Notes under the pieces: generated by a model
Seen by the model: only the letters and a program-made list of their open reading frames with translations
The model's database searches: none
Told to the model about the DNA's origin: nothing
Position numbers and translations under genes: made by a program
In this document: positions 1-64,000 of the stretch, in pieces
Layout of the letters: each line of letters starts with the position of its first letter
How positions within the stretch are numbered: the stretch's first letter is position 1
Assembly: GCA_037833965.1 (NCBI GenBank)
Contig: AP031354.1
Span: forward strand, 30,916,001 to 30,980,000
Direction: 5' to 3'
DNA length: 64,000 nt
From: Marchantia polymorpha subsp. ruderalis
Taxonomy: Eukaryota; Streptophyta; Marchantiopsida; Marchantiales; Marchantiaceae

Positions 1-180
1 TTGGCTTTGCGTGCCGAAGGAAGTGGGACGGGACGGGACGCATCTGTACATTGTATCTCCGTCATCCCGTGGTATTTTTTGGCCATTCTCAGAACCTCTA
101 GATCTAAATATACCGTTCTCACTGGATCATATACAAAGACAAAAAGAAGACGAAGATGAGTTCGCACCAGGATGAAGCGT
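1..180 (-). pseudogene. Fragment of uncharacterised ERF-linked gene (cassette copy 1)
   Basis: This stretch is a diverged direct copy of about 8,268-8,450 and an inverted copy of about 35,150-35,335. Those regions hold the exon 1/exon 2 junction of an uncharacterised gene next to the ERF gene. The short 46-bp intron and the start of exon 2 can be followed on the minus strand, but homology stops near 180 and the rest of the exon lies beyond the window start. No full reading frame is present. It marks the outer edge of a third, partial copy of the ERF/PTB cassette. Confidence 0.6.
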
Positions 181-211
181 CTAAAAAAATATTCAGATGA
201 AAAATTGATGT

Positions 212-258
212 GAGAAGTCGGCAAAACATCTACTTCGAGATGTTTTGCTGACTTTCTC
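212..258. repeat. Short perfect-loop hairpin
   Basis: Two arms of about 20 bp (GAGAAGTCGGCAAAACATCT and its near-exact reverse complement) surround a 6-base loop ACTTCG, with one bulge and one G:T pair. It lies just past the end of cassette homology. It may be a small foldback element or a hairpin RNA, with no further support for either. Confidence 0.6.
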
Positions 259-316
259 ATCACTTCCTCCTACTCCGCGTCCATATCCAAACTAAGAGCA
301 TCCAAGGTTTAAGTCA

Positions 317-631
317 TTAAGAGCACGCAATGTTCGAGTCCGATCTGGAGAGGCTGTACAACCGAATCAGCAGAAGAAGATAAATGAAGTACCAATCTAC
401 CTGCAATGTTAATGCTGTTTTGAAGCTTGAGGACTCCCAACACAAGGAACTCACCTGTGCATGCTCTACAAAGGAGACATGAGGCCGCAGTGGGTCAAAA
501 ACCATCCTATTGTTGGATGAGCAAGCACTTCTGTGGAGGCGCCCATCCCACGAATGTCCCTCGGTCTTAAACCTCATGGTGTGTGAATGGCCGAAGCCAA
601 TTCCCGTCCTTGTCATAAGAAAATAAGTCAT
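317..631 (-). other. Coding-like stretch of unknown identity
   Basis: A 104-codon frame is open on the minus strand. The sequence after codon ~58 (FVEHAQ) continues as GTGAGTTCC, a good splice donor, so the first half could be a relic exon. I recognise no family. It has no counterpart in the other copies of the cassette and lies between two hairpins. It may be chance. Confidence 0.15.
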
Positions 632-676
632 AAAGTCCTCGAAGGACTAAGCAAGTCTACCTTTCATAGATGGAGG

Positions 677-821
677 TGGTAGATTTGACTGAGACTACCA
701 AACCTTGGGATATCTGGATAAATTTAGGCGTCTACGCAAGTTTGGAGTTGCGGCCTACCTACGTGGACGCCTAAATTTGTCTAGACATCCTAAGTTTTGA
801 TCGTCTCGGTCAAATCTGCCA
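677..821. repeat. Long foldback (inverted repeat, ~59-bp arms)
   Basis: The arm starting GGTAGATTTGACTGAGAC at 677 pairs with the arm ending in GGTCAAATCTGCC at 821, at roughly 85 percent identity over about 59 bp with a short centre. PTB cassette homology resumes right at its 3' side (823). It therefore sits exactly where copy 1 departs from copy 2, as expected for an inserted foldback or MITE-like element. An inverted-duplication microRNA precursor is an alternative. Confidence 0.65.
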
Positions 822-822
822 T

Positions 823-1150
823 TTGTTACCCGCACTGGTACCTTAGAACGACTCCAGCCAATCGCGAATTCATCAGCTCGGATCGCTCAGCTGGATGGTG
901 AGGGGCAGCATGCTCTCCTTACAATGACGGCCTGCCTCAGAATGAGGGTTTTGCTCCCGACGGACGTTCCGAAAGCATTAGCCACATCGTTGGCACCTGG
1001 TTTAGCACAGAAAAGCCCACAACGGGATCAACAACTGCTAACTGTCCAACAAGCTTGCCTGGTGCAGCTCGGGACCTCCTGGAGTCAGGGAGCTGCATGC
1101 CGTCAGTTTGAAATCGGACTGTTCCCCATGCCGCAGTTTCCGTCCTGACT
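823..1150 (-). pseudogene. PTB: PiT/PTB phosphate transporter, N-terminal exon remnant (copy 1)
   Basis: On the minus strand about 923-1,010 encodes the PiT/PHO4-family signature GANDVANAFGTSVGSK and ends at a splice donor (ATT|GTAAGG). In the family this is the first of two inverted motifs that bind Na+ and phosphate in a plasma-membrane Na+/Pi symporter. The upstream part (1,010-1,150) is shared with the other copies but is not recognisable coding sequence. The next N-terminal exon is missing here. The C-terminal half lies head-to-head on the plus strand, so this is a rearranged pseudogene. Confidence 0.7.
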
Positions 1151-1254
1151 GAATTCGTAGAAAATGCTCACCGGTCTGTCGAGGCATGGTGTTGGTGATC
1201 GCGTCGTTGGGAATTTTAAAATTTTGGCTCGGCTGGGTTTCATCGGTGCTCCTC

Positions 1255-2030
1255 TCAGCGTTTTTACTCTGTCTGTCGTCTATGTTACCCTCCTTTGCAG
1301 CGAGGGCAATTCTTTCCAGGGAATGCCCACACCCTTCTCTCCACAAACCGATGAGAACTCGCGAGGAGATCTCAGCCAGCTCGAATCAAGTGTCTCCCAT
1401 CGATGCCGAGCCCGCTCAATTGACAAGATGGCAGATGTTCAGCAAGGCAGCGACTCATGGCATGGACGTGGATATCCACAAAATCGTCAGGACTGAAGAC
1501 AAGATTCACGAATCCGCGAGCTCTTCGAGTCTCGTGTGGAGTATGTTGTTAGCTACTTGCAGGTCTTCTTGGCCATTTGTGTCATCTTCGCTCACAGTGC
1601 CGCTAAGTTCGGATACATGGCAGGTCCGCTGGCCACCATCTAGGACGTGTACAAGAAGGGTCAGCTCTCGAAGAATGTCCAGCCTCGGTATGATGAGCCA
1701 TCGGTCTGGCCACTTACGGATACAATGTCACCACACCCATGGGAGTGAAGCTCGCGAAGCTGACACCCACCAGCGAATTTGCAACCGAGCTTGCCACAGC
1801 CTTCGTGATCATGATCGCTTCTCAGTATGGTTTGCCCACTTCGTCCAGCCAGTGCATCACCGGAGCCATAATCGGAGTGGGTCTGGTCGAGGGATCGAAG
1901 GAGTCCACTGGACCCAATTCTTGAAGCAGTTCGCCTCATGGGTGGCCACATTGTTCGTCAGCGGTGTGGCTGGAATTCAGCTCGATGTTGATAGCCTTTC
2001 GGTTCTCAAACGTGATGCTAGGTGTGCTTC
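1255..2030 (+). pseudogene. PTB: PiT/PTB phosphate transporter, C-terminal half (copy 1)
   Basis: Translated in shifting frames, this encodes the cytosolic loop (RWQMFSKAATHGMDVDIHK) and then the C-terminal membrane half, including ASQYGLPTSSSQCITGA and FLKQFASWVATLFV, both diagnostic of plant and algal PTB-type Na+/Pi symporters. The region ICVIFAHSAAKFGYMAGPLA replaces the usual second GANDVAN-like motif. Frameshifts near 1,560, 1,640, 1,735 and 1,900 and a stop within the second motif break it. Compared with the copy at 11.6-12.6 kb it has lost about 280 bp after 1,970. Confidence 0.75.
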
Positions 2031-2650
2031 GTTCTTCAGTACGTGACCTGTAGCTGTATTTGCTGACGCTGGGTTTTGTTGTTGTTGGCAACAGGTGCAG
2101 TGGATCCATCCTCGATGCGCTTTACAACTCACTGTCTCTGGTTTCAAATAACAGCGTCTTCACACACACACAAAATACTGTTTTCCCGGAGCTGACATCT
2201 GTATCGATCCAGCGACAGTTGCTTGCATCTCACCGAAGCTTCTTCCATCATTTGCTTTGCAGACATAGTCGGTCTGGGCATAGTTTCCTCAGAGAGGAGG
2301 TGGAACAAATTATATAGGTAGTGAGTGGAACAAATTCCAGATCTAAACTTATTGATTAAACACGTTGATTTGAGATGTATGAGGTGCTAGGACACCATAC
2401 CATTAAGAGGACAAAGACACTCGGACAAAATGTGCACGCTGAGTTTCCAAGCCATGGTCAGTTCTGTTGGACGTTTCAACTTATAGATCGGCCGTTGCTC
2501 TCATGAGCTTAAAGTCAATATCAAACTTATTTGTGACGTGTTGAGTATGCTGTTTACATCAGCTAGCTTAAGTTAGAAGCAAAATAAAATGCTTTAACTT
2601 CATGTTATATTTGAGCTACATAGTTGACCACTAACGGATTTCGATTTTTC
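2031..2650. other. No recognisable gene
   Basis: From 2,060 to 2,317 a plus-strand frame is open, but it matches nothing I know and is not shared with the other PTB copies. The remainder is AT-rich with no clear feature. Confidence 0.4.
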
Positions 2651-3114
2651 CGTGGTTTTTAAGCTATAAGCAGTGTTATAGAGAATATCTATATCCATAT
2701 CAAATTGATTCAGAGTTTTTTTCCAAAGTATACGATGAATATTTTCAAAGATATTGAAATATAAGAAATGTAGTAAAAAAATTGCAGTTTTTCAACATTG
2801 TTAAAATAGATATTTCTGATCTTTCTGGATTTCATGATAAATAAACAACATACGTCATACTCCAGACACACATAGCAGCATAGTGGTTTTTAAACTATTA
2901 GTAGTGTTTAAGAGAATATCTATATCCATATCAAATTGATTCAGAGTTTTTTTCCAAAGTATACGATGAATATTTTCAAAGATATTGAAATATAAGAAAT
3001 GTAGTAAAAAAATTGCAGTTTTTCAACATGATTAATATAGAAATTTCTGATCTTTCTGGATTTCATGATAAATAAACAACATACGTCATACTCCAGACAC
3101 ACATAGCAGCATAG
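2651..3114. repeat. Tandem duplication, ~231-bp unit x2
   Basis: The unit from about 2,651 to 2,882 is followed directly by a second copy from 2,883 to 3,114, both ending in CCAGACACACATAGCAGCAT. They differ by a handful of substitutions. The sequence is AT-rich and non-coding. From 3,115 to 3,640 I see only AT-rich sequence without features. Confidence 0.85.
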
Positions 3115-3639
3115 AATTTCACCACGTTGATATTTCAAAATAATTGCTAGTTATACTTGCAGACTGAAAGTTTCGAGATTTCAAAATTTTCTAATGGAAA
3201 TACCAAAATTTCCGGTTTTTTCTTTGAGAAAGAATACCCTATCCCTAAACGACAGTTGTGAGAATTGAATTTTTCCATAGTTTCTAAAATAGTCTGATGT
3301 GCGATATTCATTTCTATCATTATTTTATTTCGTTATCGTATTTCTAAAACTTATTGTAGAACACAATTGTTTCAGATTCTTTTCACACCGTAGTTTTGAA
3401 CATCAAGGTAGGTTGGGTCATTATTATTATAGGCCTCGAATTGATGCTCTGCTTTTCTAATCTCGGCACCGTAACAAAAGCTTATAGTGACCACATATGC
3501 TTGTCTTATTCATCCACAAAGTTCCTTCAGTAAAAGGAGTAAAAGTTCAATTGCAGTAGTTCCAGTTCCTCGTAGTGAAGGTTAATATATGCTCTTAAAC
3601 AGTAAGCAGTCTGTACCCTTGTCCTCGCATATTGAGAGT

Positions 3640-4480
3640 TAACACGAAGATTGGAATTCATAGTTCATAGTGAGTTCATACCGGGGGTATCCACATAAAT
3701 GAGAGTTAATACGGAATTCATCCAAAAAGCTGTTGAGTGAGAGTGAACACGAAGATTAGATTTCGTAATGCAGTGAGTTCATGGTGGTGAACTGCGGATC
3801 AATGTATTGTCAAGTACAGAAAACTTGTTATTATTTTAGTTGTGCAAAATGAATGTTACTTGTTTAATCCAAGGCAAATACATTCGGAAGCAATGAAATG
3901 TATTTCAATGTTCTTAAAGAGTAGTAAAAATGATGGAAATTTCTTTGATGCATTGATTAACAATTCCAAATACTTGCGTCATGTTGATTACGACAAGATC
4001 TAGACAAGAAAAATTCATTAGATGGAGATTTTCTTTGCAAAAGTACATAACTTAGTACACAGTAAAATCTGAATATGTTCTGATAACATAAGCAACAAAA
4101 GAAATCAATCGACCAAATAGGCTTATCATTAAACTAGCACTGAAACCTGAAATTGAAAATCTTTATCATGATTATCAAAGTGTGTTATATGTTGCTGTTA
4201 ATCAAGTGATACACAACAATTATCACTTAATTAGAGATAAAATTGTTTATTGAAAAAATGAAATAACTAAACATTCATGATAAATTTAATCGAAACTGAT
4301 TTGGTGACCAAAGTTACTAATATGAAGAGTTCATAAAACAAAGTTGTACTTTGCAAATTTGAATTGAGGAACACAAGTAGAATTTACTAGCGAGTTTGCT
4401 ACCTCTGCATATTTGTACTACGTATTTTTAGCTACGGTTTAATTCTAGTGAGGTTAGGTTTAAAGTTATATTTACTTCAA
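3640..4480. repeat. Dispersed AT-rich repeat, direct copy of 30,965-31,715
   Basis: Beginning with GAGAGTTAACACGAAGATT, about 750-800 bp align colinearly and in the same direction with about 30,965-31,715, with many small indels. Its first 130 bp also match, in reverse complement, the tandem units at 36,438-36,860. It is non-coding on both strands. Confidence 0.75.
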
Positions 4481-6264
4481 GAACTTATAGCAAAGTAATT
4501 ATATGGTTAAGTATTGTTAGTATTATCCAATCTGAACTAGGTCTCCTCAATAGCAATTGGCCTAATGCCTCTAATATCCTTCTCTACTGCGAGAAGTATA
4601 ACCCCTAGCACTTCACTTTAAAATCCATTGTTTAGCATAACAGTAGGATTTTTTTCTCTCACTAGCCGTGAAACTACTTGACACAACTCTTGAAATCACA
4701 AAATTCAGAAAAAATACTTCACAACAAAAATCGTGAAAGCGCTCAAATATCATGTTGGGCATGTTGATGTCACATTGGCCCCTGGAGACTGCCCTGGCTC
4801 TAGCCTTCGCTATTCTTCGGATCTGAAAACAGGTTTGTTCTCCACAAATAAGTATGGCGTGATTTGCCTTTCGCGGTGCTGATGCGGAAAAGATGGTCTC
4901 CTGAGCTCATCCTGTCGAGAGGTGGTAGCCTTATGAAGGAATACAACGCCTTTCACGAAAACGGTATCACGATAATCATCCCTATTACATTTTCAATCTT
5001 CCACTCATTTTATCATGTTTAATTTAAGGAAGTGAAATCTGGGTTGCAGTAGGTAGAAACTGGTCCTCTCTCTTTTGTTCCTTGTTCAACCGAATGCTAG
5101 CCGAGGACAAGAATCGACCATGACTCGTTAAGGATCACAAAAGAGCCGATTGCAGAATTCCTTGTGCCTCATCTAAGAAAGCCGCGGCAACCCTTCAAAG
5201 TTTATGTCCGGTCTCCGGCTGGCCCTCCCAGGAACTCGGAGTTCGCCTGCGATTAAGCATAGAGGTATGAGATCCACCATTGGGAAGCGTTCAGGGCTTA
5301 TGCTGAAGAACGCAAATTGATTTATATTGCCATACAATGGGCATCTGTTATCAAAGCAGTTCGATGACTGACCACAAGACGCCAAATGTTTGCCTCGAAA
5401 TGACATAAGTTCTTTATAATATTATGCACTAGGAACTCGTGAGAATGCAAAATCAACTACAAGTACATTATCTATGTATCAAATAGTTGGAAGCGTGATA
5501 TCAAAAAAGATAATGATGAGAAATTTTGGACTAGCTGAGTCGAAAGATTCTGTAGGTTCCAATTTTAATCATGTATCGTAGTTACTTCCAGAATTAAGTG
5601 GAGACTACCCAGTGATAAAAACTAACAAGCTGAGAGACTTGCAAAAGTTACAAGGTAAGACTAGATAGTGTCTTTGAAGGCGGATATGCGTTGAATGCTT
5701 AGTGTTGTCCTGATTTTGACTGAAACAAAAGTTCAGGAGTGCTTGATATATATTTGAGGAAAATGTAAAGACAGGGTGAATGGTGAACCTTTTAATTGAA
5801 GAGGGATTGCAATGTTAGTTAGTTTTTTTAATTTAAATATGTGTTAATATTAATATCTGAATATTATTACGGTAATCATTGGATTAAGCAAGCAGTTACT
5901 AACTTCATCATTTTTTTATTATCATTTTTTTTATTATCAGTCTACAATGGAAACTTGAGTAGTTATGGTATATAAAATATGATGGATCGCATCACAAGAA
6001 GCGCTGCTTTTAAAGCTAGACATAAATCCAGATTAGATCAATTTAATCAAAATCATATCAGTATTCTCATTGACATGACAAAAGAAGTGAGAGAAAGAGT
6101 TTAATTTAACTAATTTGAGATTTCATCAATGGCAAGAGATGGCTTTAACAAATTTGTTTAGCCTAGTCCAACTTTGGAAACATCTTGCGTAGGATCTATG
6201 TGATGCTTAGCTGAGAAAGATCGATTCCTTTCCTCTGATGTTTTCTTGCCACACGTTCAGGACG
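4481..6264. other. AT-rich region without recognisable gene
   Basis: About 4,772-4,815 (CACATTGGCCCCTGGAGACT and following) reappears at 32,482-32,520, which extends the colinearity of the dispersed repeat with gaps on both sides. A minus frame at 5,173-5,406 (77 codons) and short plus frames near 4,850-5,000 match nothing known to me. The rest is AT-rich. Confidence 0.4.
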
Positions 6265-7190
6265 TTAACAACCGTTCGAGTACTGCGACGTTGTGACCAC
6301 CACCAAAAGTTTGAGAGGTCCTCGAGCGGGTATGATTTTTTACACGAAGCGACCCAAGCCCGCCAAGAAAGGACAGATCGGAGAAGTGAACTATGATAAT
6401 GAGGACAAGATCAACTTTACAGTCTTCCCTTCATTGCAGGGTGGACCTCACAACCATCAAATTGCTGCTCTTGCCGTGGCTTTGAAGCAGGCTAACACTC
6501 CCCATGTTCAAGAAGTACGCCAAGCAAGTAGAGGCTGATGCCGCCACCATCGGTGCTGCTTTGATGAAGAAGAGTTAAAAGATGGTGACTGATGGAACTG
6601 ATGATCATTTAGTGCTTTGGGATTTGTGACCACTTGGACTCACTGGTTTGTCACTCTGACCTTCTGCTCATATAGCTCCCCACCTTATAATGGACATGGG
6701 TTTGACCAGTCTTGCTCCAGTAGAGCAATTGCTGTCTGATCAAAGATTTCACGATGCCTATGCATGTTTCGAATGCTTTGACATTCTCTGGCATTTTCTG
6801 CCCGCAGGAAACAAAGTTGAAAGAGTTTCCGAGTTGGCTCACATTACTTTGAACAAGAATGCTGTTTTTGGTGATAGCAGTGCTCTCGCACCTGGTGGAG
6901 TTAGAATGGTAACTCTCGACAGCTTCCTTTGATGCAGCAATCTCTTTGTTGTCCACCAAGCCCTTGTTAAAGTCTTTTAGCAGCTTTCCATACTCTTTCT
7001 GTACAGAGAGCGTAATGTTCACTGCCTGTTCCAAAAAATCAGCTATCTGCTCCAAATCCTTCTCCTTCAGACCCCTTGATGTCATAGCGGGTACACCTGG
7101 ATATTTCCCCATCAAAGATTGCTGCATTGAAGAAAGCTGTCGAGAAGTTTGCTGCGTCGTATGATATGCCTGGATTCGATGTAAACGCAA
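6265..7190 (+). pseudogene. SHM: Serine hydroxymethyltransferase pseudogene with internal inversion
   Basis: SHMT is a PLP enzyme that interconverts serine and glycine with tetrahydrofolate. In order on the plus strand one reads the segment after the PLP-lysine motif ([17 protein letters not shown]), [50 protein letters not shown] and finally [14 protein letters not shown]. The usual VTTTTHKSL has lost the residue pair around the catalytic region (TTTKSL). There is a stop at 6,576 and another at 6,628, and about 160 bp of non-matching sequence (6,645-6,808). The piece that should follow GGVR ([19 protein letters not shown] through [12 protein letters not shown]) is present but inverted, on the minus strand at about 6,930-7,110. 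The N-terminal half of the enzyme is absent. It ends directly at the left arm of the inverted duplication. Confidence 0.85.
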
Positions 7191-8044
7191 TCAAGATGCC
7201 TCTAAGCGTTGGATTGTGTTGGTTAGCTTCGTCTTCTGGATGGTTCTTTATTTAATATCAGATGTTTTTAATACTAGAAACCTGTTTTTATCTTACTAAA
7301 ATAGAAATATATCGCCATTGTGAAAGATGAACATAGTGACAAGTGAACACCTGTCAGGAACTACAGTCTTAATACACTCAGGATGTATTAAGAGAGTCCG
7401 TCATGACGAGTTTCTAAAATTGACGAGGACAAGGGATAGATCAAAATGGTAACAAGCTCAAATCTTCGTGTATGAATAGTTTCACGCTAGTTCGATTGAC
7501 TGATAAATACACTTGCTCCATAAATCAAGTTTCTAGAAAATTGCATTGAATGACCATCAGATTTGAGATGAATAAGTATTTAGTGTTGTACTTGTAAAGA
7601 TGATTCTACTTTTACTTAGTTGGCACTGATAGAGAACAACAAGATAGACATTAAAATACAACAAAGACAATTTTTAAGTCAGAATTTCTTTTATACATAA
7701 ATTAATTATAATTGAACAGGTCACAGCACCTGAAGTAATTTGTGAGTAGATTTTGTACAGAAGATAGATCTTCATTCTAGTTTTCAGCAGATGTATTCAC
7801 TAGAATATTACCCACCAAGCCAAATGTCACCCACCGGCTTTTTTTATCAAAATAACAAATATGGATTATAGACAATTTAGGGTAATCCCTAAATTAATAT
7901 GTATGTCCCTTCAGAGAAACATTATGTATTTTTATCGAAGGAGTTGCTACAACATTACAGTGATGATATCAATGTACCGTCAGTGGCACATACTGTAGTA
8001 GAAACATTTGGAGAATATGTATACTGCAGTTGTCAAGTGTTTCT

Positions 8045-8692
8045 CGTTTAACAATATAGTACATGAACCGTAAAGTATGCATGGCCCTGCAGTTGAAAGT
8101 CGAAGTTGACGGCTTGTTGGTGGTATGGGTGGTGGCGGAGTTGTTGGAGCGGTTCTCTCAGACAAAGAAGAATTGGAAGTCGGCGAGTGGGAGGATCTGG
8201 AGTTGTCTTCCGCCTCGCTTCTGAAGAGAGGACTCTCTTTGGGCGAGAGTAGTTTCGTTGAACTTTTTGGCTTTGCGTGCCGAAGGAAGAGGAGTGGGAC
8301 GGGACGCATCTGTACATGGCACATTGTCTGCATCATCCCGTGGTATATTTTGGCCATTCTCAGAACCTCTGGATCTAAATACACCGTTCTCACTGGATCA
8401 TAGACAAAGACAAAAAGAAGACGAAGATGAGTACGCACCAGGATGAAGCGTCTGACAGACCCGACCTTTTAACGGCTGATACTACTAAAAGTTGACTGAG
8501 AGCACATGCGTTTTCACCGAAAGCTATGATTGATTGAGTGAGTGAATACTCACTTTGATCTAGTAGACCAAATTGGCACAACGCGCCTGCTCCTGTCGAC
8601 AGATTCAAAAGCATTTGGTGGTGACGGCTCGTGGAAGTCGCCGACTTGCTCAAGCTGTCTGTATCCATCAGCAGACCATGACAGCTGTACAT
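8045..8692 (-). pseudogene. Uncharacterised two-exon gene, decayed left-arm copy
   Basis: Counterpart of the gene at 34,896-35,622. Exon 1 (8,692-8,439, 254 nt, starting MYSCHGLLMDTDSL) keeps the same length as the other copy, and the intron (8,438-8,393) is again 46 bp with a pyrimidine-rich end. Exon 2 (from 8,392) reads ENGVFRSRGSENGQNIPRDD. It then loses two bases within a CT run near 8,215, shifting frame after RESSL and stopping about 20 codons later. The Pro-rich tail of the intact copy (TPPPPIPPTSRQLRLSTAG) is still present in a shifted frame. The function is unknown. Confidence 0.55.
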
Positions 8693-8929
8693 GCCAAACA
8701 AATCCAGTGCGTCAGATTACTGCTGCTACTTGTGTGCTATGTGGACTCATTCATCCGTACATATCTATGTAATAGCACTCTGCTCAAGTCCTATCATCTT
8801 TATCGCCAGTCCTTCATTCACGTCAGAGTAGCTCAGACCGCATACCTAGTACTGTTCAACACACAAAAAGACAGAATACGACGATTGTCGTATACAATAT
8901 ATATTCGTACATATATGTGTAAGGTACAA

Positions 8930-10486
8930 TTTTAGGTGTTCAGTATAATAACCAGAGCTTCTGTCGAGAATGGAATAAATGACATCAACCAGATGTTCGG
9001 GTTGAAATTTACCTGGTTCGATATATATGCCCGACCAAAGAGGCTCAGCTTCTGAGACGATAGTCTCCGCCAGACCTGACAAATCACATTCAGAAAAAGC
9101 ATGTGGTTGAGTTATGTAGTGCTACTCTGTTGTCTTTTGAGGAGTAGCAATGCATACAACTTTAACTCCTAGTGTATCAAATAAATAATAAAATTAATAT
9201 AACTCACCTCATCGAAGTCCATCGTATTTGAATTCGATTTCGTCCAAATACGATGCGAAGTCAAAATCTGGTTCTTTGGCCAAATTTTCGAAGTAGGTGT
9301 CTAGCGGAGTAACTTCCACCTCTAAAGGTGGAAGTTCCTCGCTTTTATTCACGCCTTTGACTTCTAATGGTATGAAAGAATCTAGAGTTTTATTCGAGTT
9401 CGAATCTCTGTACAATGCTTCAGAATCTGGTTCTTTGTCCAAATTTTCGAAGTAGGTGTCTAGCCAAGTAGCTTCCACTTCTAGAGGTAGAAGTTCCTCG
9501 CTTTTATTCACGCCTTTGACTTCTAAAGGTATGAATGAATCTAGAGTTTTATTCGAGTTCGAATCTCTGTACAATGCTTCAGAATCTGGTTCTTTGTCCA
9601 AATTTTCGAAGAAGGTGTCTAGCCAAGTAAATTCCACTTCTAGAGGTGGAAGTTCCTCGCTTTTATTCACGCCTTTGACTTCTAAAGGTATGAATGAATC
9701 TAGAGTTTTATTCGAGTTCGAATCTCTGTACAATGCTTCAGAATCTGGTTCTTTGTCCAAATTTTCGAAGTAGGTGTCTAGCCTAGTAACTTCTAGAGGT
9801 GGAAGTTCCTCGATTTTATTCACGCCTTTGACTTCTAAAGGTATGAAAGAATCTAGAGTTTTATTCGAGTTCGAATCTCTGTACAATGCTTCAGTTTTCA
9901 ACAGCTCCTGCTATAACACAATAACAAATCATTTCCTAGACAATCAACAAAACATACAAGAATACGCACCCGGATGACACAAGAGTAGTAGGAATAGAAT
10001 CATGAGACCGCTCGGTCTACAAATAAATTTAAACACAAACACACAATCTGTAACCAAAATGATAAAAAATGAACCCAGGTGATAACTCACAGAAATTTCA
10101 GAAACTTGAGGTTGAGAATATGAATCTGTTATTGAGATTGAAGTTTGCAGAGGTACGGAGAACAATGGCATAACGACGGTATCCTGATTGGATTGAGCGG
10201 CTGCACGAGATCTCTGCAAATTTAAGTGAGCATTAGGACCGAAAATTTCTAAAGCTTTAATGTCATAAACTTCTGCAGCTTCCTCCTCAGTGTCGAAAGT
10301 CCCCAACAACAAATTTTTTGTTTTCTTTCGATCCCTCGGATCCCAAATCTCTGCTACCCATTTTCCCGAATTCCGCTTACGCACTCCCCTGTAGTACTTG
10401 GAGTACATGTTTTCGGGGCCTCACTGGCCTCTTCTCGAAGAATCTCTGCTCCACTTTTTGGGAAGAACTTTCTCACCTTTGGTCAT
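8930..10486 (-). pseudogene. AP2/ERF transcription factor, decaying left-arm copy
   Basis: Counterpart of the intact ERF at 33,587-34,517. The first ATG of the right copy is lost. From the second ATG (10,486) the frame meets TGA after 21 codons, and an ATG at 10,408 reopens it just before the AP2 domain (YYRGVRKRNSGKWVAEIWDP, then LLLGTFDTEEEAAEVYD). In the domain the conserved WLG is changed to LLG and the loop is extended, so DNA binding is doubtful. Exon 1 ends at 10,091, the intron is 10,090-9,908, and exon 2 (9,907-9,209) carries four tandem copies of a 52-residue acidic unit where the right copy has one. Indels before the exon 2 donor bring in a stop. Beyond it (about 9,136-8,930) lies coding-like sequence (SEAEPLWSGIYIEPGKFQPE) that may be the tail of an ancestral longer protein. 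Confidence 0.7.
9270..9890 (-). repeat. Four in-frame tandem copies of a ~156-bp coding repeat
   Basis: The unit (about 52 residues) contains [20 protein letters not shown], a [14 protein letters not shown] motif and TYFENLDKEPD. Units are almost identical and stay in frame. One is short by a few residues (PPLEVTRLDTYF). The homologous exon at 34,161-34,364 has one unit only, so the expansion came after the arms separated. Confidence 0.9.
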
Positions 10487-10792
10487 TCTGCAGATATCAA
10501 CGATCGAGAACAGAAGTCACATGAAGTACACCAGTCCAAGAACTCAGAATACAACAATCACTTTATATAGGCACGAAGTATGATAGCCAATTACTGGTTA
10601 CTCCTACGATATCTCTGTCGGGAAGTAACTGTTAACCGCGAGAGCATCGCGCAACTGCTAAAATACTGAGTAAATAGACGAATGCTATAATAATGTTACC
10701 AAGGAGAGAATCATATGTACATAAGTTCTCTTGCTCTCACCCAGTCGATAGACCACCCACAGATTTCTTCGCAAATGGAGTGGACACATGCC

Positions 10793-11310
10793 TCGCCCCA
10801 TCAGGACGACACGTTCAGTCCCAAGTAGGAAGGAATAAGAAGCCAAATTGTACCAAATCCCAAGGTGCAAACCATGCCATAAGCATAAACCTTCGGGTCA
10901 CGGGTGAAGGAGTTGATGTCCGCTATACGGGACGCGATGGTATTTATCGACACTCTTCCTAGAAGAAGGGCTCCGGCAAACTGGAATAGAGACGCAATCT
11001 GCAAGTCAATTGTCAGTCGGTCTGATCAGACAGTCCACGTTTCAGCAGCTTAAAAGTCTCATCTATAATATCCTGGAGTGCGGTATTGTGTACGTTCTAT
11101 AGAATCTAGGAGACAGAATGCTCTGCTTGCATTTGTTACTCGCACTCGTAGCTTAGAGCGACTCCAGCCAATCGCGACTGTCATCAGTTCGGATCGCTCA
11201 GCTGGATGGTGAGGGGCAGCATGCTCTCCTTACAATGACGGCCTGCCTCAGCGTGAGGGTTTTGCTCCCGACGGACGTTCCGAAAGCATTAGCCACATCG
11301 TTGGCACCTG
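10793..11310 (-). pseudogene. PTB: PiT/PTB transporter, two N-terminal exons (left arm)
   Basis: Exon 1 ends at 11,234 and carries GANDVANAFGTSVGSK followed by TLTLRQAVI. The donor is GTAAGG. The intron runs 11,233-10,999. Exon 2 (10,998 to about 10,796) opens with IASLFQFAGALLLGRVSINT, followed by IADINSFTRDPKVYAYGM and ending LLIPSYLGLNVS, the first transmembrane helices of the PiT fold. Splicing joins the exons in frame. The sequence stops where the family continues with ATHTIIGG, so later exons are missing. The C-terminal half lies in the opposite direction at 11,560-12,601. Confidence 0.8.
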
Positions 11311-11559
11311 GTTTAGCACAAAAAAGACCACAACGGACCATCAGCTGCCAACTGTCCAACAAGCTTGCCTGGTGCAGCTCGGGACCTCCTGGAGTCAGGG
11401 AGCTGCAAGCCCCCAGTTTAAAATCGGACTGTTCCCCATGCCGCAGTTTCCGTCCTGACTGAATTCGTAGAAAATGCTCACCGGTCTGTTTATCGGTCTG
11501 TCGAGGCATGGTGTTGATGATCCCGCCGTTGGGAATTTCAAAATTTCGGCTCAGCTGGG

Positions 11560-12601
11560 TTTCATCATGCTCCGCTCAGCGTTTTGACTCTGTCTGTCGT
11601 CTATGTTGCCCTCCTTTGCAGCGAGGGCAATCCTATCCAGGGAATGCCCACAGCCTTCTCTCCACAAACCGCCTCCGAGATGAGAACTCCCGAGGAGATC
11701 CCAGCTGGCTCCAACCAAGTGTCTCCCGTCGATGCCGAGCCCGCTCTATTGACAAGATGGCAGATGTTCAGCAAGGCAGCGACTCACAGCATGGACGTGG
11801 ATATCCACAAAATCGTCAAGACTGACGACAAGATTCACGAATCCGCGAGCTCGTAGAGACTCGTGTGGAGTACGTTTTCAGCTACTTGCAGGTCTTCTCG
11901 GCCATTTGTGTCATCTTCGCTCACGGGGCCGGTGAGTTCGGATACATGGCCACCATCTGGGACATGTACAAGAAATGTCAGCTCTTGAAGAATGTCCAGC
12001 CTCGGTCTGATGAGCCATCGGTCTTGTCATCGGTCTGGCCACTTACGGATGCAATGTCACCAGACCCATGGGAGTGAAGCTCGCGAAGCTGACACCCACC
12101 AGGGGATTCGCTGCCGAGCTTGCCACAGCCTTCGTAATCATGATCGCTTCTCAGTACGGTTTGCCCACATCGTCCAGCCAGTGCATAACCGGAGCCATTA
12201 ATCGGAGTGGGGGAGTCAACTGGACCCAATTCTTGAAGCAGTTCGCTTCATGGGTGGCCACATTGTTCGTCATCGGTCTGGCTGTGGCCGCCGTGTCTGC
12301 ACATTGAATCTACACTCCCAGCAAAATCCAAGGAAAGGAGGTGACCATGTGCGAGGATCGCGTGACGAACTTCACAACTCAAGTGTACAAGGACTTCAAC
12401 TCCAGCCTCCAGAGCTACCGACCTGTTGCTGCCCAAGGCCTTCTCGTCAACCTCCCGAACACCACCTGGAATGAGCTGAACGCCACGGTAGCCGTCAATG
12501 CGAAGGCCGCCAAGAACTTGATAGACCAGGTAATCAATTCTATGAGCAGGAATCCAGCTCGATGTTGATAGCGTTTCGGTTCTCGGGCGTGATGCTAGGT
12601 G
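11560..12601 (+). pseudogene. PTB: PiT/PTB transporter, C-terminal half (copy 2)
   Basis: The best-preserved C-terminal copy. It has the loop segment LTRWQMFSKAATHSMDVDIHK, then EYVFSYLQVFSAICVIFAHG, MGVKLAKLTPTRGFAAELAT, SQYGLPTSSSQCITGA and the extracytosolic stretch VTNFTTQVYKDFNSSLQSY. Stops or frameshifts occur near 11,855, 11,965-12,060, 12,200 and 12,305, so no transporter can be made. It lies head-to-head with the N-terminal exons, as copy 1 does, so the inversion that split the gene predates the duplication of the cassette. Confidence 0.8.
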
Positions 12602-13023
12602 CAACTGGAGATATCTGAAGTGAAAATGCTGACTTGAGTGACATTAGTAAAGCAACTACGGATAAGAGCTCAGCTGCAAGCCCAGCTGCTCCGTTTTCGT
12701 CTGCATCGGATTCCACTCCGTCTCGCAAATCTCGCAAACTCCTCCTGCCTGCTGCGCACCTTGATGCGATGCAAGCATCCGCTCCCCTGCTCGCTCGCTT
12801 CTGCATATAGGTGGGCCTCGCTACGCTACCTATGCTACTCGTCTTGCCTCCTCGAACAATCATCACATGGCCTCCTCGTCAAGAAAATACGTGCAGCTCC
12901 AATTTTCCGATTCTTCATGATCATGGATCCCCGCGGGTCGCTTCAGGTTCTACCAGAATCCGACCCGGTTTTTTGGGTCCGGTTCGGGTTGAATGTCAAA
13001 CCCGATCCGATAGGAGCCCTACT
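12602..13023. other. Retrotransposon 5' flank, no gene recognised
   Basis: GC-rich, with short plus-strand frames and no known motif. From 12,920 to 13,010 there are repeated GGGTC/GACCC words (GACCCGGTTTTTTGGGTCCGG) that can fold back. The last five bases (13,019-13,023, CTACT) are the left copy of the retrotransposon target duplication. Confidence 0.4.
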
Positions 13024-13529
13024 TGTGGTACCCCACTTTTGGCAATTTTGAGGAAATTAAAACATTTTTGGAAAACTGTACCCTGGAAGCATTGTAAATA
13101 GCCTTCGGTACATCAAAACAGAGTGAATCCGGAAGATCGCGGGGATTCTCGAGGGATCTTGTAGAATCTGGGATTTGGGGTGCCGCAGCAAGCACAGGCA
13201 CCACCCTCCCTGCGAGCTCCGCAGTTAGGATCTCTACGGCGCAAGGCGCAAAACCCGCCTTCGGAGGTTGCGTCCGCGGCTGTAGGGAAACCCCCGTAAT
13301 TAGGTCAACCCTCGGGCGCCTTGACCAAGTTAGGGTCCCGTTGGAAAGAGCTCGACGCGCTGATTCTAACGAGCCCAAGAACGCTTGGATCGGACGAGGA
13401 CTTAGGGAGTTATCGCTACTGGAAGAAACGGAGGCGGTCGCCTACGGCGGAAGGAGTTCGCCACCGGCGCGAATTCCGCCTACGCGGAAGGGGGATTCAA
13501 GTTTTGTCCTATGCGCGGACGAAGGCGTT

Positions 13530-13977
13530 CGCCTGTGCACAGGCGAAGTAGGGTTAGGGAAGGCGCGAAGTCCGCCTACGCACAGGCGTTCGCCTGTGCA
13601 CAGGCACTTCGGCGTCGGCGGAAAATCCGCCTTGGGCCCTAGAAATGCGCCTTGTGAGGTAGAAAGTGTACGGCGCCTTCCGCGCCAGCGCGGCGCCACG
13701 TACGGCCGCCAGAGTAATCCCATCGGTACGGACCGTGCGGACGGCACGGGTGGATGCGCTCTTGGACGGACGGAGTTGCGGCGGCGGAAGCGCCGACGGA
13801 GAGACAAGGAACGGACAGACTGGACGGAGACGGCTGACCACGGTCAACGCCTTCCGCGCCAGCGCAGCGCCGCGGACGGAATTCGCCTGCGCACAGGTGA
13901 ACGCCTGTGCACAGGAGGGTGTTCAAGTTCAGCGCCGGCGGAGAATCCGCCGAGGCCCCTGCCTGCGCACAGGCAGG
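13530..13977. repeat. Cluster of CCTGTGCACAGG-type palindromes
   Basis: Perfect or near-perfect palindromes based on CGCCTGTGCACAGGCG occur at 13,530-13,545, 13,590-13,604, 13,884-13,898, 13,902-13,915 and 13,959-13,977 (here with CGCA in the centre). Other small self-complementary words such as CGCCTTCGGCG are scattered between them. The same palindrome recurs inside the LTR ORF at 15,686-15,731 and in the 3' LTR at +11,185. Confidence 0.9.
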
Positions 13978-14261
13978 AGTTGAATTTTTGTCCGACATGC
14001 GGACACACGCGTCAAGGCAGAAGGAGATTGGCCGAGGGGCGGTACGAACAAGTGTACCGCGCAAGGCGGAAAACTCGCCTTCGGCGCTACGCACCCATGT
14101 CTGGAGGGTGACACGCTCGCGGAGTTCAAATCCGCCAATTCGAGCGTGAGAGTTTAATCGACGACGGCGGAGCGTGAAGCCGCGCGTGAGAGCGAAGACC
14201 GTTCCAGCGTACAGCCGGCGCGGCCATCAAGTGAGACGTTCTTCACGACCAAGAGCCGACC

Positions 14262-17200
14262 ATGACCTTCGACCGGGCGGCGGAGAGCGTCCCATTCTTG
14301 AATTCGCGATTCCAATCTCTTGTGCGCGCTGCGCGCATCCATCTGCTGGCTGCGGACCATTCTCGACGTCGTCACACAGGAGATTTCTTGTTGATTGAGG
14401 GAGAAGTGAGTGCGCGTGATTTGGAATTGAGAGCGATTAGAGTTTGCCGAGAGAGAAAGAAACGCGGACAGTGCGGAAGTAGAATGAGCGGGCGAGCGAA
14501 CCCCAGGAACGCAATGACGAGACCGAGCAGATTGCGGATGGTGCCACTTCGCCTGCCGCAGAACGGGCTGCGCGCTTTCGAAGAGCGCTTAATAGCAAGA
14601 AAGCTCGATTTCTTGCTATGGGGATGGAATTACATCTGCGCGAATATGGTGCGCGAGTGGCTAGAGCCACAGGGACCACCCTCGCGCGGATTGCGTCCGC
14701 ATGTTGACCGGTGGACAGTCCAAGATTGGGCGCAGGCGTTGGGAAGATGTGCTGGCATGCCAGGGCATCTCCTTTTCGACAGCGAGAGCATCAAGGTGAC
14801 CAAGCAAGAAGAAGCGCAATTTGTGGAGCTGTTCAAGACCGGGAGGTCTACCAAGAATGGGTACAGGACCCGTGATTACAAAGATCGATTTCGCCGGACT
14901 TTGTCCGCGGCGCTGATGCAATTACTGCAGCCGCACCGCGCCTGCTACATCACATTGTGGCAGGTCTCTTTTGTGGAGTGCGTCATCGAGGGAACTCCAA
15001 TTCACTGGGCGAGCATCCTGCACAGGGTGATGCGACAGCACGCGTTTGAGGAGAAGGGGGGAACTCTAAACCATCTTTCTCCTTTCCTCATCAATTTTTA
15101 TCGACAGCGGAATTGTTTGACAGCGGCAGAGCTTGAACATTTTCCGCCATTGTCCATCGACCATCCCGGGAAGTATGTGCGGGAGAACGAGGTTGATACT
15201 GATGCAGAGGAGTCACCGACTTCTACCCCATCAAGACGGAGGGATGAAGGGAGACACACTCCTGCAGCGCGAGTGCCGCGGAAGCGGCGATGGAGGGAAG
15301 AGTCCGAAGAGGAGCAGCATCAAGAACCATCTGCTCCCATTCGACCGCGGCCGCTGTGCGAGCCATACAGCCGGCCGAAGCAGAAGGCACGCAGACTGGT
15401 GTTACCAGCTGACAGTGCAGACACGGCGACGATTGCGACGGAGATAGGAAGTGCGTCGCCAGAAAGGCGAGAGGAAGCGCGGACGACCCAAGGAACAACG
15501 GGCCACGCTGCAACCTCGTCGGGAGAGAGGCCACCTACGGGCCAAGGGCCTCCGGAGTTACCACGTGCGATGCGGACAGAGGTTCCGTTTGCGCACAGGC
15601 GAACCTCCGCGGACGGACGAGCCTCCGCGGACCGGCGAACACAAGTGGACGTGGATCTACGCTTACGCGTGGGAAGGAGCAGTCCGCCTGTGCACAGGCG
15701 CTCACCTGTGCACAGGTCGCCTGTGCACAGGACACCTCCACACGTGCCGCCGGTGCACAGGCAAGACTCACCCCCGTTCCAACGCAGGAAGGGGAAGGAG
15801 CCGGCGGAAGAACCGCCTACGAGACACCGGCCCTCGGGGCCAGATCCTCCGGCGCACCACGCGCCGCAATTTGCGCCTTCGGCGCCAGGGCCTTCAAGCC
15901 GAGGAGATACGAGCAGAGATGGTGCGGAGGCCGCACCATCGGCGGGAAGTCCGCCGATAGATGCGCCTTCGGCGGTAGGGTCTATAGGCCAAGGAACATC
16001 GGGCGTACGGCCCCCGGCCATGTCGCCTTCGGCGATAGATGTCCGCGGCGCTACGCCTGCGGCGGACAAGGCGCCGGCAAATGCGCCTGCGCACGGGCCG
16101 GGCACAGCCCCCACGGACCGATCAAGGGAGCAGCAGACGGAGGAGCGGAGTGACTGTCCGCGGGATGAAATCTCGATGCGCGATGCGCAATCCAACCCCG
16201 CGCAGCCACCTTCCGCTCAATCGCCTTCGACGACGGACGACAGAGACAGAGAGAATGCGGTGGGAAATCAACCAGCGGGCGACGGGGATGCCGCTCGGAT
16301 ACATTCGCCTTCCGCCTTAGACATTTTGGCGACGAGCAGCGAGGCCGCAGCCGTGCCTTCGCAGGCAGCACACGTCGAGGACGTGCAGCCCCACTCGGGG
16401 CAGTCGCCGACGCAATCAATGGCGACTGAAATTCTCCACTCGGATGATGACGACGGGGGCTCCACGGAAGAAATGTCAGGAGCAGAAGACACCGAGGAGG
16501 AGGAGGAAATTGTTGGAGCGCCGGCGGCGGCGCTCTCTGAGCAGGTGATTCCGTTGCTACGGTACTTGGATCGCAAGGTCGATAAATACGCCGACCCACT
16601 CCAGCCGGGATCTTACATCGAGTTAGTGCGCAGGCGGACTCGCACTAAAGTCCACACCAGCAAGCTATTAGCTAGAGTGGACCAGGAGTTGAGGGACTTG
16701 AAGGAGAAGCATGAGTGCTTGTGGGGACAGTACAAGCTTAATCAGAAATTCTACAAGCACTCCGAGAAGATGAAGGATGAGAAACTGGGCGAGCTCACCA
16801 AGGAGCAGGTGAAGGTCAAGGAAGCACTCAACTCTGAGCAGGCCCAGAATCGGATTTTGTCAGAGGAGCTCGTGCGACAGACGCGGTTGTTGGAACAATG
16901 TCAGCTCGCACGGCAGGCGGATGAAGAGTTAATCCGCAGGTTACAGTCAGAGTGTGGCGAATTGAGAGCGCAACGTGCCGAAGCCGAATCGCAATTAGTG
17001 ACGATTGAAGAGGATCGCAGGAAGGAGGCGGATCGCACGAAGGTGGAGACGGCGAGGCGAGTCGCCCACTGTCTCAAGGGCTACGCCCACTGGGAAGTGA
17101 AGGCGCAGGAGAAACTCACACTGCGTGAGTTTGAATTGCGCGCAGCCGGGTTGTTGTCAGGCGACAGTAGGAGTCGGCGGAAGGTAGCGAAGAAGCTCGA

Positions 17201-17396
17201 GGCCTTTCTGTCGAAGGCACAGGATACCATGTCCGTCCTCGAGGGGGAGGTGTCCGCGGCGTTGCAGCGGTTGGGACTGCGTAGTCGAGCGGAAGAGTGG
17301 CAGGGTAGGGAGTTAGTGCGCGGCAGTCGGCCGCGCAGGAGACGTAGTACAGGTTCCGCGGAGTGTAGTGTAGCGTGGTTCCGTGCAGGCGTGTAG
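14262..17396 (+). CDS. LTR-encoded (U3) ORF, 1,044 aa, 5' LTR copy
   Basis: An unbroken frame of 1,044 codons. Residues ~95-300 form a conserved globular region (KLDFLLWGWNYICANMVREW, RWTVQDWAQALGRCAG, YKDRFRRTLSAALMQLLQP, GGTLNHLSPFLINFYRQ). Its pattern of a W-rich start, a helical core and a closing LxHLSPFLI block recalls the plant transposon-associated domain seen near gypsy elements. That resemblance is inference. Residues ~310-740 are disordered and rich in Pro, Arg, Ser and Glu. They include a PVHRRSPVHRSPVHR run at ~475-490 encoded by palindromic DNA, and an acidic block (~725-750). Residues ~760-1,000 form a long coiled coil (ILSEELVRQTRLLEQCQLAR), followed by an Arg-rich tail. There are no RT, protease or integrase motifs and no signal peptide. 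The TATA box lies downstream, so main element transcripts would carry this ORF only from the 3' LTR. It may need a separate promoter or splicing. Confidence 0.85.
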   Translation: MTFDRAAESVPFLNSRFQSLVRAARIHLLAADHSRRRHTGDFLLIEGEVSARDLELRAIRVCRERKKRGQCGSRMSGRANPRNAMTRPSRLRMVPLRLPQNGLRAFEERLIARKLDFLLWGWNYICANMVREWLEPQGPPSRGLRPHVDRWTVQDWAQALGRCAGMPGHLLFDSESIKVTKQEEAQFVELFKTGRSTKNGYRTRDYKDRFRRTLSAALMQLLQPHRACYITLWQVSFVECVIEGTPIHWASILHRVMRQHAFEEKGGTLNHLSPFLINFYRQRNCLTAAELEHFPPLSIDHPGKYVRENEVDTDAEESPTSTPSRRRDEGRHTPAARVPRKRRWREESEEEQHQEPSAPIRPRPLCEPYSRPKQKARRLVLPADSADTATIATEIGSASPERREEARTTQGTTGHAATSSGERPPTGQGPPELPRAMRTEVPFAHRRTSADGRASADRRTQVDVDLRLRVGRSSPPVHRRSPVHRSPVHRTPPHVPPVHRQDSPPFQRRKGKEPAEEPPTRHRPSGPDPPAHHAPQFAPSAPGPSSRGDTSRDGAEAAPSAGSPPIDAPSAVGSIGQGTSGVRPPAMSPSAIDVRGATPAADKAPANAPAHGPGTAPTDRSREQQTEERSDCPRDEISMRDAQSNPAQPPSAQSPSTTDDRDRENAVGNQPAGDGDAARIHSPSALDILATSSEAAAVPSQAAHVEDVQPHSGQSPTQSMATEILHSDDDDGGSTEEMSGAEDTEEEEEIVGAPAAALSEQVIPLLRYLDRKVDKYADPLQPGSYIELVRRRTRTKVHTSKLLARVDQELRDLKEKHECLWGQYKLNQKFYKHSEKMKDEKLGELTKEQVKVKEALNSEQAQNRILSEELVRQTRLLEQCQLARQADEELIRRLQSECGELRAQRAEAESQLVTIEEDRRKEADRTKVETARRVAHCLKGYAHWEVKAQEKLTLREFELRAAGLLSGDSRSRRKVAKKLEAFLSKAQDTMSVLEGEVSAALQRLGLRSRAEEWQGRELVRGSRPRRRRSTGSAECSVAWFRAGV
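15686..15731. repeat. Three consecutive palindromes inside the LTR ORF
   Basis: CGCCTGTGCACAGGCG, ACCTGTGCACAGGT and CGCCTGTGCACAGG follow one another. In the ORF frame they give repeated PVHR. Their lengths keep the frame open. The 3' LTR repeats them at 26,871-26,916. Confidence 0.9.
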
Positions 17397-17432
17397 CGTA
17401 GTGCAGTGTAGTGCTAGGTAGGACTTAGAAGG

Positions 17433-17439
17433 TATAAAA
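17433..17439 (+). promoter_or_regulatory. LTR TATA box (5' LTR)
   Basis: TATAAAA in the context GGTATAAAATAGTTCCAGGC, 37 bp past the LTR ORF stop. The same position in the diverged solo LTR has GGTATAAAGTAGTTCAAGGC (minus strand at 38,701), so the box is conserved while flanks changed. Transcription should start near 17,465. Confidence 0.75.
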
Positions 17440-17740
17440 TAGTTCCAGGCGTTTTGCCTGGGGTTCTTTCCCAAACTCAGGAGTATAGATCAGGAACCCA
17501 TTTCCTTTGCGTGTTTGTGTCCTTGAGTTCTGTCACCACGCAGGAGGAGTTACAACTTAGCGTTCCGCATTTTGTAGCTGAAGGCCTTCGGCCGAATGTT
17601 CAGAGCTAGTACATTGGTTAGAGACTTGAGTAGTTCGGATCTGCACCTGCGGGTGACTGCCGATGCTCAGAGCCAGTGACTAGTTAGATACTTGAACAGT
17701 TTCGCCCCTACACCTTCGAGTGTGCCTTTCTGATTGTACT

Positions 17741-18310
17741 CCCTTGGGATTTTTCCCCTGAATGCCAAAGTGAAGTTTTGCCACTTCGTGTAAGCCTTGG
17801 TTGTAGATTCAGGTTACGCTGCAGCAGGTGCCTTGAGGGTAACCCCTGTAGTATTTCTGGGAATGACAAGTGCCTGAGAATTCAAACTCTTCAATAGACT
17901 GTTGTTGTGTTACTGGAATGTTTCACAGTGAGTCCTTCAGTGCGGACCTGTGTTCTCTGCGCGTTTTGTGAGCTGAGAGTGTTGTTCACCGCGTAGGAGT
18001 GACTTCGATCCGAAGTAGGCAGTCCAAACCGGGTTTCCTACACTAGCAGCAAGCTAGTGGAAGTGTTGTAAAAGCCGGAGTTGGAAGTCACTGCCCGCAG
18101 CTTTTGCCGAGTGTACTCTTGAGAGACTTTCCCCCTGAAATCTTGAAGTAGAGGTCCTAACGGATCTCTGGGTTGTGTTTCTGTAGTTTCAGGTGTGTGT
18201 GTGTGTGTGTGTGTTACGCTGCACTGTGCGACCTCCGAGTGCGCTCCGAGTGGACACTTGCAGTATTTCTGGGAGTGACAGTTGCCTGAGAATTCAAACT
18301 CTTCAATAGT
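17741..18310. repeat. Partial duplication within R-U5
   Basis: The block ending GCCTGAGAATTCAAACTCTT at about 17,873-17,892 recurs at 18,283-18,302. Both are preceded by related TGTACTC...CCCCTGAA and GTATTTCTGGGA.TGACA blocks, at a spacing near 400 bp. The same doubled structure is visible in the solo LTR (37,760-38,420), so it is an old feature of the family. Confidence 0.7.
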
Positions 18311-18434
18311 CTGTTAAAACGTGACACTTTGTACCCTGTGTGTTCCTCTGTCCCTGTGGGTTCGACCTTTCTACCACTATATTGCAGTTTTAGCCTTTAG
18401 TGGGTTATTACATAAGAAGCCGACAACTTCTTTT

Positions 18435-18452
18435 TGGCGCCGCTGCCGGGGA
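18435..18452 (+). promoter_or_regulatory. Primer-binding site (tRNA-Asp type)
   Basis: TGGCGCCGCTGCCGGGGA differs at one base from the complement of the 3' end of plant tRNA-Asp, the primer used by Athila-like elements. It lies 22 nt after the LTR end (18,412), a larger gap than usual. Confidence 0.65.
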
Positions 18453-18487
18453 CAGTTGCGTCAACACCGGGGTTTTTACGAGCAGCC

Positions 18488-18529
18488 ATGCTCGGTGAAT
18501 GTCGACTGGGGCTGGCGGGAGCAACCTAA
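18488..18529 (+). other. Upstream ORF overlapping the gag start
   Basis: ATG at 18,488 opens a 13-codon frame that ends at TAA (18,527-18,529), past the gag ATG at 18,499. It could lower gag initiation or set reinitiation. A TGA immediately before the gag ATG fixes 18,499 as the first usable gag codon. Confidence 0.5.
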
Positions 18530-21330
18530 GTGCTAGAGCTGTCCGCAAGTTCCGACGAGATTCAGAGAAGGCCGTGGAAGAGACACGGCGTCAAACCAAG
18601 AAAATACCAAAAAGAGTACCTAAGCCTAGTTCGGCCGACATCCTTGGGGAACCTACCCCCGACGACTCGGAACCAAACTTGGTGCTTACAGTTCTACTAG
18701 ATATTCCTTGCACGGACTCGCCTAGTGAAGTAGAACCGACCGCCCGAGAACCGTCGACAGACACATCGATGGCGGACGGACAAGCCAATGTGCGGCTACC
18801 TCAGCCGATTACTAAACATTCCTACCCGAAGTACAAAGGGAGTGGGGATGACGACGATGCAGATTCATACATCAAGTTATTCGAGTCGGTGTCTATTGCC
18901 AATCGCGAGATCGCAGACGACGACCGACTAAGGATCTTTCCAAGCCTTCTGCGGAAGAAAGCGAGGAGTTGGTATAATCACGAGAGCATCGATCCGACTG
19001 GGTTGACAACATGGGCCCAGCTGAAGGAGAAGTTCCTTCGCCGCTTTCGCGAGCTCGGCTACGACAGCCGGGTTTTGACGAAGTTGCGTAATTTGCAGCG
19101 AGAGAAGAAGGAGAGTCTGCGTGACTACACTGAGAGATTTCTGGACCTCCTCGACAGAATACCGAAAACAGGACCAGGGTCCCCTTTCTCGGTACAACAA
19201 GCTGTGGATTGGTACGTGACCGGTTTAACTCGGGAGATGGAGACTTTTTGCCGACGCAGCAAGTGCGACACTATTGAGGATGTGATTGCATCGGCAGAAG
19301 CCTTCGAAACTTCCACTCTCAACCGAAGAGGGAGAGAGAGACGGGAGTCGAAGGAGCGCAAACCGAAAGGAGGGCGAAGTCGGCGTAGAGGTACAACTCC
19401 GTCATCGGAGGAATCGTCTTCGGACGAGAACCGTTCTTCATCCGAAGAAGAGGAAACCTCATCGTCGGAGGAGGAGAAGAAGAGGAAGAAGCATGGGTCA
19501 GCGAAGAAAAAGGGCATCCGACGAATGACTACGGACAGAGCGCCGGGAGATATAGCTTCGAAGATGGAGACCCTTGTGAAGGACTTCGCCGATCTCAAGG
19601 TTCAAGTGGTAGGCGGGCATGATCGCAGAAAATCACCCGGGAGAGTGCGAGCGAACTTATGGTGTACTACGTGCGGGGCGGTGGGACATGCAAACACCGA
19701 GTGCCTTACCACCCGGCCGTCATATCCAGTCAACGCAGTAGAGTGGGCGCAACCGTACTATGGAGAGCACCCTCAGTACTACGGAGAGGCTAGCGAAGAG
19801 ACAGCCTACGCCGTCCAGTCGGTGCCTACCCCTCCTGCAGTTTCAGCAATGCAAGTCCCACGATATATTCCGGTGGATCGGGCCACTACGGTACCTGTGA
19901 GGCGGAGAGCACCTCCAGGGACGTTTGACCCACCGCCACCGCGAGCTTGTTATAATTGCGGGGAAGTTGGGCACTTCTCACCGCAGTGTCCCCATCCAAA
20001 AAGGCGAAACGATTATGCTCCGACATGTAGTAATTGCAAGAAAGTCGGGCACACTGCGCCAGAGTGTGATCAGCCACCAGTCCCTCGGCCAGTGGTACGA
20101 TTTGTGAACACTCCTGCCAAGGAGGACGTGCAAGTTAACCAGGTCGAAGTAGGTTCAGACGGGGATGGCGAAGACGAAGAATGGCCGGCTGAAGAGGTTA
20201 TGTGCGCACGGGTCGAAACTCGTAGCTCCAAGAAATCCAAGGAGCAAGAGCGCGACACTCGCAAGCACGAACGGAGAACCGCCGACCGGACGGGAAAAGG
20301 AAAGGAGAAGACATCCAGCAAGTCCGACTCGCGACCTGCTCGGAAGTCTTCGGCTACGCGGGAGGCACCAGCAGTGCGCCCCCAGACAGCAGTCGAGGAC
20401 GAGCCAGTGCGCCTACTGAAACGGGACTATGCTCCGGATATCCGTAACGAGGTAGCCAACCTGTTGAAGGAAGCGATCCGCACGCAAAAGGACCCACCGC
20501 GGCCAGACTTGACATCCTCCCTTGGGGCGAAGTTGGCAGCCACCGTGGAACCTCGCAGAGCGTCGCCGACCCCGGCGACCCAACGCGCCCACTATGATTT
20601 GGTTGAAGATCTCGGGAGTCGAAAAGTGAACATCACGTTCAAGCAGCTCTTGGAGGACAATAAGACGTATCGGAGAATGTTGATGCTTTCGCTACGGCAT
20701 CCGCGGAAGCCGCGCGCATCCACATCCTCTCAAGTATATCAAGTGGAGAGCGAAGACCAAGGGCCACCCGAGATCGATGTGGAGATAGCAGGATGTTGTG
20801 TACGCAGAGTGCCAATCGACTCTGGATCAGGAGTCAACATAATGACGGAGGATACAGCGAGAGCCTTGGGGTTCAGTCAATACGAACCCTCGAAGCGTGT
20901 GTTGAGATTAGCGGATCAGACGCGGAGAATGCCTGCAGGTATGCTGCGCAATGTCAAGACAACCATCGGGGGTGCGGACTTTCGGTTGACATATATCATC
21001 CTTCAGCCGATGATGAAGCAGGGCTATGACGTTCTGCTCGGGCGACCATGGCTATATGGTGCACAAGTCAGATGTGATTGGCGAAGACATCGCCTTAAGT
21101 TTCCTCATCCTTCGGAACCGACCAAAACCATTACGGTGCCCTGGAATAGGGTCAGGCACGAAGGAGAGACCCCATCGACAAGTGCAGGTTACACATCGGG
21201 CGAGGACAGTGAGTCGACCGCGCAATCGGATTCCAGTGGTACCGAATCCGATTACTTCGTGGGATTCGTTGCCTGCTGTTCGGTGGAAGAAGAAGAAGAG
21301 CAGGAAGCTATTCAGCCGGAAGACGAATAG
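18499..21330 (+). CDS. gag-pro: Gag-protease polyprotein
   Basis: 943 codons before a UAG. The retrotransposon Gag (capsid) domain spans residues ~105-260 (FLRRFRELGYDSRVLTKLRN and LRDYTERFLDLLDRIP). A Ser/Glu/Lys-rich segment (~290-350) follows, then three CX2CX4HX4C zinc knuckles: CTTCGAVGHANTEC (~389), CYNCGEVGHFSPQC (~482) and CSNCKKVGHTAPEC (~507). These bind nucleic acid in the capsid particle. The aspartic protease is at ~755-900, with active site IDSGSGVNIM and the flap/second motif DVLLGRPWL. It would cut the polyprotein after particle assembly. The frame continues past the UAG straight into Pol, with no other stop. Confidence 0.95.
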   Translation: MSTGAGGSNLSARAVRKFRRDSEKAVEETRRQTKKIPKRVPKPSSADILGEPTPDDSEPNLVLTVLLDIPCTDSPSEVEPTAREPSTDTSMADGQANVRLPQPITKHSYPKYKGSGDDDDADSYIKLFESVSIANREIADDDRLRIFPSLLRKKARSWYNHESIDPTGLTTWAQLKEKFLRRFRELGYDSRVLTKLRNLQREKKESLRDYTERFLDLLDRIPKTGPGSPFSVQQAVDWYVTGLTREMETFCRRSKCDTIEDVIASAEAFETSTLNRRGRERRESKERKPKGGRSRRRGTTPSSEESSSDENRSSSEEEETSSSEEEKKRKKHGSAKKKGIRRMTTDRAPGDIASKMETLVKDFADLKVQVVGGHDRRKSPGRVRANLWCTTCGAVGHANTECLTTRPSYPVNAVEWAQPYYGEHPQYYGEASEETAYAVQSVPTPPAVSAMQVPRYIPVDRATTVPVRRRAPPGTFDPPPPRACYNCGEVGHFSPQCPHPKRRNDYAPTCSNCKKVGHTAPECDQPPVPRPVVRFVNTPAKEDVQVNQVEVGSDGDGEDEEWPAEEVMCARVETRSSKKSKEQERDTRKHERRTADRTGKGKEKTSSKSDSRPARKSSATREAPAVRPQTAVEDEPVRLLKRDYAPDIRNEVANLLKEAIRTQKDPPRPDLTSSLGAKLAATVEPRRASPTPATQRAHYDLVEDLGSRKVNITFKQLLEDNKTYRRMLMLSLRHPRKPRASTSSQVYQVESEDQGPPEIDVEIAGCCVRRVPIDSGSGVNIMTEDTARALGFSQYEPSKRVLRLADQTRRMPAGMLRNVKTTIGGADFRLTYIILQPMMKQGYDVLLGRPWLYGAQVRCDWRRHRLKFPHPSEPTKTITVPWNRVRHEGETPSTSAGYTSGEDSESTAQSDSSGTESDYFVGFVACCSVEEEEEQEAIQPEDE

Positions 21331-21336
21331 CAATTA
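21328..21336 (+). promoter_or_regulatory. Leaky stop (readthrough) signal UAG CAA UUA
   Basis: The Gag-Pro stop TAG is followed by CAATTA, a match to the CARYYA context that gives efficient stop-codon suppression in plants (known from tobamoviruses and from the SIRE1 retroelement). Gag-Pro and Pol are in the same frame. No frameshift is needed and there is no ATG at the start of Pol. Confidence 0.8.
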
Positions 21337-24171
21337 ACTGTGGGACTGGGAAGGAGTGAGACGAGTCACACCGAGGGCATTGTCGACCCTAGTGACTGTC
21401 ACGAAGTACAACTCAGTCCCGGCAAGTGCTTGAAGGTATCAAGCGCAGTGAGAGGAGACGAGCTAAAGAAAGTACAGGCCTTCCTTAGCCATTATGTCGA
21501 CGTTTTCGCCTGGAAGATCGAAGACATGAAGGGGATACCCGCGCGGTATGGGGAACACCGTATCGATTTACTGGACGACTCTGTACCCATACGACAGCGC
21601 CAGTATCGCCTCAACCCAAAGTACTCCTTGCTAGTGAAAGAGGAGATAGATAAGTACTTGAGCGCTGGTATTATTTACCCTGTGCTCAGCAGCGAGTGGG
21701 TGTCGCCGATTGTTATCGTACCCAAGAAGTTGACGGGTAAGATACGAGTGTGTCAGGATTTCCGGAAGCTGAATGCAGCAACACGCAAGGATCATCACCC
21801 GTTACCATTCACGGATGCCATTCTAGACCATGTCGCAGGACATGAATGTTATAGCTTCCTGGATGGGTTCTCAGGTTACAATCAGGTGTCTATCCGTGAA
21901 CAGGATAAGGATAAAACTACGTTCACAACCGACTGGGGAACTTACGCATACCACAAGATGCCCTTCGGTCTGTGCAACGCGCCTGCCACCTTTCAACGGA
22001 TGATGACCAATATCTTTCAGGAACAACTGAGGAAGTTCCTGGAAATATTCATAGATGACTTCTGTGTCTTTGGGAAGCGATCTGAACACCTAAGTCACTT
22101 GAAGCAGACCTTCGATAAATGTAGAGAGAGCAGTTTATCACTGCATCCCGAGAAGTGCTTTTTCTTCATGACCAGTGGGATCTTGTTGGGTCATCGGGTC
22201 TCGGCAGAAGGCATTGCGGTGGACATCGAGAAGGTCAAGGTTATACTCGAGCTTGAGCCACCCACGAATCTAAGAGAGCTGCGAGCATTCCTGGGTCATG
22301 TGGGCTACTACCGAAGATTCATACACATGTATGCAATACTGGCGGCGGACCTGACCAAGTTGTTGAAGAAGGACGAGCCCTATGCTTGGGGTGCGAACCA
22401 GCAGACAGCATTTGAAGCCCTGAAAGCGAAACTCACGACTGCTCCCGTACTAAGGAGTCCAGACTGGAATCGACCATTCCATGTTTACGTTGACACATCG
22501 GCATTCGCCATCGGTGTGGTACTGAGTCAAAAGGATGACAACAAAAAGGACTACCCGATCTACTTCGCGAGCCGACAGCTGTCTCTAGCAGAGCGGAAGT
22601 ACACCACGACGGAGAGAGAAGCGTTGGGGATGGTGTACTCCTGTAAAAAGTTCCGTCACTACCTAATCTGCTACGAGTTTGTGTTCCATGTGGACCACTA
22701 CGCATTGCAACACCTAGTCAAGAAAGCCGACCTATCCGGTCGGATCGCCAGGTGGGTGTTATTACTACAAGAGTTCACCTACACAGTCCAGACCAGGAAA
22801 GGAGTGCACCACGAAAATGCGGATTACTTGTCCCGATTATGGACACAGCCGACAGAGGAGGAATTGGTGGACGATTTTCCAGATGAAGAGTTATTTCAGT
22901 TGTCTGCAGGACATGAGTCCCGCTATGCCGACCTGTATCGATATCTGCTAACCCTCCAGTGCCCCGAAGGCATGGATTTGGAACAGCGAACTGTCTTTAT
23001 TCATAAGGCAGGCCCATACCAACTCCAGCAGGGGGTTTTGTTTAAGAAGATGGCAGATGAGCGCTTGTGCAGGTGCCTGGAGGAATCAGAAGTACCAAGA
23101 ATAGTGAGTGCGATGCACACAGAGGAGGCGGGTGGACACTATGCCACCAGGAACACGGTCACAAAGATCCTAAATGCGGGATATTGGTGGCCGACCATGT
23201 TTAAGGATGTTCTCGATTACATCCGCAAGTGCGACAGTTGCCAGAGGACGGGGAGACCGACGCCTACAACACGATGGCCCCTGACTCCCATCATGCCTCT
23301 AGCACCTTTCGAAAAGTGGGGTATTGACTTTGTAGGGCCGATACAACCAGTGACTAGAAGTACACGAAGGCGCTACATTCTGGTAGCAACGGACTACGCC
23401 ACCAAAATGGTAGAGGCCAGAGCCACCAGAAGGGATGATGCTGCCACAGTGGCAGCATTCTTGTTTGAGTCGATCATCACACGCTACGGATGTCCCTTAG
23501 AGCTGGTCAGCGACCGGGGCACGCATTTTCTAAATCAGATCATCGAAGATCTGACACGGTATTTCCACATCAAGCACCGGAAGACTACTCCCTACAATCC
23601 CAAGGCAAATGGACTGACGGAGAAGTCCAATGGTCTGCTGTGTAAAATACTACTCAAGGTCACGGTGAATCACGCTCACGACTGGGATACGAAGCTAGCA
23701 GCCGCTCTATGGGCGTACCGCACAGCTGAGAAGATCACGACCAAACAGACACCATACTTTCTGGTGTATGGGCAACACCCGATCCTCCCGATCGAATTTG
23801 AAGTACCCACCCAACGAACGTTGGATTTGCAGAGGATGGGCGCAGAGGAGAGTCAGCTCTACAGGTTACAGGAAGTCACGCTGCTGGATGAGCGGAGAAG
23901 AGACGCCGAAGATCGCACCAGGAAAATCCAGCTCCGCCGAAAGGAGAGATACGATAAAAAGATCAAACCGGTACTCCTGCAGGCGGGTGATTTGGCATTG
24001 CTCTACGACAGCAGGCATGCCAGATTCCCAGGCAAACTGCACCTAAGATGGATGGGACCTTACAGGGTTGTCGAAGTCTTCCCGAATGGATCCATCCAAC
24101 TTGCGGACCTGGCCGGCGATTTGTTAGGCACCCGAGTGAACGGGTGGCGGTTGAAGAAATACCACATGTGA
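21331..24171 (+). CDS. pol: Pol: reverse transcriptase, RNase H, integrase
   Basis: Continues in the Gag-Pro frame after the UAG, with no ATG near its start. The first near-start codon is GTG at 21,340, so residues are numbered from there. Reverse transcriptase is at ~80-270 (VPKKLTGKIRVCQDFRKLN, MPFGLCNAPATFQRMM and catalytic FIDDF at ~237). RNase H is at ~375-500 (HVYVDTSAFAIGVVLSQ, TEREALGMVYSC). Integrase has the zinc-binding H-H-C-C (~592-630, ending CDSCQ) and the catalytic D (WGIDFVGP, ~660), D (SDRGTHF, ~724) and E (NPKANGLTEKSNG, ~760). The C-terminal GPY-type module is RWMGPYRVVEVF (~905). There is no chromodomain and no extra RNase H. The stop is TGA at 24,169-24,171. All catalytic residues are in place. 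Confidence 0.96.
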   Translation, partial: QLTVGLGRSETSHTEGIVDPSDCHEVQLSPGKCLKVSSAVRGDELKKVQAFLSHYVDVFAWKIEDMKGIPARYGEHRIDLLDDSVPIRQRQYRLNPKYSLLVKEEIDKYLSAGIIYPVLSSEWVSPIVIVPKKLTGKIRVCQDFRKLNAATRKDHHPLPFTDAILDHVAGHECYSFLDGFSGYNQVSIREQDKDKTTFTTDWGTYAYHKMPFGLCNAPATFQRMMTNIFQEQLRKFLEIFIDDFCVFGKRSEHLSHLKQTFDKCRESSLSLHPEKCFFFMTSGILLGHRVSAEGIAVDIEKVKVILELEPPTNLRELRAFLGHVGYYRRFIHMYAILAADLTKLLKKDEPYAWGANQQTAFEALKAKLTTAPVLRSPDWNRPFHVYVDTSAFAIGVVLSQKDDNKKDYPIYFASRQLSLAERKYTTTEREALGMVYSCKKFRHYLICYEFVFHVDHYALQHLVKKADLSGRIARWVLLLQEFTYTVQTRKGVHHENADYLSRLWTQPTEEELVDDFPDEELFQLSAGHESRYADLYRYLLTLQCPEGMDLEQRTVFIHKAGPYQLQQGVLFKKMADERLCRCLEESEVPRIVSAMHTEEAGGHYATRNTVTKILNAGYWWPTMFKDVLDYIRKCDSCQRTGRPTPTTRWPLTPIMPLAPFEKWGIDFVGPIQPVTRSTRRRYILVATDYATKMVEARATRRDDAATVAAFLFESIITRYGCPLELVSDRGTHFLNQIIEDLTRYFHIKHRKTTPYNPKANGLTEKSNGLLCKILLKVTVNHAHDWDTKLAAALWAYRTAEKITTKQTPYFLVYGQHPILPIEFEVPTQRTLDLQRMGAEESQLYRLQEVTLLDERRRDAEDRTRKIQLRRKERYDKKIKPVLLQAGDLALLYDSRHARFPGKLHLRWMGPYRVVEVFPNGSIQLADLAGDLLGTRVNGWRLKKYHM

Positions 24172-24194
24172 GTGTTCGCGTGGGCGCTCACAAT

Positions 24195-24208
24195 TGAGGA
24201 GGGGGGCA
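24195..24208 (+). promoter_or_regulatory. Polypurine tract
   Basis: TGAGGAGGGGGGCA sits directly before the 3' LTR start at 24,209. It is the expected primer site for plus-strand DNA synthesis. Confidence 0.85.
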
Positions 24209-25446
24209 TGTGGTACCCCACTTTTGGCAATTTTGAGGAAATTAAAACATTTTTGGAAAACTGTACCCTGGAAGCATTGTAAATAGCCTTCGGTACATCA
24301 AAACAGAGTGAATCCGGAAGATCGCGGGGATTCTCGAGGGATCTTGTAGAATCTGGGATTTGGGGTGCCGCAGCAAGCACAGGCACCACCCTCCCTGCGA
24401 GCTCCGCAGTTAGGATCTCTACGGCGCAAGGCGCAAAACCCGCCTTCGGAGGTTGCGTCCGCGGCTGTAGGGAAACCCCCGTAATTAGGTCAACCCTCGG
24501 GCGCCTTGACCAAGTTAGGGTCCCGTTGGAAAGAGCTCGACGCGCTGATTCTAACGAGCCCAAGAACGCTTGGATCGGACGAGGACTTAGGGAGTTATCG
24601 CTACTGGAAGAAACGGAGGCGGTCGCCTACGGCGGAAGGAGTTCGCCACCGGCGCGAATTCCGCCTACGCGGAAGGGGGATTCAAGTTTTGTCCTATGCG
24701 CGGACGAAGGCGTTCGCCTGTGCACAGGCGAAGTAGGGTTAGGGAAGGCGCGAAGTCCGCCTACGCACAGGCGTTCGCCTGTGCACAGGCACTTCGGCGT
24801 CGGCGGAAAATCCGCCTTGGGCCCTAGAAATGCGCCTTGTGAGGTAGAAAGTGTACGGCGCCTTCCGCGCCAGCGCGGCGCCACGTACGGCCGCCAGAGT
24901 AATCCCATCGGTACGGACCGTGCGGACGGCACGGGTGGATGCGCTCTTGGACGGACGGAGTTGCGGCGGCGGAAGCGCCGACGGAGAGACAAGGAACGGA
25001 CAGACTGGACGGAGACGGCTGACCACGGTCAACGCCTTCCGCGCCAGCGCAGCGCCGCGGACGGAATTCGCCTGCGCACAGGTGAACGCCTGTGCACAGG
25101 AGGGTGTTCAAGTTCAGCGCCGGCGGAGAATCCGCCGAGGCCCCTGCCTGCGCACAGGCAGGAGTTGAATTTTTGTCCGACATGCGGACACACGCGTCAA
25201 GGCAGAAGGAGATTGGCCGAGGGGCGGTACGAACAAGTGTACCGCGCAAGGCGGAAAACTCGCCTTCGGCGCTACGCACCCATGTCTGGAGGGTGACACG
25301 CTCGCGGAGTTCAAATCCGCCAATTCGAGCGTGAGAGTTTAATCGACGACGGCGGAGCGTGAAGCCGCGCGTGAGAGCGAAGACCGTTCCAGCGTACAGC
25401 CGGCGCGGCCATCAAGTGAGACGTTCTTCACGACCAAGAGCCGACC

Positions 25447-28400
25447 ATGACCTTCGACCGGGCGGCGGAGAGCGTCCCATTCTTGAATTCGCGATTCCAA
25501 TCTCTTGTGCGCGCTGCGCGCATCCATCTGCTGGCTGCGGACCATTCTCGACGTCGTCACACAGGAGATTTCTTGTTGATTGAGGGAGAAGTGAGTGCGC
25601 GTGATTTGGAATTGAGAGCGATTAGAGTTTGCCGAGAGAGAAAGAAACGCGGACAGTGCGGAAGTAGAATGAGCGGGCGAGCGAACCCCAGGAACGCAAT
25701 GACGAGACCGAGCAGATTGCGGATGGTGCCACTTCGCCTGCCGCAGAACGGGCTGCGCGCTTTCGAAGAGCGCTTAATAGCAAGAAAGCTCGATTTCTTG
25801 CTATGGGGATGGAATTACATCTGCGCGAATATGGTGCGCGAGTGGCTAGAGCCACAGGGACCACCCTCGCGCGGATTGCGTCCGCATGTTGACCGGTGGA
25901 CAGTCCAAGATTGGGCGCAGGCGTTGGGAAGATGTGCTGGCATGCCAGGGCATCTCCTTTTCGACAGCGAGAGCATCAAGGTGACCAAGCAAGAAGAAGC
26001 GCAATTTGTGGAGCTGTTCAAGACCGGGAGGTCTACCAAGAATGGGTACAGGACCCGTGATTACAAAGATCGATTTCGCCGGACTTTGTCCGCGGCGCTG
26101 ATGCAATTACTGCAGCCGCACCGCGCCTGCTACATCACATTGTGGCAGGTCTCTTTTGTGGAGTGCGTCATCGAGGGAACTCCAATTCACTGGGCGAGCA
26201 TCCTGCACAGGGTGATGCGACAGCACGCGTTTGAGGAGAAGGGGGGAACTCTAAACCATCTTTCTCCTTTCCTCATCAATTTTTATCGACAGCGGAATTG
26301 TTTGACAGCGGCAGAGCTTGAACATTTTCCGCCATTGTCCATCGACCATCCCGGGAAGTATGTGCGGGAGAACGAGGTTGATACTGATGCAGAGGAGTCA
26401 CCGACTTCTACCCCATCAAGACGGAGGGATGAAGGGAGACACACTCCTGCAGCGCGAGTGCCGCGGAAGCGGCGATGGAGGGAAGAGTCCGAAGAGGAGC
26501 AGCATCAAGAACCATCTGCTCCCATTCGACCGCGGCCGCTGTGCGAGCCATACAGCCGGCCGAAGCAGAAGGCACGCAGACTGGTGTTACCAGCTGACAG
26601 TGCAGACACGGCGACGATTGCGACGGAGATAGGAAGTGCGTCGCCAGAAAGGCGAGAGGAAGCGCGGACGACCCAAGGAACAACGGGCCACGCTGCAACC
26701 TCGTCGGGAGAGAGGCCACCTACGGGCCAAGGGCCTCCGGAGTTACCACGTGCGATGCGGACAGAGGTTCCGTTTGCGCACAGGCGAACCTCCGCGGACG
26801 GACGAGCCTCCGCGGACCGGCGAACACAAGTGGACGTGGATCTACGCTTACGCGTGGGAAGGAGCAGTCCGCCTGTGCACAGGCGCTCACCTGTGCACAG
26901 GTCGCCTGTGCACAGGACACCTCCACACGTGCCGCCGGTGCACAGGCAAGACTCACCCCCGTTCCAACGCAGGAAGGGGAAGGAGCCGGCGGAAGAACCG
27001 CCTACGAGACACCGGCCCTCGGGGCCAGATCCTCCGGCGCACCACGCGCCGCAATTTGCGCCTTCGGCGCCAGGGCCTTCAAGCCGAGGAGATACGAGCA
27101 GAGATGGTGCGGAGGCCGCACCATCGGCGGGAAGTCCGCCGATAGATGCGCCTTCGGCGGTAGGGTCTATAGGCCAAGGAACATCGGGCGTACGGCCCCC
27201 GGCCATGTCGCCTTCGGCGATAGATGTCCGCGGCGCTACGCCTGCGGCGGACAAGGCGCCGGCAAATGCGCCTGCGCACGGGCCGGGCACAGCCCCCACG
27301 GACCGATCAAGGGAGCAGCAGACGGAGGAGCGGAGTGACTGTCCGCGGGATGAAATCTCGATGCGCGATGCGCAATCCAACCCCGCGCAGCCACCTTCCG
27401 CTCAATCGCCTTCGACGACGGACGACAGAGACAGAGAGAATGCGGTGGGAAATCAACCAGCGGGCGACGGGGATGCCGCTCGGATACATTCGCCTTCCGC
27501 CTTAGACATTTTGGCGACGAGCAGCGAGGCCGCAGCCGTGCCTTCGCAGGCAGCACACGTCGAGGACGTGCAGCCCCACTCGGGGCAGTCGCCGACGCAA
27601 TCAATGGCGACTGAAATTCTCCACTCGGATGATGACGACGGGGGCTCCACGGAAGAAATGTCAGGAGCAGAAGACACCGAGGAGGAGGAGGAAATTGTTG
27701 GAGCGCCGGCGGCGGCGCTCTCTGAGCAGGTGATTCCGTTGCTACGGTACTTGGATCGCAAGGTCGATAAATACGCCGACCCACTCCAGCCGGGATCTTA
27801 CATCGAGTTAGTGCGCAGGCGGACTCGCACTAAAGTCCACACCAGCAAGCTATTAGCTAGAGTGGACCAGGAGTTGAGGGACTTGAAGGAGAAGCATGAG
27901 TGCTTGTGGGGACAGTACAAGCTTAATCAGAAATTCTACAAGCACTCCGAGAAGATGAAGGATGAGAAACTGGGCGAGCTCACCAAGGAGCAGGTGAAGG
28001 TCAAGGAAGCACTCAACTCTGAGCAGGCTCAGAATCGGATTTTGTCAGAGGAGCTCGTGCGACAGACGCGGTTGTTGGAACAATGTCAGCTCGCACGGCA
28101 GGCGGATGAAGAGTTAATCCGCAGGTTACAGTCAGAGTGTGGCGAATTGAGAGCGCAACGTGCCGAAGCCGAATCGCAATTAGTGACGATTGAAGAGGAT
28201 CGCAGGAAGGAGGCGGATCGCACGAAGGTGGAGACGGCGAGGCGAGTCGCCCACTGTCTCAAGGGCTACGCCCACTGGGAAGTGAAGGCGCAGGAGAAAC
28301 TCACACTGCGTGAGTTTGAATTGCGCGCAGCCGGGTTGTTGTCAGGCGACAGTAGGAGTCGGCGGAAGGTAGCGAAGAAGCTCGAGGCCTTTCTGTCGAA

Positions 28401-28581
28401 GGCACAGGATACCATGTCCGTCCTCGAGGGGGAGGTGTCCGCGGCGTTGCAGCGGTTGGGACTGCGTAGTCGAGCGGAAGAGTGGCAGGGTAGGGAGTTA
28501 GTGCGCGGCAGTCGGCCGCGCAGGAGACGTAGTACAGGTTCCGCGGAGTGTAGTGTAGCGTGGTTCCGTGCAGGCGTGTAG
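25447..28581 (+). CDS. LTR-encoded (U3) ORF, 1,044 aa, 3' LTR copy
   Basis: The protein is identical to the 5' LTR copy. This copy lies downstream of pol and inside the U3 that the full-length RNA carries at its 3' end. In the transcript the order is therefore gag-pro, pol, this ORF, which is the slot that env-like or other accessory genes occupy in plant retroelements. Here it falls inside the LTR. After reverse transcription the ORF is copied to the 5' end as well. Domains and caveats are as for 14,262-17,396. Confidence 0.85.
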   Translation: MTFDRAAESVPFLNSRFQSLVRAARIHLLAADHSRRRHTGDFLLIEGEVSARDLELRAIRVCRERKKRGQCGSRMSGRANPRNAMTRPSRLRMVPLRLPQNGLRAFEERLIARKLDFLLWGWNYICANMVREWLEPQGPPSRGLRPHVDRWTVQDWAQALGRCAGMPGHLLFDSESIKVTKQEEAQFVELFKTGRSTKNGYRTRDYKDRFRRTLSAALMQLLQPHRACYITLWQVSFVECVIEGTPIHWASILHRVMRQHAFEEKGGTLNHLSPFLINFYRQRNCLTAAELEHFPPLSIDHPGKYVRENEVDTDAEESPTSTPSRRRDEGRHTPAARVPRKRRWREESEEEQHQEPSAPIRPRPLCEPYSRPKQKARRLVLPADSADTATIATEIGSASPERREEARTTQGTTGHAATSSGERPPTGQGPPELPRAMRTEVPFAHRRTSADGRASADRRTQVDVDLRLRVGRSSPPVHRRSPVHRSPVHRTPPHVPPVHRQDSPPFQRRKGKEPAEEPPTRHRPSGPDPPAHHAPQFAPSAPGPSSRGDTSRDGAEAAPSAGSPPIDAPSAVGSIGQGTSGVRPPAMSPSAIDVRGATPAADKAPANAPAHGPGTAPTDRSREQQTEERSDCPRDEISMRDAQSNPAQPPSAQSPSTTDDRDRENAVGNQPAGDGDAARIHSPSALDILATSSEAAAVPSQAAHVEDVQPHSGQSPTQSMATEILHSDDDDGGSTEEMSGAEDTEEEEEIVGAPAAALSEQVIPLLRYLDRKVDKYADPLQPGSYIELVRRRTRTKVHTSKLLARVDQELRDLKEKHECLWGQYKLNQKFYKHSEKMKDEKLGELTKEQVKVKEALNSEQAQNRILSEELVRQTRLLEQCQLARQADEELIRRLQSECGELRAQRAEAESQLVTIEEDRRKEADRTKVETARRVAHCLKGYAHWEVKAQEKLTLREFELRAAGLLSGDSRSRRKVAKKLEAFLSKAQDTMSVLEGEVSAALQRLGLRSRAEEWQGRELVRGSRPRRRRSTGSAECSVAWFRAGV

Positions 28582-28617
28582 CGTAGTGCAGTGTAGTGGT
28601 AGGTAGGACTTAGAAGG

Positions 28618-28624
28618 TATAAAA
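28618..28624 (+). promoter_or_regulatory. LTR TATA box (3' LTR)
   Basis: The same GGTATAAAATAG as at 17,433. It could drive transcription outward into the flank at 29,598. Confidence 0.7.
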
Positions 28625-29597
28625 TAGTTCCAGGCGTTTTGCCTGGGGTTCTTTCCCAAACTCAGGAGTATAGATCAGGAACCCATTTCCTTTGCGTGTT
28701 TGTGTCCTTGAGTTCTGTCACCACGCAGGAGGAGTTACAACTTAGCGTTCCGCATTTTGTAGCTGAAGGCCTTCGGCCGAATGTTCAGAGCTAGTACATT
28801 GGTTAGAGACTTGAGTAGTTCGGATCTGCACCTGCGGGTGACTGCCGATGCTCAGAGCCAGTGACTAGTTAGATACTTGAACAGTTTCGCCCCTACACCT
28901 TCGAGTGTGCCTTTCTGATTGTACTCCCTTGGGATTTTTCCCCTGAATGCCAAAGTGAAGTTTTGCCACTTCGTGTAAGCCTTGGTTGTAGATTCAGGTT
29001 ACGCTGCAGCAGGTGCCTTGAGGGTAACCCCTGTAGTATTTCTGGGAATGACAAGTGCCTGAGAATTCAAACTCTTCAATAGACTGTTGTTGTGTTACTG
29101 GAATGTTTCACAGTGAGTCCTTCAGTGCGGACCTGTGTTCTCTGCGCGTTTTGTGAGCTGAGAGTGTTGTTCACCGCGTAGGAGTGACTTCGATCCGAAG
29201 TAGGCAGTCCAAACCGGGTTTCCTACACTAGCAGCAAGCTAGTGGAAGTGTTGTAAAAGCCGGAGTTGGAAGTCACTGCCCGCAGCTTTTGCCGAGTGTA
29301 CTCTTGAGAGACTTTCCCCCTGAAATCTTGAAGTAGAGGTCCTAACGGATCTCTGGGTTGTGTTTCTGTAGTTTCAGGTGTGTGTGTGTGTGTGTGTGTT
29401 ACGCTGCACTGTGCGACCTCCGAGTGCGCTCCGAGTGGACACTTGCAGTATTTCTGGGAGTGACAGTTGCCTGAGAATTCAAACTCTTCAATAGTCTGTT
29501 AAAACGTGACACTTTGTACCCTGTGTGTTCCTCTGTCCCTGTGGGTTCGACCTTTCTACCACTATATTGCAGTTTTAGCCTTTAGTGGGTTATTACA

Positions 29598-30964
29598 CTA
29601 CTCTTCTAGCTCAAATTTCAAAAAATTGAAGTTTTCTATCAATTATATCCATACATAGGATATAATAGACAAGAAAGTGAATATTCTCCTCGGTGAAACC
29701 AGCTATTCGAAGAGGGTGGTATCCATGTTACTCCTCTTTACTTGCTAACGTTGACTTGATAACAAAGCTTTGTAGCCGAGGCCCATCATATCAATCACGA
29801 GGCTTAACCCCATAATTGCCTAGTGTGTCTTCAACATCCTATTCCCAAACTAGCCCAATCTGGACATTGAAGAAATTTCATATAAGATAAAAGTACAACC
29901 AGTTAAGATCAGCTCTGCATTCTGCATGAGACGATCGTTGGTACTATGTTCAGTCAAAGCCCACGCGAGGGAGTCGTGAGTTGTAATTTTGAGTTGTGAG
30001 GAGGAGTCCACAAGTAAGACAAGATAAGGGAAAAGATACCAAGTTCGGGTACGAAAATACCGTTGTGAATGATGGGCAGATTGAACTTCTTTCCATACAT
30101 CGTGATTGTACAGATGCAAGAATCTCTCAAAGAACACAGAAACTTCTTATGTTAGCTAGACACTCTAACTGATGATCCAGTTTACCACATTGGAAATAGA
30201 GGTATTATTTTTAAAAATACTATAGATGGAGATTCAACGTCGAAATTCGGATCAAATTGATTAGTATATCGGTTTGATTCGAGGAGCAAACCAGTGAAAT
30301 TTTATTCATTGACAACTGAAATAATAGGAAAAAATTGTGGAATCATCCCATCTACCACTGAGGAAGCCTCCCGGAAGAAGAGGTCAATATACAAATGAAG
30401 ATATGACTCGAAGCAGAGTGTTAGAAATCACTTCACACATTGTAATAGTAACCAGGGGTTGCACCAGCCAGCCTCAATAGAGGCTTGAATTTTAAATATT
30501 GTAACACTGGTCAAGCTCCTAAGATCTAGGCATTGGGAAACCCCGAGCAAGCTAGTAACTCTTTCTGTAGCAAATGTAAGTGAATGAAACACAAGTTGGT
30601 GCCATATCGCGAAAGGCAACTTGGAATTAAGCTGGTCTGTTTGGCAAGATCGTCCATGCTGACAGTAACCGTACGTCTATTTTTAATGAACTATAGATTT
30701 GTATCTACAATCTCCATTGCTGCCTTCAAATCCACAAAGGTCATGCTCTAGGAAATAATGTATGAGAAATTGAGATGAAATCTCAGGATGGCGGGGACAT
30801 GTCACCAGTCTATGACATTCTGTAGAATATGCAACCGTTCAGATTGCCAAAGCTCCATACTCTAATTCCTCACGCTCACATACCCGCCGCCGAGATAAAA
30901 ATTTCAATACACAAAGGTGGGTACATGTCCAATAACGTGTAATGTTTTCTGAATATCGAACAAT
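29598..30964. other. AT-rich flank, no gene recognised
   Basis: Starts with the right CTACT duplication. A 95-codon minus frame (29,850-30,137) and a 63-codon minus frame (30,428-30,619) show no known motif. The rest is AT-rich. Confidence 0.4.
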
Positions 30965-31715
30965 CTAACATTGAATGAGAGTTAACACGAAGATTAGATT
31001 TCGTAATACAATGAGTTCATGGTGATGACCTGCGGATCATTGTACTGTTGAGTACATAAAATTTGATATTATTTTAATTGTGCAAAATGAAAATTACATT
31101 TCGAATCCAAAGCAAATACATTGGGAAGCAATGTAATGTATTTCAATGTTCTTAAAGAGTACTTAAAATGATGGGAATTTCTTTGATGCATTGTTAAACA
31201 ATTCCAAATACTTGCTTAGTGTTGATTACGACAAGATCTAGACAAGAAAAACTCATTACATGCAGATTTACTTCGCAAAAGTACAGAACTTAGTATATAA
31301 TAGAAACTGAATATGTACTGATAACATAAACTACAAAAGAAATCAATCGACCAAATTGGCTTATCATTAGACTAACATTGAAACTTGTAATTGAAAATCT
31401 TTATCATAATAATCAAAGTGTATTATATGTTGTTGTAAATCAAGTGATATATAAGAGAATGAAACTCATCAATTATCATTTAATTAGAAATACAAATTTT
31501 TATTAAAAAAATGAAATTTTTCAACATTCATGATAAATTCAATCGAACTGATTTGGTGACCAAAGTTAGTAATATGAAGAGTTTATAATACATATTTGTA
31601 CTTTGTAAATTGAGGAAAACCAGTAGACTTTATTAGCGAATTTGTTACCTCCGCATATTTGTACTACGTTTTTTTTAGCTACGGTTTAATTCTAGTGAAA
31701 TTAAGTTTAAATTTG
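30965..31715. repeat. Dispersed AT-rich repeat, direct copy of 3,740-4,480
   Basis: From GAGAGTTAACACGAAGATTA to TTTAATTCTAGTGAAATTAAG it aligns in the same direction with the region at 3.7-4.5 kb, with many indels. It is non-coding. Confidence 0.75.
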
Positions 31716-31726
31716 GCTTTATTTCA

Positions 31727-32522
31727 AGAATACAGCGCCGACAACCAGGAGAAAAATAAACAGCTGTTGCCGCTGCTTAATCGGGTGGATGCTCACACGC
31801 TCTCTCGCAAGCCAGGAACTCCCGAAGGAAGTGTTGCGCGTCTTGCCTTTTGGGACCTGATCCGCTAAGTTTTATAGCGACGTCATGGTGACGCCGAGCC
31901 GCAGCTTTTGACGTCTTCTGGGCCGCCTTCATTGCCAAAATGGACGTCTTACTACAATTCCACAGGTCAGGCTCCAAGTGAATAGACAGAGATGACTGTC
32001 TGGACCCAAAACTCATCTTCCGGCATAAGCCACAACTAAAAACGCATTTCTTATAAGCAGTATCACTACTTGTGACGGACATTTCCGGATTCCTCTCTCC
32101 ACTGTCGCCTGCTTCTCCCTCTCTCTATCTCCTTTCCTCCGTTTCTCACGCTCTCTGGCTTTCAACAGTTGGGCGTCGAGAAGGCGGCTGAGCTTGATGT
32201 TCGAGTCGTGCAGTTCGGGCAGGGTGCACCCGTGGCGGCTATATCCTCAAAATGGGCTTCCTCTCTGCCGTCCCATGTCGCTGAGTGAGAGCGGGAATGT
32301 AAATTTCCTGAAGCTTCGTCCAGAACTCCACGAGGTCCCCAACCGCAACCTTAACCACTATTCCTTCTGTGGCGGCCGAAGGAAGCACTGCGATCGGGTC
32401 CACAGGGCTGTCGTGATAAGTCCGAAATGCTCGGTGCCTGACTGCTATGTACTCTTGCCAATATATTTCTCCGAGTCTCACATTGGCCCCTGGAGACTGC
32501 GCCGGCTCTAGCCTTCGCTCTA
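31727..32522 (-). other. Coding-like minus-strand segment of unknown origin
   Basis: This interrupts the colinearity between the two dispersed-repeat copies. On the minus strand 32,490-32,239 reads LGEIYWQEYIAVRHRAFRTY, then VKVAVGDLVEFWTKLQEIYI. A further frame, 32,082-31,777, includes KAAQKTSKAAARRHHDVAIK. Both look protein-like in composition but match no family I can name, and stops separate them. They may be exons of one captured gene. Confidence 0.25.
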
Positions 32523-32699
32523 GCCAGCCGAGCCAAAATTTTGAAATTCCCAACGACGGGATCACCAACACCATGCCTCGATCGACCGATAAACAGACCG
32601 GTGAGCATTTTCTAAGAATCCAGTCAGGACGGAAACTGCGGCATGGGGAACAGTCCGATTTTAAACTGGGGGCATGCAGCTCTCTGACTCCAGGAGGTC

Positions 32700-33282
32700 C
32701 CGAGCTGCACCAGGCAAGCTTGTTGGACAGTTGGCAGTTGATGGTCCATTGTGGGCTTTTCTGTGCTAAACCAGGTGCCAACGATGTGGCTAATGCTTTC
32801 GGAACGTCCGTCGGGAGCAAAACCCTCACGCTGAGGCAGGCCGTCATTGTAAGGAGAGCATGCTGCCCCTCACCATCCAGCTGAGCGATCCAAGCTGATG
32901 AAAGTCGCGATAGGCTGGAGTCGCTCTAAGGTACGAGTGCGAGTAACAAATGCAAGCAGAGCATTGTGTCTTCTAGATTCTATAGAACGTAGAAGATATT
33001 ATAGATGATACTTTTAAGCTGCTGAAACGTGGATTGTCTGATCAGACCGACTGACATTCCATCAACTGAAAACTGACTTGCAGATTGCGACTCTATTCGA
33101 GTTTGCCGGAGCCCTTCTTCTAGGAAGAGTGTCGACGAAACCATCGCATCCGGTATAGCGGACATCAACTCCTTCATCCCTGACCCGGAGGTTTATGGTT
33201 ATGGCATGGTCTGCGTCTTGGCAGTAGGTACAATGTGGCTTCTCATTCCTTCATACTTGGGACTGAACGTGTCGTTCTAAGG
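32700..33282 (+). pseudogene. PTB: PiT/PTB transporter, two N-terminal exons (right arm)
   Basis: Exon 1 ends at 32,848 (GANDVANAFGTSVGSK, then TLTLRQAVI|GTAAGG). The intron is 32,849-33,083, ending TTGCAG. Exon 2, 33,084 to about 33,278, begins IATLFEFAGALLLGRVST. One base is missing near 33,135 compared with the left arm, so IADINSFIPDPEVYGYGM continues in another frame. Homology ends at LGLNVS, as in the left arm. No C-terminal half is attached on this side. The gene is non-functional. Confidence 0.8.
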
Positions 33283-33586
33283 GGGCGAGGCATGTGTCCA
33301 CTCCATTTGCGAAGAAATCTGTGGGTGGTTTATCGACTGGGTGAGAGCAAGGAGAACTTATGTACATATGATTCTCTCCTTGGTAACATCATTATGGCAT
33401 TCGTCTATTTACTCGGTATTTTAGCAGTTGCGCCATGCTCTCGCGGTTTAAAGCTACTTCCCGACAGAGGTATCGTAGGAGTAACCAGTAATTGGCTCTC
33501 ATACTTCGTACCTATAGAAAGTGATTGTTGTATTTTGAGTTCTTGGACTCGTGTCCTTCAGGTGACCTCTGTTCTCGATCGTTGAT

Positions 33587-34517
33587 ATGTGCAGAATGAC
33601 CAAAGGTGAGAAAGTTCTTCACAAAAAGTGGAGCAAAGCTTCTTCGAGAGGCCGGGGAGGCTCGGAAAACTTTTCCTGCGAGTACAAGGGAGTGCGTCAG
33701 CGGACTTGGGGCAAATGGGTAGCAGAGATTCGGGATCCATGGAAAAGAATAAGAGTGTGGTTGGGTTCTTTCAACACTAAGGAGGAAGCTGCAGCGGCTT
33801 ATGACCGGAAAGTTTTAGAATTTTTCGGTCCTAATGCTCACTTCAATTTGCAGAGTTCTCCTGCAGCTCTTCAATCCAATCAGAACACCGTCTTTACGCC
33901 ATTGTTCTCCGTACCTTTGAAAACTTTAATATCAAAAACAGATTCATATTCTCAACCTCAAGTTTCTGAAATTTCTGTGAGTTATCACTTGGGTTTATTT
34001 TTTATCATTTATGCCACACATTGTGTGTTTGTGTTTAAATTTATTTGTAGAACGAATGGTCTCATGATTCTATTCCTACTACTCTTATATCATCCGGATG
34101 TATATTCTTGTAAGTTTTGTTGATTTTTTTGTGAAATGATTTGTTATTGTGTTACAACAGGAGCCGCTGAAAACTGAAGCATTTTACACGAATTCGAACT
34201 CGAATAAAACTCTAGATTCTTTTATACCTTTAGAAGTCAAAGGCGTGAATAAAAGCGAGGAACTTCCACCTCTAGAGGTGGAAGTTACTCCGCTAGACAC
34301 TGACTTCAAAAATTTGGACAAAGAACCATATTTTGATTTCGCATCGCTTTTGGATCTGGATGAGGTGAGTTGTATTGATTTTATGAATTTGTTATATACA
34401 CTGAAAGTAAAAATTGAATGAATTGCTACTCCTCAGAAGAAAATAGAGGAACATTGCATAACTCAACGACGTACTTTTTTTGAATGTGTTATGTCAGGTC
34501 TTATCATGTCGCACTAA
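33587..34517 (+). CDS. AP2/ERF transcription factor, intact copy
   Basis: Three exons join in frame: 33,587-33,976 (390 nt), 34,161-34,364 (204 nt) and 34,437-34,517 (81 nt), with introns GTGAGT...ACAACAG and GTGAGT...CCTCAG. The product is 224 aa. The AP2 DNA-binding domain spans residues 33-90 ([19 protein letters not shown], then [17 protein letters not shown], then [10 protein letters not shown]) and keeps the WLG core. It has Val at position 14 and Asp at 19, mixed between DREB and ERF types, so the subgroup is uncertain. Exon 2 holds one copy of the acidic 52-residue unit repeated four times in the left arm, perhaps an activation region. The start is the ATG at 33,587. A second ATG nine bases downstream is equally possible. 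The tail encoded by the last exon is cut short by a stop relative to the left-arm sequence. It acts in the nucleus. Confidence 0.7.
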
Positions 34518-34895
34518 TCTCTCGGAGACTGAGAGAAGCTGAGCCTCTTTGGTCGGGCTAATTTATCGAGCCAGGTAAATCTCGACCTGAACATCTGGTT
34601 GATGTCATTTATTCCATTCTCGAGAGAGAAGCTCCGGTTATTATACTGAACACCTATAATTGTACTTTACACATATATGTACGAATATATATTCTTTACG
34701 ACAATCGTCGTATTCTGTCTTTTTGTGTGTGGAACAGTACTAGGTATGCGGTCTGAGCTATTCTGACATGAATGAAGGACTGGCGATAAAGATATAGGAC
34801 TTGAGCAGAGCGCTATTACATCGATATGTACGGATGAATGAGTCCACATAGCACACAAGTAGCAGCAGTAATCTGACGCACTGGATTTGTTTGGC

Positions 34896-35622
34896 ATGTA
34901 CAGCTGTCAAGGTCTGCTGATGGATACAGACAGCTTGAGCAAGTCAGCGACTTCCACGAGCCCTGACCACCAAATGCTTTTGAATCTGTCCACAGGAGCA
35001 GGCTCGTTATGCCAATTTGGTCTACTAGATCAAAGTGAGTATTCACTCACTCAATCAATCATAGCTTTCGGTGAAAACGCTTGTGCTCTCAGTCAACTTT
35101 TAGTAGTATCAGCCGTCAAAATGTCGGGTCTGTCAGACGCTTCATCCGGGTGCGAACTCATCTTCGTCTTCTTTTTGTCTTCGTCTATGATCCAGTGAGA
35201 ACGGTATATTTAGATCCAGAGGTTCTGAGAATGGCCAAAAAATACCACGGGATGATAAAGACAATGTACAATGTACAGATGCGTCCCATCCCACTCCTCT
35301 TCCTTCGGCACGCAAAGCCAAAAAGTTCAACGAAACTACTCTCGCCCAAAGAGAGTCCTCTCTCTTCAGAAGCGAGGCGAAAGACACCTCCAGATCCTCC
35401 CGCTCGCCGACTTCCAATTCTTCTTCGTCTGAGAGACCCGCTCCAATAACTCCGCCACCACCCATACCACCGACAAGCCGTCAACTTCGACTTTCAACTG
35501 CAGGGCCATGCATACTATACGGTTCATGTACTATATTGTTATACGACAAAACACTTGACAACTGCAGTATGCATATTCTCCAAATGTTTCTAGTACTGTA
35601 TGTACCACTGACGGTACATTGA
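34896..35622 (+). CDS. Uncharacterised Ser/Pro-rich protein next to ERF
   Basis: Two exons, 34,896-35,149 (254 nt) and 35,196-35,622 (427 nt), join through a 46-bp intron (GTGCGAACTC...GATCCAG, strongly pyrimidine-rich) into a 226-aa frame. The N-terminal part is MYSCQGLLMDTDSLSKSATS, then LLDQSEYSLTQSIIAFGENA. The C-terminal part is polar with many SR and SP pairs and a TPPPPIPPTSRQLR segment. It is probably disordered. The frame choice in exon 2 (ENGIFRSRGSENGQKIPRDD) rests on splice sites, composition and conservation in the left-arm copy. I recognise no domain. It begins 380 bp after the ERF stop on the same strand, so it could be a 3' part of an ancestral longer gene. The intron is shorter than usual for plants. 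Confidence 0.4.
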
Positions 35623-36437
35623 CATCATCACTGTAATGTTATAGCTACTCCTTCAATAAAAATACAATATGTTTCTTTGAAGGGACTTACATATCAATTT
35701 AGGGATTACCCTAAATTGTCTATATTTTATGTTTGTAAAGTTGATAAAAAAGCCGGTGAGATTTGGCTTGGTGGGTAATATTCTAGTGAGAACATATGCT
35801 GAAAACTATAATGAAGATCTATGTAATGTTAAAAATCTATTCATAAATTACTTCAGGTGCTGTGACCTCTTCAACTATAATTAATTTATGGATTAAAAAA
35901 AATCTGGGTTAAAAATTGTTTATTGTTGTATTGTCATGTATATCTTGTTGTTCTCTATCAGTGCCAACTAAGTAAATGTAGAACCATCTTTACAAGTACA
36001 CCACTAAGATCTTTTTTAAACCAACTCTGATGGTCTTTCAATGCGATTTTCTAGAAAATTGATTTATGGTGCAAGTGTATAAATCAGTCGATCTAACTAG
36101 CGTGAAACTATTCATACATTAAGATTTTAGCTTGTCACCCTTTTGATTTATCTCTTTTCCTCGTCGATTTTAGAAATTCGTCATGACGGACTGTCTTAAT
36201 ACATTGCTGAGTGTATTAAGACTGTAGTTCCTTACAGGTGTTCACTTATCACTATGTACATCTTTCAGAATGGCGATATATTTCTATTTTAGTAAGATAA
36301 AAACAGGTTTCTTAGTATCAGAAACAACTGGTACTAAATAAGAACAATCCAGAAAATAGAATAAGACGAAGATAACCAACAGAATTGTCAGTTGCTTTAG
36401 GGTTTCTTTGGTCTTAAGTTCGTGGAAAGATGGGGAA

Positions 36438-36860
36438 GGTGGATACCCCCGATATGAAATCACTATGCACTATGAACTGATTGCACTATGAATTCTAATC
36501 TTCTTGTTAACTCTCACTCAACGGCTTTTTGGATGAATTTCGTATCAACTCTCACTTAGGTGGATACACCCGGTATGAACTCACTATGAACTTATGAACT
36601 CATTGCACTTTGAATTCCAATCTTCGTGTCAACTCTCGTTCACACGGCTTTTTCGTGTTAACACTCACTCATAGGACATTTTGGATGAATTCCGTATTAA
36701 CTCTCGCTTAGGTGGATACACCTAAACTCACTATGCACTATGATCTAGTATGAACTCTTTATGCACAATGAACTCATTGCACTATGAATTGTAATCTTTG
36801 TGTTAATTCTCACTCACGAGGCTTTTGGATGAATTCCATATAAACTTTCACTTAGTTTTA
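36438..36860. repeat. Three imperfect tandem units, 120-150 bp
   Basis: Each unit starts GGTGGATAC.CCC (36,438, 36,558, 36,710) and contains ACTCACTATG, TGAATTC.AATCTTC and TAACTCTCACT words. Reverse-complement copies occur at 3,640-3,775 and a short piece at 30,965. From 36,861 to 37,057 I see nothing further. Confidence 0.7.
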
Positions 36861-37057
36861 ATTCATCATGATTCTAGAATATAAAGATTCATTTACATTC
36901 TCAGTCCCAAACACCATCTCATGCAAAATCTCCACTCCACCAAACACTCAATCCAATTGTGAGTTCAATTATGAACTCAATTATATAGTTAGCACTAGTT
37001 AGTAGACAGAGAAAAAGAAAAAGAAAAAGAATTAATAGATTAATAGTATGTTAGTAG

Positions 37058-37600
37058 TCAGAGGAATCGGACTATGGTTTTGGATCCGACGAAGAATTGG
37101 AGATTGACAATGAGGTTGTGCAACCGCACCTTGAGGGATATGATGTGTTGACCTCTCAAGAAGGCAAGCAGTTGGACACAAGACAACAGTTGAATGGAGT
37201 TGGGCCGCTGCATTTAGGCAAACAGGAGGCTAAGTTTCTGAATGAAACAGAGAATGAGAGGAGAGAAGAAGCGGAGAGCGGTGAAATTGAAGAAGAAAAG
37301 GATGAGAAAGATGATGGAATGGTGATGCAGCCTCTTCCGAGCTTTGTCTTAGCAAACAACAACCATTCTTGTGAGGGAAAGGTAAGAGAGACTAGAAGAA
37401 AGCACCGTAAAGCTGATTTGGAGGATGGCGAGCTTGACGACGTGGCCATGGTGATCCTAATTCTCTTACTCTTTGTTCTTTATCTTGCTCCTCCTGTTGT
37501 GCCTACTACTACTACTGCTATCTTTTGCCCTTCTTTTTTCCTTTGTGAACAGCCCCCTTCTCGCAAGCTGGTCTTGGTTCCTCCTCATCCGAGCCGCTGA
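37058..37600 (+). pseudogene. Acidic gene fragment of unknown identity
   Basis: After an acceptor (TTAGTAG|TCAGAGG) an open frame reads SEESDYGFGSDEELEIDNEV, later SGEIEEEKDEKDDGM and RKHRKADLEDGELDDVAM. It then reaches a donor (GTGATCC) at about 37,450 and an acceptor (TTTGTGAACAG) at about 37,551, followed by PPSRKLVLVPPHPSR and a stop. The composition suggests a nuclear acidic protein, but I cannot name it. The solo LTR inserted 70 bp downstream. Neighbouring exons are not visible on either side of the LTR. Confidence 0.35.
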
Positions 37601-38700
37601 GCTCTTCCTGTCGTCCCTGGACATTACATGTGGCTAGTGTTGAAAAGAGTTCTGTGACACCATCTCCTTTTGTAATAACCCACCAAAGGCTAAAACTGCA
37701 GTATGGTGGTAAAAAGATCGAACCCACAGGGACAGAGGCAACACACAGAGTACAAAGTGTCACATTTAACAGACTTTTGGAGAGTTTGAATTCTCATGCG
37801 ACTGTCACTCCCAGAAATACTGCAAGTGCTCAACTCGGAGGCTACTCGGAGGATGCTCAACTCGGAGGTCACTCGGAGGATGCTCGACTCGGAGGTCACT
37901 CGGAGGATGCACAGTGCAGCGTAAGTCACTCAACACACACACACCTGAAACTGGAAAAGCACAACTCGGAGATTGGTCAGGACCTCCGGTTAGGATTTCA
38001 GGGGGAAAGTCTCTCAAAAGTACACTCAGAGGCTCTGCAAGTAGTGACTCCCACTCCGGCTTTTACAACCCTCCCGCTAGTTTCTGCTAGCGTAGGGAAC
38101 CCGGATAGGACTTCCCACTTCGAAACAAAGTCACTCATACGCGGTGGACGTCACCCTCGACTCACACTAAGCGCAGAGAGTACAGGCCCGACTGAGAACT
38201 CAACTGAGACACAATCCAGTAACACACACACCACAACAGTCTATTGAAGAGTTTGAATTCTTAGGCACTTGTCATTCCCAGAATTACTACAGAGGTGTAC
38301 CCTGAGGATGCCTTCTGCAGCGTAACCTGAATTGATAACCAAGGTTTACACGAAGTAACAAAACTTCACTTTGGCATTCAGGGGAAACGTCCCGTAGGAG
38401 TACAATCAGGATAAGTCACTCAAAGGTGTAAGGGAGAACTGTTCAAGTATCTAACTCACAACCGGCTCTAAGCATCGGCAATCACCCGCAGGTGTAGATC
38501 CGCAGTACTCAAGTCTCTAACCGGTATACTAGCTATGAACATTCAGCCGAAGGCCTTCAGCTATAAAATACGGTAACTTCACTAAGTTATAGCTCCTCTA
38601 CGTGGTGCCAAGACTAAACGCACAAAGACGCCGAGAAAGTGAATTCCTGATCTGCACTTCCGAAACTGGAAGAATCCCAAGGCAAAACGCCTTGAACTAC

Positions 38701-38707
38701 TTTATAC
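38701..38707 (-). promoter_or_regulatory. Conserved TATA box of solo LTR
   Basis: Reverse complement reads GGTATAAAGTAGTTCAAGGC, matching GGTATAAAATAGTTCCAGGC of the intact element, just after the ORF stop. Confidence 0.6.
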
Positions 38708-38750
38708 CCTCTAAGGTCCTAACTAACACTACGCTGCAATACCTGCTACT

Positions 38751-41230
38751 CTAAGCGCCTGCACGGAACCAAGCTACACTACTGCAATCTTCAGATCCGG
38801 TACTGCGCCTTCTGCGCGACGGACTGCCGCGCACTATCTCCCTACCCTGCCAATCTTCCGACCGGCTGCGCAACCCCAGCCGCCGAAGGACCCCAGTCAC
38901 TTCCGACTCCAAGTGCGCCATAGTATCGCGCGCACCCGACAAGAAGGCCTCTAATTTCCTCGCCACTCGCCGCCGACTCCGACTGTCACCCTCCGTCAAC
39001 GCCGCCGCCCGAAGCTCAAACTCCCTGAGCGTGATCTTCTCTTGTGCCGCCACTTCCCAGAGGGTATATCCTCTAAGACAGTGGGTCACCCGCGCCACCA
39101 ACTCTTCTCGCGTCCGATCCGCATCGCGCCGGCTGCTGCCTTCCACCTCTGCAAGCTGCATCTTCGCATCCGCGCGCTGCGCCCTCAATTCCGCGCACTC
39201 GGATTGCAAGTTGCGCAACAACTCCTCATCCGCCTTGCGCGTGCTTTGACCTTCCTCTAATGCGCGCGTCTGGCGCGCAAGCTCCTCTGTTAGAATGCGG
39301 TTTTGTCTCCGCTCTTCCTGCAATTCCAACTCAATCTTTGCCCGCATTAGCTCGACATCCTCCTGGGCTTTCGTCGCCGCATCCTCCCGCTGTTGTTGCA
39401 GGGTTGTTGTAGCCTCTTCGTGATCGCCAGGTGCTATTGGAGGGCAGTATTTCTCATCTCCAACGTTTGGCACCTAGTGGCCCAAATGGCCATCTTGCTC
39501 CTCGTCCTATTCCTGACTAACTCCACATAAGACTGCGGTTTTCTGGGGTTCGCGTACTTTGCTGCCTTGCGATTCAAATATCGCATGAGTGGCACTATCT
39601 GCTCGCACAGTACCCCTGTTGGCGTCCCACGCACAAAGTCCGCTTCCTGTTCTTCCGAACTCGTTTCATCCTCTGTTTCGAGGATTTCAGTCGCCACAGA
39701 AGCTCTTGGCGACTCCCTGGAACTGTGGCGCGCGGCAGCTTCCGCCGCGACTGCCGCTCCACTCCCTGCTAAAATATCCAAGGCAGTGGGGGATCCCACT
39801 GCCTGAGCTTCCGCTCCGGCTTGATCTCTTGTTCCCGAAGGGGTCGGCGCCGCAGTCTCTCTTGTCGCCTCTGCACCGCCCACTTCTGCTGCCTACTCCT
39901 CCGGCGCGATCTGCGCGGAAGGTGTCTTCGCCGGAGGTGTGTCCGCCGAAGGCGCCCGCACAATGGTCGCCGGGTTTGTCCGCTTCGCAGTCGGCGAATC
40001 TGGCCAACTCTCAGTTGACCGGCTCGCAGTCGGCCGACTAGCAGTTTTCCGACTGGCAGTCGGATCCACTCTGCATGTCTTTACTACACTTGGTCGCTTT
40101 GCTGAAGGCACTTCCTCAGAAGCGTCTTCTTCCGAAGACGACTTTTTGAGAGTCGTTGGCTCTGCAGCCAAACTCTCTTCTGCTTCCGGCCTGCTGTCCG
40201 GTTCCACACACTGTTCTCGCCGACCTGCAGTTGGCCGACCTTCAGTCGCCCGACTCGCAGTCGGCCGACTCTCAGTTCGCCTTTCTTCCGAAGGCATCCG
40301 CGCCTTCTGCGCAGAGGGGTTCACCGACCTCCCCAGAACCTGCGCGATTATCTCCTACTGCGTGGGCAGGACATTCCGCCGGACCGGAGTACGCCCGGTC
40401 TCCTCACTGCTAGTTGGCAACACCATCTTACGTGCCCTCTGTTTCGGCCGGCTGTGAAGCTCGTGGGTTGGCCGACTCCGGGTCGGCGCAGCGGGAGCTT
40501 CCGGCTGCCTGTCTTCTGGTCTCTCATCCCATTTCCGCTTCCGCGGTGCGCGCTCACTTCGATGCCCTTCTTCTGCTCTTGCCGGAGCCGGAGCTGGAGC
40601 TGGACTGGCAGGTGCTTCGTCCGGATCTGTGTCCACTTTAGCCTCCCGCAAGTATCTACCCGGATTACTCCGGGTCAGCAGCGGAAACCGCGCCCGCTCT
40701 GAAGCTGTCAAACATCCCATCGCTCGATAGAACACGATCAAGTAAGGCGAAAGATGATTGAGGGTCCCTCCTCTCTCTTCTTGCGCATGTTGGCGCGTCA
40801 CCTTCCACAGGAGCCGTGCCCAATGAACCGGAGCTCCTGACAACACTAGCTCCACAAATCCCACTTGCCAACCATGCATGTAGGCGGTCTTGGTCGGCTG
40901 CAATATTTGAAGCAATGCAGTCGCGACATTTCTCCGCAATCGATCTTTGTAATCCCACGTCCGGAAACCGTTCTCGGGATGCTTGCCAACTTTGAAGAGA
41001 TCATTGTAGGAGTTCTCTTCCTCCTTCGACACCTTCACGCTTTCGGTCTCGAAGAGGAGATACCCTTCCTCGCCTACACACCTTCCTAATACCTGCGCCC
41101 AGTGACTAATGTCCCACCTCTCAGGGTGGGGGCAGAATCCGCGCGAGGGCTAATGTTTCTCCCGCAAATATTCGTGCACCATCTCCGGACACGTCCAATT
41201 TCATCCCCACAGGAGGAAATCAAGCTTCAA
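38751..41230 (-). pseudogene. LTR-encoded ORF, decaying copy in the solo LTR
   Basis: The same protein as the 1,044-aa ORF at roughly half identity. Recognisable from the N-terminus are KLDFLLWG, ERWDISHWAQVLGRCVG, YKDRLRRNVATALLQILQP and GGTLNHLSPYLIVFY. Then come APRKRKW, a disordered middle with repeated RPTASR, EQIVPLMRYLNRKAAKYANP and the coiled coil (ILTEELARQTRALEEGQSTR) ending SVAWFRAGA. From 41,038 to 39,434 the frame is continuous apart from TAG codons near 40,355 and 39,893. Further stops lie near 41,150-41,200, including a TGA that replaces the Trp in LLWGWNY. One frameshift near 39,450 moves the coiled-coil part into another frame. The remaining similarity is at protein level. 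Confidence 0.85.
39995..40290. repeat. AGTCGGCCGACT-type palindromes inside the ORF relic
   Basis: GCAGTCGGCCGACTAGCAGT, CGACTGGCAGTCGG, AGTTGGCCGACC and CGCAGTCGGCCGACTCTCAG occur at about 40,010-40,065 and 40,225-40,280. They encode the repeated RPTASR of the disordered region. They take the place of the CCTGTGCACAGG palindromes of the other LTR subfamily. Confidence 0.8.
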
Positions 41231-42776
41231 CCTTGTCAACACATCTTGGAATGCGCGCAGACCGATCTGCGGCACTCTGAGTGGAGACACTCGCAGCTGG
41301 GGGACCTTCGACATATTTCTCGCTCTCCCTGCACACACAGACGATCTTTCCTCCTGCTCGATCTCTCACAATCGCCGCAGCGCGTCGGCCGCTCAGACAC
41401 TAACTGAAATCGCTCTCTCCCCCTTGCGCGCTCAATTTCTCTATTCGCAAACTCTCTGCAAGGTCCGTCAAGGTCCTCGCGCAACTCGCCTCTGCGCGCC
41501 TGGTTGCTACGCACTCCTTCCTACTCGCTGATTCCTGCACTCTCTCCAACTCACTGAAGTTCTCTCTGCCCGATTGAGCTGCGCGTCTCAAGCTCTGAAG
41601 CTGGAAAACTCACAATCAAGAATGAGAGAATGAGAGTGGAGAGCAGACTTTTCTTCTCCGAATTCAAGATCGCACAACGCTCTTCGTAGGCAGTGGGTAC
41701 AATCAAACTTGATTACGCAGCCGGCTATACGGCATAACGGTTCTCCCTCGCATGCTCGAATTCACGACTCCGCACTGCGCGCATTCGCATGTGTGAACGT
41801 TGAATTCTCCCGCCGCCATTGTCCTCCGGCTCTGAGTTTGCCATCGCCGAGGGCTTCCGGACTCGAGTTCGCCGCGGTGGAGCGTACGCTCCGACTATGT
41901 TGTCTTTTCTCAACCTGCCCATCGCCGGGGGCGTATCGCCGAAGGCGTACTCCTTCTCCGTCGGCGCCTCGCTGGAGGCGCACATCAAGTCAGCGCGAAT
42001 TACGCCGACACGTACTCGTACAACTTCTTTTGTCCGTTCTGCCCCGCATATCGCCGACGGTGCGTATCCCGCCGGCGCCAATTATGCCAGCGCACCCGCC
42101 TGTCCGCGCCACGTCAGAGGCGTACATCAGGCCGGCGCTTCTATTCTGTCGCATAGCCGCCGAAGGCGCTTCCGCCTCCGACTTGATCTCCTCTCATGAG
42201 CGCGTGGTTCCGCCGAAGGCGCATCGCCGAAGGCGTACGGGGGTCCTTCCCGAATGTGAACCCTAGCGCGAACAGCGCATCGCCGGATGCGAGTTTACCG
42301 ACGCTCATAACTTCCTCGTCCCTGATCCATCTTAGGCGCTCTCGGGCTCGTTAGAACAAGCGTCCCGAGCTCTTTCCAATGAGACCTTAACCAAATAGAA
42401 CTACGGTGAATCCTGATTGTTATGAAGGTTCCTCTCCCGCGCCAACGGCACATCGCCGAAGGCACACTCCCGGTCGAAAGCATTCAGAGGTCCTTGCCGG
42501 CTTCAGACGTTTTCAGCGACATCTCTTCCGGAGGTGTCTGTGCCGGAAGCGTGCCTTCCCTAAGCGCCGGAGGCGCGTGGGTAAAGACACCTCAGAAAAG
42601 GAGATCTTGCCAAAGGCGCCGAAGGCGTTTGGCGCCGTGATTCTTTGTGACCCGCGATCTCCTCAATACACTCTATTTAACGTACCATTTCCTAACTACA
42701 GACACTGCTTCGGTACTTCTTTTTCAAATTTGTTTAAATTCTGCAAAAAAAACAAAAAGTGTGTTACCACACCTTT

Positions 42777-44110
42777 CTTAGAAAACTGTGGTTGAGCATC
42801 AAGTCACCCTCAAACTTAAAAGCATGTTTGTTTACATGAAGCTAGTAAATTCAATCTTATGTGTTAAGTCTCTCTAGATGCCTGCCAGTTTGGTACTAAC
42901 AGTCCCACACAACCGTCCCTGGTGTTTGCGAGTGAGGGGCAATAGCTTGTGCCTCTTTCAAATGCAAGCTCATCGTTCTCAAACTTGAATTGACTTTGTG
43001 ACATCCAATGTTTTGTCGTGAGAAGTGTCAACTTCAAATTGTTTGAGAGATTCACCACAAAGTTGTGCTATTCTCTGTCTCAACTCCATCACTCCTAGGT
43101 ATCCAGAAAGAGAGTTCCTAGGGTTGTCTCCTTTCGAGTTTCAATCACAAAAGTACTACTATCTCTCCTTACAATCTTGTCAATCTAGTCATATCTCCAT
43201 GTTTAGTTTTTAGTCTTCCCTGTTCCAATCGCCTGTCTCAAGGCATATGGTCTCTAGATATGTCAAACGTATGCGAGAGATTCTTTGACAAGGTTGAGAG
43301 AAATACAAAAGTGAGAACCCATACATGTTGTCCGCGAGTTGACAGTTGGAAGATATCCTTCTGACTTGAGAGATGCGCGGAGGGATGGATTTACCTCATT
43401 ACTGCACAACAAAGAAGGCAGAAATGAGATTCAAAGTAACACACACTTTGCATAGACAGAGTCACGCAGGAAGGCGCTGGGGAACGAGGGAGAAAGAAAG
43501 TACAAGAGGGGGTGGACAAAATGAGAGAGGGAGTGGAGATCTTCACCTGACTTGAGGAATCGAACTACCGTACAATAGATCTGCACCGAAGGCATGTTGA
43601 AGACGGAAAGAAGCTGGATCTGACTTACGTTGACATGGTTGTGACGGAGAATAATAAGTTGTACCATTCGACTAAATGCAAGTGCTCACATTTTTTACAA
43701 GGAAGAGAAATTTCTTCCTGGGAAACGTCGTCTCCCCTTGGTGAACAATGGGAGTATGTGAATGGCTTTTGGTGCTAACATTCTATTTTGGTGAAGACAT
43801 TGATGACGATGGTCGTTGAATGCACTGGGCAATACATGATGGAGTTAATTGACTCTGCCTGGAGCTGACGTGAACACTGTACACGGGCAAGCAAGCAAGC
43901 CGGCAAGCATAGCCTTTGTTATGAACTCTTTTTGCAATTACAAAAAGTTGCAACTTTTACACAGGTCGGAGCTGCAATCAAAAGTTTGAAGATATCTCCT
44001 CTCTGTGACAACGTGGTCACTTCTTTTCTGCAATTATGGGTACATTCACTGTACCCTTAGCTGCCTAGTGTTCAAAACCTTTATCAAACCGCAAAAGCTC
44101 ATCAAGCAGT
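42777..44110. other. No recognisable gene
   Basis: Flank of the solo LTR. Short frames at 43,025-43,213 (+) and 43,431-43,667 (-) show no known motif. The sequence has moderate GC and no clear repeats. Confidence 0.4.
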
Positions 44111-44911
44111 ACTTTGAGAGATCTTTGGGCTACAGTGCGCACGGGCAGTGTACATGACGTCGAAATAGCTCTGCTCCATTTGAAAAAACAAAATGGGTTT
44201 GTCCACGAGAAAAATGCTTTCGGCTCCACTGCACTTCACATTGTTGCATGGAGGAATCATCTCCCTGTTGTAAGGAGGTTGTTAGCTGCCATAGTCGATC
44301 CTAACACACGCAATGGAGAATCAGGATGGAACAGTTTTCATAGGGCTCTTCACTTTGGCCACCTTGCTGTTGTTGCTGGATTGCTCATTGAGCAATCAGG
44401 CTGGCGCATCTTTGATTCTTGAGGACTCTTAGGGCCGGACTCCTATCGACCTTACCTCGGGTCCCTTGAAGCAGTCATTGCTTACTCAACATTTACAGGT
44501 GCAAAGGAAGTGTTAAGTTGGGCCAACGGCTCCAATTATCAGCTGGGAATTGGAACCACCAGTATCCTAAGAGTACCAGCCCGTGTAGACGCTCTGCAAG
44601 GATGTGACATTGTTTTTGTTGCCGCAGCAAAATTCCACAGTGTCGCATTAACAGCTACCGGTGAAGTATATTCATGGGGCTTTGGACGGAGCGGTCATTT
44701 GAGACATCCGGATTTTGACATTCACAGTGGGCAGGTTGCAGTCATCACTCCTCGCAAGATTACGAACAGCTTTGGCTGGCGACCTGTTAGGGTAATAGCT
44801 GTAGCAAAACACCATACTATTGTGGCAACAGACGGTAAAGAAGCATATACTTGGGGTTCAAACATAGAGGGCCGGCTTGGAAACCCACCCATTCAGAGGG
44901 TAGTAACTTAG
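44111..44911 (+). pseudogene. Ankyrin-RCC1 protein fragment
   Basis: The first part encodes ankyrin repeats (DLWATVRTGSVHDVEIALLH, STALHIVAWRNHLPVVRRLL, FHRALHFGHLAVVAGLL). After a TGA at 44,420 and a frameshift, it continues with RCC1 blades (LSWANGSNYQLGIGT, AAKFHSVALTATGEVYSWGF, AAKFH/AKHHTIVATDGKEAYTWG). This order is that of plant ankyrin-RCC1-BTB proteins related to IBtk, thought to act as ubiquitin-ligase adaptors. It stops after GSNIEGRLG where further RCC1 repeats and BTB domains should follow. An acceptor-like CATCAAGCAG precedes it. Confidence 0.75.
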
Positions 44912-45879
44912 TGCTACTCTCAAAAGTTGGTTTTTCTGATTGATTTAGAGTGTATGTACTCTAGATAGTTGGTGTGTGTGGAGTTAGAGTGCAAGCACTC
45001 TTGATAGTTGGTGTGAGTGAAGTCAAAGTGTAGGAGAGGAGCTGCATCCTCAACAGTGAGTGTTTTGTGGATTCAGAAAGCACTCCCAACAGTTGAACTC
45101 TCAGTAGTGCTGCTTTCTGGGGTTGGGTAAGACAATGGGGAGTTGTGGTGGCTAGGGTAGCTATATGTGTACGCTTGGATCCCTACCCGGACTACAACGC
45201 TAAGGGTGGAAGATAAGAGCTCACACCAATGTATTATTGCCAATTCAAGATCACACAATATCTCCACTAATCACTCAAATAACTGAATGCGTCGGATCAA
45301 TCTACACAACTACAAAATTTGCTTTAGAAATGCAATTAGTAGTGTAAATGCCATTAAGTTGGAGAATATTTTAGAGAGTGGCTAGTGCAAGACTGGTAGA
45401 GACTTGGTAAATACAATATTAGTTAATTCAATTCTAATATCTTGAGTGTATAGCAAGTATTGAATCATCGTCTTTGTGAGAAATAGAAAGTAGATGTATT
45501 TCATAAATTTGTAAGTTTTGATCTATGAAAATCTACAAGGTGGACAATCACAGAAAAGTACTTCACAAATAATTTAAGCAAGTAACATATATACTACAAG
45601 AATCAAGATGTGTTGCTTTTTCAGAAGTCTATGTGTAAACTTTTGGAACTAATTAACTTGAATATTTCTGATAAATTAATAAAAAAAATTTGAGTCTAGC
45701 ATGTGGCATAGGTTTGATAAGGAGTGATTTGTGGCAGATAAAATGGGTTTTTTTCATAGTAATCTCTGTATAATATTATAGTATTGAGCAAATGTCCTTT
45801 GTGAATCAGTTTAAGAGTAAACATATTTGAGATACATATCTGTTGGTCTATGACAACCTAAGATTTTTGATATGCTAGT

Positions 45880-45883
<4 letters not shown>
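44912..45883. other. No gene; short imperfect repeats at the start
   Basis: About 44,945-45,050 has three imperfect GAGTGTA...CTC..GATAGTTGGTGTG blocks. The remainder is AT-rich without coding signal. Confidence 0.35.

Positions 45884-45950
<67 letters not shown>
45884..45950. repeat. (TA)n microsatellite
   Basis: About 32 uninterrupted TA units, ending in TGTATGTATATA. Confidence 0.95.
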
Positions 45951-45957
<7 letters not shown>

Positions 45958-46070
45958 ATATGGATATACATTACTGACTATGTGAATAGCAAACCTTGTT
46001 GCCACGTGTATTGCTAACTTTGGACTTATTATGTAGACAACTAGAAATAGTTTTTTTGTTGATTACAAAG

Positions 46071-47698
46071 TGTAATGACAGATAAATACCAAAATGGAGC
46101 ATAATGTTAAAGATCCGATCCCACAAGGACAAAAACAACACAAAGAGTACCGATTGTCACGTATTTAACAGTCTATTGAGGAGTTTGAATTCTCAGGCTA
46201 CTGTCACTCCCATAAATACTGCAGGTGTTTGACTAAGAGATCACTCGGAGGACACACAAAGCAGCGTAAAGCACACACACACACCTGAAACAAATAAATG
46301 CAAAACTCGATCGGGACCTCAGGACCTCAACTTAAGATTCAGGAGGAAAATTTTCCAAGAAGTACACTCAGAGGACCTGTAGCTAGCGGCCAACTACGAA
46401 TTTGCTTAAATCCTGTCACTAGCCAAACGCTATTTCAGAACATTCGAATTAGAGCTCCTACTTCGGATGCGGTACCTTCGTTAAACCGAAGTCACTCTTA
46501 CGCGCTGAACAACACACTCAACTGACAAAACGCGCAGAGAATACAGAAGTCCGAAACTGAGAAAACTAAATTGAGAAAAGACCCCTAAGTCCAACGTCTC
46601 GGACTACTTTATTCCTAACTACCAAAAACTATCATCTGTTGCGGTGCGAGCACCGAACAGGTCCTACGCCTTCGGGATTGGCAGTTGCCACCCCCTCTAA
46701 TCTCCGCTCTAAACCTAATCTTTGCAAAACGTCTACTAATTCTACCTCTAACTTTGCTACCGCGTCTCGTGATCTGATAAGATACGATTCTAACTTCTTG
46801 GACAGCGGAAGGTGTCTGCGTCCACTCTTCTTGATTAACTCGACAGCACGTTGTTCAATCTCGCGTAACCGAAGCCCGTTGTGAGATTCAATCTGCCACA
46901 GCGCGTATCCGCGCAAACATTGCTCCACGTGCGCAGTTAAGGCTTCACTCGTTTCTTCCGATAACTGCCGAATCTTCCCCTCGGCCTCCGTCAATTTTGC
47001 CTCCACCTCGCATAACTTCTCTTTCGCTTGTGACCGTTGCGTCCTCAACTCTCCACACTGCGCTTGCAATTTCTCAATTAACTCCAGGTCAGCGATCCGC
47101 GCGGCTTTGTACTCGGATAGCTTCTTTGTCTTTATCGCCAACTCGGCCTGGTACTCTCGCTTTGCTTCCTCTGCGGCGGCCTGCAATTCACTTACCTTTA
47201 AGGACTCCGCGTCGTATGCGGTTTGGCAGGCTTCCAATCTCTTCAGAAGGTCTACGCTGTCGCACTTAGCCCTCTTCAGGTCTTCACAAAGACTGTCACT
47301 AGCTTGCTCCGCCTTCCATCACCTTTCAACTTCCTCAGTCAGCTTCCTTAGGAGTGCCTAGTACTTGGCTTCTATCGGTGGACTCTTGCGTTACTTGGCA
47401 GCGACCTCAAGAGCCAACTCTTGCTTAACCCGCGTCCGGTTGCACACTATCTCCACGTAGGACTCACCGGGGGTGCCTTCGGCGTACTTCTCCCGCTTCC
47501 GGTCGAGAAAATGTAGCAACGGTAGCACCTACACACTCATCACGTCAACGGCACCCAAGGCTGCCGACTGTGCTTCTTTTGCTGAGGGTTCCTCACCCTT
47601 CTCCAATATGATGGTATCAGTGGAGGTCCAAGGTGATGTCGCCTTCTGTGGTTCACCCTCGGCCAGACAGCCAGATCACTTCGTGGTCTCGATCTTGT
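46071..47698 (-). mobile_element. Truncated LTR fragment (subfamily ending TGTCATTACA)
   Basis: On the minus strand it ends in TGTCATTACA at 46,071, matching the LTR end at 48,784 and, more distantly, the TTATTACA end of the other LTRs. It keeps the R-U5 block (GAGAATTCAAACTCCTC) and the C-terminal part of the LTR ORF. It breaks off at 47,698 at a telomere-like motif. Confidence 0.75.
46632..47545 (-). pseudogene. LTR-encoded ORF relic, coiled-coil end (copy 3)
   Basis: 201 open codons (47,237-46,632) encode the coiled coil and tail (IEKLQAQCGELRTQRSQAKE, VEQCLRGYALWQIESHNGLR, LSKKLESYLIRSRDAVAKLE, VLQRLGLERR). Upstream, with stops, VLPLLHFLDRKREKYAEG and VEIVCNRTRVK match the block before the coil in the intact element. 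The motif LRGYALW / LKGYAHW and the KLESYL / KLEAFL block are the best-conserved positions across copies. Confidence 0.8.
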
Positions 47699-47719
47699 TA
47701 ACCCTAAACCCTAAACCCT
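47699..47719. repeat. Interstitial telomere-like repeat
   Basis: TAACCCTAAACCCTAAACCC, followed by TA: just under three units of the plant telomere repeat CCCTAAA. It sits exactly between two different LTR fragments. Confidence 0.8.
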
Positions 47720-48783
47720 AGATCCATACCACAAAGTGGTCTGGATCTCGTAATCCACATAACCGCGAAGACAACGTTCTACTCTAGTAGTGAAGCCGGC
47801 AACTATCTTCTGCTCTAGACGTCCAATGGTCGTCTCCGTCTCCATCAATCTTGCCTAAGTAGTAGCCAACTGACTCTCAACTACTGACAGTTGAGATCGC
47901 AAACTTCTACATTCGGCATCCAACACTCTCCTACACTCCAACTCCAAAGATCTAGTAGCATTGCAGGAAGCTAATCCTTGCTTTTTAAAGAGCTTCTACG
48001 GGAGTCGTCAACCGCTGATATGTCGTCAGACGCTATGTTAGTCCCTCCGCACGCAAAAATTTCCTCTCAAACTTACCCCGAGACTCCTCCTATCCATCTC
48101 GAAGTTCCTCCTTTGCCTTCTGAACTGCGCAGACTTCACCCCAAAGATCTTTGCACTCCTGTTCCTTCTATGTACGAAGTCTCCTTTCGGCCATTAACTC
48201 TCGCTGAAGATCTTCACACTCCTACTGCTTTGCCCAAAGTCGCTCTTCTTGCTCTTGTATGGTAACTGTCGCAACCACACACTCAAAAGTCAAGGTTTTG
48301 ATCCGTTCGGTCACTCAAGCGGTTGTTGCCGCCTTTGCCATCGTTTTTTTGCGCACCAACTCTACAAAAGAACCCGCCGAAGACGCTGGCATTGAGTACT
48401 TTAGCATTTTCCTATCCAAGTACTTCACCAACAGAACAAACGCTTACTCAAGAGATCTGACATATTCATCTCTGCTGCCTTTGGCTCACAGGCAAAAGGT
48501 CTTTTGCCCCTGTCAAACGCCACTGTCCTGAAGACACCTGACATGAAGACAACAACAATTCATCTATAACCGTATCTCAACTGCCACTATTAATTGCTCC
48601 AAAGGTACTTTGTTCGGAGGAGGAACCTCTGAAGAGCTTTCCATCCTCTCTCACACATCTGAAGATCTTTCGTCCGCCAGCCGAAGGTCTTTCCCCGAAG
48701 TCGGGCCCGGTTGATCCGAAGTTTTTGTTTCGATTTTGTCTTCTCTCTCTTCTCCTTTTTCCAAGGGTCTCTTCTTAGGTACC
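47720..48783 (-). mobile_element. Second diverged LTR fragment with ORF relic
   Basis: On the minus strand it repeats the ORF order from upstream of the coil to mid-coil: LLVKYLDRKMLKYSMP, FVELVRKKTMAKA, QEQEERLWAKQ, ECRSLRSQLSVVESQLATT and VERCLRGYVDYEIQTTLW, with several stops. It ends at the telomere-like motif and is cut on the other side by the LTR end at 48,784. It is more diverged than its neighbours. Confidence 0.7.
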
Positions 48784-49735
48784 TGTAATGACAGATAAAT
48801 ATCAAAATGGAGCATAATGGTAAAGATTCGATCCCACGAGGACAGAAACAACACAAAGAGTACCAATTGTCACGTATTTAACATTCTATTGAGGAGTTTG
48901 AATTCTCAGGCTATTGTCACTCCAAAAAATAATGCAGGTTTTTGACTCAGAGGTCACTTGGAGGACACACAATGCAGCGTAATTCACACATACCTGAAAC
49001 AAGTAATTGCAAAACTCAGAGGTCGATCAGGACCTCAACTTAAGATTCAGAGGGGAAATTTCCCAAGGAGTACACTCAGAGGACCTGCAGGCAGCGGCCA
49101 ATTGCAAATTCGCTTAAATCCTGTCACTTGCCAAACGCTCTTTCAGAACATTTGAATTGGAGCTCCTACTTCGGATGCGGCACCTTTGTCTAACCGAAGT
49201 CACTTTCACGCGGTGATCAACACACTCAACTCACAAAACGCGTAGAGAATACAGATGTCCAAATTGAGAAACTAAATTGAGAAAAGAATTCCAAGGCCAA
49301 CGCCTTGGACTACTTTTTTCCTACCAAAAACTGTCACCTGCTCTGATGCGAGCAGCGAACGGGTCCTAGGCCTGCGGAATCGGCACTTGCCGCTCCGTCT
49401 AACCTCCGCTCTAGACCTAATCTTCTCAAAACGTTTACTAATTCTACCTCTAATTTTGCTACCGCGTCCCACGATCTGGTAAGATACGACTCAAGCTTAT
49501 TGGATAACCGATGATGCATCTGCCTGCTTCTCACTATCAATTTGGCTGCACGGTGCTGAATCTCGTGTAACCAAAGCCTGTTGTGGGATTTGATCTGCCA
49601 CAACACGTATCCGCGCAAACATCGCTCCACTCTTACAGTTAAGGCCTTCAAAAAACCTGGCCGATTCGCAATCTGCCAATTTCTTGGCCCAATTCGTCAA
49701 CTCTTCTTCGTGCTTCTTGTGATGCCTAGTTTTTT
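48784..49735 (-). mobile_element. Third LTR fragment
   Basis: On the minus strand it ends in TGTCATTACA at 48,784. It carries R-U5 and the ORF tail (VERCLRGYVLWQIKSHNRLW, LSNKLESYLTRSWDAVAKLE, VLRRLGLERR). It resembles 46,071-46,900 closely, so it is the same subfamily. It is truncated near 49,735. The order 46.1-49.7 suggests nested or recombined elements. Confidence 0.75.
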
Positions 49736-49984
49736 TGTTTGTCTTCAGAAAAACAATAAACCCTAAACATATTTGTGTAGAAGGTAGACATATTAGTTAG
49801 AAGAAGTAGATTTAGAGGAGTTATGATAGAATTAGTTAGAATTTGCCTACGGCCGAAGATCTTCGGATCTTCGGCGCAGCATTTTTCTGGACAGTGCAAG
49901 ATCTAAGTCTTCGGCAAAGACATCAAAATCAATTTGAATTGCGCAACGGGCGGGAAGACGTTTGCACGCGTCAAGTATTCTACT
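49736..49984. other. Junction between LTR fragments and spacer array
   Basis: There is no gene. A short palindromic stretch CCGAAGATCTTCGGATCTTC lies at about 49,853-49,872. Confidence 0.4.
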
Positions 49985-51111
49985 GGACGCGGGAGGAGGC
50001 AATGTTAGTACGATGTACGGAGGATATGCGACCGTGGCCCCTCGGACTCTCGTCCATACGAGGTACGGTGTCAGCAGTACGAGGTAAGGAGGATATGCAA
50101 ACTTGGCCCCTCCGATCCTCCGAGGTAAAAATCTGGCGCTGCCCCTAGCGCATTCCTGGGAGTTCGGCAGTCCCTTTGTTTGAATGTGAGGGTACAAAAG
50201 GAGGAAAGAAATGTACTCGAGTGTGCACCTCGCCAAGTAGTAGCGTTGGGGGCGCACGTCTCGCGGTGCATTGAAGCCAGCCGGGCGAAATGGGGATCTC
50301 CCGGACGCGCCCGGGTTCTAGGGGGGCACCAGGGGACGCGCGTCTCACGGTGTCTTGAACCCGGGCGGGCGCAATGGGGGTCTCTTGGATGCGTGTAGAA
50401 TCTTGTCGGGCGCAAGGGGGATCTCCCGGACGCGTCTCGATTCCTTTCGCCAAGGACTGGTCTATCAGAAGTGTGCCAGGGCCCAAGGCCCAAGTTCGTA
50501 CCTGTACCAGGGCACCCTCTTCTTGCTGGTTTTGGGGCGCAAGGCCGTCCACTACCTGCCTTCCTGGAGAACTCTATATATTTCAGAATAGTTCAACGCT
50601 TTGGATCATGCCTCAGAGTAAGAGCCTTGGTTATGTTATGACCAGAGCTTCAACTCCAATGATTGCATACCCTTGAATCGGCCTTGGAAGAGTTGGCTTA
50701 TGCCGAGCACACAGCCCTACTGTGCGTAGTCTCTAATCGATGGAAGTGTGGCCTTGGGTATTTATTTTCAATATGTTAACTTAGTTATTTCCTCATGGAT
50801 TCGGTTTCTATGTCTTTCTTTCTTGATATCTTCTGTAATCCTTTCTTCACAATTTCAATTTTCTTTTATTTTTGTATTTTAATGTCACTGTTTCTCTACA
50901 TTTTTGTAATTATATTTATTTTGAGGCAATCATTTCTTTACATTTTACTGATTGAATATTCTCTGAAATTTTCTCTTTAGATTTTACTTTTTTAATTTTA
51001 TTTTTCATGGAATTATTCTTTTTAGCAATGCTTGTTTCTTTCTGAATATGTGATGATTTATTTATTATTTTCTGAATTATCTCATGATAATAAAGAAAAT
51101 TAGATAACAAA

Positions 51112-51200
51112 ACCCAGATCCGATAAGACCGCTGCGGTGAAGCGCCCTTGGCACGGAAGAGGTCTGGGATGGGTGACCTCCACTCCGTGGAACTTCCGCA
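51112..51200 (+). other. 5S rRNA-like core, copy 1
   Basis: AGATCCGATAAGACC, GGTGAAGCGCCCTTGG (box A-like) and GGGATGGGTGACCTCC (box C-like) are in the 5S order. It lacks the upstream hairpin of the other copies. About 70 bp downstream is TTTTTGTTCTAATTTTT. Confidence 0.5.
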
Positions 51201-51779
51201 TATCATAAACATGAAAAAGTTCCTAAACTCCTTTTTGTTCTAATTTTTAATTTTTGGTTTGATTTTTAATTAGGGGGGTCAATTCTATGAACGCGACCGT
51301 GGCCCCTCGGACCCTCGTACATACGAGGTACGAGATCAGCAGTACGAGGTACGGAGGATATGCGACCGTGGCCCCTCGGACCCTCGTACATACGAGGTAC
51401 GAGATCAGCAGTACGAGGTACGGAGGATATGCGATTAACTTAGTTATTTCTTCATGGATTCAGTTTCTATGTCTTTCTTTCTTTATATCTTCTGTAATCA
51501 TTTCTTCACGATTTCGATTAATTTTTATTATTTTTTTATGTCACTGTTTCTCTACATTTTCGTAATTTTATTTATTTTAATGCAATCATTTCTTTACATT
51601 TGACTGATTGAATAATTTCTGAAATTTTCTCTTTAGATTTTACTTTTTTATTTTTCATGGAATTGTTTTTTAATGTGCTTGTTTCTTTCTGAATATGTGA
51701 TTATATATTTATTATTTTCTTAATTATCTCATGATAATTAAGAAAATAAAATAACAAAACCCCCCGGGTGCCTTTCATC

Positions 51780-51900
51780 GACGTGATGTCCATCACGTCC
51801 GGACTGGTGTAACCCAGATCCGATAAGACCGCTGCGGTTAAGCGCCCTTGGCACGGAAGAGGTCTGGGATGGGTGACCTCCACTCCGTGGAACTTCCGCA
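51780..51900 (+). other. 5S rRNA-like core, copy 2
   Basis: Preceded by the hairpin GACGTGATGTCCATCACGTC (51,780-51,799) and TCCGGACTGGTG. Box A-like sequence reads GGTTAAGCGCCCTTGG, the closest to true 5S (AGTTAAGCGTGCTTGG). The box C-like GATGGGTGACCTCC is intact. Confidence 0.5.
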
Positions 51901-52115
51901 GATCATAAACATAAAAAAGTTCCTAAACTTCTTTTCGTTTTTTTCTTTTTTTTTTTGAATTTTTTTAAGTTTTTTAAAATTTTATAAGAGGGGTCGATTC
52001 TATGAATGCGACCGTGGCCCCTCGGACCCTCGTACATACGAGGTACGATGTCAGCAGTACGAGGTACGGAGGATATGCGACCGTGGCCCCTCGGACCCTC
52101 GTACATACGAGGTAA

Positions 52116-52310
52116 AATTCAAATTCAATATTCAAAATCTCCAGAAACGCCTTGTACACGTGCTCCTCCGCTGAAAATCGTGTCTTGACTTTGTTGATAA
52201 AGTTGATGGTCTGATCAGAGGCCGAAGAACCTTCCTCCCTTGAACGCTTCATCCTCCTTCGCCCTTCAGAAACACAGCTCACTTCTATGAACACAGCTGG
52301 AACTCAGCAC
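52116..52310 (-). pseudogene. SIN3-like corepressor fragment (PAH2 half-domain)
   Basis: On the minus strand it reads RRMKRSREEGSSASDQT, then INFINKVKTRFSAEEHVYKA and FLEILN, the first two helices of the second paired amphipathic helix domain of SIN3 (family consensus: INFVNKIKTRF..D..VYKSFLEILN). SIN3 scaffolds histone deacetylase complexes in the nucleus. An ATG precedes KRSREEG, but the frame runs straight into a 69-bp subrepeat at 52,115, where the rest of the domain is missing. It is a 5' gene fragment captured at an array junction. Confidence 0.6.
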
Positions 52311-52704
52311 GAAATTGAAACAAGATTTTTGAAGCGAGTCGATTGAGGAGGGAGAGCGTCTTACCTCCCCTTGCGCCCGCACAGGATCGAGACGAGCGTC
52401 AGGAGGACAGGTGGCGCGTCCCTTCGCGCTATGGACCAGATGACACTACCCAAGACTTTCAAAGGCAGCAGGAACTTGGACAGCACAAAATTGAATGCAG
52501 GAACTTGGATTTTAGCAAATTGGAAGGTGAACGCGTCTTACCTTCCCCTCGCGCCCGCCGTGCCAAGAAAAACCGCTATGCTGTTGCGCTTCTGGCTGGT
52601 TGACGAGCGGAAACACGAAAAGCTGGAACGAGACGAGAGGAGGAGCGAGTGCGAGACGAGCGAGAGCGCGCAGTGCCGAGCGGGTTTAGGGTTTAGGTAT
52701 AGGG

Positions 52705-54087
52705 TCACTCAGAAAAGACATGAATTCCACCCCTAAAACTCCCAGGGAGAGCGGGAGGCAGGGAGGGAAGACCTGAGCCAGGCGTGCAAGCCTCCGCTCG
52801 CCCAGACCCAGGGGTCAGAGGACTAATTTCAATAAACTCCAATCCATTGCCATCAGGATCGCAACAGAATATTGAGGGCACCATGCAGTGCTGGTACGGT
52901 ATCCCTTCAAAAGAGAAATGAGGGTGTACGTTATAGCAAAGCTTGTAGTCTGAACCACATCAAATCGTGTTTATATACAACTGCAAACACATTAGAAAAT
53001 TCAAGGTCAGCCTAAAATCCCAGTTTGCAACTACTATATGCTCACCTGCTTTCTCAAGTGTTTGTCGAAGACCTTCAACATTCTTGCAGTTAAAGCATGC
53101 ATGTCTGTCGAAACCACCATGCCCAGGCCGACCGTGAACTGGATCAGGGTTGGGAACCTCCATGATATGAATACCCTCAGCTCCCAAAAGTAACCAAGCT
53201 CCTCTATACGGAAGCTCTGGTCTATCTGGACTAGTCATCAAACCTATTGGAATGAATAAAAGATGGTTAGCTATTTGATGAAAGCGGTTCGTTACTCACA
53301 GATTGCTGGAATGCATCCTTCGCTGTATTTCATTTCCTCCTATGTCTGAGACTGACATAACTGTCAAATTAAATGGTACACATACCCAAAGGTCCACAGT
53401 AAAAGTCCAACGATTTCTCCAGGTTCTCGCAACGAAAGGTGACATGATTCAGCCCTTTGAACTGGACTGCAATACCCAAACGCACGTAGAATCACTTCGC
53501 AGCCATCCATGCACTAGTTGATTGAATAAGAAGAATGACATTGTTTCATGAATAGTATTCATATTGATGAATCAAATATATCTGCAAGTTTTTCCATCGA
53601 TCGAGTTTGGCACCAATCTCTTTCCCTTGATAATATGGAACAAATGAATGAAAACAGACATGATTGTATGTGACTACAATAAAATTTACTTACAATTGGT
53701 CGACTGTGACAATCTACAAATGAAAATTTGCTGAAAATTTATCTATAAATGCTGAAAATGATGACAAACTTCACAGGTTTGGAATAGAAACGTACATGAA
53801 GGAGAAACCGTGAGAGATTTCGAGTGAACATCTGCAGGCTCTTTTGAAGATTTTGTATCTTTGAAGGTTGGAGGTGCTTCCTCTTCAGTATTTTCCATCG
53901 GCAAATTCATGAAGTCTACACTGTTGTCGCGTTGAAATTTCTCCTCGGGTAGAGACACACCATGAACTGCCCCACGGGAGCCCAGGTCATGCTCAGTGGA
54001 CACAGATCCTTCTTCCGCTCTTCCTTCGTCCTTCAACATGTCCAATTCTTCAAGTTGATGGTTCTCCGCTGCTATGGCAGTTTTCAT
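52705..54087 (-). CDS. VOC-superfamily (glyoxalase I-like) protein
   Basis: Four exons join in frame to 256 aa: 54,087-53,796, 53,466-53,386, 53,243-53,046 and 52,904-52,705 (771 nt with the stop), all at GT-AG sites with good pyrimidine tracts. Residues 1-97 are an acidic leader without a known domain. The VOC domain (~99-205) has FQFKGLNHVTFRCENLEKSL, then LPYRGAWLLLGAEGIHIMEV, HGGFDRHACFNCKNVEGL and SIFCCDPDGNGLEFIEIS. The expected metal ligands His (NHV), Glu (IME), His (DRH) and Glu (FIE) are all present. The family converts methylglyoxal-glutathione adducts or related substrates, and the substrate here is unknown. The last ~45 residues (LTPGSGRAEACTPGSGLPS onward) are encoded by a local GC-rich repeat and a telomere-like motif, so the tail is likely acquired. 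Promoter candidate: TATATATA at about 54,471. Confidence 0.75.
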
Positions 54088-54830
54088 GAGTTTTTATGTG
54101 CCAGTGGAATGAGGTATGAGGTAGCTGATCCCTGCCCCTGCCCCTGGGTCTGGGCGAACGCAGGCTTCCAGGCCTTCCTCACTTCCTCCCTTCTTCCCTG
54201 CCTCCCGCTTGCACGCCTGCTCAGGTCTTCCCTCCCTCCCTCCCGAGCCCCCTCCTGGCATTTCGCCCCTCTTCCTTACGACCGAAATCGAAACACGCCC
54301 ACTCCGCCTCTCGCTTTTCTCTCCTGCGCCCCTCCTCCCTGCTCCCGGATCGGACCCTCGTCACAAACGACAGCAAAGAGACAGTGGCAGACGGCGCTTG
54401 TAACTCAGGTGACTACTGGAACAGAATGGACGACTGGACCCTGATGCGGCTGAACTGCACCTCACCCCATATATATAGGTCGTCTGTGCTACGTCCTCCG
54501 AATGAGGTAGCTGATCCCTGCCCTGCCCCTGGGTCTGGGCGAGCGCAGGCTTCCAGGCCTTTACTCACTTCCTCCCTTCTTCCCTGCCTCCCGCTTGCAC
54601 ATCTTCCTTCCCTAACTCCCGCTCCCCCCCCCCCTCCTCATCACTAAAGGCTCAACACTTTTGGGGGAACGCGAGGGAGCTGATCCCTGCCCCTGCCCCC
54701 CGCTGCCTCCCGCGCATCGCTCACTTCCTGCCTCCCGCTTGCATGCCTGGCTCAGGTCTTCCCTCCTTGCCTCCCGCTCAATGATGTGAAAACAATAATG
54801 TGAAAACAAACAGAACACAATTCATTTCAT
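54088..54830. other. VOC upstream region with C-rich repeats
   Basis: A ~90-bp block (CCCCTGGGTCTGGGCGA.CGCAGGCTTCC, then CTTCCCTGCCTCCCGCTTGC) occurs at 54,135, 54,525 and, in part, 54,690. Its reverse complement forms the VOC last exon at 52,740-52,810. CCCATATATATAGG at 54,466-54,479 is a possible TATA box for the minus-strand gene. From 52,311 to 52,704, on the other side of the gene, I see no recognisable gene. Confidence 0.5.
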
Positions 54831-54879
54831 TTAAGTTCATTGACGATGTCTTCATTCAGTGGTCAGTCACGGTCCCTCG

Positions 54880-55345
54880 ATTCTTGACTGACTGGTGACT
54901 AACCCCACGGTTTATTCCGTCCGTCGTCAATCACAGTCCCTCGATTCTTGACTGACTGTGAGTCGTCAGTCCAGTTCATATCCTTCGTCACGATATGAAC
55001 TCCACTTGACGACTGACTGCAGACCGTCCCCCGGACGTTTCAAGATTCCTGCCGGGCGCAAGGAGGCATCATTCGGACGCCTCTAGATTCCTGTCGGGCG
55101 CGAGATGACGCTCGTTTCACGGTGTCTGGAACCCAGCCGGGCGCAAGGGGAATTTATCGGACTCGTCCAGATTCCTGTGGGGCGCGAGGGGGCATCCCTC
55201 GGACGCCTCTAGACACCTGTCGGGCGCGAGGGAACGCGCGTTTCACGGTGTCTCCACCCTCACTAACTGCAGACCGTCCCTGGGACGTTTCAAGATTCCT
55301 GCCGGGCGCAAATGGGCATCCCTCGGACGCATCTATAAGCAATCA
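54880..55345. repeat. Diverged spacer subrepeats
   Basis: Blocks with CCTCGATTCTTGACTGACTG, then GATTCCTG.CGGGCGC.AG and CACGGTGTCT recur several times. The CGGGCGCAAG and CACGGTGTCT words are related to GTCGGGCGCAAGGGGGATCT and CGCGGTGTCTTGAACCC of the main array, so this is probably an older part of the same spacer family. Confidence 0.6.
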
Positions 55346-55937
55346 GGTTAGAAATTATTATTTATTATGCACTTTTTTTCTATTTTAAAAATGATACTCA
55401 AGCAATAAATTTGCATCTTTTTGAATAGACTTGGCTATAGAATCCTGCAAGAATTGAGCCCAAGATAATCTGGAGTTATACACATTTGATAACTCGATTC
55501 TTGACTGACCGTCAGTCGTTAGTCGAGTTCATATCCTTCCTCAGTGACTCTAATCGATAGAAGTGTGGCCTTGGGTATTTATTTTCAATATGTTAACTTA
55601 GTTATTCCTTCATGGATTCAGTTTCTATGTCTTTCTTTCTTTATATCTTCTGTAATCATTTCTTCACGATTTCGATTAATTTTTATTATTTTTTTATGTC
55701 TCTGTTTCTCTACATTTTCGTTATTATATTTATTTTAATGCAATCATTTCTTTACATTTGACTGATTGAATATTTTCTGAAATTTTCTCTTACGATTTTG
55801 CTTTTTTATTTTTCATGGAATTGTTTTTAAATGTGCATGTTTCTTTCGGAAAATGTGATTATATATTTATTATTTTCTGAATCATCTCATGATCATAAAG
55901 AAAATAAGATAACAAAAGCCCCCGGGAGCCTTTCATC

Positions 55938-56058
55938 GACGTGATGTCCATCACGTCCGGACTGGTGTAACCCAGATCCGATAAGACCGCTGCGGTGAAG
56001 CGCCCCTGGCACGGAAGAGGTCTGGGATGGGTGACCTGCACTCCGTGGAACTTCCGCA
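55938..56058 (+). other. 5S rRNA-like core, copy 3
   Basis: Same layout as copy 2. The box C-like motif is altered to GATGGGTGACCTGC. Confidence 0.5.
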
Positions 56059-57392
56059 GATCATAAACATGAAAAAGTTCCTAAACTCCTTTTCGTTTTT
56101 TTTTTTTAAAAATTTTTTTTTTTTTAAGAGGTGTCGATTCTATGAATGCGACCGTGGCCCCTCGGACCCTCGTACATAGGAGGTACGATGTCAACAGTAC
56201 GAGGTACGGGGGATATGCGATCGTGGCCCCTCGGACCCTCGTACATACGAGGTACGATGTCAGCAGTACGAGGTACGGAGGATATGCGACCGTGGCCCCT
56301 CAGACCCTCGTCCATACGAGGAACGATGTCAGCAGTACGAGGTACGGAGGATATGCGGACCTGGGCCCCTCGGACTATACGAGGTAAAAATCTGGCGCTG
56401 CCCCTGGCGCATTCCTGGGAGTTCGGCAGTCCCTTTGTTCGGAAGCGAAGGAGGAAAGGAGGAAAGAAATGTACCCGAGTGTGCGCCTCGCCAAGTAGTA
56501 GCGTTGGGGGCGCGCTTCTCGCGGTGCATTGAACCCGGCCTGGTGAAATGGGGATCTCCCGGACGCGCCCGGGTTCCTGGGGGGCGCCAGGGGACGCGCG
56601 TCTCGCGGTGTCTTGAACCCAGGCGGGCGCAATGGGGGTCTCTCGGATGCGTGTAGAATCTTGTCGGGCGCAAGGGGGATCTCCCGGACGCGTCTCGATT
56701 TCCTTTCGCCAAGGACTGGTCTATCAGAAGTGTGCCAGGTCCCAAGGCCCAAGTTCGTACCTGTACCAGGGCACCCTCTTCTTGCTGGTTTTGGGGCGCA
56801 AGGCCGTCCACTGCCTGCCTTCCTGGAGAACTCTATATATTTCAGAATATTTCAACGCTTTGGATCATGCCTGAGAGTAAGAGCATTTGTTATGTTATGA
56901 CCAGAGCTTCAACTCCAATGATTGCATACCCTTGAATCGGCCTTGGAAGAGTTGGCTTATGCCGAGCACACATCCCTTCTGTGCGTAGTCTCTAATCGAT
57001 GGAAGTGTGGCCTTGGGTATTTATTTTCAATATGTTAACTTAGTTATTTCCTCATGGATTCAGTTTCTATGCCTTTCTTTCTTGATATCTTCTGTAATCA
57101 TTTCTTCACAATTTCGATTCTCTTTTATTTTTTTAATTTTTATGTCACTGTTTCTCTACATTTTCGTAATTAAATTTATTTTGAGGCAATCATTTCTTTA
57201 CATTTTACTGATTGAATATTCTCTGAAATTTTAAATTTAGATTTTACTTTTTTTATTTTATTTTTCTTGGAATTATTCTTTTTAGTAATGCTTGTTTCTT
57301 TCAGAATATGTGATGATTTATTTATTATTTTCTGAATATTCTCATGATAATTAAGAAAAGAAGATAACAAAACCCCCCGGGACCCTTTCGTC

Positions 57393-57513
57393 GACGTGAT
57401 GTCCATCACGTCCGGACTGGTGTAACCCAGATCCGATAAGACCGCTGCGGTGAAGCGCCCTTGGCACGGAAGAGGTCTGGGATGGGTGACCTCCACTCCG
57501 TGGAACTTCCGCA
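57393..57513 (+). other. 5S rRNA-like core, copy 4
   Basis: Aligning with plant 5S rRNA from GATCCCATCAGAACTCCG onward, the copy keeps GATCCGATAAGACCGCTGCG, the box A-like GGTGAAGCGCCCTTGG and the box C-like GGGATGGGTGACCTCC at correct spacing, then GTGGAACTTCC for TGGGAAGTCC. The 5' third is replaced by the hairpin GACGTGATGTCCATCACGTC. The terminal stem of 5S is not recognisable, so a working rRNA is unlikely. T-rich sequence follows, as a Pol III terminator would need. It could be a relic 5S gene of a linked rDNA spacer or a 5S-derived element. Confidence 0.55.
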
Positions 57514-57577
57514 GATCATAAACATGAAAAAGTTCCTAAACTCCTTTTTGTTCTTATTTTTAATTTTTGGTTTGATT

Positions 57578-57592
57578 TTTAATAAGGGGGGT
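57578..57592 (+). promoter_or_regulatory. Possible Pol I-like promoter core
   Basis: TTTAATAAGGGGGGT resembles the plant Pol I core TATATAAGGGGG. The same element precedes the subrepeats at about 51,268, 59,319 and 61,060, with weaker versions at 51,983 and 56,127. This is similarity by eye only. Confidence 0.3.
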
Positions 57593-57605
57593 CAATTCTA
57601 TGAAC

Positions 57606-58110
57606 GCGACCGTGGCCCCTCGGACCCTCGAACATACGAGGTACGAGGTCAGCAGTACGAGGTACGGAGGATATGCGAGCGTGGCTCCTCGGACCCTCCT
57701 CCATGCGAGGAACGATGTCAGCAGTACGAGGTACGGAGGATATGCGAGCGTGGCCCCTCGGACCCTCCTCCATGCGAGGAACGATGTCAGAAGTACGAGG
57801 TACGGAGGATATGCGAGCGTGGCCCCTCGGACCCTCCTCCATGCGAGGAACGAGGTCAGCAGTACGAGGTACGGAGGATATGCGACCGTGGCCCCTCGGA
57901 CCCTCGTACATACGAGGTACGAGGTAGCAGTACGAGGTACGGAGGATATGCGACCGTGGCCCCTCGGACCCTCGTACATACGAGGTACGAGGTTAGCAGT
58001 ACGAGGTACGGAGGATATGCGACCGTGGCCCCTCGGACCCTCGTCCATACGAGGAACGATGTCAGCAGTACGAGGTACGGAGGATATGCGGACCTGGGCC
58101 CCTCGGACAA
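57606..58110. repeat. 69-bp hairpin subrepeats (seven copies)
   Basis: Each unit reads GCGACCGTGGCCCCTCGGAC, then CCTCGTACATACGAGG (a 7-bp stem with a 2-base loop), GTACGA.GTCAGCAG and TACGAGGTACGGAGGATAT. Seven full units and a part unit are present here and at 59,347-59,851. There are three at 56,147-56,360 and 61,088-61,300, and two at 51,290 and 52,004. One unit has lost two bases (at about 57,925). The 69-bp period is a multiple of three, which keeps several frames open on both strands. Confidence 0.9.
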
Positions 58111-59133
58111 TACGAGGTAAAAATCTGGCGCTGCCCCTGGCGCATTCCTGGGAGTTCGGCAGTCCCTTTGTTCGGAAGCGATGGAAGAAAGGAGGAAAGG
58201 AGGAAAGAAATGTACCCGAGTGTGCGCCTTGCCAAGTAGGAGCGTTGGGGGCGCACGTCTCGGGGTGCATTGAACCCGGCCGGGCGAAATGGGGATCTCC
58301 CGGACGAGCCCGGGTTTCTGGGGGGCGCCAGGGGACGCGCGTCTCGCGGTGTCTTGAACCCGGGCGGGCGCAATTGGGGTCTCTCGGATGCGCGTAGAAT
58401 CTTGTCGGGCGCAAGGGGGATCTCCCGGACGCGTCTCGATTTCCTTTCGCCAAGGACTGGTCTATCAGAAGTGTGCTTGGGCCCAAGGCCCAAGTTCGTA
58501 CCTGTACCAGGGCACCCTCTTCTTGCTGGTTTTGGGGCGCAAGGCCGTCCACTGCCTGCCTTCCTGGAGAACTCTATATATTTCAGAATATTTCAACGCT
58601 TTGGATCATGCCTTAGAGTAAGAGCCTTGGTTATGTTATGACCAGAGCTTCAACTCCAATGATTGCATACCCTTGAATCGGCCTTGGAAGAGTTGGCTTA
58701 TGCCGAGCACACATCCCTTCTGTGCGTAGTCTCTAATCGATGGAAGTGTGGCCTTGGGTATTTATTTTCAATATGTTAACTTAGTTATTTCCTCATGGAT
58801 TCAGTTTCTATGCCTTTCTTTCTTGATATCTTCTGTAATCATTTCTTCACAATTTCGATTCTCTTTTATTTTTTTAATTTTTATGTCACTGTTTCTCTAC
58901 ATTTTCGTAATTAAATTTATTTTGAGGCAATCATTTCTTTACATTTTACTGATTGAATATTCTCTGAAATTTTAAATTTAGATTTTACTTTTTTTATTTT
59001 ATTTTTCTTGGAATTATTCTTTTTAGTAATGCTTGTTTCTTTCAGAATATGTGATGATTTATTTATTATTTTCTGAATATTCTCATGATAATTAAGAAAA
59101 GAAGATAACAAAACCCCCCGGGACCCTTTCGTC

Positions 59134-59254
59134 GACGTGATGTCCATCACGTCCGGACTGGTGTAACCCAGATCCGATAAGACCGCTGCGGTGAAGCGCC
59201 CTTGGCACGGAAGAGGTCTGGGATGGGTGACCTCCACTCCGTGGAACTTCCGCA
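59134..59254 (+). other. 5S rRNA-like core, copy 5
   Basis: Identical to copy 4 at an offset of 1,741. Confidence 0.55.
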
Positions 59255-60874
59255 GATCATAAACATGAAAAAGTTCCTAAACTCCTTTTTGTTCTTATTT
59301 TTAATTTTTGGTTTGATTTTTAATAAGGGGGGTCAATTCTATGAACGCGACCGTGGCCCCTCGGACCCTCGAACATACGAGGTACGAGGTCAGCAGTACG
59401 AGGTACGGAGGATATGCGACCGTGGCTCCTCGGACCCTCCTCCATGCGAGGAACGATGTCAGCAGTACGAGGTACGGAGGATATGCGAGCGTGGCCCCTC
59501 GGACCCTCCTCCATGCGAGGAACGATGTCAGAAGTACGAGGTACGGAGGATATGCGAGCGTGGCCCCTCGGACCCTCCTCCATGCGAGGAACGAGGTCAG
59601 CAGTACGAGGTACGGAGGATATGCGACCGTGGCCCCTCGGACCCTCGTACATACGAGGTACGAGGTAGCAGTACGAGGTACGGAGGATATGCGACCGTGG
59701 CCCCTCGGACCCTCGTACATACGAGGTACGAGGTTAGCAGTACGAGGTACGGAGGATATGCGACCGTGGCCCCTCGGACCCTCGTCCATACGAGGAACGA
59801 TGTCAGCAGTACGAGGTACGGAGGATATGCGGACCTGGGCCCCTCGGACAATACGAGGTAAAAATCTGGCGCTGCCCCTGGCGCATTCCTGGGAGTTCGG
59901 CAGTCCCTTTGTTCGGAAGCGATGGAAGAAAGGAGGAAAGGAGGAAAGAAATGTACCCGAGTGTGCGCCTTGCCAAGTAGGAGCGTTGGGGGCGCACGTC
60001 TCGGGGTGCATTGAACCCGGCCGGGCGAAATGGGGATCTCCCGGACGAGCCCGGGTTTCTGGGGGGCGCCAGGGGACGCGCGTCTCGCGGTGTCTTGAAC
60101 CCGGGCGGGCGCAATTGGGGTCTCTCGGATGCGCGTAGAATCTTGTCGGGCGCAAGGGGGATCTCCCGGACGCGTCTCGATTTCCTTTCGCCAAGGACTG
60201 GTCTATCAGAAGTGTGCTTGGGCCCAAGGCCCAAGTTCGTACCTGTACCAGGGCACCCTCTTCTTGCTGGTTTTGGGGCGCAAGGCCGTCCACTGCCTGC
60301 CTTCCTGGAGAACTCTATATATTTCAGAATATTTCAACGCTTTGGATCATGCCTTAGAGTAAGAGCCTTGGTTATGTTATGACCAGAGCTTCAACTCCAA
60401 TGATTGCATACCCTTGAATCGGCCTTGGAAGAGTTGGCTTATGCCGAGCACACATCCCTTCTGTGCGTAGTCTCTAATCGATGGAAGTGTGGCCTTGGGT
60501 ATTTATTTTCAATATGTTAACTTAGTTATTTCCTCATGGATTCAGTTTCTATGCCTTTCTTTCTTGATATCTTCTGTAATCATTTCTTCACAATTTCGAT
60601 TCTCTTTTATTTTTTTAATTTTTATGTCACTGTTTCTCTACATTTTCGTAATTAAATTTATTTTGAGGCAATCATTTCTTTACATTTTACTGATTGAATA
60701 TTCTCTGAAATTTTAAATTTAGATTTTACTTTTTTTATTTTATTTTTCTTGGAATTATTCTTTTTAGTAATGCTTGTTTCTTTCAGAATATGTGATGATT
60801 TATTTATTATTTTCTGAATATTCTCATGATAATTAAGAAAAGAAGATAACAAAACCCCCCGGGACCCTTTCGTC

Positions 60875-60995
60875 GACGTGATGTCCATCACGTCCGGACT
60901 GGTGTAACCCAGATCCGATAAGACCGCTGCGGTGAAGCGCCCTTGGCACGGAAGAGGTCTGGGATGGGTGACCTCCACTCCGTGGAACTTCCGCA
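60875..60995 (+). other. 5S rRNA-like core, copy 6
   Basis: Identical to copies 4 and 5. The next unit is cut by the VOC duplication at 62,364, just inside its hairpin, so no seventh core exists. Confidence 0.55.
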
Positions 60996-62364
60996 GATCA
61001 TAAACATGAAAAAGTTCCTAAACTCCTTTTTGTTCTTATTTTTAATTTTTGGTTTGATTTTTAATAAGGGGGGTCAATTCTATGAACGCGACCGTGGCCC
61101 CTCGGACCCTCGAACATACGAGGTACGAGGTCAGCAGTACGAGGTACGGAGGATATGCGACCGTGGCCCCTCGGACCCTCCTCCATGAGAGGAACGCTGT
61201 CAGCAGTACAAGGTACGGAGGATATGCGACCGTGGCCCCTCGAACCCTCCTCCATACGAGGTACGATGTCAGCAGTACGAGGTACGGAGGATATGCGGAC
61301 CTGGGCCCCTCGGACTATACGAGGTAAAAATCTGGCGCTGCCCCTGGCGCATTCCTGGGAGTTCGGCAGTCCCTTTGTTCGGAAGCGAGGGAGGAAAGGA
61401 GGAAAGGAGGAAACAAATGTACCCGAGTGTGCGCCTCGCCAAGTAGGAGCGTTGGGGGCGCGCGTCTCGCGGTGCATTGAACCCGGCCGGGCGAAATGGG
61501 GATCTTCCGGACGCGCCCGGGTTCCTGGGGGGCGCCAGGGGACGCGCGTCTCGCGGTGTCTTGAACCCGGGCGGGCGCAATGGGGGTCTCTCGGATGCGT
61601 GTAGAATCTTGTCGGGCGCAAGGGGGATCTCCCAGACGCGTCTCGATTTCCTTTCGCCAAGGACTGGTCTATCAGAAGTGTTCCAGGGCCCAAGGCCCAA
61701 GTTCGTACCTGTACCAGGGCACCCTCTTCTTGCTGGTTTTGGGGCGCAAGGCCGTCCACTAACTGCCTTCCTGGAGAACTCTATATATTTCAGAATAGTT
61801 CAACGCTTTGGATCATGCCTCAGAGTAAGAGCCTTGGTTATGTTATGACCAGAGCTTCAACTCCAATGATTGCATACCCTTGAATCGGCCTTGGAAGAGT
61901 GGGCTTATGCCGAGCACACAGCCCTACTGTGCGTAGTCTCTAATCGATGGAAATGTGGCCTTGGGTATTTATTTTCAATATGTTAACTTAGTTATTTCCT
62001 CATGGATTCAGTTTCTATGTCTTTCTTTCTTGATATCTTCTGTAATCATTTCTTCACAATTTCAATTTTCTTTTATTTTTGTATTTTTCTGTCACTGTTT
62101 CTCTACATTTTCGTAATTATAATTATTTTGAGGCAATCATTTCTTTACATTTTACTGATTGAATATTTTCTGAAATTTTCTCTTTAGATTTTGCTCTTTT
62201 TGTCTTGTTTTCATGGAATTATTCTTTTAAGTAATGCTTGTTTCTTTCTGAATATGTGATGATTTATTTCTTATTTTCTGAATTATCTCATGATAATTAA
62301 GAAAATAAGATAACAAAACCCCCCGGGACCCTTCTGTCGACGTGATGTCCATCACGTCCGGACT

Positions 62365-64000
62365 GCAAAGCTTGTAGTCTGAACCACATCAAATCGTGTA
62401 TATATACAACTGCAAACACATTAGAAAATTCAAGGTCAGCCTAAAATCCCAGTTTGCAACTACTATATGCTCACCTGCTTTCTCAAGTGTTTGTCGAAGA
62501 CCTTCAACATTCTTGCAGTTAAAGCATGCATGTCTGTCGAAACCACCATGCCCAGGCCGACCGTGAACTGGATCAGGGTTGGGAACCTCCATGATATGAA
62601 TACCCTCAGCTCCCAAAAGTAACCAAGCTCCTCTATACGGAAGCTCTGGTCTATCTGGACTAGTCATCAAACCTATTGGAATGAATAAAAGATGGTTAGC
62701 TATTTGATGAAAGCGGTTCGTTACTCACAGATTGCTGGAATGCATCCTTCGCTGTATTTCATTTCCTCCTATGTCTAAGACTGACATAACTGTCAAATTA
62801 AATGATACACATACCCAAAAGTCCACAGTAAAAATCCAACGATTTTTCCAGGTTCTCGCAACGAAAGGTGACATGATTCAGCCCTTTGAACTGGACTGCA
62901 ATACCCAAACGCACGTAGAATCACTTCGCAGCCATCCATGCACTAGTTGATTGAATAAGAAGAATGACATTGTTTCATGAATAGTATTCATATTGATGAA
63001 TCAAATATATCTGCAAGTTTTTCCATCGATCGAGTTTGGCACCAATCTCTTTCCCTTGATAATATGGAACAAATGAATGAAAACAGACATGATTGTATGT
63101 GACTACAATAAAATTTACTTACAATTGGTCGACTGTGACAATCTACGAATGAAAATTTGCTGAAAATTTATCTATAAATGCTGAAAATGATGACAAACTT
63201 CACAGGTGTGGAATAGAAACGTACATGAAGGAGAAACCGTGAGAGATTTCGAGTGAACATCTGCAGGCTCTTTTGAAGATTTTGTATCTTTGAAGGTTGG
63301 AGGTGCTTCCACTTCAGTATTTTCCATCGGCAAATTCATGAAGTCTACACTGTTGTCGCGTTGAAATTTCTCCTCGGGTAGAGACACACCATGAACTGCC
63401 CCACGGGAGCCCAGGTCATGCTCAGTGGACACAGATCCTTCTTCCGCTCTTCCTTCGTCCTTCAACATGTCCAATTCTTCAAGTTGATGGTTCTCCGCTA
63501 CTATGGCAGTTTTCATGAGTTTTTATGTGCCAGTGGAATGAGGTATGAGGTAGCTGATCCCTGCCCCTGCCCCTGGGTCTGGGCGAACGCAGGCTTCCAG
63601 GCCTTCCTCACTTCCTCCCTTCTTCCCTGCCTCCCGCTTGCACGCCTGCTCAGGTCTTCCCTCCCTCCCTCCCGAGCCCCCTCCTGGCATTTCGCCCCTC
63701 TTCCTTACGACCGAAATCGAAACACGCCCACTCCGCCTCTCGCTTTTCTCTCCTGCGCCCCTCCTCCCTGCTCCCGGATCGGACCCTCGTCACAAACGAC
63801 AGCAAAGAGACAGTGGCAGACGGCGCTTGTAACTCAGGTGACTACTGGAACAGAATGGACGACTGGACCCTGATGCGGCTGAACTGCACCTCACCCCATA
63901 TATATAGGTCGTCTGTGCTACGTCCTCCGAATGAGGTAGCTGATCCCTGCCCTGCCCCTGGGTCTGGGCGAGCGCAGGCTTCCAGGCCTTTACTCACTTC
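62365..64000. repeat. Second copy of the VOC gene region
   Basis: Direct copy of 52,936-54,571 (offset 9,429), with scattered substitutions, running to the window end. Its left edge (GCAAAGCTTGTAG) joins the spacer unit within the 5S-associated hairpin (CGTCCGGACT|GCAAAG). Confidence 0.95.
62475..63516 (-). pseudogene. VOC/glyoxalase-like gene, copy lacking its last exon
   Basis: Exons 1-3 correspond to 63,516-63,225, 62,895-62,815 and 62,672-62,475. Frames and splice sites are kept, with a few changes (for example YCGPLG to YCGLLG and NTEEEAP to NTEVEAP). Exon 4, with the final metal-binding Glu, should lie near 62,333 but spacer array sequence is there instead. Without it the VOC fold cannot close, so the copy is a 3'-truncated pseudogene unless another exon serves. 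Confidence 0.75.

What the first reader, a model, noticed from the sequence alone, without database searches (positions are those of the whole stretch)
14262..28581. A 1,044-codon gene carried inside the LTR (U3) of a plant Ty3/gypsy element
Both 5,389-bp LTRs contain the same long ORF, upstream of the LTR TATA box. In the full-length RNA it sits once, after pol, but reverse transcription copies it to both ends. Coding U3 regions are rare; the best-known parallel is the MMTV sag gene. The protein has a conserved N-terminal domain, a disordered middle and a coiled coil, unlike any standard retroelement protein. Known plant retroelement accessory ORFs lie between pol and the 3' LTR rather than within it.
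Basis: partly seen in the sequence, partly recalled or inferred. Interest (0 to 1): 0.95.

Follow-up and report, generated by a model that had tools for sequence, protein, structure and literature searches.

The report
Gene inside a liverwort retrotransposon's LTR
A family of liverwort jumping elements carries an extra protein gene inside the repeats at its two ends, so the gene is doubled in every new copy and can survive after the rest of the element is gone.

Summary
The window (Marchantia polymorpha-like, inferred from named homologs) carries a complete Ty3/gypsy element: 5,389-bp LTRs with 2 differences, TSD CTACT, tRNA-Asp PBS, PPT, gag-pro and pol. A 1,044-codon ORF lies inside each LTR, upstream of the LTR's TATA box. 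It is a real gene. The 30 best-matching loci examined are all complete LTRs, 10 of them TSD-flanked solo LTRs. Four diverged copies (about three families) hold it in the same place, with dN/dS 0.21-0.32 at dS>1. In LTRs not chosen by the ORF, pN/pS is 0.27 overall and 0.07 for the N-terminal domain. Correction: the only start codon shared by all five sequences compared is Met85 (14514), so the conserved gene has 960 codons. New here: a short gag-pol-less relative lacks the gene but matches the TATA-R-U5 part from 2 nt after the ORF stop, and its LTR has five copies of a 43-bp U3 palindrome that ORF-bearing LTRs mostly have once. Best reading: a trans-acting, probably nuclear accessory protein that may act through that site. 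Coding and selection are shown; transcript, localisation and binding are not. Searches of an open-access library listed no plant precedent.

The parts
13024..18412 (+). 5' LTR (5,389 bp; TSD CTACT at 13019-13023)
24209..29597 (+). 3' LTR (TSD CTACT at 29598-29602)
14262..17396 (+). LTR ORF, 5' copy (1,044 codons from the first ATG)
25447..28581 (+). LTR ORF, 3' copy; on the genomic RNA this is the copy after pol
14514..17396 (+). conserved part of the gene, from Met85 (960 codons); an ATG is aligned here in 5 of 5 sequences
14544..15191 (+). N-terminal domain, residues 95-310; most constrained part (pN/pS 0.03-0.08), predicted helical at low confidence
15276..15293 (+). basic NLS-like cluster PRKRRW (residues 339-344); P.KR[KR] found in 19 of 31 family proteins
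15192..16451 (+). low-complexity Pro/Ser/Ala/Arg-rich middle, residues 311-730, fast-evolving
16662..17108 (+). single 149-residue helix (residues 801-949), read as a coiled coil; pLDDT blocks 80-98 except the last ten residues (55)
13334..13376 (+). conserved U3 palindrome (13-bp imperfect arms, 17-nt spacer; 10 of 13 arm positions complementary here); second copy 24519-24561
17433..17438 (+). LTR TATA box (second copy 28618); places the ORF in U3
18435..18452 (+). PBS, 18 of 18 complementary to the tRNA-Asp(GTC) 3' end with CCA added; 22 nt after the LTR end
18499..21330 (+). gag with zinc knuckles and aspartic protease
21328..21336 (+). TAG CAA TTA between gag-pro and pol, same frame (readthrough-type context; same in 20 of 20 other copies read)
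21331..24171 (+). pol: RT, RNase H, integrase; no chromodomain reported
24196..24206 (+). polypurine tract
37671..42771 (-). solo LTR of a diverged family (5,101 bp, TSD AAAGG) with a decayed copy of the same gene at 41341-38757

Best explanation
A Ty3/gypsy lineage of Marchantia carries an accessory protein gene in the U3 part of its LTRs. Reverse transcription copies the gene into both LTRs, and LTR-LTR recombination leaves it in solo LTRs (follows from the anatomy). The gene is under purifying selection as a protein (shown). The protein has a conserved N-terminal domain, a basic NLS-like cluster, a fast-evolving low-complexity middle and a long C-terminal helix; I infer that it is a nuclear dimer. 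I infer that it acts in trans, because a short relative that lost gag-pol also lacks this gene, keeps the TATA-R-U5 part and inserted recently. The U3 of such relatives carries five copies of a palindrome that ORF-bearing LTRs mostly carry once, so I propose that this palindrome is a binding site for the protein or for a partner. The result would be transcriptional activation or anti-silencing of the LTRs, as VANC proteins do for VANDAL elements. How the gene itself is expressed is open: a TATA-less transcript starting within each LTR, or a spliced genomic RNA.
For: LTR residence: 30 of 30 loci fetched (of 44 scored) are complete LTRs: 9 5', 8 3', 2 between two internal regions, 10 solo with TSD, 1 solo-like without TSD. 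Four diverged solo LTRs with TSDs also hold the gene. Selection: dN/dS of P0001 against these four copies is 0.21-0.32 overall, N-domain 0.15-0.29, C part 0.17-0.24. Pooled pN/pS in 7 LTRs chosen by R-U5, reference included, is 0.273, N-domain 0.074, C part 0.180. Trans action: L047 has 3.2-kb LTRs that are 99.7% identical over the 3,175 columns held, no tblastn match to the protein, two gag scraps only, and 97% identity from LTR position 4375 onwards, the ORF stop being at 4373. 40 of 40 scored matches to the ORF-less U3 of L041 are 95-100% identical. Site: 5 palindromes in the LTRs of L041 and L047 each (4 by regex plus 1 weaker in L047), against 1 in 34 of 36 ORF-bearing LTRs. The spacer is 17 nt in 14 of 14 copies. 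The genome has 1,576 exact matches and none to the reversed control. Protein: NLS-like cluster and no hydrophobic segment, 149-residue helix.
Against: No transcript, protein, localisation or binding data were available. No TATA-like site lies upstream of the ORF in any of the 5 sequences, so a separate promoter is unproved. The link between palindrome and protein is circumstantial: the site could bind a host factor or act as an RNA hairpin. Only 4 of 14 copies (two related pairs) have 13 of 13 complementary arm positions. At arm position 3, 9 of 14 copies have a T/C mismatch; at position 10, 8 of 14 have G-T, which pairs in RNA but not in DNA and so leans towards a hairpin. The palindrome was not found in L035, which carries the gene, nor by the regex in 2 of 36 family LTRs. 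One 61-bp stretch of the L047 LTR matches LTR 2679-2739, inside the ORF's low-complexity middle. No Pfam or PDB similarity supports DNA binding, and the N-domain model has pLDDT 46.6. The 30-locus sample was ranked by protein match, so its pN/pS of 0.152 is biased low. Of 6 complete LTRs chosen by R-U5 (reference aside), 3 have a broken frame.
Confidence: 0.4

Rival explanations
1. The LTR gene encodes a particle or pre-integration-complex accessory protein (assembly, RNA packaging, nuclear import or integration targeting) that works with Gag-Pol; the U3 palindrome is an RNA hairpin or an unrelated promoter element.
For: Long helix and NLS-like cluster. The palindrome's minimum-energy RNA fold is a hairpin in 14 of 14 copies (no shuffle control), G-T at arm position 10 in 8 of 14 pairs only as RNA, and U3 is present on the genomic RNA. 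Absence together with gag-pol in L047 fits equally well.
Against: The site is multiplied in U3, upstream of the TATA box, rather than in the leader. No similarity to known Gag or capsid domains.
Confidence: 0.3
2. The LTR gene is host-directed (counter-defence or other host manipulation), comparable in role, not in structure, to MMTV sag or lentiviral accessory genes.
For: Fast-evolving low-complexity middle (pN/pS 0.41 in the R-U5-chosen sample), retention in solo LTRs, position in U3.
Against: Constrained N-domain and C part; pooled values are below 1 throughout, though no site test for positive selection was run; no membrane segment.
Confidence: 0.15
3. A captured host gene or nested element is passively carried in the LTR without a role for the element.
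For: No homolog named from outside Marchantia was found, so an origin by capture cannot be excluded.
Against: The same place in the LTR in copies with dS above 1 from P0001, with purifying selection.
Confidence: 0.05
4. Artefact: a chance ORF in GC-rich sequence, or wrongly drawn LTR bounds.
For: The U3 blocks with the ORF are 55-67% GC.
Against: Markov control, codon-phase pattern, TSD-flanked solo LTRs, and few indels in the ORF: 3 distinct ones (2 of them multiples of three, the third at the stop codon) against 29 outside (3 multiples of three).
Confidence: 0.01

Closest known systems
MMTV sag (U3-encoded superantigen of a betaretrovirus)
   Different: No hydrophobic segment here, NLS-like cluster and long helix instead, about three times longer (Sag length recalled), plant Ty3/gypsy host element; sequence similarity to Sag not tested directly (no Pfam match).
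Additional ORFs (aORFs) of plant Ty3/gypsy elements such as Grande, RIRE2 and Retand (transposase-28 domain PF04195)
   Same: Accessory gene placed after pol on the RNA; the Grande protein is nuclear and transcribed from its own promoter (PMC7264820, parts 1 and 2 of 3 read; PMC11963269, passages).
   Different: Those lie between pol and the 3' LTR in antisense. Here the gene is sense and inside the LTR, after the PPT. No PF04195 match at E<=10 in the 5 members of A1 or the 23 of A2.
Env-like sense ORFs of Athila and Bagy2
   Same: Sense orientation, after pol (PMC7264820).
   Different: No transmembrane-type segment (maximum 19-residue Kyte-Doolittle mean 1.14); within the LTR, not internal.
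VANC anti-silencing proteins of Arabidopsis VANDAL transposons
   Same: Works-like parallel: conserved domains plus highly variable regions, a trans-acting protein, and target motifs that multiply by repeat formation in noncoding parts of the element (PMC5735166, passages).
   Different: DNA transposon, not an LTR element (recalled); the targets there are 8-9-base motifs in tandem arrays, here a 43-bp palindrome; binding not shown here; no sequence comparison with VANC was made.
Short non-autonomous LTR elements (TRIM/LARD-like; names recalled)
   Same: L047 is a short gag-pol-less element with PBS, PPT and near-identical LTRs.
   Different: Its LTR also lacks the gene that its autonomous relatives carry in the LTR.

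Membership tests
Ty3/gypsy LTR retrotransposon | LTR pair with TG..CA ends, 5-bp TSD, PBS, PPT | tested here: met
Ty3/gypsy LTR retrotransposon | gag, protease, RT-RNase H-integrase order | tested here: met
Tat/Athila (OTA) lineage | PBS complementary to tRNA-Asp (lineage trait recalled) | tested here: met
   18 of 18; one of 29 matching places fetched and called tRNA-Asp(GTC) by ARAGORN
Tat/Athila (OTA) lineage | no chromodomain in pol | tested here: met
   no chromodomain hit in Pfam at E<=1
Tat/Athila (OTA) lineage | RT phylogeny inside OTA | not tested
MMTV sag-type gene | coding sequence inside U3 of both LTRs | tested here: met
MMTV sag-type gene | type II transmembrane protein | tested here: not met
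   no hydrophobic segment
Retand/Grande-type aORF | located between pol and the 3' LTR, internal | tested here: not met
   PPT at 24196-24206 directly after pol; ORF beyond it, in the LTR
Retand/Grande-type aORF | transposase-28 domain PF04195 | tested here: not met
Env-like gene | transmembrane segment | tested here: not met
VANC-like anti-silencing factor | sequence-specific binding to repeated motifs of the own element | not testable with these tools
   repeated conserved palindrome present, binding unknown
VANC-like anti-silencing factor | trans-acting | tested here: inconclusive
   ORF-less relatives suggest but do not prove it

The most novel reading that the evidence does not exclude
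The LTR is a self-contained regulatory gene. It encodes a trans-acting activator or anti-silencing factor, and the factor's palindromic target lies in the same U3. Every solo LTR can therefore remain a working helper locus after the element is gone, and ORF-less parasites compete for the factor by multiplying the target site.
Probability: 0.25. Interest if true: 0.92.

Novelty: new variant of a known kind. Interest (0 to 1): 0.8.

Why it matters
Accessory genes of plant LTR elements are described between pol and the 3' LTR. A large constrained gene inside the LTR changes the element's logic. The gene is doubled at each insertion, it remains in solo LTRs that are usually treated as relics, and it turns U3 into a coding region that must also keep its regulatory roles. 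The naturally ORF-less short elements offer a built-in deletion comparison in a model liverwort that can be transformed, so the function is directly testable. It also suggests that many Marchantia gene models annotated as hypothetical host proteins (26 of the 28 homologs are so named) may be LTR genes; the LTR context of those records was not examined.

Tried and rejected
Rejected: chance ORF (Markov and codon-phase controls); wrong LTR bounds (TSDs, solo LTRs); Env-like protein (no TM segment); upstream exon in the 337-codon open frame 13098-14111 (no codon-phase signal); ATG at 14262 as the start shared by all (present in 2 of 5 sequences; Met85 in 5 of 5). Led nowhere: Pfam at E<=10 gave only weak chance-like hits; no PDB relative; AlphaFold2 of the N-terminal domain gave pLDDT 46.6, so no fold search was run; the single long helix of the C part is uninformative for a fold search; Rfam none at gathering scores; the sigma-70 promoter scan does not apply to plants. 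The first tRNA pattern was mis-specified by me by one base and was corrected. The splice-site hypothesis for a subgenomic RNA could not be tested. Paper searches for LTR-internal ORFs (10, 5 and 0 papers) and for Marchantia LTR elements showed no precedent as judged from titles and abstract starts; the papers that hold the phrase 'LTR-encoded protein' were not opened, and the library lacks most subscription journals.

Rows dropped before counts: from the 10 LTRs chosen by R-U5, L041 (ORF-less family), L042 (2.35-kb deletion) and L044 (head-to-head LTR) were left out of the clean pN/pS. With all 10 plus the reference, including misaligned stretches, pooled pN/pS was 0.496. With L043 kept it was 0.280, without it 0.273. 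Of 44 scored matches only the 30 with fetched loci were examined structurally. Of 40 gag-pol junctions, 20 were read besides the window's own. Indels counted per copy against the reference gave 29 of 31 multiples of three in the ORF and 31 of 165 outside, but shared indels count many times there; the count of distinct indels is the one I rely on.


Full report
What is there. The window belongs to a 241-Mb genome in 9 contigs. Protein homologs of the ORF are named Marchantia polymorpha subsp. ruderalis, so I take the host to be M. polymorpha or a close relative. The element is a complete Ty3/gypsy retrotransposon. Its LTRs are 13024-18412 and 24209-29597, 5,389 bp each with 2 differences, with TG...CA ends and TSD CTACT. 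The PPT is at 24196-24206. The PBS at 18435-18452 is complementary over 18 of 18 positions to a tRNA-Asp(GTC) 3' end with CCA added. A 22-base pattern of that tRNA's 3' part has 29 genome matches, all with the same letters, and the one place fetched was called tRNA-Asp. gag with zinc knuckles and protease (18499-21330) and pol with RT, RNase H and integrase (21331-24171) were identified by Pfam. No chromodomain was reported.

The ORF. Each LTR holds a 1,044-codon ORF; the two copies differ by one base and encode the same protein. The ORF ends at 17396 and the TATA box stands at 17433. The core GGTATAAAA(T/A)AGTTCC is present in 36 of 36 LTRs of the young family examined. Variants with TATAAA, 948-1036 nt from the LTR end, are found in 5 of 5 sequences of the wider comparison (P0001 and four diverged copies), and none of the 5 has a TATA-like site upstream of the ORF.

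It sits in LTRs. A six-frame search of the genome scored 44 matches out of 13,400 first-look candidates. All 44 were 98-100% identical, and 39 of 44 had no internal stop. Of the 30 loci fetched, 30 are complete LTRs with matching ends: 9 5' LTRs, 8 3' LTRs, 2 LTRs flanked by internal regions on both sides, 10 solo LTRs with a 5-bp TSD, and 1 solo-like LTR without TSD. Of the 10 TSD-flanked solo LTRs, 7 keep an unbroken frame (stops in L009, L029 and L030). This set was ranked by protein match and is biased towards intact copies.

Diverged copies. In the window itself a solo LTR on the minus strand (42771-37671, TSD AAAGG) contains a decayed copy with 52% identity in the N-terminal part, 68% in the C-terminal part and 33% in the middle. 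Three more diverged copies from elsewhere were fetched. All three are solo LTRs with TSDs (L033 GCACT, L034 CTATG, L035 CACAT) and hold the gene at the same place, with 54-57% identity in the N-terminal part and 43-54% in the rest. L033 and the window's solo LTR are close to each other (N-domain dS 0.08), so the four copies stand for about three families. The gene has been in the LTR since before these families split.

Selection. P0001 against the four diverged copies gives dS 1.35-2.45 and dN/dS 0.21-0.32 overall, 0.15-0.29 for residues 95-310 and 0.17-0.24 for 740-1030. These NG86 values at saturated dS are rough. The close pair L033 and window solo LTR gives 0.67 overall, as expected if dead copies decay. 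Within the young family, 30 copies give pooled pN/pS 0.152, with 0.030 for residues 95-310. To remove the ascertainment bias I picked 10 LTRs by their R-U5 instead. Six were complete LTRs: three had open frames, one had 1 stop, one had 2 stops and one had a late frameshift. With the reference they give pN/pS 0.273, N-domain 0.074, middle 0.41, C part 0.18. Segregating sites by codon phase were 62/36/176 in the ORF against 48/56/57 in a neighbouring open frame. Distinct indels among the 30 copies against the reference number 3 in the ORF (3 bp, 15 bp, and 5 bp at the stop codon) and 29 outside it, 3 of them multiples of three.

Start codon. In an alignment of the five sequences, an ATG is aligned with codon 85 (14514) in 5 of 5. 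An ATG aligned with codon 1 is present and in frame in P0001 and L035 only; L034 has an in-frame ATG 29 codons upstream of its Met85 equivalent, and L033 and the solo LTR have none. Six annotated homologs also begin at this Met (P0009, P0010, P0011, P0016, P0017, P0026). Residues 41-84 show 7 of 7 variable sites at third positions in the young family, so an N-terminal extension is probably used there. The part shared by all has 960 codons.

The protein. Pfam and PDB give nothing convincing. Residues 82-315 are predicted as helices at low confidence (pLDDT 46.6). Residues 801-949 form one helix, mostly at pLDDT 80-98, which I read as a coiled coil. A basic P.KR[KR] cluster follows the N-domain in 19 of 31 family proteins, many of the others being fragments; there is no membrane segment. 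The middle is Pro/Ser/Ala/Arg-rich and evolves fastest.

Short relatives without the gene. One LTR chosen by R-U5 (L041) turned out to lack the gene. Its U3 has 40 scored matches at 95-100% identity, out of 3,124 first-look candidates; one pair of them lies 3.7 kb apart. That pair is L047, a short element: a 3,194-bp LTR, 507 bp internal with PBS, two gag scraps and PPT, and a second LTR 99.7% identical over 3,175 columns. I did not see the outer end of the second LTR or a TSD. Its LTR matches the ORF-bearing LTR at 97% from position 4375 onwards; the ORF stop is at 4373. There is no tblastn match to the protein, though one 61-bp stretch matches LTR 2679-2739 in the ORF's low-complexity middle. 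So what is needed in cis appears to lie outside the ORF, and this gene is missing together with gag-pol. That is the pattern expected of a function supplied in trans, though other histories (recombination of an older LTR with a young R-U5) are possible. L041 and L046 come from a nested, rearranged locus and are weaker evidence.

A conserved palindrome. The noncoding U3 segment shared between families contains a 43-bp imperfect palindrome (13334-13376). It occurs once in 34 of 36 ORF-bearing family LTRs by regex, and a recognisable copy is present in L033, L034 and the window's solo LTR, but none was found in L035. The ORF-less LTRs of L041 and L047 carry five each. Spacing is constant at 17 nt in 14 of 14 copies. 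Four copies (two related pairs) have 13 of 13 complementary arm positions. At arm position 3 the letters are T/C in 9, T-A in 3 and G-C in 2 copies; at position 10 they are G-T in 8 and G-C in 6. The genome holds 1,576 exact matches to the pattern and none to the reversed control; most of their surroundings were not examined. It could be a site for a dimeric protein or an RNA hairpin; the data do not decide, and the G-T positions lean towards RNA. Two papers on Triticeae satellites contain the string GTTGGAAAGCT (search listing only), so a related motif may be wider in plants. I did not follow this.

Mechanism. I favour a trans-acting nuclear factor acting on U3 (0.4), with a particle or pre-integration role (0.3) and a host-directed role (0.15) as rivals. 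Shown: coding, constraint, LTR residence, survival in solo LTRs, an ORF-less short relative, palindrome conservation and multiplication. Inferred: nuclear location, dimerisation, binding, effect on transcription or silencing, and the route of expression.

Limits. Homolog searches scored only the 7,991 and 7,993 candidates sharing most words or 251 candidates. Of 28 homologs, 26 are named Marchantia and 2 carry no name, so restriction to Marchantia is provisional. The genome search lists only the best candidates, so counts are lower bounds.

Noticed in passing
21328-21336: gag-pro and pol are in one frame, separated by TAG followed by CAATTA, the context known (recalled) from tobamovirus readthrough; 20 of 20 other genome copies read have the same nine bases, which suggests pol is made by stop-codon readthrough.
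   Followed up: partly
18413-18434: 22-nt spacer between LTR end and PBS with a small inverted repeat (AAGAAG...CTTCTT), also present in L047; reverse transcripts would carry extra bases beyond the LTR end that must be removed before integration.
   Followed up: no
G000:C2:31348111-31381823 and L010/L011/L013 (C6:8.28-8.31 Mb): Apparent tandem chains of elements sharing LTRs: four gag-pol junctions exactly 11,184 bp apart on C2 and three LTR ORFs 11,188 bp apart on C6.
   Followed up: no
L043, L044: Head-to-head LTRs (an inverted LTR 5' part joined directly to an LTR), possibly auto-integration or nested insertion products.
   Followed up: no
L042: An LTR with about 2.35 kb deleted from within the ORF, next to a pol end.
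   Followed up: no
P0026: An annotated Marchantia protein of which 220 residues match this LTR protein at 71% and whose C-terminus looks unrelated; a fusion, an alternative LTR gene type, or a gene-model artefact.
   Followed up: no
46695-49633 (minus strand): Two tandem LTR 3' parts with fragments of a more distant form of the same C-terminal coiled-coil protein (31-37% identity); a further LTR family.
   Followed up: partly
50007-62664: Large tandem and dispersed repeat block (units of about 1,741 bp) with overlapping open frames on both strands; no tblastn match to the LTR gene there.
   Followed up: no
7383-11558 and 32524-36204: A long inverted duplication (85-96% complementary) that brackets the element insertion.
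   Followed up: no
15320-16195 (minus strand): 291-codon antisense open frame inside the LTR gene; no Pfam match, probably a by-product of composition.
   Followed up: partly
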